Assembly (NCBI GenBank): GCA_027308685.1
Contig: DAIDEE010000004.1
Location: forward strand, 1-35,675
DNA length: 35,675 nucleotides
Source: Acidocella sp.
GTDB lineage: Bacteria; Pseudomonadota; Alphaproteobacteria; Acetobacterales; Acetobacteraceae
Reading direction: 5' to 3'
Below are positions 1 to 35,675 of the stretch, piece by piece (within the stretch, counting starts at the first letter, position 1; the number at the start of each line of letters is the position of its first letter). The position numbers and the translations under genes are program-made. Below the pieces are notes generated by a model, which saw nothing but the letters and a program-made list of their open reading frames with translations, was not told where the DNA came from and made no database searches.

Positions 1-226
1 ATTTATGGCCTGGGGGTTTTGCCCCCTCGACCCACACCAAAGGCTCAGCCTTTGGAAACGGTTTGAAGTTTAAGAAAAGGGGCGGCCCATTGGTGTTGAA
101 ACACCTCGGAGCCGCCCCTTTTCTTAAACTTAATGGTTCGAAGGGCTATGCCCTTAGCGAGGGTCCAGGGAGCAGAGCTCCCTGGCCTTATTTCCCTTCC
201 AGGCCAATCCTGGAAGGTTTCATTCC
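1..226. repeat. Palindrome-rich intergenic repeat (multi-hairpin)
   Basis: No gene is visible here. The stretch is a chain of inverted repeats: a GGGGG/CCCCC hairpin at 12-26; a 9-bp arm pair at 37-45 and 47-55; a perfect 21-bp inverted repeat at 66-86 and 111-131, whose 24-nt loop holds a further 5-6 bp stem (92-105); a 6-bp stem at 141-155; and a 9-bp stem with a 3-nt loop at 165-185. A related but degenerate chain with the same motif order lies at 9441-9500, so this looks like a dispersed intergenic repeat family. What it does (terminator, REP-like element, mobile remnant) is not known from the sequence. Confidence 0.75.
195..217 (-). terminator. Putative stem-loop terminator after the APC permease
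   Basis: A perfect 9-bp stem (195-203 with 209-217) with a 5-nt loop begins about 10 nt after the permease stop codon. There is no clear U-tract on the minus strand, so intrinsic termination is only a suggestion. Confidence 0.4.
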
Positions 227-1630
227 TTACCCTTCCATATCGTTGGCGATGCTGGCCAGCACGGTGGGGGATTTAGATTTCAGCACCAGGAACCACACCA
301 GGCCGATGACGAGGTAGCCGATGAAGATTTCCGGCAGGTACTGGTCGGGGGCTGCCGGCCAGGGGATGACGGAGCTATACACCACGAAGAACATCAGGGC
401 GGCACCGATGGCGCTGATGATGACGGTTTTCGCGGTCATCAGGCCGACTTTTTTCATGTCGAATGAAGCGGAGATCGCAACACCCAGATACACCACCACG
501 AAGCCGTAGGTAGCAATGGTGCCGGTTTCGTTAAAGGCGTTGAGGAAGGTTTGCGGCGTAAGTGCCAGGAAGAACACAGTCACGATCGCAACGCTAGTGA
601 ACACCGCCATGTGTGGGGTTTTGTGGACCTTATGAACTAAGCCCATGGAACCATGCAGGAACTGATAGCGGCCCATGGAATACAGCATACGTGAGCTTGC
701 ATTGATGCAGGCAAGTGCGCAGGCAAAGGCGCTGATCATGGCGGAGAAATATACCACTCCGGCAGCCCACGGCATGTGCGCGGCGTTGGTCATGTCAGCA
801 AATGGTGATGATGACCCGCCGATAGCGCCGGCGTTGTCATTCATACCCATGACCATGAAGTAAGAAATAACGGTGAAGAAGGTTCCGGCAACCGCTGCCG
901 AGCCAACCACCGCGATCGGGATATTGCGTTGCGGATTGGAGGATTCCTTGGCCAGCGTCGCGGAACTCTCAAAGCCGACGAAGCTGAACACGGCAAAGGC
1001 CATGGCCGACATGATACCGCCAGCGGGCAGCTTCGCAAAATCAAACTGCGCGGGGTCGTAGATTGTACCGTGCTTGCCTACCACCATGGCGGTGATGATG
1101 ATGATGATGCCGATGGAGATCGTCTCCAGCACCAGCGCCAGGCGCGAGGAAAGCTGAATGTCGCGATACGCGGCGTAGGCAATAAGAGCGATGAAGGCGA
1201 GCGAGAACACCACCTGCTCCGGCAACGAAAGCGTAATGCCAAATACGCCAAGGAAGTTGCCGAGGAAAAGCGGGAAACCAAACACCACGGCCATGGCGGT
1301 GGTGAGATACGCAAGGATCATTGTCCAACCGGCCAACGCGCCGGTCACCGGCCCGAACGTACGGCCAATATAAACAAAGTATGACCCGGCCTCCGGATGG
1401 CGCTTGGCCAGTGAGGAGATGGAAGCACCCACAAACACGCAACCCAATGTGGCGATGAGATATGAAACCCACGAGCCAATGCCAGCAATTCCGGCAACAA
1501 CCGAGATATTCAAAGCAGGCGTCAGGGTTGGCGCGATATTCGCTATCGACTGACCGATCGTCTCCGGCAGAGTCAGAGCGCCGTGGCGTAACTGCCCGGC
1601 ATCTATTTTAGTGTCTGTTACAGCAACCAT
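227..1630 (-). CDS. APC superfamily amino acid/amine permease
   Basis: A 467-residue, highly hydrophobic inner-membrane protein with about 12 apparent membrane segments, the usual size for APC permeases. The N-terminal part (residues ~15-60) has the family pattern GQSIANIAPTLTP followed by a Gly-rich first helix pair and KRHPEAGSYFVYIGRTFG, typical of APC transporters that exchange or import amino acids or amines. A purine-rich stretch (GAGAGGG) precedes the ATG. It lies 106 bp downstream of the copper amine oxidase on the same strand, so import of the oxidase substrate (for example an aromatic or aliphatic amine) is a reasonable inference. The substrate itself cannot be read from the sequence. 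Confidence 0.9.
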   Translation of the reverse strand: MVAVTDTKIDAGQLRHGALTLPETIGQSIANIAPTLTPALNISVVAGIAGIGSWVSYLIATLGCVFVGASISSLAKRHPEAGSYFVYIGRTFGPVTGALAGWTMILAYLTTAMAVVFGFPLFLGNFLGVFGITLSLPEQVVFSLAFIALIAYAAYRDIQLSSRLALVLETISIGIIIIITAMVVGKHGTIYDPAQFDFAKLPAGGIMSAMAFAVFSFVGFESSATLAKESSNPQRNIPIAVVGSAAVAGTFFTVISYFMVMGMNDNAGAIGGSSSPFADMTNAAHMPWAAGVVYFSAMISAFACALACINASSRMLYSMGRYQFLHGSMGLVHKVHKTPHMAVFTSVAIVTVFFLALTPQTFLNAFNETGTIATYGFVVVYLGVAISASFDMKKVGLMTAKTVIISAIGAALMFFVVYSSVIPWPAAPDQYLPEIFIGYLVIGLVWFLVLKSKSPTVLASIANDMEG

Positions 1631-1736
1631 AAATTTTCCCTCTCAATCCTGTTGTCGGCCTCATCAGATCATAACCTGCACCCAGCGTATTATGATCTCA
1701 TTCTAAAACTACGATGCAAGTCCTATGCCGCTTTGG

Positions 1737-3692
1737 TTATGCCGCGCAGCATGACGACCCATTTGCCAATTTGCTAGCCTTATTTATTGATGGCGCAACA
1801 TCATTGCCCGGATTCTGATCAAAAAATCCGACCGGCATCAATTTAAAGCCCGCTGTAATGCAGGGCTGCACAGGAAAATCTTCCGGCCGCGGTTGATGAT
1901 GCACGCCAAACACATGCCACAAAACCAAATCAGCATTTTCAATATTGCGGTCTTGCGCCACAAAATCCTTCAGCCCCCCTGACCCATCTGAGTGGTTCAT
2001 GAACTCACCGGCGGCGTAACGCTCCTCTGGGTCAAACTTGGTGACCCACACATGGTTTTCCATAAAGCTGGACCTGATACCTGAAGGTGAGTTTGGCTTC
2101 AAAAATGTCGCCAGCACGTCCTGCGGATATATTTTATAACCAACCGGTTTACCGACATGATTGAGCTTGTTGGGGTTGATCACTTTCCAATAGCGCTGGC
2201 TCTCCGGGTTGGCTTTGCGGGCTGCAGCCATCTCGGTCCTCAATACGGTATCCACCTGAAAGAAAGCGTTGCCGTAGGGGTTTTTATCATCATCCTCAAC
2301 ATAGCTGTTGCATTCCACAAAGCTGTTACCTGGCCCGTCCACCGCCATTTCCAGCCGCGCACAAAATGCGTGCTGATGAATATGGCCCTGCAAACCAGGG
2401 GCAACTTCAACGCCATATTTGCTCGGCTGGCCCGGCAGACAAGCTGACGTATTGATAATGCCGGTCGCCTTCATCTCGAACTCGATCATGCCAGACTGAT
2501 CAAAATACCAATATGAGGCATATTCATAATTCCCCACTGTCGCGATCGATGAGATCACCAATTTGCGGCCGCGCCGCAGCTCGGTACGCTCGGTGCGGAA
2601 ATCCCAGTGCTTCCATAAAATGCCGTTGTCTTCTTCATGGATGCAAATGGCTTTATCGATATGAAAAATATCGCCGGTCATGGTGTTCAAATCTACATCC
2701 AGATACGCAATATTGCCTAAGCAATCACAACCCAGCGTGAGCGAGTTGGTCAACTTGCCCAAGCCGTATTCACCGATGTCGAACACGTTTTTACGGAAGT
2801 GCCCGCCCTCGGGCACGCCATACGGCACCACCATTTCCGCCAGAGAGGCGCGGTTGACAATCGGGCGGTCATCGTAGCGGATATCATGCAGGGTCAGCCC
2901 CTCACGGGCATTGAAGCCGATCACCAAAGACCATTTGTCCCAGGTGATCGCGTTGCCTTTCATAACAAAGCTGGCACCTTCAGGCTGCACGATGTCGAGC
3001 GGCTTCAGCTCCTTGCGAAACTCCGTACGGAACTGCGCTTCGTAATTGACCTCCAGCATCGGAATCGGCAGCACGCCGTAATCATCCACACGGATCACCT
3101 TACCGGCTTTGATATCCACCACCGCGTTCACCCCCTCGATCGGGTGAGCGTAAAAATTCTCGTCCTTGCGCAGCCGCAGCCAGGAGAATGTATGCGATAA
3201 ATAGCCGTCTTCCTCTCCGGCAATATCAAAATTCCCCGCCGACCATGGGTCCACGCATACCATGCTCATATCGGTAATACCGCGCTTGGCGCAGGCGGCG
3301 ATGAAATCCGGGTGGGCCTGCACAATGGCTTCAATTTGCATGAATTGTTCAAGCTGGATCATCGGCCGCTTGGTGGCGAAAAACGCTTTCGCTGTGATCG
3401 CGGCATCGGCCAACGACACCACCAACTTCCACACGCCCGGTGCATCGGCCAGAAACACATTGGCGCGGGCCTCACGCGGCGTGGCTCTGCCCGCTGCGTA
3501 ATCGGCCAGCGCCGAACGCGGTGGGTCTTTGATCTCGATCGTTTCAAACAAAAACTGCGGGCCGAAATCCGGACTCGCATGGATGACAGCCATGACTTCC
3601 CGAATTTCCGCGGCGCTCAGCGGCTCCTGCGGGTGGCGGCGTATGGGGCTCATGCCGGCGGCGGCGGGGGTGGCGTGAATCAGGTCGTCCAT
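1737..3692 (-). CDS. Copper-containing primary-amine oxidase (TPQ enzyme)
   Basis: Oxidatively deaminates primary amines to aldehyde, ammonia and hydrogen peroxide. The 651 residues match the family length. Visible catalytic features are the topaquinone precursor Tyr389 in the VGNYEY motif, the general-base Asp305 in NVFDIGEY, the copper ligands His439 and His441 in the HQH motif, and a third ligand at His598/His599 in VHHQPRPED. N2/N3-type domains occupy the first ~220 residues. No signal peptide is present, so it is probably cytosolic like the Arthrobacter enzyme rather than periplasmic like E. coli TynA. AAGGAG stands 7 nt before the ATG. The divergent AraC gene and the downstream permease suggest an inducible amine catabolic unit. 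No aldehyde dehydrogenase is adjacent. Confidence 0.95.
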   Translation of the reverse strand: MDDLIHATPAAAGMSPIRRHPQEPLSAAEIREVMAVIHASPDFGPQFLFETIEIKDPPRSALADYAAGRATPREARANVFLADAPGVWKLVVSLADAAITAKAFFATKRPMIQLEQFMQIEAIVQAHPDFIAACAKRGITDMSMVCVDPWSAGNFDIAGEEDGYLSHTFSWLRLRKDENFYAHPIEGVNAVVDIKAGKVIRVDDYGVLPIPMLEVNYEAQFRTEFRKELKPLDIVQPEGASFVMKGNAITWDKWSLVIGFNAREGLTLHDIRYDDRPIVNRASLAEMVVPYGVPEGGHFRKNVFDIGEYGLGKLTNSLTLGCDCLGNIAYLDVDLNTMTGDIFHIDKAICIHEEDNGILWKHWDFRTERTELRRGRKLVISSIATVGNYEYASYWYFDQSGMIEFEMKATGIINTSACLPGQPSKYGVEVAPGLQGHIHQHAFCARLEMAVDGPGNSFVECNSYVEDDDKNPYGNAFFQVDTVLRTEMAAARKANPESQRYWKVINPNKLNHVGKPVGYKIYPQDVLATFLKPNSPSGIRSSFMENHVWVTKFDPEERYAAGEFMNHSDGSGGLKDFVAQDRNIENADLVLWHVFGVHHQPRPEDFPVQPCITAGFKLMPVGFFDQNPGNDVAPSINKASKLANGSSCCAA

Positions 3693-3903
3693 GGGTAACT
3701 CCTTGGGGCATATTTAAGGCAACAGCATCGCCTGACTCTCTTGCGAGCAGCTTGACATTTGGCGTCAATTTTTGCGGGTGTTTTGCTGCACCAGCCCAAC
3801 ATGAACAAATTTTATGCTGACTCTGTATCATAATTATGCAGCAAGTTAATTTGCCTGATATTTTTGCTTGACGATAAACTAATTTTCTCGAACACTGGCC
3901 GTC
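3693..3903. promoter_or_regulatory. Divergent control region, amine oxidase / AraC regulator
   Basis: A 211-bp AT-rich gap between divergent genes. It contains an inverted repeat TTGAC-N7-GTCAA (3752-3768), a perfect 10-bp palindrome CATAATTATG (3829-3838) and a GCAA-N6-TTGC repeat (3841-3854). These are plausible operator sites for the adjacent AraC protein, but no binding consensus is known for it. No unambiguous -35/-10 pair was found. Confidence 0.45.
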
Positions 3904-4947
3904 ATGGGCATCCTACCTCGCATATCAGCGGTGGCAGCGGCGGGCGTGTTGGGCATGATCGGCCAGCACGGCGGCGATGCTGACCGCATTTTGGGCGCTG
4001 CCCGTCTGGCGCCTGGCGAAGTTGATAATCCCGACGCCCTGCTGGACCTGCGCCGCTATTGCGACCTGTTTGAGCAAGCCGCCACCCAGACCGGGGTGGA
4101 TGATTTCGGCCTGCGCTTTGGCCGCGACTACCGGCTGGAAGATATGGGGCCGCTCGGACATTTAGTGCTGAATTCTCCGTGCCTCGGTGTCGCCCTCACC
4201 AGCCTTTGTAAAAACTTCGCTGCCGTGCAGGAACATTCCGACCTCACCTTACGCAGTGACGGTACGCTGTTGCGCCTTGAATACCAGATCCGCGATGGCC
4301 GGATTGCCAGCCGCCGCCATGACGCCGAGCTTTCGATCGGCATTTTCAATAATATTTTTCGCCGAGCCCTGGGTCCTAACTGGGCACCGGAGGAAATTCA
4401 TTTCGAGCATTTACGCGCCGCTGAACCGCTGGCGCACCAGAATTTACTCAACGCGCCAGTGTATTTCGCGCAGGCGACCAATGCCATTGTGTTCCGGCGT
4501 GACAGCCTGTGCCGCGCAATGCCGAACGCCAACCCAAGCCTGCTACCCGCGCTGCAGGCGCAGGTGCAGCGTCTCGCCAGCCGTGCCCGGCCCGACGATT
4601 TTATCGGCTTGGTCGTCAGCCAAATCCGTCGGGGGCTAGCCGAGGGCGACGCCAGCATCGGCCGCATCGCAGCCCGCCTCGGGCTGAGCCAAGCCAAACT
4701 ATACCGCCAGCTTGCGGCCCTGAACGTGGATGTCTCCAACCTCACCCAGATGATCCGGCAAGAGCTGGCCATCACCTATGCCGCCCAGCCTCATATTTCG
4801 CTCACAGACATAGCCGCTTTGCTCGGTTATTCCGAACTCAGCGCCTTCTCCCGCGCTTTCAAACGCTGGACCGGCATGGCACCAGGCTCCTATCGCGAAC
4901 ACGTGCTCCAGAGCGAACACCTAAGGAACCACCAACCGCCGGTATAA
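3904..4947 (+). CDS. AraC family transcriptional regulator
   Basis: A 347-residue regulator with an N-terminal effector domain of the arabinose-binding-like type (PF12625, residues ~20-200) and a C-terminal pair of helix-turn-helix motifs (~240-335). The second ends in the typical LGYSELSAFSRAFKRWTGMAP signature of AraC proteins. It is divergent from the copper amine oxidase, like other catabolic AraC regulators, so control of the oxidase and permease in response to an amine is likely but inferred. Its last 27 bp overlap the 3' end of the convergent DUF2189 gene. Confidence 0.9.
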   Translation: MGILPRISAVAAAGVLGMIGQHGGDADRILGAARLAPGEVDNPDALLDLRRYCDLFEQAATQTGVDDFGLRFGRDYRLEDMGPLGHLVLNSPCLGVALTSLCKNFAAVQEHSDLTLRSDGTLLRLEYQIRDGRIASRRHDAELSIGIFNNIFRRALGPNWAPEEIHFEHLRAAEPLAHQNLLNAPVYFAQATNAIVFRRDSLCRAMPNANPSLLPALQAQVQRLASRARPDDFIGLVVSQIRRGLAEGDASIGRIAARLGLSQAKLYRQLAALNVDVSNLTQMIRQELAITYAAQPHISLTDIAALLGYSELSAFSRAFKRWTGMAPGSYREHVLQSEHLRNHQPPV

Positions 4948-5778
4948 GTGCCAGGTGGCATGACCAAGTACCGGCAACACCACCACCAGCCCGAGAAAAA
5001 ACGGCAACGAGCCAATGAACAGAGCTACCGCCACCACCAACCCCCAGAGCAGCAGCGGCAGTGGGTTACGGCGCATCGCCACCAATGAAACGCTGATCGC
5101 GCGCGAGAAACTGGTTGGCCTGTCCAGCAACAATGGGAACGAGACCACACTGATGGCCAACCCGCCGACCGCAAACAACGCACCGGCCGCCAGGCCAAGT
5201 GTGATCATCACCCAACCGGTATCCGTGGTGAAGACCGCGCTGATAAAAGCTGACACCGAAGCGGGCGGCAGCGGGCCAAGGGTGAGGTCATAGATGGTCT
5301 GCGCCACCGCCAGCCACAGCAAAAACAGCCCGATCAACACCCCGCCCATCGCCATAATTGACCAAATGGCAGGTGAACGCAGCACCTTGAACACGTCCAG
5401 CCAATTCATCTGGCCGGTCATCTCGCACTGGCGGCTCATTTCATAAAGTCCGAGCGCAAAGAACGGCCCGACCAGCGCAAAGCCGGACGCCACCGGGAAC
5501 AACATCGGCAGCAGCGATTCCTTAGCGGCCACCCCGGCCAGCACCAGGCCCATCACCGGGTAAACCAAGCACATAAAAATCACGTCGGTTCGCGAACTGG
5601 CAAAATCTCGTAACCCCGCCGCCAGGGCTAACTTGATATCTCTCATGGAAATCTGCCGAACCTTCGGCAGCCGTGCGGCGCGTTTGTCGGGCCAGTATTC
5701 AGAGGCAGTATCGGTACCGAGCGCTGCGCCAACCTCTAGCTGCGCAACCATCCATTCGACGGGGTTCCTGATAGGCAT
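4921..5778 (-). CDS. DUF2189 family integral membrane protein
   Basis: A 285-residue protein with about 6 hydrophobic segments. It matches the DUF2189 pattern: a soluble N-terminus with LPKVRQISMRDIKLALAAGLRDF, then YPVMGLVLAG, GPFFALGLYEMSR and a final VLGHATWHLYRRLV. Function is not established for this family; it sits in the inner membrane. It overlaps the 3' end of the AraC gene by 27 bp in convergent orientation and is divergent from maf (88-bp gap). Confidence 0.85.
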   Translation of the reverse strand: MPIRNPVEWMVAQLEVGAALGTDTASEYWPDKRAARLPKVRQISMRDIKLALAAGLRDFASSRTDVIFMCLVYPVMGLVLAGVAAKESLLPMLFPVASGFALVGPFFALGLYEMSRQCEMTGQMNWLDVFKVLRSPAIWSIMAMGGVLIGLFLLWLAVAQTIYDLTLGPLPPASVSAFISAVFTTDTGWVMITLGLAAGALFAVGGLAISVVSFPLLLDRPTSFSRAISVSLVAMRRNPLPLLLWGLVVAVALFIGSLPFFLGLVVVLPVLGHATWHLYRRLVVP

Positions 5779-5866
5779 GTTTTTTTGCCCTTTTCATGCT
5801 GAGGGCCTTTAACATTTCAACTTTAAGGTCAAAGATGCAAGACGTTTTTTCTTTGGAAGCCGTTTA

Positions 5867-6448
5867 ATGAAACTAATTTTAGCCAGTGGTTCACAAACGC
5901 GCCAGACCATGCTGCGCAACGCCGGGCTGGAGTTCTCGGTCATCGTGCCGGATGTCGATGAGGCGGCCATCAAGGTGGCTTCGAACGCCAATACTGCGGA
6001 ACTGGCCTTAGAACTTGCCAATGCCAAAGCCGCTGAAATTGCAGCCCTTTGCCCCTGGGCGACCGTGATCGGCGCAGACCAAATTTTGGTTTGCGAAAAG
6101 CGACGCTTCGACAAACCAAAAAATCTCACCGAGGCCGCTGAGCATTTGCGGTTCATGTCCGGCAAAACGCACGGACTGGTCACCGCTGTTGCAGTGCATC
6201 ATGGCACCAAGCACCTTTGGCACCATGTCGCCACCCCCAACCTGACCATGCGCAATCTGAAAAATGACGATATCGACGCCTATCTTGCCGCCTCTGGCAA
6301 CCGCATCTGCAACATGGTGGGCGCCTACCAGTTGGAAGGCCCCGGCGTTAATTTGTTCTCGGATATTTCAGGAGACTTCTTTACAATTCTCGGTTTGCCG
6401 CTGCTACCCTTACTCGGGTTTTTGCGGGAACACGCCGCACCGGCTTGA
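5867..6448 (+). CDS. maf: Maf family nucleotide pyrophosphatase
   Basis: A 193-residue cytosolic protein of the Maf/Ham1 fold, which hydrolyses non-canonical or modified nucleoside triphosphates to monophosphates. Visible motifs are the N-terminal LASGSQTRQTMLRNAG loop, the GADQ motif with the catalytic Asp, KPKNLTEAAEHL, and the C-terminal NMVGAYQLEGPG. The GADQ form resembles the alphaproteobacterial Maf paralogue often found beside aroE/coaE, although those genes are not here. GGAAG precedes the ATG. Its last 68 bp overlap the 3' end of the convergent XRE gene. Confidence 0.9.
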   Translation: MKLILASGSQTRQTMLRNAGLEFSVIVPDVDEAAIKVASNANTAELALELANAKAAEIAALCPWATVIGADQILVCEKRRFDKPKNLTEAAEHLRFMSGKTHGLVTAVAVHHGTKHLWHHVATPNLTMRNLKNDDIDAYLAASGNRICNMVGAYQLEGPGVNLFSDISGDFFTILGLPLLPLLGFLREHAAPA

Positions 6449-6809
6449 GCACCGGCGCCACCTCGTCGAGAATCCGCACCATCGCAGCCACTGTCTCGGC
6501 GTCTAAATCGCGCAGGCTTTTTGCCAGCCGGTTTGCCAGCGCCGTCTGCTCGGCAGTCAACCCGGCGGCATTCACCCTCACCCGCGGGCGTGATAGATTT
6601 GCCAATATCCTAAGTTCATCGGCTTCATCCCAGATCAAGCCGAAATAATCACAAATCTGATGTATCAACCCGGCGGACGGCGCCCCCCGCCGCCCATGCT
6701 CCAATGCCGATAGATACGCCGGCGAAACCGCCAAAGCCACCGCCATGTCGCGCTGCAATATGCTACGCGCCGCCCGCAGTGCCCGTAGTTTTTCGCCAAA
6801 CGGCGTCAT
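6381..6809 (-). CDS. XRE-type helix-turn-helix regulator
   Basis: A 142-residue protein. A Cro/C1-type HTH occupies residues ~1-65 (RDMAVALAVSPAYLSALEHGRRG), and the C-terminal half is helical and ends in basic residues. I chose the ATG at 6809 because it overlaps the smr stop codon as ATGA, pointing to translational coupling; a longer reading to 6911 would add a sequence unlike the family. It is the last gene of the lutB-lutC-smr-xre run. Its target is unknown; control of its own operon is possible. The 3' 68 bp are antisense to maf. Confidence 0.85.
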   Translation of the reverse strand: MTPFGEKLRALRAARSILQRDMAVALAVSPAYLSALEHGRRGAPSAGLIHQICDYFGLIWDEADELRILANLSRPRVRVNAAGLTAEQTALANRLAKSLRDLDAETVAAMVRILDEVAPVLKPVRRVPAKTRVRVAAANREL

Positions 6810-7318
6810 GCCCGCACCCGCCGCAACAACACCCGCACCGACCCCGTATTGGCCGCATGCGGGTGCGCCACCGCCAGAATATGCCCGCGTAAATGCGGAT
6901 GATTCAACCAATGCGGCAACTCCCTGGCTATCACCTCGCCCTTGCCGGTGATGACCTCAACGCAACGCACTTCATCAGCATAAGCCCGCTCCAGAAAATG
7001 CGTCACCGCATGATGCGCCCGCGTCGCTGTCAGCCCGTGCAAATCCAGCCGCCGCACCGCCTTGATTTTGCCCGACGAAAAACTCTTCCAGGTCGATTTA
7101 TCTAAGCCACCTGGCACGTGATTCACCTGAATATCATGCGGCACTAATTTCAACCGCGGCTTAGGGGTCTCAATAATCTGCGGCGCCGGGTCAATCACCG
7201 GCGCTGGCTCCGGTTCCACCGGGAGCCGCATTTTACCCGGCAACAAGCGAATGGACTGCGTGAACGCGGCCCATAATTTCACATCAGCCTTTGATAAACC
7301 TTTAACTCTCGCCATCAA
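6806..7318 (-). CDS. Smr domain protein (MutS2 C-terminal-like)
   Basis: A 170-residue protein with a C-terminal Smr domain (~85-168). It shows the LDLHG motif, the ITGKG loop and the basic C-terminus (VRVLLRRVRA) typical of stand-alone Smr proteins, some of which are DNA or RNA endonucleases. The N-terminal ~80 residues are Pro-rich and probably disordered. It overlaps lutC by 17 bp upstream and xre by 4 bp downstream. Small Smr proteins next to an XRE gene are common in alphaproteobacteria; a link to lactate metabolism is not implied by the domain. Confidence 0.9.
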   Translation of the reverse strand: MMARVKGLSKADVKLWAAFTQSIRLLPGKMRLPVEPEPAPVIDPAPQIIETPKPRLKLVPHDIQVNHVPGGLDKSTWKSFSSGKIKAVRRLDLHGLTATRAHHAVTHFLERAYADEVRCVEVITGKGEVIARELPHWLNHPHLRGHILAVAHPHAANTGSVRVLLRRVRA

Positions 7319-7970
7319 TGATCAAAACATGCAAACGTCGCGGCCCATGTGCGCCTAACTCCAGGGTCTGCTCGATGTCGGCTGAGCGCGATGGCCCGGT
7401 GACTAGCATCACGTTACGTGGCATCGCGCCCTGGTCGCGCAATTTATCAAACGCATCCTCATAGCAGGCCAGAATATCCTTCGCCTGCACCACCACGATC
7501 GCAGTGTCCGGCAGCAGATTATTTTTCACCGGTCGCTCCGGCGCTGAGGGCAACACCAGCGTGCCGGTTTCGGCCACGCCGGCAAACGCATGCTGCAAGC
7601 TCACCGCATCATGCGCCGTGGCAACGCCGTACCGAACCTGCAACATCGGCTTATCGCGAAACGGGATCTGCTCTAAATCCGGATGCGGCGAAACCACAAT
7701 CGAAGGCGCAATATTTTGCTTCGCCAGATAGCTTGTAATCGCTTCAGGCCCCGCCGCGATGTTTGGCAACCGCGCCACCGTGCCGAATTCGCGCTCGACA
7801 TATTGCGCGAACAGCGCCACCCGCCCCGCTGCATCTAGCTGCCCGCGTGCTGGAATGAGATGACGGTGGTGCAGCGCAGTGCGCGCCGCCAGCATCGCCT
7901 GCTGGTCAACCGGTAACGACCCACGCTTCAAGCCGCGCTGGATTGCACCAATGATCGCATCGCGGTTCAT
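7302..7970 (-). CDS. lutC: LutC/YkgG-type LUD domain protein
   Basis: A 222-residue protein of the LUD family (DUF162), a subunit of the LutABC non-flavin iron-sulfur L-lactate utilisation complex. The C-terminal signature GPSRSADIEQTLELGAHGP is clear, preceded by AGVAETGTLVL. It has no cysteine cluster, as expected for LutC. Its start overlaps the lutB stop by 4 bp (ATGA), and its end overlaps smr by 17 bp. No lutA is present beside it. Confidence 0.9.
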   Translation of the reverse strand: MNRDAIIGAIQRGLKRGSLPVDQQAMLAARTALHHRHLIPARGQLDAAGRVALFAQYVEREFGTVARLPNIAAGPEAITSYLAKQNIAPSIVVSPHPDLEQIPFRDKPMLQVRYGVATAHDAVSLQHAFAGVAETGTLVLPSAPERPVKNNLLPDTAIVVVQAKDILACYEDAFDKLRDQGAMPRNVMLVTGPSRSADIEQTLELGAHGPRRLHVLIIDGES

Positions 7971-9388
7971 TTGTTCCTCATATAATTTTGATATTTCGCA
8001 AAAAACGTATCACCCTCCGGGGCTGGAAAATCCCGCCCCGCCGTCCAGCCGCCCGCCAGCGGCAACTTGCCGAAAAACCCGCGTTTGCGCCCCAGCACCC
8101 CCAGCCCAACCGCCGCCGCCCGCGTGCCCATCCGGTACAGCAGCGGGCGCTTGGCAAACCAGGCCCACAGCCCCAAACCGTAGCGCATCGAAACCGGCTG
8201 CAAATGCCGCTCGAATTCACGCTCCCGCCAATGCCGCATCAAATTGGGCAGCGGAATTTTCACCGGGCACACACTCTCACATTTGCCACAAAACGTACTG
8301 GCATTCGGCAGATGATGCGCCGCCTCAATCCCCTGTAGCATCGGGCTCAATACCGACCCCATCGGCCCCGGATACGTCGCGCCATAGGCATGACCGCCCA
8401 CCGCGCCATACACCGGGCAATGGTTCATACACGCCGCACAGCGGATACACCGCAGCATGTCCTGAAACTGCGTCCCCACCATGCCCGAGCGCCCGTTATC
8501 GAGCAGCACCACATGATATTCCTCCGGCCCATCCAAATCCCCCAGCCGCCGCCCGCCGGTAGAAAACGTGGTGTAAACCGACATATCCTGCCCGGTGGCA
8601 GAGCGCGCCAGCACCCGCAACAGAGCTAAACAATCCTCAGCATTCGGCACCACTTTTTCAATGGATGTGACCACCACATGCACGCGCGGCAGTGTCTGGG
8701 TTAAATCGCCATTGCCCTCATTGGTCACAATCACCGACGACCCGGTCTCGGCAATCAAAAAATTCGCCCCCGTTATCCCGACATCGGCGGCTAAAAACGT
8801 CTCCCGCAAAATCCCCCGCGCCTCGGTGAGAATATCGCGCCGCTCATGAAACACCCGCTCCGGCGATAGCGCCTTATGATGCTCCCGAAAACTCTCCTCC
8901 CACTGTTCGCGATTTAAATGAAACGCCGGCCCAATAATATGGCTCGGCGGCTCACGGCGAAGCTGCAAAATATACTCGCCCAAATCGGTCTCAACCGGCG
9001 CAATCCCGTTGGCCTCCAAATAATCGTTGAGACCAATCTCCTCCGTCACCATGGATTTCCCCTTGGTGACAGTTTTCGCGCCCGCCGCCCGGCAAATCTT
9101 CAACACCGCCGCCCGCGCGTCCTCCGCCGTGCTGCACCAATGCACCACACCACCCGAGCGCTCCACCGCGTCCGCATAAACCCCTAAGTAATAATCGAGA
9201 TTGGCGATCGCATGATTCTTGATCCCCACCGCCACATCCCGCAGCGCTTCAAACTCGGGCAATCTGTCCACCGCTGCCTGACGCTTTTTGGCAAATTGCG
9301 GCTTCGCCCGCGCCAGCGCCCGCTGCAACCCAGCATCCGCCATCCCTTTGGCCGCATTCCCAACAAACGCCTCACTCGACTGCAACAT
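7967..9388 (-). CDS. lutB: LutB iron-sulfur protein (L-lactate utilisation)
   Basis: A 473-residue electron-transfer subunit of the LutABC L-lactate oxidation system. It has an N-terminal LUD domain (~70-300; GITGANFLIAETGS), then two ferredoxin-type motifs, C314xxC317xxC320xxxC324P and C367xxC370xxxC374P, and a C-terminal DUF3390-like tail. A G-rich stretch lies before the ATG. LutA, the cysteine-rich CCG-domain subunit that normally precedes lutB, is absent upstream: 9389-9547 is a repeat-containing gap. The partner is either elsewhere or missing. Confidence 0.93.
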   Translation of the reverse strand: MLQSSEAFVGNAAKGMADAGLQRALARAKPQFAKKRQAAVDRLPEFEALRDVAVGIKNHAIANLDYYLGVYADAVERSGGVVHWCSTAEDARAAVLKICRAAGAKTVTKGKSMVTEEIGLNDYLEANGIAPVETDLGEYILQLRREPPSHIIGPAFHLNREQWEESFREHHKALSPERVFHERRDILTEARGILRETFLAADVGITGANFLIAETGSSVIVTNEGNGDLTQTLPRVHVVVTSIEKVVPNAEDCLALLRVLARSATGQDMSVYTTFSTGGRRLGDLDGPEEYHVVLLDNGRSGMVGTQFQDMLRCIRCAACMNHCPVYGAVGGHAYGATYPGPMGSVLSPMLQGIEAAHHLPNASTFCGKCESVCPVKIPLPNLMRHWREREFERHLQPVSMRYGLGLWAWFAKRPLLYRMGTRAAAVGLGVLGRKRGFFGKLPLAGGWTAGRDFPAPEGDTFFAKYQNYMRNK

Positions 9389-9440
9389 GGCGGTACCCCT
9401 ATCATGCTGGTTTTTCGGTGCCGTGAAGTAAGCAAAAGTT

Positions 9441-9500
9441 AGGGGGCTTTGCCCCCTGAAACCCCCACGAAGGGCATAGCCCCTGGCCTTGGCTCCCTCA
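9441..9500. repeat. Degenerate second copy of the multi-hairpin repeat
   Basis: A 7-bp stem AGGGGGC/GCCCCCT with a TTT loop (9441-9457) is followed by CGAAGGGCATAGCCC and a CTGGCC..CTCCCT tail. This is the same motif order as at 1-185 but without the long 21-bp arms. It lies between lutB and the transglutaminase-like gene. Confidence 0.6.
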
Positions 9501-9547
9501 CCACAGCATAAACCCAGCCTGATAAGAATGTCCCGGCACGTTAGCTG

Positions 9548-10357
9548 TCAAGCAGGGGTTGGGTGGGTCCATACGGTAAAGCTGGTGAGCTGGTTGGGGC
9601 CGAAGGTGTTGGTGATGGCGACATCGGTGGCATCGCGGCCTTGGGCGATGAGGACGCGGCCTCTGCGGGGTTTGTTATTGCGGGGGTCGAACATATGCCA
9701 TTCGTTAGCCAGATAGGCTTCAAACCAACCGGCAAAGTCCATCGGGGTGAAGGGGCCGGTTTCACCCACGTCGGAGAGATAGCCCGTGCAGTAGCGCGCC
9801 GGGATATTCAGGCAGCGGCAGAAGGTGAGGGCCAGGTGGGCGTAATCCCGGCACACCCCGCGAGCCTCGTGAAAGGCTTGCAGGGCGGTTTTGGTCGGGC
9901 GGGCGTGCTCGTAGTTGAACACGATATGGTTGTGCACCCAGTCGCACACGGCTTGCACGCGGGCCCAACCGGGTGGCGTATGGCCAAATAGCTGCCAGGC
10001 GATCTCGGTCAGCTCATCGGTTTCGCAATAGCGGCTGCCGAGCAGGAAAACCAAACATTCCTCCGGCAAATCCTGCACCTGGTGTTGCCAGGCGTGGTAC
10101 GGCACCGGGTCGGCCTGTCCGGCATCATGCACGGTACCGGCGCTGGCGATGCGAAACTGCCCGGCGGGCGCCACCAGGCGGGTGCACCAGTTGCCAAAGC
10201 CATCCCGGTAGGCGGCCATCGGCACGGCGGGCGTGGTGGTCATGGTATCGGGCACAATAATGTCGGCTGCCCGGGAGTAATGCACATTCAGCATCAACAG
10301 CATCGGGGTCGGCTGCGGGAACTCGTATAATAGTTCGTAGCCGAGGGCGATTTCCAA
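9548..10357 (-). CDS. Transglutaminase-like cysteine protease family protein
   Basis: A 269-residue protein with an N-terminal beta-rich region (~1-120) and a transglutaminase core. Cys169 sits in ARGVCRDYAHLALTFCR, followed by IPARYCTGYL and W..FDPRN (Asp224). The histidine usually found in the H-A-W motif is replaced (DFAGWFEAYL, residues 207-216); the nearest downstream His is His221. The start is a TTG with AGGAA 6-7 nt upstream; no ATG lies near. Related proteins in other bacteria share the C-terminal GRDATDVAITNTFG block. It may be a peptidase or amidase; substrate unknown. Confidence 0.88.
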   Translation of the reverse strand: MEIALGYELLYEFPQPTPMLLMLNVHYSRAADIIVPDTMTTTPAVPMAAYRDGFGNWCTRLVAPAGQFRIASAGTVHDAGQADPVPYHAWQHQVQDLPEECLVFLLGSRYCETDELTEIAWQLFGHTPPGWARVQAVCDWVHNHIVFNYEHARPTKTALQAFHEARGVCRDYAHLALTFCRCLNIPARYCTGYLSDVGETGPFTPMDFAGWFEAYLANEWHMFDPRNNKPRRGRVLIAQGRDATDVAITNTFGPNQLTSFTVWTHPTPA

Positions 10358-10482
10358 ATTATGTTCCTAAGCGGCCCCATTGGCCGCGGTTGCACTGCAC
10401 CAAACCACGGATGGATTGATTTTACCAAACATAATCCGCCGGGCCGCTAAGGTCTGGTATGCGCGGCTTTTATGGATGAAGT

Positions 10483-10683
10483 TTAAGCGCCTGGGGTTTT
10501 GAAAAACGCCGCGGCCGCGGCCTTATGGGCGTCTTTGGCGGTAATAACAGCCTGAACCCTGACAATTTCCGCCTGCAGGGCTGAAATATATGCCTGTAAT
10601 TCTGCCACCCCCAGCATATCTAGGGGTGGAGGTGAGAGCAGATTTTTTGGCTTTTTGGGTAAATCTTCATCGGGAATTATCAT
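10483..10683 (-). CDS. DUF1192 family small protein
   Basis: A 66-residue protein with the DUF1192 pattern: an acidic, Pro-rich N-terminus, then LDMLGVAELQAYISALQAEI, a short coiled-coil, and a tail K-AHKAAAAAFFK. I prefer the internal ATG at 10683 over 10719 because the family starts close to the DEDLPKKPK segment. The function is unknown. It is divergent from trcR. Confidence 0.8.
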   Translation of the reverse strand: MIIPDEDLPKKPKNLLSPPPLDMLGVAELQAYISALQAEIVRVQAVITAKDAHKAAAAAFFKTPGA

Positions 10684-10821
10684 GAAACGATCTTGACCGA
10701 TGGGCCGCCACAGTACCATACCCCGGCATAACGTGCACGCGCACGACGATATCCGCCTATGGCCGTCTGGTCAGGCTCCAAAAATTTTTGCTGCACCGCA
10801 GCTTCGTAAGGTATTCTGCCC

Positions 10822-11400
10822 ATGTCTCTGCCCTTGATGCCTAAAGCCACCGCCGTTTGGTTGATCGACAAGACCGCGCTCACCTTCGCCCAGATCGCCG
10901 AATTTTGCGGGATGCACCCGCTGGAAATCCAGGCGATCGCCGATGGCGAAGTGGCGCAGGGTATAAATGGTTATGACCCGGTCGCCAATAAGCAGGTCTC
11001 TGCCGAGGATATCTCCCGCTGCGAGGCCAACCCGGCGTTGCATCTCAAACTACTGCCGCAGGCTGATGTCGCCGCCAAAAAAGCCAAGGGCGGGCGTTAT
11101 ACGCCAGTGGCCAAGCGCAATGACCGGCCGGATGCCATCGCCTTCCTGCTGCGCAGTTATCCGCACCTGACCGATGCCCAGATCATCAAGCTGCTGGGCA
11201 CTACCAAGGACACCATCCAGAAAATCCGCGATCGTTCACACTGGAATGCCAGCAACATCAAGCCGCGCGACCCGGTGATTTTGGGTCTGTGCAAGCAATC
11301 GGACCTGAACGACGCCATTGCCGCCGCCAATGACCGTCTGGCCAAGGAAGGCATCACCCCGCCACCGCCGCCAGCGCCAATGTCCAGCGAAGCGGCCTGA
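10822..11400 (+). CDS. trcR: TrcR-type cell cycle transcriptional regulator (DUF1013)
   Basis: A 192-residue cytosolic protein of the DUF1013 family, named TrcR after the alphaproteobacterial cell-cycle regulator. It starts with the conserved MPKATAVWLIDKTALTFAQIAEFCGMHPLEIQAIADGE region, which resembles an HTH, and has a second HTH-like segment (LTDAQIIKLLGTTKDTIQKIR, ~118-140). Conserved blocks SAEDISRCEA and YTPVAKRNDRPDAIAFLLR are present. The tail (~175-192) is Pro/Ala-rich. AAGG lies before the ATG. In this family the protein is thought to act with RNA polymerase; that role is taken from the family, not seen here. Confidence 0.88.
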   Translation: MSLPLMPKATAVWLIDKTALTFAQIAEFCGMHPLEIQAIADGEVAQGINGYDPVANKQVSAEDISRCEANPALHLKLLPQADVAAKKAKGGRYTPVAKRNDRPDAIAFLLRSYPHLTDAQIIKLLGTTKDTIQKIRDRSHWNASNIKPRDPVILGLCKQSDLNDAIAAANDRLAKEGITPPPPPAPMSSEAA

Positions 11401-11418
11401 TCTGACCCGGAATTCATC

Positions 11419-11730
11419 ATGACCTATGGTGAATTCTGGCTTCGCTACCTTCGGGCGCACGCCAAGCCCGCCACCCGTGCGCTGCATTATTGCGGCAGTA
11501 CCCTGGCACTTGGAAGCATCGCCCTGGCCATTCTTGCCCATAATTATGGGTGGCTCGTGTTCGCCCCGGTGGCCGGCTACAGCTTTGCCTGGGGCGCGCA
11601 TTTTTTCGTTGAACACAACCGCCCAGAGACCTTCGGCCACCCGTTCTGGTCATTGATCAGCGATTTTCGAATGTTTTTCCTGTTCATCAGCGGCCGGTTG
11701 CAGCCCCACCTCAGAACCTGCGGCCTCTGA
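11419..11730 (+). CDS. Mpo1-like (DUF962) membrane protein
   Basis: A 103-residue protein with two hydrophobic hairpins and the DUF962 pattern: HYCGSTLAL near residues 23-31, GYSFAWGAHFFVEHNRPETFGHP, and a final SDFRMFFLFISGRL. The conserved histidines (His23, His42-like and the HNRP His) match the iron-binding residues of yeast Mpo1, a 2-hydroxy fatty acid dioxygenase. Whether the bacterial protein has that activity is unproven. It is 18 bp downstream of trcR on the same strand and probably co-transcribed. Confidence 0.8.
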   Translation: MTYGEFWLRYLRAHAKPATRALHYCGSTLALGSIALAILAHNYGWLVFAPVAGYSFAWGAHFFVEHNRPETFGHPFWSLISDFRMFFLFISGRLQPHLRTCGL

Positions 11731-11753
11731 GGCCTTAACCAGCAAAGCCGCCG

Positions 11754-11936
11754 TTAAATTCCGGTGGCGACCTTTTTAAAGCTGCTGCTTACACCATGGC
11801 CGGTCAGGGTTACCCCTACCACAATCACTACGGCGATCAGCGACGCGATCAGCACATATTCAATTGCCGTCACGCCGCGCCGGTCTGACGAGAGTGCGCT
11901 GTAACTGGACAAAACGGTTTGGATGACACGATTCAT
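11754..11936 (-). CDS. Flp family type IVb pilin, copy 1
   Basis: A 60-residue prepilin with a short basic leader, the processing motif RRG-VTAIEY (Gly at -1, Glu5, Tyr6), and one hydrophobic helix (LIASLIAVVIVVGVTL). Starts at 11942 or 11978 are possible; 11936 gives the same length as copy 2. It is the last of three tandem flp genes. No tad/cpa assembly genes are in the window. Confidence 0.85.
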   Translation of the reverse strand: MNRVIQTVLSSYSALSSDRRGVTAIEYVLIASLIAVVIVVGVTLTGHGVSSSFKKVATGI

Positions 11937-12031
11937 ATTCATGATATTCAATACAGTCCAATCTGATAAAATCCGCACGCTTAACCAATGATGCCACGCA
12001 AAACGCTATCAGGAAGTTAATACCGCAGCCG

Positions 12032-12214
12032 TTAAATGGCTGTCCCGATCGCAATAAACTTTGAACTTACCGAAGTGCCAACTGAAGTCACACCAGCAAT
12101 AATCACCAATGCAATCAAAGCCGCAATCAACGAATACTCGATGGCCGTAACCGCACGGCTGTCACCGGCAATAGCGTAGCCAAACAAAACTGTTCGGTCG
12201 TACAATCGCTTCAT
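12032..12214 (-). CDS. Flp family type IVb pilin, copy 2
   Basis: A 60-residue prepilin-like protein. It has a leader MKRLYDRTV.., then SRA-VTAIEYSLIAALIALVII and a short hydrophilic tail. The -1 residue before the mature start is Ala, not the usual Gly of Flp prepilins. An AT-rich promoter-like stretch lies upstream (12215-12300). Confidence 0.85.
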   Translation of the reverse strand: MKRLYDRTVLFGYAIAGDSRAVTAIEYSLIAALIALVIIAGVTSVGTSVSSKFIAIGTAI

Positions 12215-12352
12215 GCAGTTTTACTTAATCTAAATTAAATGTAATGTCTATTAAAATTTAAGTTAATTCTCGTCCGAAATGGTAGTTTACGTCTAAGTCC
12301 AAGCGGCCTTGCGGGGCCTTTGAGTCATTATATGGCCCAACGAACGGGTTCT

Positions 12353-12384
12353 GGTTAGCTTGGTTTCAATCAACCAGGCTAACC
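12353..12384. other. Stem-loop between flp genes
   Basis: A 13-bp stem with one G-T wobble (12353-12365 with 12372-12384) and a 6-nt loop, 26 nt after the stop of flp copy 3. It has no U-tract, so it may be an attenuator or mRNA-processing/stability element rather than a terminator. Confidence 0.5.
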
Positions 12385-12409
12385 AAGCACGACGACCCTT
12401 GCAGTCAAA

Positions 12410-12610
12410 TCAGACGGCGTTGGCAACGGATGAAAAAGTTGAGGAAACATTAGTGCCGAGGGTGGTAACAGCCGTAATAATCACCACCGCAATCAGCGCT
12501 GCGATCAAAGCATATTCAATTGCCGTCACGGCTTTGCTGTCAAAGCGAAAAGTTTCGAGACCTTTCTTCACTGCCAGAACTACGCCAAAGTCATTCATTC
12601 CCAGTTCCAT
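12410..12610 (-). CDS. Flp family type IVb pilin, copy 3
   Basis: A 66-residue prepilin-like protein with a leader of about 23 residues, SKA-VTAIEYALIAALIAVVII, and a short Ser/Thr-rich tail. As in copy 2, Ala is at the -1 position. It is the first of the three in transcription order. The three copies share the TAIEYxLIAxLIAxVI core but differ in leader and tail, so they are diverged paralogues rather than recent duplicates. Confidence 0.85.
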   Translation of the reverse strand: MELGMNDFGVVLAVKKGLETFRFDSKAVTAIEYALIAALIAVVIITAVTTLGTNVSSTFSSVANAV

Positions 12611-12747
12611 TCAAAAGAATATTAGTTGCGCCAGAAGTATAGCCACAGCACATTACATGAAGTCGATGGAGAGGTTTTGTCCATTAAATTATTAACGTTA
12701 CTAGACTTGTTTATTAACTTTTGTTCATAAAATGATTAGCAAGGCGT

Positions 12748-13755
12748 CTATTTTTTTATACGTGACTTTTTTCGGAATGAATTTGGGTCCGGTGGCAGCT
12801 TGTTTCCGGCAGTTATAAAAACCTCATGTGAAATAAAAATAACGCCCGCCAAGCCTGCGGGAGCAAGGTAATACAGCACACGGAACAATAAAATAGCGCC
12901 CACGGCGGCGGCGGGGTCCATGTATCCGGCCATCCCCAATAGCAGCAGGGAGTCAAACACCCCCACGCCACCCGGCAGACCGCTTAGCAAACCGCCGGCA
13001 AAGCCTGCCATGTAAAACGCCAGCACATGCGCGTAGGTGAGGCCATGCACGGTTGGCAGCACCACATATAAAATACCGCAGGCGGTGGCTGTGTCAGCGC
13101 AGGAGAGTAGCACCTGTGCCGTGGCAACCAAAAAACCTGGCCGCGGGATATTAACCCCAAAAACCGCCAGCGGTTTGGTGCCGTGCGCCAGTGCAGCATA
13201 AATAATTATTAATCCCCAAAGCACCGCGCCGATCGTCCGCAGAACCAGCGGCGCCACCGTATGGCCAAACAACGGCAGGTCGTAAGGGTTCAACAACAGC
13301 ACCGCGCCCAGCAACACGCACACACCGGTCATGAAAGTGGTGCCCGACAGCGTCATGATCCGGCCAATGCCCGACGGTGGAACCCCCCATTGCGCATAGA
13401 GCCGCAACCGGATGGCCGCTGCCGAAAGCGCAGGCGCGCCGACCACATGGCTCAGTGCGTAAGCACAGAACGACGCCAGCCCCACCCGCCGCCACGCCAG
13501 AGGCGGGAAATCTCCACGCTGCTTGGCAAATAAAATGCCAGGCACGTCATAAATAAGCATAAAACAAAACGAGAGGCCGAGCAGCCCCAGCGCATGATAC
13601 ACTTGCAAACGGGGGGTGTTGGTGAGAGCTGCCATGACATCGGCAAAGCTTAGACGCTTCAACGCCCCGTGCAGCCCCACCAACACGCCGCCCAACACTA
13701 ACAGCCCCAGCACCGGGGGCAGGTATTTTAAAAACCGGTGCTTTACCCTCTGCAT
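12748..13755 (-). CDS. Flippase-like (LPG synthase TM region, PF03706) membrane protein
   Basis: A 335-residue polytopic membrane protein with about 8 hydrophobic segments. It has the PF03706 hallmarks: ALSHVVGAPALSAAAIRLRLYAQWG in the middle and the C-terminal GGLLSGLPGGVGVFDSLLLL. No cytosolic lysyl-transferase (DUF2156) domain is attached. I chose the ATG at 13755, which overlaps the lysK stop as TGATG, over the longer reading from 13884, whose extra residues are a shadow of lysK. Substrate unknown; lipid flipping or transport is inferred from MprF and AglD relatives. Confidence 0.82.
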   Translation of the reverse strand: MQRVKHRFLKYLPPVLGLLVLGGVLVGLHGALKRLSFADVMAALTNTPRLQVYHALGLLGLSFCFMLIYDVPGILFAKQRGDFPPLAWRRVGLASFCAYALSHVVGAPALSAAAIRLRLYAQWGVPPSGIGRIMTLSGTTFMTGVCVLLGAVLLLNPYDLPLFGHTVAPLVLRTIGAVLWGLIIIYAALAHGTKPLAVFGVNIPRPGFLVATAQVLLSCADTATACGILYVVLPTVHGLTYAHVLAFYMAGFAGGLLSGLPGGVGVFDSLLLLGMAGYMDPAAAVGAILLFRVLYYLAPAGLAGVIFISHEVFITAGNKLPPDPNSFRKKSRIKK

Positions 13756-15359
13756 CAGGTAGGTACCACCTCGCGCGCCAACGAGGTTTCGATCAACGCA
13801 ATGGTGCGCTCGATGCCGTAAAGTGCTATAAACCCGCCAAAGCGCGGCCCTTCGGTTTGCCCCAGCAGCACCTGGTACAAACAATCAAACCAGGCTTTCA
13901 GCGGGGTGAATTTATGCGCCTTGCCGACCGCGTAAACCATATTTTGAATCTGCTCGGCCGCCGTCTCACCCGGATATTCAGCGAACCCGGCCGCCAGCCG
14001 CGCCTTCAAATCTTCCAGGCCGATGCGCTCCAACGGGGTCGCCGCACGGAATTTTTTATTCGGCGCAATGAAGTCGCGGTTATAAGCGATTGCATAGTTG
14101 ATCAGTTGCGAAAGGAACGGATACCTCTGCGCATCCGCATCCGGCAGATACGCCCGGATGAACCCCCACAGCATCTCCGGGCTATCGGCATTGATCACCG
14201 AGGCGAGGTTCAGAAGCATGGTAAAGCCGATGGGCGAGCCTGCATCCACCGGAATATCACCGCCGTGGATATGCCAGGCCGGGTTGGCATGCGGGTCGGC
14301 TGCCTCCCGCGCGCCCTCCACGCCATTGATGTAATCATCGGCGGCGCGGGGGATAACATCAAAGAACAATTTTTTCGCCCGTTGCGGCGCATGGTACATA
14401 AATTGCGCCAATGATTCTGGCGGCGCGTAAGTCAGCCACTGCTCCACCGAAAGCCCGTTGCCCTTGCTCTTGGAAATCTTCTGGCCGTTTTCGTCCAAAA
14501 ACAATTCATAGGTCAGGCATACCGGCGGCTCGGCGCCCAAGGCCCGCACGATGGCGGATGAGAGCTTGACCGAGTCAATCAAATCCTTGCCGGACATTTC
14601 ATAGTCAACATCCAGCGCATACCAGCGCATGGCCCAGTCGGCTTTCCATTGCAGTTTGGCCGAACCGCCGGTCACTTCAGTTTCAAACCGCAGTCCACTA
14701 TCGGGGTCAATCCAGGTTACAGTGCCCGCCGCCACATCGGCATTTTCGATCGGCACCTGCATCACAATGCCGGTGCGCGGATGGATCGGCAAAATCGGCG
14801 AATAAGTGGCACGGCGTTCCGGCCCCAAGGTGGGGCGGATAATGTCGATAATTTTATCGTGGTTGGCCAGCACATGCAAAATGGCGTTATCGAATTTGCC
14901 GCTGAGATAATAATCGCTCGACGAGGCAAACTCATACTCAAAGCCAAAAGAGTCCAAAAACGCCCGCAACCGGGCATTGTTATGTGCGCCAAAACTTGAA
15001 TGAGTCCCGAAGGGGTCCGGCACCTGCGTCAACGGCTTGCCCAGAAACTCCCGCAGCATGTCCTTGCTCGGCACATTATCAGGCACTTTACGCAGCGCAT
15101 CCATATCATCGGAAAACGCCAGCAAACGTGATGGCAGGCCGGTCAGTTCGGTAAACGCACGACGCACCCAACTGGTCCGCGCCACCTCACCAAAGGTGCC
15201 GATATGCGGCAGGCCGGAAGGGCCATAGCCGGTCTCAAACAAGGCGCTGGTTTTACCTTTTTCGCGCAGCCGCTGGGCCACACGCTCAGCCTCACGAAAC
15301 GGCCAGCTAAGTTGATCTTGCGCGGAGGGCACGGCGGGGGATTTTATCTGTTCACTCAT
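13755..15359 (-). CDS. lysK: Lysine--tRNA ligase, class I
   Basis: A 534-residue class I LysRS, which charges tRNA-Lys in the cytosol. The HIGH-like motif PSGLPHIGTF (~residues 47-56) and the KMSKS-like motif KISKSKGNGLS are both present, as is a C-terminal helical anticodon-binding region. Class I LysRS is usual in alphaproteobacteria, where it replaces the class II enzyme. It ends in a 1-bp overlap with the flippase-like gene and starts 50 bp from the divergent helicase start. Confidence 0.95.
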   Translation of the reverse strand: MSEQIKSPAVPSAQDQLSWPFREAERVAQRLREKGKTSALFETGYGPSGLPHIGTFGEVARTSWVRRAFTELTGLPSRLLAFSDDMDALRKVPDNVPSKDMLREFLGKPLTQVPDPFGTHSSFGAHNNARLRAFLDSFGFEYEFASSSDYYLSGKFDNAILHVLANHDKIIDIIRPTLGPERRATYSPILPIHPRTGIVMQVPIENADVAAGTVTWIDPDSGLRFETEVTGGSAKLQWKADWAMRWYALDVDYEMSGKDLIDSVKLSSAIVRALGAEPPVCLTYELFLDENGQKISKSKGNGLSVEQWLTYAPPESLAQFMYHAPQRAKKLFFDVIPRAADDYINGVEGAREAADPHANPAWHIHGGDIPVDAGSPIGFTMLLNLASVINADSPEMLWGFIRAYLPDADAQRYPFLSQLINYAIAYNRDFIAPNKKFRAATPLERIGLEDLKARLAAGFAEYPGETAAEQIQNMVYAVGKAHKFTPLKAWFDCLYQVLLGQTEGPRFGGFIALYGIERTIALIETSLAREVVPT

Positions 15360-15409
15360 AATGGCCTGGGTCTATGGCGAAATTTCCACGCCGTCTATAC
15401 GAAGACCAG

Positions 15410-18148
15410 ATGGATTTCCTGCCCGACCTCCCCGCCATCGTCGCCGGTCACGGCCATGCGGTGCTGTTATCCACCGATGGCGAGCTGGCACACCTCACGC
15501 CGGGGCGGGTTGCCAAGCAACTGGCAGACGCCACGCCCCTGGTGGTGCACGGGCCCGCCACCCTGAAGCGCCTTGGCAACCCAGCCATCGCGGTGCTGGA
15601 TATTCTCGAACTTTTCGCCTTCGTCTGCCCCGCGCAATCGCTCGCCCCCACCGCCGCCGGCCTCGCCCGCTTCCTTGAACTCCCCGTGCCCGCCAACCAG
15701 GAGGACGCCGCCGCCGCACTTGCAGGTTATGCCGAATCGCTCCTGGCAAAACTCAGCCTGGGCCGCGACGTGCCTGCGAACCGTGATGCCCCAGGCCTCG
15801 CCGCCGCCATGGGCCAGGCCGGCTGGGGTTGGGCGCCCTATGTTCTGGCCGCCCTGAATGCCCCGGCCGCGCGCGCCGATGGCATGGCGCTACGCCTTTG
15901 GAAGCGCCTGCCGCGCTGGGAGGCAGAAGCCCCGCGCTCGCCGGCTTCGGCTTTTCCCATTGCACCTGCCCAGGCCCGCGCCCGGCTTGCCACTTTGTTG
16001 GGGGAGACCGCCGAGCAACGCCCCGCCCAGTCTGATTACGCCGCCGCTGCCACCACGGCATTTTTACCCCGCGCCGCCGAGGGCCACCCGCATCTTATCA
16101 TCGCCGAGGCTGGCACAGGCACCGGCAAAACCCTGGGCTACCTCGCACCCGCCAGCTTGTGGGCCGAGGTCAACGCCGGGCCGGTGTGGATTTCCACCTT
16201 CACCCGTCACCTGCAGCGCCAGATCGAATCCGAGGCGGCCCGCCTTGGCCCTCTCGAAGGTGACCGCGTCCGCGTGGTGCTGCGCAAGGGCCGCGAGAAC
16301 TATCTCTGTCTGCTGAATTATCAGGACGCGGTTGAGAGCAAGCGCGGCATCATCCCGCTGGGACTGATCTCCCGCTGGGCCACCGCCAGCTCGGATGGCG
16401 ATTTGATGGGCGGCGATTTGCCCGGCTGGTTTGCCGAGCTTTTCGGCCATATGTTCCTGGCCTCCATCGCCGATAAACGCGGCGAGTGCATCCATGCCGC
16501 TTGCGAGCATTACACCCGCTGCACCATCGAGCATGTGGTGCGTAAAGCCCGCATGGCGGACCTGGTGATCGCCAACCATGCATTGGTGATGGCGCAGGCT
16601 GTGTGGGGCGGGCTGGATGATGAGTATGTGCCATCGCGCTACGTGTTCGATGAAGGCCATCATATTTTCGATGCGGCGGACTCGGCATTCTCCATCGAAC
16701 TCTCGGGCACCGTTATGGCCGAACTGCGCCGCTGGCTGCTAGGCGCCGAGGGAACGCGCTCGCGCGCCAAAGCCTTGGCGCAACGCTTCGAGGATTTAAC
16801 GGCGGTTGAAGAATCTCTGATCCGCCATCTCGATGCTGCCTTGCTGGCTGCCAAAGCGCTGCCCGCCCCCGGCTGGAGTGCCCGGCTGGCCGCTGATCTC
16901 GCCGGGCTAGAGCACACCGGCGCCAACCCCTCCGAATTATGCCTGCAATCATTGCGCCTGCAGGCGCGCGCCCGGGCGCAGGATGCCGAATTGACCGGGC
17001 CCATGCCGGTTGAGGTTGAGTTATTCCCCATCGAGGATGAAATCATTGAATCCGGTGCCAAGCTGGCCCGCGCGTTGGAAAAACTGCGCACCCCCCTGGC
17101 GGCTTTGCGCGAACGCTTCCTCGACCGGCTGGAAACCGAAGCCGAAACTCTTGATGAACCCACCCGCCTGCGGCTGGAAGGTGCGGCCCGCTCGCTCAAA
17201 CGGCGCGCTATCGACCCGCTGGTGGCCTGGAAGCGCATACTGGAGTCGCTCCCCACTTCGGCACCAACCCCAGGGGTGCGCCCGGATAAAATCCATTTCC
17301 TGCGCCTGGAGCGCGAGCAAGGCCAGGACCGCGATATCGCCTTGCTGACCCACCTGCTGGACCCCACGGAAGCCTTCATTGAGACCATCGCCGCCCCGGC
17401 GCACGGTATGCTTATCACCAGCGCCACGTTGCGCGACGGGGTGGATAACGAAACCGCCTGGGCACGCGCCGAAGCCCGCACCGGCGCCAACCATCTGGCC
17501 ACCCCCGCCATCCGCGCGGTGTTTGACTCGCCGTTCGACTACGCCGCCAACACCCGCATCTTCATCGTCAATGATGTGAACACCCAGGACATGGGCAGCC
17601 TCGCCGGCGCCTTTCGCGCCTGTTTTGAGGCGGGCGGCGGCGGCGGCCTCGGGCTGTTCACCGCCATTTCGCGCCTGCGCGCAGTACACGCCAAAATCGC
17701 CGCCCCGCTGGAAGCTGCCGGTATCGCGCTATATGCCCAGCATGTTGACGCGATGGATAATGCCACCTTGGTGGATATTTTCCGCGCCGAGGAACACTCC
17801 TGCCTGCTTGGCACCGATGCGATGCGCGACGGCGTGGACATTCCCGGCCGTGCGCTCCGGCTGGTGGTATTCGAGCGCACCCCCTGGCCGCGCCCGGATA
17901 TTCTGCACAAGGCCCGCCGGGCCCATCTCTCGAATGGCACGCCGAAAGATTATGACGACGCCATCGTGCGCCTGCGCCTGCGGCAAGCTTTTGGCCGTCT
18001 GATCCGCCGCGCCGATGACCGTGGGGTGTTTGTTCTGCTAGACCGGCAAGCCCCCGCCCGCCTGTTCACCGCCTTCCCGCCCGGCGCTCCCATCATCCGC
18101 GCCGGGCTGGCCGACACCGCCCTGGCGATCAAGGATTTCCTCGGCTGA
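15410..18148 (+). CDS. DinG/XPD-type ATP-dependent Fe-S DNA helicase
   Basis: A superfamily 2 helicase of 912 residues from the preferred ATG at 15410 (GAAGA upstream); an in-frame ATG at 15374 would add 12. Numbered from 15374, the Walker A is AGTGTGKT (246-253) and the Walker B is DEGH (426-429). The four [4Fe-4S] cysteines are C312, C372, C377 and C383, whose C-x4-C-x5-C end matches E. coli DinG. Motif III/VI regions (SATLRDG; R-x-x-QAFGRLIRR) follow. The first ~220 residues have an ILELFAFVCP-type block that may be a degenerate exonuclease-like domain. It unwinds 5' overhang DNA or R-loops by family; exact role open. Confidence 0.9.
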   Translation: MDFLPDLPAIVAGHGHAVLLSTDGELAHLTPGRVAKQLADATPLVVHGPATLKRLGNPAIAVLDILELFAFVCPAQSLAPTAAGLARFLELPVPANQEDAAAALAGYAESLLAKLSLGRDVPANRDAPGLAAAMGQAGWGWAPYVLAALNAPAARADGMALRLWKRLPRWEAEAPRSPASAFPIAPAQARARLATLLGETAEQRPAQSDYAAAATTAFLPRAAEGHPHLIIAEAGTGTGKTLGYLAPASLWAEVNAGPVWISTFTRHLQRQIESEAARLGPLEGDRVRVVLRKGRENYLCLLNYQDAVESKRGIIPLGLISRWATASSDGDLMGGDLPGWFAELFGHMFLASIADKRGECIHAACEHYTRCTIEHVVRKARMADLVIANHALVMAQAVWGGLDDEYVPSRYVFDEGHHIFDAADSAFSIELSGTVMAELRRWLLGAEGTRSRAKALAQRFEDLTAVEESLIRHLDAALLAAKALPAPGWSARLAADLAGLEHTGANPSELCLQSLRLQARARAQDAELTGPMPVEVELFPIEDEIIESGAKLARALEKLRTPLAALRERFLDRLETEAETLDEPTRLRLEGAARSLKRRAIDPLVAWKRILESLPTSAPTPGVRPDKIHFLRLEREQGQDRDIALLTHLLDPTEAFIETIAAPAHGMLITSATLRDGVDNETAWARAEARTGANHLATPAIRAVFDSPFDYAANTRIFIVNDVNTQDMGSLAGAFRACFEAGGGGGLGLFTAISRLRAVHAKIAAPLEAAGIALYAQHVDAMDNATLVDIFRAEEHSCLLGTDAMRDGVDIPGRALRLVVFERTPWPRPDILHKARRAHLSNGTPKDYDDAIVRLRLRQAFGRLIRRADDRGVFVLLDRQAPARLFTAFPPGAPIIRAGLADTALAIKDFLG

Positions 18149-18311
18149 CTCCTAACCGCTGACCGCTGATCACGCCCAAAGCGTGCGCCTTTTGCCACAG
18201 CCCGGCCAATTCAACCCACCCAAGCGCATAAAACCTATGTGCGGCGCGTAACTTCTGTTACCGCCATCGCAGTCTCATCTGAATACCGCGTAAATTTCGA
18301 GAGGACTTGTC

Positions 18312-18800
18312 TTGACCACCCGCCTGCTGATCGCCTCGCTTCTGCTGCTGGCCCCGCTGCTCACCCCGCTCATGGCCACCGCCGCAACCTCCAACCAAGC
18401 CCCGGTCGGCCGATGGATTACCGCCAATGGTCAGGCGGTGGTGCAAATTTCACCCTGCGGCCAAGATTTATGCGGCCAGATTGTCGGCATCGCGCTGGCC
18501 CACCCCGGCGACCCAATGCCAACCAACTGGCAAGGCCAGCCGCAATGCGGGGAAACGATCATCAACACCGCGCCCAGTACCGATGCCAGTGGCAAAACGG
18601 TGTGGAAAGGCTCAGTGCTGGACCCGCGCAACGGTGATGTCTATCAGGCCAACATCAAGCTTGATGCTGCCAACCACCTGGAATTACACGGTTATCTGGT
18701 GGTGCCGTTGCTCGGCCAGACCCAAACCTGGACGCCCTATGCCGGCCGCACGCTCCCTGATTGCCATTTGGCTGCCAATTTCGCCACCGATAACGGCTGA
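18312..18800 (+). CDS. DUF2147 family secreted protein
   Basis: A 162-residue protein with a Sec signal peptide (hydrophobic residues ~5-22, cleavage near ATA-AT) and a DUF2147 domain: GRWITANGQAVVQISPCG, C..IVGIALAHP, WKGSVLDPRNGDVYQANIKL and GYLVVPLLGQTQTWTP. It carries several Cys residues in the exported part, so disulfides are possible. The start is a TTG preceded by GAGAGGA at 7 nt. DUF2147 proteins are periplasmic with a lipocalin-like fold; function unknown. Confidence 0.88.
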   Translation: MTTRLLIASLLLLAPLLTPLMATAATSNQAPVGRWITANGQAVVQISPCGQDLCGQIVGIALAHPGDPMPTNWQGQPQCGETIINTAPSTDASGKTVWKGSVLDPRNGDVYQANIKLDAANHLELHGYLVVPLLGQTQTWTPYAGRTLPDCHLAANFATDNG

Positions 18801-19000
18801 TTTACCAGACTTGTAAAATTTTCTATGTTTGGGCCGCATATCCGGTCTGAAATTTTACTTAATTTACATTTAGAAAATCTTTACGGAAAAACCGCCCACC
18901 TCTTTCGAGTTTTTGTGTGATTTTTACTCTGCCCTTCGCGGATGCAGCATACTACACATTATTCGCTATTTCAGCGTTCTCACTCCGAAAGTCACAGCAC
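18801..19000 (+). promoter_or_regulatory. AT-rich leader of isocitrate lyase
   Basis: A 200-bp AT-rich gap between the DUF2147 gene and aceA. The AT-rich block at 18813-18885 is the likely promoter region. No clear operator or promoter pair was found, and only a weak GAAAG precedes the ATG. Confidence 0.35.
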
Positions 19001-20662
19001 ATGAACACCGCGAATTTTGCCCCCGAAGGTTTGGCGGGCACCGTTTCCACCACCACCAACAGCTCCCACGCCGGCTCCTACCAGGCGCAGGTTGCTCAGG
19101 TGCAGCAGCTCATCACCAGCAAAAACGGCACGTGGGACGGGATTTCCGCCGAGGCTGTGGTACGCATGCGCTTGCAGAACCGTTTGCAGACCGGCCTCGA
19201 CATTGCCCGCTTCACCGCCACCATCATGCGCAACGACATGGCCGCCTATGATGCCAATGCCGCCAACTACACCCAATCACTCGGTGCGTGGCACGGCTTC
19301 ATCGCGCAGCAGCAGATGATCTCGGTGAAAAAGCATTTCGGCACCACCAAGGGTAAATATATTTATCTCTCCGGCTGGATGGTCGCGGCCCTGCGCTCCG
19401 AGTTCGGCCCGCTGCCGGATCAGTCGATGCACGAGAAAACCTCAGTGCCCGCCTTGATCCAGGAAATCTACACCTTCCTGCGCCAAGCCGACGCCCGCGA
19501 GCTCGGTGGCTTGTTCCGCGAGATCGACGCCGCCCGCGCCGCCGGCGACAAAGCCAAGGAAGCCGAGTTGCAGGCCAAGGTGGACAACTATGAAACCCAC
19601 ATCGTCCCCATCATCGCCGACATCGACGCCGGGTTCGGCAATGCCGAAGCCACCTATTTGCTGGCGAAGAAAATGATCGAAGCCGGGGCCTGCGCCTTGC
19701 AGATCGAAAACCAGGTGTCCGATGAAAAGCAATGCGGTCACCAGGATGGTAAAGTGACCGTCCCGCACGAAGATTTCCTCGCCAAGGTGCGTGCCTGCCG
19801 CTACGCCTTCATGGAACTGGGTGTGGAAAACGGCATCGTCGTCACCCGTACCGACTCCCTCGGCGCCGGCCTGACCAAGCAGATTGCTGTGAGCCATACG
19901 CCTGGCGATTTGGGCGACCAGTATAATTCCTTCCTCGATTGCGAAGAAATTTCGCCCGAAACCGCCCGCAATGGCGATGTGATCATCAACCGCAATGGCA
20001 AGATGCTGCGTCCGAAGCGGTTGCCGTCCAACCTGTTCCAGTTCCGCGCTGGCACCGGTGAGGACCGTTGCGTGCTCGATTCCATCACCTCACTGCAAAA
20101 CGGTGCTGATCTACTTTGGATCGAAACCGAGAAGCCGCATGTGGAACAGATCGCCGCGATGATGGACCGGGTTCGCGCTGTCATCCCGAACGCCAAGTTG
20201 GCGTATAATAATTCACCGTCCTTCAACTGGACCCTGAATTTCCGCCAGCAGGTTTACGATGCCTGGAAGCAGGGCGGTAAGGACGTTGCTGCCTATGACC
20301 GCGCCAAACTGATGAGCGTTGATTATGACGGCACTGATCTGGCGATTGAAGCTGACAACCGCATCCGCACCTTCCAGGCTGATGCTGCCAAACGCTCGGG
20401 CATCTTCCATCATCTGATCACCCTGCCGACCTACCATACGGCGGCTCTGTCCACGGATAATCTCTCCCGCGAATATTTCGGCGCGGCTGGCATGTTGGGC
20501 TACGTGCTGAATGTGCAGCGCCAGGAAATCCGTCAGGGTATCGCCTGCGTGAAACACCAGAACATGTCAGGCTCCGACATCGGCGATGACCACAAGGAAT
20601 ATTTCGCTGGTGAGGCCGCGTTAAAAGCCGGTGGCGCTCATAACACGATGAACCAGTTCTAA
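19001..20662 (+). CDS. aceA: Isocitrate lyase (long form)
   Basis: The glyoxylate-shunt enzyme that splits isocitrate into succinate and glyoxylate, needed for growth on acetate or fatty acids. It is 553 residues from the ATG at 19001; an upstream in-frame GTG at 18917 would add an unlikely 28 residues. Catalytic signature DEKQCGH (KKCGH in E. coli), metal-binding DIDAGFGNAEATYLL, ALQIENQ, and a C-terminal tail QNMSGSDIGDDHKEYFAG are visible. This is the longer isocitrate lyase class, with an insertion around residues 150-190. Malate synthase is not adjacent. Confidence 0.93.
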   Translation: MNTANFAPEGLAGTVSTTTNSSHAGSYQAQVAQVQQLITSKNGTWDGISAEAVVRMRLQNRLQTGLDIARFTATIMRNDMAAYDANAANYTQSLGAWHGFIAQQQMISVKKHFGTTKGKYIYLSGWMVAALRSEFGPLPDQSMHEKTSVPALIQEIYTFLRQADARELGGLFREIDAARAAGDKAKEAELQAKVDNYETHIVPIIADIDAGFGNAEATYLLAKKMIEAGACALQIENQVSDEKQCGHQDGKVTVPHEDFLAKVRACRYAFMELGVENGIVVTRTDSLGAGLTKQIAVSHTPGDLGDQYNSFLDCEEISPETARNGDVIINRNGKMLRPKRLPSNLFQFRAGTGEDRCVLDSITSLQNGADLLWIETEKPHVEQIAAMMDRVRAVIPNAKLAYNNSPSFNWTLNFRQQVYDAWKQGGKDVAAYDRAKLMSVDYDGTDLAIEADNRIRTFQADAAKRSGIFHHLITLPTYHTAALSTDNLSREYFGAAGMLGYVLNVQRQEIRQGIACVKHQNMSGSDIGDDHKEYFAGEAALKAGGAHNTMNQF

Positions 20663-20682
20663 GCCGGTTCAACGGTCAAACA

Positions 20683-20714
20683 AAACGGCCCGGAGAGAAA
20701 TCTCCGGGCCGTTT
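20683..20714. terminator. Bidirectional hairpin terminator (aceA / shc)
   Basis: A perfect 14-bp stem (20683-20696 with 20701-20714) and a GAAA tetraloop, with AAA on the left and TTT on the right. It lies between the convergent aceA and shc stop codons and would serve both as an intrinsic terminator. Confidence 0.9.
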
Positions 20715-20736
20715 CTATTTGTAGGGTGTCACGTAA

Positions 20737-22653
20737 TTAAAACCCGTACCCCACCACACGCTCATTGCTCTGCAGCAGCCCCTTGTACCGGCTCAGCGCC
20801 AGCAGCGGGAAGAACCGTGGGTAGCCATGGTATTTTAAGTAAAACACCCGCGGGAACCCCACCGCGTTATACGGTGCTTCGGTCCAACTGCCGTCGGCGT
20901 CTTGGGCTGTTTGCAAATACGCGACACCACGCGCTACCGCCGGATGCTCCACCTGCCCCGCTGCCATTAACCCCAGCACCGCCCAGGCAGTTTGCGAAGG
21001 CAGGCTTTGCGCGGCGTAGCCATGGAATTCACCCGCCGGCGCGGCGCCGTAGCTTTCGCAATCCTCACCCCAACCGCCATCGTCGCGCTGCTTGTTCACC
21101 AGCCAGCCCACCGCGCGTTTTACCATCACATCATCGGCCGAAACCCCGGCGGCATTCAGCGCGCACAGCACCGACCAGGTGCCGTAAATATAATTCGTCC
21201 CCCAGCGGCCAAACCATGAACCATCCGGCATCTGGGTTTCGCGCAGATACGCCACCCCGCGTGAAATCGCAGATTTATCCTCAACATTCCCCAACTGCGC
21301 CAAAAACGAAATACACCGCGCCGTCACATCCTCGGTCGGTGGGTCCAGCAGCGCGCCATGGTCGGCAAACGGAATATGGTTGAGGTACTGGCGGTCGTTG
21401 TTGATATCAAACGCGCCCCAAGCCCCGTTGGTGGATTGCATGCCGAGAATCCATTCCCGCGCTCGCGAAATCGATTCCGCATATTTCGCATCGCCGGCGC
21501 GATGCAGCAGCATGCCCACCACCGCGGTATCATCCACATCCGGGTAATGCGGATTGTTGTATTGGAAGGCCCAGCCGCCGGGGCGCGTGCCAGGCGTGTT
21601 GGTTGCCCAGTCGCCCACCACATCGAGCACCTGCCGCGCCACCAGCCAGTCGCACGCCGCCCCAATCGGCGCCCCCGCTTCCGCCAGCGCGTGGCCCGCC
21701 AACCCGGTATCCCACACTGGTGAGAGACAAGGCTGGCAATAAGCGCGGTCGTCCTTCACGACCAGCAGTTTGCGCACCGCCTCCCAGGCGATGGCGAAAT
21801 CCGGGTGCTCGGGTGCATACCCCAGCATGTCGTACATCATCACCGTATTCGCCATGGCCGGATAAATCGCGCCCAGCCCATCATCGCCATTCAAACGCTC
21901 CTTGATAAATGCTTTGGCTTTCTCAATCGCCTGGGCACGCGAGGAGGCCGGAAAAAATCGCTCGACCCGCCGCAACACTACATCAAGATATTTGAAAAAA
22001 TGCCCCCAGGGGGATTTATACGGCCCGCGAATCCAGTCCGTCACCCGGTCCGGCGGCACCACAAATAATTCATCAATCCGCACTTGTCGCGGATTACGCG
22101 CCAGCGGCTTGTTGGCCATCAGCACCAGCAGCGGCGTCATCACGGTGCGCGACCAGTAGGATACTTTACGCATGGTGATGGGAAACCAATCCGGCATCAA
22201 AACCAGTTCCACCGGCATCACCGGGCAGGCTTCCCACGGCACCGCGCCAAACAAAGCCAACTGGATGCGGGTAAACACATTAGTCCGCGCCGCCCCGCCA
22301 TGCGCCAAAATCACCTCACGCGCCTTCAACATATGCGGCGCATTTACATCATCGCCAATACATTTGAGTGCAAAATACGCCTTCACACTCGCCGACATAT
22401 CAAACTTGCCGCCATGAAATAGCGGCCAGCCGCCTTGGTTGGTTTCGTAATCCCCCTGAATGCCTCGGAGATAAACGCCAATTTTATTCTCCAACTCTGG
22501 GTCGATCCGGTCGAGATAATGTTCCAGCAGCACATATTCCGCCGGAATAGTGGCATCCGCTTCCAGCTCATAAACAAAATGCCCGTCGGGCCGCTGCTCA
22601 CCCTGCAAGGCCCTGCATGCCCGCGCAACGGCAGTGTCGAGAATCGTATTCAT
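20737..22653 (-). CDS. shc: Squalene-hopene cyclase
   Basis: Membrane-associated cyclase that turns squalene into hopene and hopanol. The 638 residues match the family. The catalytic DVDD motif (372-375) matches the DXDD of A. acidocaldarius SHC. QW-type repeats recur (for example DGSWFGRWG, DDGGWGEDCESY, DADGSWTEAPYNAVGFPRVFYLKYHGYP at the C-terminus). It is the last gene of the hopanoid run; its ATG overlaps the hpnE stop by 4 bp. Also called hpnF. Confidence 0.97.
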   Translation of the reverse strand: MNTILDTAVARACRALQGEQRPDGHFVYELEADATIPAEYVLLEHYLDRIDPELENKIGVYLRGIQGDYETNQGGWPLFHGGKFDMSASVKAYFALKCIGDDVNAPHMLKAREVILAHGGAARTNVFTRIQLALFGAVPWEACPVMPVELVLMPDWFPITMRKVSYWSRTVMTPLLVLMANKPLARNPRQVRIDELFVVPPDRVTDWIRGPYKSPWGHFFKYLDVVLRRVERFFPASSRAQAIEKAKAFIKERLNGDDGLGAIYPAMANTVMMYDMLGYAPEHPDFAIAWEAVRKLLVVKDDRAYCQPCLSPVWDTGLAGHALAEAGAPIGAACDWLVARQVLDVVGDWATNTPGTRPGGWAFQYNNPHYPDVDDTAVVGMLLHRAGDAKYAESISRAREWILGMQSTNGAWGAFDINNDRQYLNHIPFADHGALLDPPTEDVTARCISFLAQLGNVEDKSAISRGVAYLRETQMPDGSWFGRWGTNYIYGTWSVLCALNAAGVSADDVMVKRAVGWLVNKQRDDGGWGEDCESYGAAPAGEFHGYAAQSLPSQTAWAVLGLMAAGQVEHPAVARGVAYLQTAQDADGSWTEAPYNAVGFPRVFYLKYHGYPRFFPLLALSRYKGLLQSNERVVGYGF

Positions 22654-23837
22654 AATGGATTTTGCTCTAACATTGCCAAGGCGGCGGCATTACCAGAGCG
22701 TATCGCCCCCTCGATGGTGGCCGGCAACCCGGTATCGGTCCAGTCACCGGCCAGCATGATATTTTTGTCCACCGTGCGCGTGGCGGGTCGTAATTTCAAC
22801 TGCGCGGGCGTGGCCGCAAACGTCGCGCGTTTTTCTCGTACCACCCGGTGCTCTGGCATCGCACCCAGTCCAAAGGCCGCTTGCAAATCCGCCCACACCA
22901 GCGCTGCCAGAGTGGCATTATCCATCTCGGCATATTTATTTGCCGCTGAAACAGTCACCGATAATATCTCACCCTTGGCAAACGCCCATTCCGCCACGCC
23001 GCCGACCAAGCCCCAAAAACCAGTCTCACCAGGGTCAATCCGGCATTTGAAATGCAGATTCAAAATAGCCTGATGCTCACTGGGCACAACCAATCCCGGC
23101 AGTAACTCCACCGCCACCCAGGGCGGCACCGCCAGAATGGTTTTTTCACCCGCCACCAGCGCATTCACCCGCCTGCCCAGCCGCACCTCAGCGCCTCGTG
23201 CAACAAGCCATGCCAGTGCAGGGTCAATGAAACTCTCCGACAATCCCACCTTGGGAAACCGTGGGATGGACGCCGCCCCACCGCGCTCGATGGTTTCCGC
23301 TACCACCGCCCGCAAAGGCGCCGCCGATGCCGCATCAGGTGGTGTGTTCAGCGCGGCAATCGCCAATGGTTCAAGCAAATTTCGGTATAATTCCCCGGTG
23401 CCGGCCAGCAACGGCGCCACCAGATCATCCACCCCTGCCCGGCGCAATTTCAACAATGCCAGATAATCACGAGCCCTTGTTCCCGGCACCCGGCGCGCGG
23501 CGGAGACCACCCACCACGGCAAACGCCCGCGATTCAGCCGCAGCTTCCAATGCGCCTTGGTTTTCAAATCAACAAACGCAAACACCGGCTCCACCGGCCC
23601 ACTTAAGCTGTCATGCGCCCCGATGCGATTCAAAAATCCCATCACCGCATGATTACCCGACAGCAACAAATGATTGCCATTATCAATCCGGCAATTCAGC
23701 GCGGGGTCAAAATATGATCGGCAGCGCCCACCAGCCGCCGGAGCCGCCTCATGCAGCACCACCTCGGCGCCGCGCTCCACCAACGTGCACGCCGCCGCCA
23801 AACCCGCCACACCAGCCCCAATAACGCTAACCTTCAT
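22650..23837 (-). CDS. hpnE: Hydroxysqualene dehydroxylase HpnE
   Basis: A 395-residue FAD-dependent oxidoreductase that reduces hydroxysqualene to squalene, the last step of the HpnCDE route. The N-terminal dinucleotide motif is GAGVAGLAAACTLVERGAEVVLHEA, followed by GGRCRSYFD. The C-terminal FAD segment is NIMLAGDWTDTGLPATIEGAIRSGNAAA. It overlaps hpnD and shc by 4 bp each (ATGA). Confidence 0.94.
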   Translation of the reverse strand: MKVSVIGAGVAGLAAACTLVERGAEVVLHEAAPAAGGRCRSYFDPALNCRIDNGNHLLLSGNHAVMGFLNRIGAHDSLSGPVEPVFAFVDLKTKAHWKLRLNRGRLPWWVVSAARRVPGTRARDYLALLKLRRAGVDDLVAPLLAGTGELYRNLLEPLAIAALNTPPDAASAAPLRAVVAETIERGGAASIPRFPKVGLSESFIDPALAWLVARGAEVRLGRRVNALVAGEKTILAVPPWVAVELLPGLVVPSEHQAILNLHFKCRIDPGETGFWGLVGGVAEWAFAKGEILSVTVSAANKYAEMDNATLAALVWADLQAAFGLGAMPEHRVVREKRATFAATPAQLKLRPATRTVDKNIMLAGDWTDTGLPATIEGAIRSGNAAALAMLEQNPL

Positions 23838-24688
23838 GGCAAATAAATCTGTGCCGCCAGCATCATCTTACGCCATTTTGGCAGTGAAACTCTGCCCTTT
23901 TTATAATCATATCCACGATGATGCAGCGCCATCAGCAGCGGCTTATAGCTGGCCAGCATAATGCGCGCCGGCTTCATGGCCTTCTGGTCACAATGCGCCA
24001 TCGAGGTCTCAGCTTCTTTGTAATAGCGCATCGCCAGCTTAGCGACGCGCAGGCACACGAAAGGCAGCCGGGGCGACACCACCGCCGCCTCCGGATTGGT
24101 CGCCACATTTTCCTGCCGCAAATATTCATACGGCAAATATAGCCGCCCACGCTTGGCGTCTTCAGGAACATCGCGCAAAATATTGGTCAGTTGCAAGGCC
24201 CGGCCCAACGCGTAAGCGGTATCCTCAGCAGAGGTACTATCATCGCCAAACACCCGCACCGAAAGCCTGCCCACTGCCGAGGCCACGCGGTCGCAATATA
24301 AATCCAAAATCGGCAGTGGCGGGGCCACAATCGGCGCACCGGCGTCCATCTCCATGCCATCAATGATCGCAATAAAGTCAGCCTCGCGCAGCCGGTATTG
24401 CAGCACTGCCACCCGCAAAATACGCGTTAGTGCATTATTGGTCCGCCCGGCAAAAATACCCGCAATAATCTGCCGCCAACCACGCAGCAATTTACGTTTT
24501 TCCGCCAAGGGGGCATCTTCATCGGCCACGTCATCCACCAAGCGGCAAAATGTATAAATAGCATACATCGCGGCCCGCCGGTCCGGTGGCAGCACTTTCA
24601 TCCCATAATAAAACGAGGTGGCGGCGCTACGCACAACCGAAGTCACCGCTTCGATATCGGCTTTATTAAGGGAAGGTATTAGCTCCAT
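23834..24688 (-). CDS. hpnD: Presqualene diphosphate synthase HpnD
   Basis: A 284-residue trans-isoprenyl diphosphate synthase that joins two farnesyl diphosphates into presqualene diphosphate. The two Asp-rich Mg-binding motifs are present: DDVADED (52-58) and RDVPEDAKRGRLYLP (Asp173, Asp177). It is 10 bp overlapped with hpnC and 4 bp with hpnE. Confidence 0.94.
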   Translation of the reverse strand: MELIPSLNKADIEAVTSVVRSAATSFYYGMKVLPPDRRAAMYAIYTFCRLVDDVADEDAPLAEKRKLLRGWRQIIAGIFAGRTNNALTRILRVAVLQYRLREADFIAIIDGMEMDAGAPIVAPPLPILDLYCDRVASAVGRLSVRVFGDDSTSAEDTAYALGRALQLTNILRDVPEDAKRGRLYLPYEYLRQENVATNPEAAVVSPRLPFVCLRVAKLAMRYYKEAETSMAHCDQKAMKPARIMLASYKPLLMALHHRGYDYKKGRVSLPKWRKMMLAAQIYLP

Positions 24689-25557
24689 AGTAACCTCGGG
24701 CTTGCCAGCAACGCCGCGGCTGCAAAGTCTGTCGAATTTAATTTTACCCGCATCGCCAATGCATCATGCGCCTGCAGTTTTGCTGTTAAACGATGTGCCA
24801 AATTCACGATCACCGCTATCTCTACCCGCAACCGTCTGGCCTTCACCAAGCCTGGCAACGCCGCCCCCGCTGTATTCAACGTCTTTGTCTCCACCAGCAT
24901 TTCATCAAACACCGCCCGCAATCCTGGCGTCGATGTTTCGCGGGCGATATCGTCGGTGGCGGCGCCATGCTTGGCCAGCCAATCCTGCGGCACGTAGCAA
25001 CGGTCCATGTTGCGTAAATCGGGCGCCACATCCTGTAGATGATTATTTACCTGCAAAGCCGCGCATAAAGCGTCTGAAGCCGGCCAGGTTTCGCGGCTCT
25101 CGCCATGCAAATCCAACATATACCGCCCCACGGGTGCCGCCGAGTAGCGGCAATAATCCATCAACTCGGCCCAACTCTCATAACGGTTTTTGCGGGCGTC
25201 CTGGCGGAACGCCACCAGCAGTTCACGCGCATGAATCGCCGAAACACCGCTTTCCTGCAATGATGTTCGTAATACCAAGGCACTCGGCGCAGCCTGATCG
25301 CGGGCACCGGTTAGCACCGCCTCCATCATATCCAGCCGCGCAACTTTGTCATCCGCGCTCAAGCCAGGATGGTCGGCAATGTCGTCAGCATGCCGGGCAA
25401 AATTATAAAATGCGTGCACATGCTTGCGTAAACCGGCGCGGATCAGCCAGGAGCCAACCGGAAAATTCTCATCGCCCTTGCCCTTGCCCGAGGCGATTTC
25501 AACGTTGCCATCCGGCGCCGGCGCTGCACGTGCCAGTTCGTTATCATTCGCGGTCAT
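24679..25557 (-). CDS. hpnC: Hydroxysqualene synthase HpnC
   Basis: A 292-residue homologue of HpnD that converts presqualene diphosphate to hydroxysqualene. Asp-rich motifs are DDIAD (58-62) and QDVAPD (Asp176, Asp180), followed by RCYVPQDWL. The N-terminal ~28 residues are Lys/Gly-rich and probably disordered. Overlaps hpnB by 4 bp and hpnD by 10 bp. Confidence 0.93.
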   Translation of the reverse strand: MTANDNELARAAPAPDGNVEIASGKGKGDENFPVGSWLIRAGLRKHVHAFYNFARHADDIADHPGLSADDKVARLDMMEAVLTGARDQAAPSALVLRTSLQESGVSAIHARELLVAFRQDARKNRYESWAELMDYCRYSAAPVGRYMLDLHGESRETWPASDALCAALQVNNHLQDVAPDLRNMDRCYVPQDWLAKHGAATDDIARETSTPGLRAVFDEMLVETKTLNTAGAALPGLVKARRLRVEIAVIVNLAHRLTAKLQAHDALAMRVKLNSTDFAAAALLASPRLLWS

Positions 25558-26651
25558 AAATCAGTCCCATAATCGCGATTCTTCCAACGCGCCCCCGTAC
25601 CGCGCCAATAATCCAGCGCCGAACTTAAAGTTGCCACCATGTAAAACAGCGCAATGACGGGTAGCGTCAAGGCCCATAAACGGTTCTGCCCATACCGATT
25701 CAACGTTGGCAGGTAGCTCACCCCCGCCAGAGCACAGGCCATCAGCCCGAACATGAAATTCCATCCATGCCCCAACAGCACTGCCAAGGCAGGCACCAGC
25801 CATACCAAGGCGAGCCCCAGCAAAGTTCCGGCCAACAGCCAGGCGGAATAGCGCAACTGCGTAAAGGCGGTGCGGCTAACCATGCTGAAAATGTCATTAA
25901 ATTTTGGATAGGGCCGGATCGAGGCTGCCAACCCCGCGTGACCCAGATAAATCGGCCCGCCCTGCTTCACCGCCTTCGCCAGCGCCACATCGTCGATCAA
26001 GGCCGATTTTATGGCGTTGATCCCGCCAATCCGCTGCAACGCCTCACGCCGGATCAGCACGGTACCGCCCGCCGCTGCTGCCGTAGTGCTCAACGGGTCG
26101 TTCACCTTCGCGAACGGGTAGAGCATCTGGAAAAAATACACGAAGGCCGGTATCAGCGCTCGTTCGGCCAAGCTCTGGCAATTCAGCCGCACCATCTCGG
26201 AAACCATATCCACGCGCGGGTTGGTCAACCGCGCCACCAACGATGACAAATGCCTGGGGTCATGCACAATATCCGCATCGGCAAACAGCAGCACCGGCGC
26301 GGTTGAATGCTCAATCCCTTGGGCGAGCGCCCATAATTTGCCCGACCATCCGGCGGGCTTTTCCGCTGCCGTGATCACCGTCAATTTCGCATCCGAGCCC
26401 GCAAGTGCTGCCGTGCCGTCCGTGGAGTGATCATCCACCAAAATCACCCGAAACGCCCCAGCATAGTCCTGCGCCAGCAGCGAGGCAATTACCGGCCCGA
26501 TCGTTTCGGCCTCATCGCGGGCCGGCACAATCACATCCACCGCCGGTAACTCAGCCGGCAAAGCGGGCGGCAACTCCGGCAGCGATTCCCAAAACCGGCC
26601 ATGCCCGAACACCAGATAAACCCAAACGCACAGCGCCAAAAACGCAATCAT
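25554..26651 (-). CDS. hpnB: Hopanoid-associated glycosyltransferase HpnB
   Basis: A 365-residue GT2-type glycosyltransferase with an N-terminal membrane anchor (~1-15), a catalytic domain (VDVIVPARDEAETI, LVDDHSTDGT, LFADADIVHDPRHL), and three or more C-terminal hydrophobic segments. HpnB is conserved in hopanoid loci, where a role in sugar transfer to the hopanoid side chain or a lipid partner is proposed but not settled. Overlaps hpnA by 4 bp. Confidence 0.92.
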   Translation of the reverse strand: MIAFLALCVWVYLVFGHGRFWESLPELPPALPAELPAVDVIVPARDEAETIGPVIASLLAQDYAGAFRVILVDDHSTDGTAALAGSDAKLTVITAAEKPAGWSGKLWALAQGIEHSTAPVLLFADADIVHDPRHLSSLVARLTNPRVDMVSEMVRLNCQSLAERALIPAFVYFFQMLYPFAKVNDPLSTTAAAAGGTVLIRREALQRIGGINAIKSALIDDVALAKAVKQGGPIYLGHAGLAASIRPYPKFNDIFSMVSRTAFTQLRYSAWLLAGTLLGLALVWLVPALAVLLGHGWNFMFGLMACALAGVSYLPTLNRYGQNRLWALTLPVIALFYMVATLSSALDYWRGTGARWKNRDYGTDL

Positions 26652-27646
26652 GCCAGCATCCCTTGCGCGCCAAACCAGGCCAGCGCGTCCGCCACCGCCG
26701 CCACTGCCGGGCGCGGCGCGTAGCCCAATTCACGTATCGCCTTGGCGGAGGAGAAAAACATCCGCTTGCGCGCCATCTGTAAAATCTCCGGGGTCATCAG
26801 CGGGGTTTTACCAGTTATCCCGGCAATCCGCTCCATCACCCAGGCCACTGGCATCAACGGCGTAATCGGCAATGCCAGGGTCGGCGGCTTACGCCCAGTC
26901 TGGGCGGCAATCAGTGCGAGTAAGTCGCGCAACATCAAATCCTCACCACCCAGAATATAGCCCTCGCCAGATTTACCGCGCGTCAAAGCCAGCACATGCC
27001 CGGCCGCCACGTCATCAACATGCACCACATTCAGCCCGGTATTCACATAGGCCGGCATTTTACCGCGCGCGGCGTCCAGCACCATCTGGCCGGTGGGGGT
27101 AGGCTTCACATCGCCCGGCCCGACCGGGGTGGAGGGATTCACGATCACGATGTTTTGCCCAGCCGCCGCCAGCGCCCGCACCGCCTGTTCGGCGTCGTAT
27201 TTGCTGCGCTTATAGGCGCCGATCAGGTTGGCCGGGTCCACCGGCGTTGTCTCATCAGCAACCGCACCGTGCGTGCCCAGCCCCAATGCTGCCACCGAGC
27301 TGGTATAAACCACCCGCTCGACCCCCGCCGCCTGCGCCGCCTGCAGCAACGCCACGCTGCCATCGATGTTCACCTTGCGCATATATTCAGGGTCCGGCAC
27401 CCACAGCCGGTAGTCCGCCGCCACATGCAGCACATAGCGGCAGCCCTGCACCGCCGGGACCAAAGTTTCCGGCTGCGCCAGATCCGCTGTCACGATCTCC
27501 GCCGCTAGCCCGGCCAGATTCTGCCTGTCACTCCCAGCCCGCGCCGTCAGCCGGAGTTGGTACCCCGCCTGCGCCAACGCCCGCGCCACGGCCGCGCCAA
27601 CAAAGCCGGTGGCCCCGGTGACCAAACAAATATCAGATGAGGCCAA
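26648..27646 (-). CDS. hpnA: Hopanoid-associated sugar epimerase HpnA
   Basis: A 332-residue extended SDR with VTGATGFVGAAVARAL at the N-terminus, the catalytic YTSSVAALG..YKRSKYDAE (YxxxK), and NPSTPVGPGD. It is the first gene of the hopanoid operon. The start is a TTG at 27646 with GGAG 8 nt upstream, and no in-frame ATG nearby. Sugar epimerase activity is assigned by family; the substrate is unknown. Confidence 0.93.
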   Translation of the reverse strand: MASSDICLVTGATGFVGAAVARALAQAGYQLRLTARAGSDRQNLAGLAAEIVTADLAQPETLVPAVQGCRYVLHVAADYRLWVPDPEYMRKVNIDGSVALLQAAQAAGVERVVYTSSVAALGLGTHGAVADETTPVDPANLIGAYKRSKYDAEQAVRALAAAGQNIVIVNPSTPVGPGDVKPTPTGQMVLDAARGKMPAYVNTGLNVVHVDDVAAGHVLALTRGKSGEGYILGGEDLMLRDLLALIAAQTGRKPPTLALPITPLMPVAWVMERIAGITGKTPLMTPEILQMARKRMFFSSAKAIRELGYAPRPAVAAVADALAWFGAQGMLA

Positions 27647-27767
27647 GCCAAACTCCGCAGTTCACAGCAACATTTGCCCCCTTATATATCGAAGCGGGGC
27701 CACTGGGTGTAGAACCCATTGCAGGCTCAGGTGCAACACGCGCAGGCAGGGGGTATAAAAATTTCTC
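27647..27767. promoter_or_regulatory. Divergent promoter region, hpnA / di-iron protein
   Basis: A 121-bp gap serving both directions. On the plus strand TATAAA (27754-27759) ends 8 nt before the ATG at 27768, so a transcript from it would start at or next to the ATG (leaderless), as no Shine-Dalgarno is at usual spacing. No convincing -35 was found. On the minus strand an AT-rich TATATA segment (27683-27688) is a possible -10 for hpnA. Confidence 0.45.
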
Positions 27768-28670
27768 ATGGACGACATCATCGCTACCGCTGACTTCAAC
27801 GCGCGGCACTGGAATTTCCCGCAAACCGGCACCATCCGCCCCGGCGATGAGCAGCACTACGCCATGCTCACCCAACTGCTGATCGCGACCTACAACCCCT
27901 ACAAGCCCGCCGTGCTGAACTGGCCGAAACTGGCGCCCGAAGCGCTGGCCCGCATCACCTCGCTCCCTATTTGGGACATTGCGGTGCAGACCGAGATCAA
28001 GGCCAGCATGAGAATCGAGGCATTCGCCGCCACCATCCGCGACCCCGCTTTGAAAGCCGCCCTTCTGCATATGGCGTCCGAGGAAGCCCGCCATAAGGAT
28101 GTGCTCTCCCGGTTGGTGGCCGCCTACGACATTCCGCTCAAGCCCGATGGGACCTACCACCCCCCGCGCGATGCCGAATGGGCCTTTATGGTTACGGGCT
28201 ACAGTGAATGTGTGGACAGCTTCTTCGCCTACGGGCTGTTCGAAATGGCGCGGCGCTCCGGCTATTTCCCGCCCGAACTGGTGGAAACCTTCGAGCCGGT
28301 GGTGCAAGAGGAAGGCCGCCATATATTGTTCTTCACCAACTGGATCGCCTGGCATAAAGTCAAAATGCCGCTCTGGCGGCGGCCGTATTTCGCCCTCAAA
28401 ACCGCCGCCGTCTGGGCGTTTTTAGTGTATGAGCGTCTCGGCATGGCCAAGGATGTCGACGGCTTGGCCGACGGCGACGCCAATTTCACCGTCAATGGCT
28501 CAAAAGCTCTGGCTGACGAGATGGACCCCGCCACCCTCATCGATATTTGCCTTGAGGAGGATAAAAAGCGCATGTCCGGCTATGACCCACGTTTGCTCCG
28601 CCCTACCACCATGCCCCGTCTGGCCCGCTTCGCCCGCCGCTTTATCAGTCCTAAAAAACGCCCTGCCTGA
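27768..28670 (+). CDS. Ferritin-like di-iron protein next to hopanoid genes
   Basis: A 300-residue helical protein with the full di-iron carboxylate ligand set at ferritin-like spacing: Glu76, Glu106-x-x-His109 (SEEARH), Glu147 and Glu182-x-x-His185 (QEEGRH). This suggests an O2-activating oxygenase, hydroxylase or desaturase rather than iron storage, since it lacks ferritin features and is twice as long. The C-terminal ~100 residues are less clear; one hydrophobic segment (~207-222) could touch the membrane. It is divergent from hpnA and directly upstream of the HpnL-type gene (13 bp). The substrate is unknown; a hopanoid or isoprenoid lipid is inferred from context. Confidence 0.85.
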   Translation: MDDIIATADFNARHWNFPQTGTIRPGDEQHYAMLTQLLIATYNPYKPAVLNWPKLAPEALARITSLPIWDIAVQTEIKASMRIEAFAATIRDPALKAALLHMASEEARHKDVLSRLVAAYDIPLKPDGTYHPPRDAEWAFMVTGYSECVDSFFAYGLFEMARRSGYFPPELVETFEPVVQEEGRHILFFTNWIAWHKVKMPLWRRPYFALKTAAVWAFLVYERLGMAKDVDGLADGDANFTVNGSKALADEMDPATLIDICLEEDKKRMSGYDPRLLRPTTMPRLARFARRFISPKKRPA

Positions 28671-28683
28671 GTTGGTTATTTAA

Positions 28684-29685
28684 TTGAAACAATCTGCCCG
28701 CCTGGTCCCGGCCATCTTTGCGTTGGCCGGTCTCGCCATTGTCACCGGTCTGGTGATTTATTTTGGTGCCGGCGACGTGTTGCGCGCCCTCACCTCGGTA
28801 AAACCATCCGGCTTTGCGGCCTATATCGGTGCCCAACTCGGGATCACGCTGGGGCTGGCATTATGCTGGCGTATGTTGCTGCGCAGCCGCAACCGCGGCA
28901 GCTTTCCGCTCCTGGTATGGGGGCGGCTGGTACGTGATGCCACCGGCGAATTCCTGCCCTTCAGCCAGGTCGGCGGCTTTCTGCTGGGCGCCCGGGTCAT
29001 TACTTTGGCGGGCGTCACGGTGCCGGACGCCATCGCCTCCACCATCGGCGATGTCACCACCGAGTTCCTGGCCGAGTTGGTATTTATCGGCGTCGGCCTG
29101 CTGGTGCTCGCCCACCTTGCCCCTTCCAGCGACTTGCTGGTGCCGGTGGCCATTGGGCTATGTGTCGCCGTGGTGATGGCGGTCGGGCTGATTTTGGTAC
29201 AGCGCGGCGGCGGCGGTAAAATATTCCGTGCCATCGCCGAGCGCTTGGCAGGCGCCTCCGGTGAGGGTGCGATGATGCACATGGACCGGCTGCAGCAATC
29301 GCTGGACAACATCTACACCCGCCATGACCGCCTGGCCTGGTCAGCGTTCTTTCATTTAATCTGCTGGTTCGGCACCGCCACCGCCTCGTTTGTGGGCTTT
29401 CACGCGCTTGGTGTACCTTTATCATTCACCGATGCCATCGCTATTGAATCCATGCTGCATGCCATTATGGCACTGGCCTTCTTTGTGCCCGGCCGGGTCG
29501 GCATCCAGGAGGGCGCCTACACGCTGCTGGCGGGAATATTCGGTGTTCCGCCCGATATCGCGCTGTCACTTTCGCTCCTGCGGCGGGCGCGCGACTTCGT
29601 CATTGCCGTGCCGGTGCTGCTGGCCTGGCAGATGGTGGAGGCCAAACGCCTGCATAAAACCGGCGCACCCGATCTGAATTTGTAA
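28684..29685 (+). CDS. hpnL: HpnL-type flippase-like membrane protein
   Basis: A 333-residue polytopic protein of the PF03706 family, close to the hopanoid-associated HpnL subgroup: EFLPFSQVGGFLLGARV in the middle and FVPGRVGIQEGAYTLLAG near the C-terminus. The TTG at 28684 is the only workable start, because a TAA codon stands directly before it and the next Met is residue ~64. It is 13 bp after the di-iron gene and probably co-expressed. A role in moving hopanoids between membranes is proposed for the family. Confidence 0.88.
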   Translation: MKQSARLVPAIFALAGLAIVTGLVIYFGAGDVLRALTSVKPSGFAAYIGAQLGITLGLALCWRMLLRSRNRGSFPLLVWGRLVRDATGEFLPFSQVGGFLLGARVITLAGVTVPDAIASTIGDVTTEFLAELVFIGVGLLVLAHLAPSSDLLVPVAIGLCVAVVMAVGLILVQRGGGGKIFRAIAERLAGASGEGAMMHMDRLQQSLDNIYTRHDRLAWSAFFHLICWFGTATASFVGFHALGVPLSFTDAIAIESMLHAIMALAFFVPGRVGIQEGAYTLLAGIFGVPPDIALSLSLLRRARDFVIAVPVLLAWQMVEAKRLHKTGAPDLNL

Positions 29686-29753
29686 CGCATCCACCCCTTT
29701 TCGCGCTCCGGCCAGACGTGCCAAAATACAGTTTATTCAAAGGAACCTTCGTC

Positions 29754-30011
29754 ATGTCACTTTTTGGTTGGATTATCCTTGGCATCATCGCCGGCTGGAT
29801 CGGCAGCCATATCGTTGATAACGGCGGCAAAGGCCCGCTGCTGGACATGGTGCTCGGCATCGTCGGCGCACTGGTCGGCGGTGAGATCTTCAGCGCCTTG
29901 GGTGCGCACGCCATCACCGGCCTTAATCTCTACAGCCTGTTCGTCGCGGTCATCGGCTCGGTGGTGGTGCTGGTGATCTACCACGCTGCGATGGGCCGCC
30001 GCCGGTTATAA
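29754..30011 (+). CDS. GlsB/YeaQ/YmgE-type small membrane protein
   Basis: An 85-residue protein with three hydrophobic helices and the Gly-rich family pattern (GWIILGIIAGWIGSHIV, DMVLGIVGALVGGEIF). These are general stress-related inner-membrane proteins of unclear function. The ATG at 29754 has AAAGGAA 8 nt upstream, so I prefer it over 29718. Confidence 0.9.
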   Translation: MSLFGWIILGIIAGWIGSHIVDNGGKGPLLDMVLGIVGALVGGEIFSALGAHAITGLNLYSLFVAVIGSVVVLVIYHAAMGRRRL

Positions 30012-30133
30012 AAGCCGCCGCCCGATGCGGCAGCGCGGCGCTGGTGATCAACCCCGCCTACGTCTGGCTTGCCTCGCGCTGGCTGGCCCGGCACACTCAA
30101 ATTCACAGCGTAACAAAGGCAGCCCCCTGACCC

Positions 30134-31063
30134 ATGCCCTATGTCAGCATCATCACACCCTGCTACAATGAGGCTCTGAATGTTGAGGAACTGCACGCCC
30201 GGGTGGCTGGCGCCATGCGTAACATGCCCGGCTTCACCTACGAGCATATTTTCATCGACAACGCCTCCACCGACAATACCGCCGCCGTGCTCAAGCGTAT
30301 TGCCGCTACCGACAAAAATGTGAAGCTCATCGTCAACGCCCGCAACTTCGGCCATATCCGCTCGCCGATGCACGCCCTGCTCACCGCCAAAGGTGAAGCC
30401 GTCATCAGCATCGTCGCCGATTTGCAAGACCCGCCCGAGATGATCCCCGCGATGATCGAAAAATGGCAGGAAGGCTATTCGATGGTGGTGTGCACCAAGC
30501 GCTCCTCGGAAGAAGACCCGATGATGTTCTGGCTGCGCAGAGCCTATTACGCGCTGGTGGAAAAACTCTCCTCCATCACCACCATCCAAAATTTTACCGG
30601 CTTTGGCCTGTATGACCGCAAAGTGGTGGAGGCGGTGCGCGCCTTCGACGACCCCTACCCGTATTTTCGCGGCATGGTGGCCGAAATCGGGCTGCCGATG
30701 TATTTTATGCCCTACGACCAGCCGGCGCGCCGACGCGGCATCACCAGCAATAATTTCTATGCGCTATACGACATGGCGATGCTGGGCATCATCAACCTCT
30801 CAAAAGTGCCGTTGCGATTGGTGACAGCGCTCGGCTTCATCACCGCCTGCCTCTCACTGCTCTCCGGTCTCGGCTATCTCACCTACAAGCTGATTTTCTG
30901 GAGTCAATTTAACACCGGCATCGCCCCCTTGGTCATCGGGTTATTCTTCCTGGGCTCAGTACAACTGGTCTCACTGGGCATCATCGGCGAATATGTCGGC
31001 GCGATCCATACGCATGTGCAGAAACGGCCATATGTGGTTGAGAAGGAGCGGGTGGGGTTTTGA
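30134..31063 (+). CDS. GT2 glycosyltransferase, DPM1/GtrB-like
   Basis: A 309-residue membrane-anchored GT2 enzyme that likely loads a sugar onto undecaprenyl phosphate. N-terminal GT-A domain: SIITPCYNEALNVEEL, IDNASTDNT, and the DXD-like IVADLQDPPEM. Two C-terminal membrane helices (~230-262, ~268-290) end in the GEYVGAIHTHVQKRP signature of the GtrB/ArnC group. The membrane GT at 31745 could use its lipid-linked product. The ribosome site is weak. Confidence 0.92.
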   Translation: MPYVSIITPCYNEALNVEELHARVAGAMRNMPGFTYEHIFIDNASTDNTAAVLKRIAATDKNVKLIVNARNFGHIRSPMHALLTAKGEAVISIVADLQDPPEMIPAMIEKWQEGYSMVVCTKRSSEEDPMMFWLRRAYYALVEKLSSITTIQNFTGFGLYDRKVVEAVRAFDDPYPYFRGMVAEIGLPMYFMPYDQPARRRGITSNNFYALYDMAMLGIINLSKVPLRLVTALGFITACLSLLSGLGYLTYKLIFWSQFNTGIAPLVIGLFFLGSVQLVSLGIIGEYVGAIHTHVQKRPYVVEKERVGF

Positions 31064-31099
31064 TATTGAATTACGATATACCGCCCTAAATCCACAACA

Positions 31100-31285
31100 T
31101 CATGCCAGCTCCCGGCCGACAATGGAGATGTCTGCCGAGCCCATTGTACCTTCCAAACTGAGTTGAATGGTTTTGCTGGCCCCACCAACCGCGCGATGTA
31201 TCAGTGCGATATTGTGCAAGCCATTAATCTGTTGGTGCCGCGCTATGTCAGCCTGAGCTACCCCATAATTGACTGGGTCAGATTC
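31100..31285 (-). pseudogene. FkbM-type methyltransferase fragment
   Basis: From about 31285 the minus strand, one frame off from the GT2 remnant, reads IESDPVNYGVAQADIARHQQINGLHNIALIHRAVGGASKTIQLSL... to a stop at 31100. This resembles the SAM-binding core of FkbM methyltransferases (E-P-D-P; N-gl-nv-x-x-ravG). It lacks the N-terminus and the C-terminal VDLxKxDIEGaE part. It probably came from a separate gene joined to the GT2 remnant by a deletion. Confidence 0.5.
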
Positions 31286-31580
31286 GATAATCGTCTGAGT
31301 CTGCCAGCATAACAAAAGGTGCGCTTGAACTTTGCAATAGAATATCAAAATTTTTTATCATACCCATGTTTGTCTTTTCTGCATTATCAATAATCTTTAG
31401 TCGGCTGCCAAGTATCGCCGTCAAGTTCCGCATGAGCGGCGCAGTATTGTCATCTGAGTCATTATCGCGTGTTATAAACCGCCAGTTTTCATAGTCTTGT
31501 TAGAGAAACCGTTCTACAAATTGATGGACTGATCAGGCACCATTGTAAGCCGGAAGAATAATATCAACACTGCTGTGCAT
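31278..31580 (-). pseudogene. Decayed GT2 glycosyltransferase (N-terminal remnant)
   Basis: An ATG at 31580 with GAGGAA upstream opens MHSSVDIILPAYNGA, then a TGA (31533-31535), SVHQFVERFL, a TAA (31500-31502), and QDYENWRFITRDNDSDDNT...IIDNAEKTNMGMIKNF...APFVMLADSDD in the same frame, ending at TGA 31278-31280. Read through, this is the first ~97 residues of a GT2 domain (nucleotide-sugar site and DXD-like motif). The two internal stops and the missing C-terminal half mark it as dead. Its codon use is AT-rich, unlike the flanking genes. It is too broken to appear as an open reading frame. Confidence 0.82.
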
Positions 31581-31744
31581 ATGTTCCTCGTACTATTTTA
31601 TATCGAATGGATTCTACATCCTATCATTCATGAATCCCAGGCAATTCTCTGTCGGCGCAATAAAACTATCACTCAATATATTTTCTAACCATGCGCTCCG
31701 GTTAAGTGTTTGAATTATCGAAGGACTCCTGGCATCATTCAAGC

Positions 31745-33043
31745 ATGACCTCTTGCTTACGTAAGTTCATATATCGTTTCACCCCCAGCTTCACCCTGGC
31801 CCTAGGGTTTGCCGCGCTTACCTTACTACATCACGCCAACCTGGAACTTTACCACCAGGCCCTGCAATGGACTGACCATTCCGCTCTATACACCCCGTTC
31901 GTTGACATGCAGGCCATCTTGCAGGCGGAAGCCTGCTGGCAGCAGGGCGTCAATGTTTATACGCCCAACGCCTGCATGGGCGGTGGGTTTTTTAACTATT
32001 CGCCAGTTTTACTCAGGCTTGCGCACTGGCCCATCGGCCCCACCAACACCGATGCGGTGGCCATCGTCACCGACCTGTTCTGCATAGCCAGCCTGGCAAT
32101 TCTGCCGGCGACCAAAACCGCTCAAGGTTTCTGGCTGCGTCTGGCCGTGATCGCCTCCCCGGCTACCTTGTACGCGCTGGAACGCGCCAATCTCGACGCC
32201 ACAATTTTTACCCTTTGCCTGCTGGCCGGCTGGTTTCTGGGCCGCAGCCTGATATTGCGGATATTAGGCTACGGGCTGATCCTGCTGGCGGCACTGGCAA
32301 AATTTTATCCAGCATTTGCGCTCCTCAGCGTTGTCCGCGAACGCAGAGCCTTATTCTTCGGCTTGGCAACCGGTTGCACCGGCCTCCTGCTTCTGGGGTT
32401 GCTGGTGTTCAAGGGCCAGACTGCCGCCGCACTTGCCATCATCCCGCAAGGCTGGCCATTTGGCACGCTGTTCGGCTCGGTCAACATTCCCTACGGCATC
32501 CGCTTGCTGCGCGCTCCCGGCAATTTTTTCGGCGGAATGCACCTGTTCCGGTACAATTTCACCGGGTTCGACATTTTGGTATTCGCCTTGTTGCGTCTTA
32601 TCGCTCTGCTGGTGTTTATCACCTCCCTCCCGCTTTACCGCGGTAATCTGCCACCGCTGCGCAACCACGCTATGACCTTGTTTGTTATCGGAGCGGCGAT
32701 TCTGGTGGGCTGCTTTTTCACCGCGCAAAGTGCCAACTACCGCGAGATTTTTTTCATCCTCACGGTGCCGGGCCTGTTGCTGATCGCCCGTAGCGGCGAG
32801 GCTGCCAGACGGCGCGTCATGCTGCTCATCGCCGGGGTTATATTTACCGTTTGGCAACCGTTTCTGCACGGCGTTCTGTTTGCAGCACTCGGCCTGTTCG
32901 CCAACGCTAATGCCCTGGGGTTTCCGCAATTCGTCTTCTGGCTGTGCCGCGAAGTGCTGTTTTGGTGGGTCATGATCCAGTTCGCTGCAATCATCACCGC
33001 CAGCAGCCTGGCCGAGTTGCAGCTTCTACCCGTCAGGCGATAA
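31745..33043 (+). CDS. GT87-like polytopic glycosyltransferase
   Basis: A 432-residue integral membrane protein with 10 or more hydrophobic segments and features of the GT87 (DUF2029) mannosyltransferase-type family: a first loop after TM1, YTPN..GFFNYSPVLLRL, ERANLDATIF, and AKFYPAFALL. Such enzymes use polyprenyl-phosphate sugars to build glycans on the periplasmic side. The GTG at 31706 is an alternative start; the ATG at 31745 puts the basic KFIYRF segment before TM1. Neither has a strong ribosome site. Confidence 0.75.
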   Translation: MTSCLRKFIYRFTPSFTLALGFAALTLLHHANLELYHQALQWTDHSALYTPFVDMQAILQAEACWQQGVNVYTPNACMGGGFFNYSPVLLRLAHWPIGPTNTDAVAIVTDLFCIASLAILPATKTAQGFWLRLAVIASPATLYALERANLDATIFTLCLLAGWFLGRSLILRILGYGLILLAALAKFYPAFALLSVVRERRALFFGLATGCTGLLLLGLLVFKGQTAAALAIIPQGWPFGTLFGSVNIPYGIRLLRAPGNFFGGMHLFRYNFTGFDILVFALLRLIALLVFITSLPLYRGNLPPLRNHAMTLFVIGAAILVGCFFTAQSANYREIFFILTVPGLLLIARSGEAARRRVMLLIAGVIFTVWQPFLHGVLFAALGLFANANALGFPQFVFWLCREVLFWWVMIQFAAIITASSLAELQLLPVRR

Positions 33044-33072
33044 TATCTATAACCAGCTCCGGAGCCCACCCG

Positions 33073-34404
33073 ATGAACGACGCCCCTGACACCACCAACG
33101 AAGCCGCCCTGGTGAAGGCTGAGATTTTCCGGCTGGTGGAGCGCTATGCGCATCTCGCCCACACCCCCAAGCCGTTCAACCCGGCCAGCTCCCCGGTTCC
33201 AGTCAACGGCAAGGTGTATGGCGCGGCGGAAATGGTCAGCCTCGTGGATTCCGCCCTGGAATTTTGGCTCACCACCGGCCGGTTTAACGACGATTTTGAG
33301 GCCAAGCTCGCCCAAGTCACCGGCGGGCGCTATGTACTCACCACCAATTCCGGCTCCTCGGCCAACTTGCTGGCCGTGTCAGCCCTCACCAGCCATTTGC
33401 TAGAAAACCCGCTGGCCCCCGGCGATGAGGTCATCACCTGCGCCACCGGCTTTCCCACTACCATTAACCCGATTTTGCAGAATAATCTGGTGCCGGTGTT
33501 TGTCGATGTGGAAATCCCCACCTACAATATCCAGGCTGACCTGATCGAGGCCGCCATCACGCCGCGCACCCGCGCCATTACGCTGGCGCACACACTGGGC
33601 AACCCGTTTGACCTTGGCACGGTCATGGCGATTGCCGAAAAGCATAATTTGAAGGTGATGGAAGATTGCTGCGACGCTTTGGGCGCCACCTATAATGGCA
33701 CCAAGGTCGGCAATTTCGGCGATATCGCAACTTTAAGCTTCTACCCCGCCCATCACATCACCACCGGCGAAGGCGGGGCGGTGTTCATGCGCGACAGTCT
33801 GCTCAAACGCGCGACTGAGTCGATCCGCGACTGGGGCCGCGATTGTTATTGCGCTCCGGGGTTTGATAACACCTGTAAAAAACGTTTTGGCTGGCAATTA
33901 GGTGGCCTGCCCTTCGGCTACGACCATAAATTCACGTACAGCCACCTCGGCTACAACCTCAAAATGACCGACATGCAGGCCGCCATCGGGGTTGCGCAGT
34001 TGGGCCGGCTGGAGGGTTTCATTGCCGCCCGCAAACATAATTTCGCAGCACTGCACAAGGGCCTCGCCCGCTTTGCCGAACACCTGATATTGCCGCAAGC
34101 CACCCCGAACTCCGACCCCTCCTGGTTCGGTTTCCCCCTCACGGTGCGCCCCGGCGCCCCCTTCACGCGCGATGCTTTGGTCGCGCATCTGCACAAAGCC
34201 CGCATCGCCACCCGCTATCTGTTCGGCGGCAACCTCATCCACCAGCCCTACATGGCTGGCCGCAATTTCCGCGTTTCCGGCACAACCCCCAACGCCAACC
34301 TGGTGATGACCAACACCTTCTGGGTGGGGGTTTACCCGGCGCTGGGGGCGGAACATATCAGCTACATGCTAGAAAGTTTCGAAAACTTCTTCAGGGCGCT
34401 GTAA
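33073..34404 (+). CDS. rfbH: CDP-4-keto-6-deoxyglucose 3-dehydratase RfbH (E1)
   Basis: PMP- and [2Fe-2S]-dependent dehydratase on the way to CDP-3,6-dideoxyhexoses (443 residues). The PLP lysine of the DegT fold is replaced by His227 in SFYPAHHITTGEGGAV, the hallmark of E1. The four cluster cysteines match exactly the C-x57-C-x1-C-x7-C pattern: C200, C258, C260, C268 (DWGRDCYCAPGFDNTC). GGAG lies 8 nt before the ATG at 33073; a longer GTG reading from 32944 overlaps the previous gene. RfbF, RfbG and the E3 reductase are not in the window. It overlaps the convergent SDR by 14 bp. Confidence 0.95.
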   Translation: MNDAPDTTNEAALVKAEIFRLVERYAHLAHTPKPFNPASSPVPVNGKVYGAAEMVSLVDSALEFWLTTGRFNDDFEAKLAQVTGGRYVLTTNSGSSANLLAVSALTSHLLENPLAPGDEVITCATGFPTTINPILQNNLVPVFVDVEIPTYNIQADLIEAAITPRTRAITLAHTLGNPFDLGTVMAIAEKHNLKVMEDCCDALGATYNGTKVGNFGDIATLSFYPAHHITTGEGGAVFMRDSLLKRATESIRDWGRDCYCAPGFDNTCKKRFGWQLGGLPFGYDHKFTYSHLGYNLKMTDMQAAIGVAQLGRLEGFIAARKHNFAALHKGLARFAEHLILPQATPNSDPSWFGFPLTVRPGAPFTRDALVAHLHKARIATRYLFGGNLIHQPYMAGRNFRVSGTTPNANLVMTNTFWVGVYPALGAEHISYMLESFENFFRAL

Positions 34405-35425
34405 CCCGTAAATCCGCATCAAGCCGACCCGCCGCCAGCAGTGCTTTCACGGTGCCAGTGCGTTTGTAGCGGATACCATTAAAATCATCGGCATTCAGGC
34501 CCGCCGCCATGAATGATTGATACAATTCTGCGGCACCACGCTGCACATCCCATTCCGGCTGAAACCCCGGCAGCGCCTTGGCGATTTTATCGAAATTCAC
34601 CCGGTACGAACGCTTATCCGGCCCCGCGCCCTCGGCGATTTGCAACTCACACCCCGGCACGGTGGCCGCCACCGTCTCGGCAATCTCACGCACTTTGTAA
34701 TTCTGGCTGGTCTGCCCGACATTGAAGGCCTGTCCTCGCACCACATCCGCATCAGCCGCCAGTGCTGCGATAAACGCTGCCGAAATATCACGAATATGAA
34801 CGATCGGCCGCCACGGTGTGCCGTCAGACTGCAACACGATCAACCCGGTCGTTACCGCACAGGCCACCAGATTATTCAGCACGATGTCCAGCCGCAACCG
34901 AGGCGAGACACCGTAAGCCGTGGCTGGCCGCAAAAACACCGGACAGAACTCGTCATCCACCAGCGCTGCGATATCGCGCTCCGCCCAAACTTTCGACTGC
35001 CCATAGGCGGTCACTGGATTCAGCGCTGCATTTTCATCCACCATCGCCTCACCCGCCGCGCCATAATTGCTGCATGAAGAAGCCAGCAAATAACGCCCCA
35101 CCCCGGCCTGCTTAGCCATCCGCGCCAGATGCACCGAGCCTTCATGATTGATCGCGTAAGTCACGGCCGGGTTCAAATCGCTCACCGGGTCGTTGGAGAG
35201 TGCCGCCAGATGCACCACCGCTTCCACCCCAGCCAAATCGGCCACAGTGACATCGCGCACATCCTTGGTCAGGCTCGGCACATTCGCCAACTTACCCGCC
35301 GCCGCATAAGTGCAACCGGCGTAATAATCAGCATCCAGCCCCACCACCTCATGCCCTGCCTGCAACAGCATCGGCACCATCACCGCGCCGATATACCCGC
35401 AATGCCCCGTCACCAGAATTTTCAT
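34391..35425 (-). CDS. Sugar-nucleotide epimerase/dehydratase (extended SDR)
   Basis: A 344-residue extended SDR with the NAD motif GHCGYIG (7-13), VVHLAALSNDPVSD, SSCSNYG, YGQSKVWAE (YxxxK) and RPATAYG. The ATG at 35425 has GGAGAG at good spacing; 35470 would add a non-family extension. The fold fits UDP-glucose 4-epimerase-like or dTDP/CDP-sugar dehydratases, but the exact substrate cannot be fixed. Its convergence with rfbH and closeness to the glycosyltransferases suggest a sugar-nucleotide step for surface polysaccharide. Confidence 0.9.
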   Translation of the reverse strand: MKILVTGHCGYIGAVMVPMLLQAGHEVVGLDADYYAGCTYAAAGKLANVPSLTKDVRDVTVADLAGVEAVVHLAALSNDPVSDLNPAVTYAINHEGSVHLARMAKQAGVGRYLLASSCSNYGAAGEAMVDENAALNPVTAYGQSKVWAERDIAALVDDEFCPVFLRPATAYGVSPRLRLDIVLNNLVACAVTTGLIVLQSDGTPWRPIVHIRDISAAFIAALAADADVVRGQAFNVGQTSQNYKVREIAETVAATVPGCELQIAEGAGPDKRSYRVNFDKIAKALPGFQPEWDVQRGAAELYQSFMAAGLNADDFNGIRYKRTGTVKALLAAGRLDADLRVTAP

Positions 35426-35536
35426 GGAAACTCTCCAAACGCTAAAACCTCGCGTCCAGATAATCCGCACGGCCCAAAAAAGCGAACCCGGCGAGTCATA
35501 CTAGCGGTCTTAACGAATGACCTGCGCCCATTTGAC

Positions 35537-35675
35537 TGAACCGCCCCGGATTTACCGGAGGGCAAAACTCTCAGAGGATTGTCTTTATGGAACAGAAAAA
35601 GATCTCGAAGCCTTATTCACCGGAATTTCGCGAGCGGGCGGTGCGGTTATTCCTGGAGCATCGCGCGGATTACCG
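35537..35675 (+). mobile_element. Left end of an IS3-family insertion sequence
   Basis: The segment starting TGAACCGCCCCGG at 35537 looks like an IS3-type terminal inverted repeat, about 50 bp ahead of the orfA start. The rest lies beyond the window, so the right end and target duplication cannot be checked. Confidence 0.7.
35587..35675 (+). CDS. IS3-family transposase OrfA (5' part, truncated by window)
   Basis: ATG at 35587, with GAGGA upstream, reads MEQKKISKPYSPEFRERAVR then LFLEHRADY to the window edge. This matches the N-terminal HTH start of IS3-family OrfA proteins, which bind the terminal repeats. Only 29 codons are visible. Confidence 0.8.
   Translation, partial: MEQKKISKPYSPEFRERAVRLFLEHRADY

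Follow-up and report, generated by a model that had tools for sequence, protein, structure and literature searches.

Hopanoids are sterol-like membrane lipids of bacteria whose unsaturated forms were recognized decades ago and serve as markers. In the stretch of DNA analyzed here (35,675 nucleotides, hereafter the window), a 300-residue protein, A, with a candidate di-iron site is encoded back to back with a hopanoid biosynthesis operon. This arrangement raises the question of whether A acts in the hopanoid pathway and, if so, which reaction it catalyzes.

Candidate gene A and its locus

Table 1. Features of the hopanoid locus around candidate gene A, in window coordinates
Feature	Position	Strand	Evidence
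SHC (HpnF), squalene-hopene cyclase	20737..22653	-	TIGR01507, 719.9 bits
HpnE, hydroxysqualene dehydroxylase	22650..23837	-	TIGR03467, 373.6 bits
HpnD, presqualene diphosphate synthase	23834..24688	-	TIGR03465, 294.9 bits
HpnC, squalene synthase subunit	24679..25557	-	TIGR03464, 290.5 bits
HpnB, hopene-associated glycosyltransferase	25554..26651	-	TIGR03469, 470.7 bits
HpnA, hopanoid-associated sugar epimerase	26648..27646	-	TIGR03466, 476.8 bits
Intergenic region between the divergent genes hpnA (TTG start) and A; 121 bp from one annotated start to the other	27647..27767	.	
A, candidate di-iron hopanoid oxidase, 300 aa	27768..28670	+	ORF, ATG start, ligand alignments, structure model
HpnL, LPG_synthase_TM-type integral membrane protein, TTG start	28684..29685	+	TIGR03476, 258.9 bits versus cut-off 195.65; PF03706

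As a sequence-only reading of the locus had described, A is divergent from hpnA-B-C-D-E-shc, and HpnL starts 13 bp past its stop codon. The coordinates bear this out, as do the NCBIfam scores, which for HpnA, HpnB, HpnC, HpnD, HpnE, and SHC all lie above the respective cut-offs. A and HpnL are probably co-transcribed; no sigma-70-type promoter match was found in the scanned stretch of the A/hpnA intergenic region. The window genome holds a single copy of A, and its HpnH gene lies on a different contig (G000:C16). HpnP, HpnR, the radical SAM protein HpnH, HpnG, HpnO, and HpnI-K are, like A, encoded in or near hpn clusters; none of them is known to be a ferritin-like di-iron protein. Elsewhere in the window, a 445-residue ORF (31706-33043, + strand) between a GT2 glycosyltransferase (30134-31063) and another ORF matches nothing in Pfam (E up to 1) or NCBIfam.

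The ligand set of A (E76, E106xxH109, E147, E182xxH185), which the earlier reading had called complete and placed at the right positions, is identical in every row of four alignments that have some rows in common: A1 (20 rows), A2 (15), A3 (25 chosen rows), and A4 (57 rows, made up of P0001 and 56 of 80 named loci). Because the set is kept even in paralogs with ~30% identity to the window protein, which A2 and A3 take in, it is not a product of chance. A confident AlphaFold model (pLDDT 83.1, pTM 0.85) predicts a ferritin-like four-helix bundle, with long helices at residues 68-87, 93-119, 136-164, and 169-199 that carry, in this order, E76, E106/H109, E147, and E182/H185. The earlier reading had said that a model lacking a di-iron site would count against it; in the model obtained, the predicted ligands sit on all four core helices. 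By hydropathy, no transmembrane helix is predicted (best 19-residue mean, 1.02).

The sole curated family whose cut-off A exceeds is Pfam Rubrerythrin (PF02915; 25.3 versus 22.8 bits, residues 71-145 only), a model that 14 of 25 A-family members reach at E 0.1. A falls short of the cut-offs for COQ7 (PF03232; 14.1 versus 23.5 bits) and AurF (PF11583; 12.3 versus 29.6 bits), has no Pfam match to FA_hydroxylase/sterol desaturase (PF04116) at E up to 1, comes near the cut-off of no NCBIfam model, and gave no significant match in a PDB sequence search. Naming the family through curated libraries was dropped, given only the partial Rubrerythrin match and nothing from NCBIfam or the PDB. The A3 profile produced a weak, sub-threshold match to the MiaE-like structure 5ux1 (E 0.031), the best of the MiaE type. 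MiaE, AurF, and COQ7 are di-iron helical-bundle hydroxylases or N-oxygenases; their similarity to A is weak and in every case below significance or the curated cut-off, and their structures are not named among the fold matches listed, which excludes nothing.

With the A model as query, no Foldseek match passed 1e-3. The best structural matches were R2/R2lox oxidases, at scores that unrelated helical bundles also attain. R2lox binds a fatty acid. In sequence searches, neither R2lox nor RNR R2 has a family-level match to A, and one of 25 A-family members reached E 0.041 against an R2lox model; the context of A is hopanoid rather than nucleotide metabolism. Stearoyl-ACP desaturase (1oq9) stood at rank 40 of the Foldseek matches (E 0.045, TMq 0.35). 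Acyl-ACP desaturases are, as we propose for A, soluble ferritin-like di-iron enzymes that desaturate a lipid, but A has no sequence match to them (E up to 1), and its proposed substrate is a polycyclic triterpenoid instead of an acyl-ACP. A represents a real, conserved protein family without a name, within a fold class that is already known. As far as our searches show, the family and the reaction proposed below are new within the scope of the literature searched.

Association of the A family with hopanoid genes

Co-occurrence with SHC or HpnH was scored in a class sample, in the window's family, and in a Sphingomonadaceae-like family. The class sample (385 genomes) has the A family in 27 genomes and SHC in 107 (102 above cut-off); 25 of the 27 A-family positives have SHC (Fisher p 2.8e-13, with genomes treated as independent though they are kin). 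Both SHC-less positives (G365 and G185, the latter 74% complete) have HpnH at a contig edge, so the assemblies may have missed their SHC. In the window's family, sampled at one genome per genus, 31 of 60 genomes have an A homolog and 52 have SHC, which is present in 30 of the 31 positives (p 0.02); the exception, G039, has HpnH. All 28 positives tested have HpnH, the three SHC-less genomes included, which points to extended rather than C30 hopanoids. In the Sphingomonadaceae-like family (149 genomes, weakly identified), A occurs in 3 genomes and HpnH in 16, with all 3 among the 16 (p 0.001). The A family is patchy within the window's own family. In the class sample it covers 14 family-level groups, and of the 14 positive genomes in a phylum sample (398 genomes), 4 lie outside the class. 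Homologs found mostly in genomes without shc would have weakened the sequence-only reading; the counts above run the other way, and the A family very probably has a role in the hopanoid pathway.

Gene neighborhoods link A to hopanoid genes in several lineages. Within the window's family, the window arrangement is repeated in L031 and L040, A lies in one stretch with HpnL, hpnA, hpnB, and shc in L036, and paralog B adjoins HpnL in L063. For the class positives outside that family, neighborhoods cover 20 of 22 genomes (G066 and G242 are out, as is the second copy in G427). All four genomes of family f5, which belong to one genus, have the A family in one run with HpnL, HpnA-B-C-D-E, and SHC, and B is also in the run in two of them. 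A and B flank the hpn operon in G124, and A and HpnL adjoin hpnA-E-shc in G639. Among the named loci, which are the best 80 of 480 relatives, 16 have HpnL no more than 400 bp away from A, as called by tblastn at ~30% identity and not by a curated model. These A-HpnL loci come from Dyella, Nevskia, and Azomonas and from uncultured Rhodanobacteraceae, Nevskiaceae, Pseudomonadaceae, and Gammaproteobacteria. In Cupriavidus (L222-L225, and L226 from Cupriavidus metallidurans CH34), A is followed directly by HpnB and HpnA on the other strand, so the genes found most often with A in the different lineages are hpnA, hpnB, and hpnL.

Such linkage is far from universal. In stretches of unequal length, another hpn gene is present in 4 of 33 same-family stretches (some of which end at contig ends), in 5 of the 20 from the rest of the class, and in 27 of 80 named loci; the remaining 29, 15, and 53 stretches, among them Burkholderia and Paraburkholderia loci, contain none. 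Most homologs therefore lie apart from hpn genes, a result that the earlier reading had named as adverse, while linkage is conserved in several lineages. The strong link to hopanoids consists of co-occurrence together with this lineage-specific linkage. In acetic acid bacteria, an A-B pair lies between clpP and recA, with hom, an aminotransferase gene, and similar genes as further recurrent neighbors. Given these neighbors (hom encodes homoserine dehydrogenase), a functional reading of that region was dropped. Two loci are unusual in their assembly. In the 1.9-Mb genome G029 (L061), A and its neighboring ORFs occur twice with the same spacing, ~13.5 kb apart (520-3663 and 14026-17169), and the two A copies have equal match scores, which suggests a duplicated segment or else an assembly artifact. 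A metagenomic contig titled Mycobacteriaceae bacterium (L208) carries hpnA, hpnB, A, hpnD, and shc that are closest to proteobacterial genes and is probably mis-binned.

Proposed hopanoid ring desaturation and alternative reactions

A 2025 survey of Alphaproteobacteria (PMC12583986; 54 species) places hopanoid double bonds at delta-6, less often at delta-11, or at both, and describes the desaturating genes as unknown. Unsaturated forms make up 49-82% of the hopanoids in seven acetic acid bacteria, with 56% for Kozakia baliensis, and reach 43% in Afipia broomeae (0% pentol) and 37% in Skermanella aerolata (PMC12583986). The same source gives 4% for Hypericibacter and 0% for Muricoccus and Rhodopila, which belong to the family of the acetic acid bacteria. 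It counts Rhodopila, Azospirillum, and Nitrospirillum among the saturated producers, reporting 44% pentol and 0% unsaturation for Nitrospirillum amazonense and 90% pentol and 0% unsaturation for Sphingomonas mali. Among eight Sphingomonadales producers in its Table 3, six have pentols, and the highest unsaturation is 1%, in one of them. Outside the Alphaproteobacteria, PMC8560942 putatively annotates bacteriohop-6-ene cyclitol ethers in Burkholderia cenocepacia, with the bond itself not placed, and cites delta-6 in B. cepacia. The literature searched, a scope that excludes preprints and most subscription papers, names no proven hopanoid desaturase gene.

The presence of A can be set against these phenotypes in a few cases. 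Genome G022 is Kozakia baliensis, as its contig C3 matches NZ_CP014676.1 at 100% identity across 15 kb; it encodes A and B as a tandem pair. In the SHC tree, A is present in all 16 rows, representing 16 genera, of the clade that contains G022 (support 100/96), a clade interpreted here as the acetic acid bacteria; it is present in 18 of 18 rows once the window and G023 are added (support 93/94) and in 12 of 34 outside that clade. B. cenocepacia also has A (L190, H9). The species-level match thus comprises Kozakia baliensis and B. cenocepacia, both of which fit. With A in just 3 of its 16 HpnH-positive genomes, the Sphingomonadaceae-like family is in line with the Sphingomonadales of Table 3, in which unsaturation is nearly absent.

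The sequence-only suggestion of a possible new oxygenase, hydroxylase, or desaturase acting on hopanoids or their precursors is supported by the SHC/HpnH co-occurrence; the metal, the oxidase activity, the hopanoid substrate, the desaturation, and the positional specificity are what we infer for A. On balance, we favor A as a hopanoid ring desaturase acting on extended hopanoids. It would most likely introduce the delta-6 double bond, given that A is carried by Kozakia, by the genera of its SHC clade, and by B. cenocepacia, for which 6-ene hopanoids are putatively annotated; for B, the rarer delta-11 bond is our guess. That the family comprises the first hopanoid ring desaturases, A for delta-6 and B for delta-11, working with HpnL across Alpha- and Gammaproteobacteria including Burkholderiales, is put forward tentatively. 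A would be a soluble or peripheral, O2-using, ferritin-like di-iron oxidase receiving electrons from a ferredoxin or flavoprotein. The proposed mechanism is modeled on other ferritin-like di-iron oxidases: the reduced Fe2 center would bind O2, a ring CH2 would give up a hydrogen to a high-valent or peroxo di-iron species, and loss of a second hydrogen would yield the alkene and water. HpnL may be the membrane partner that presents the substrate to A.

The main rival to a desaturase is a di-iron enzyme that hydroxylates the side chain at C-31 and/or C-30, converting bacteriohopanetetrol to bacteriohopanepentol and -hexol. Di-iron proteins of this fold do hydroxylate, and the genes for pentol and hexol formation are likewise unknown, with no candidate found around hpn clusters according to PMC12583986. 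The same survey reports pentols and unsaturation alike in acetic acid bacteria and Skermanella, and 21% pentol plus hexol with 3% unsaturation in Acidocella, to which the organism behind the window may be related. Because the acetic acid bacteria make pentols too, they do not separate the two reactions. The Sphingomonadales favor desaturation: pentols are frequent in this order, unsaturation does not exceed 1%, and A is scarce in the HpnH-positive genomes, although the species compared differ and the genome family is weakly identified. We regard side-chain hydroxylation as unlikely. Slightly less probable is that A oxidizes hopanoids or C30 precursors in some other way, such as a squalene, diploptene, or adenosylhopane oxygenase with a product not yet described would. 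Co-occurrence and linkage point to the pathway and not to a reaction, and hpnA, hpnB, and hpnL also lack an established function (PMC12583986), but the HpnH content of all positives tested favors extended over C30 hopanoids, and ring unsaturation and additional hydroxyl groups are the known oxidative modifications of the carriers that await an enzyme.

Two further explanations were weighed. A PF04116 protein could be the hopanoid desaturase while A does something else; PMC12583986 and PMC6460317 both propose such a protein for this reaction. The window genome encodes two of them, and the proposed product is the same as that of A. PF04116 proteins are integral membrane His-box proteins (PMC6460317), whereas A has a carboxylate-rich ligand set and no predicted transmembrane helix. 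Of the 60 same-family genomes, 59 encode PF04116 proteins, among them genomes that lack SHC, so these proteins do not track hopanoids at the family level, although a specific subfamily might. PMC12583986 itself notes that the match to phenotype is not one to one and that the gene lies outside the hpn cluster. We consider this division of labor rather unlikely. Very improbable, in our assessment, is a rubrerythrin- or ferritin-like peroxide or iron protein that merely travels with hopanoid genes. Rubrerythrin is the one Pfam model passing its cut-off, and A lies among unrelated housekeeping genes in acetic acid bacteria, but the match is partial (A has 300 residues, the Pfam model 137 positions), and neither restriction to hopanoid producers across 14 family-level groups nor persistent HpnL adjacency in other-class lineages would be expected of a stress protein.

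If A and B are desaturases, their genes would provide a genomic marker for makers of unsaturated hopanoids and a handle on what the double bonds do in membranes; unsaturated hopanoids rise with cold in one methanotroph, according to PMC6460317. The orphan HpnL would gain a possible role. Desaturation of a polycyclic ring would be new chemistry for ferritin-like di-iron proteins. For the desaturation of polycyclic terpenoid lipids, it would add a third route, distinct from those of the membrane His-box and the P450 sterol desaturases.

Paralog B and further family members

B is ~30% identical to A and occurs in 12 of the 60 same-family genomes, adjoining A in 10 and lying elsewhere in 2 (G001 and G039). 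In an A/B tree of 58 rows, from which the mis-framed row L098_G198B was disregarded, B forms its own group and is also found outside the window's family. Searching the plasmid records of Burkholderia cenocepacia with B returned no place besides that of A. Methylovulum is a delta-11-only methanotroph.

In the small order that includes G412, A-family genes occur in 28 of 43 genomes, often as two or three copies, and several genomes (G944, G940, G939, G967) have at least three members, sometimes three in a row, which suggests further paralogs with other specificities. One family of this order (f145, 4 genomes) has no A homolog in any genome; were it Hypericibacter, which is a guess, it would be a mild exception whose 4% unsaturation would require another enzyme.
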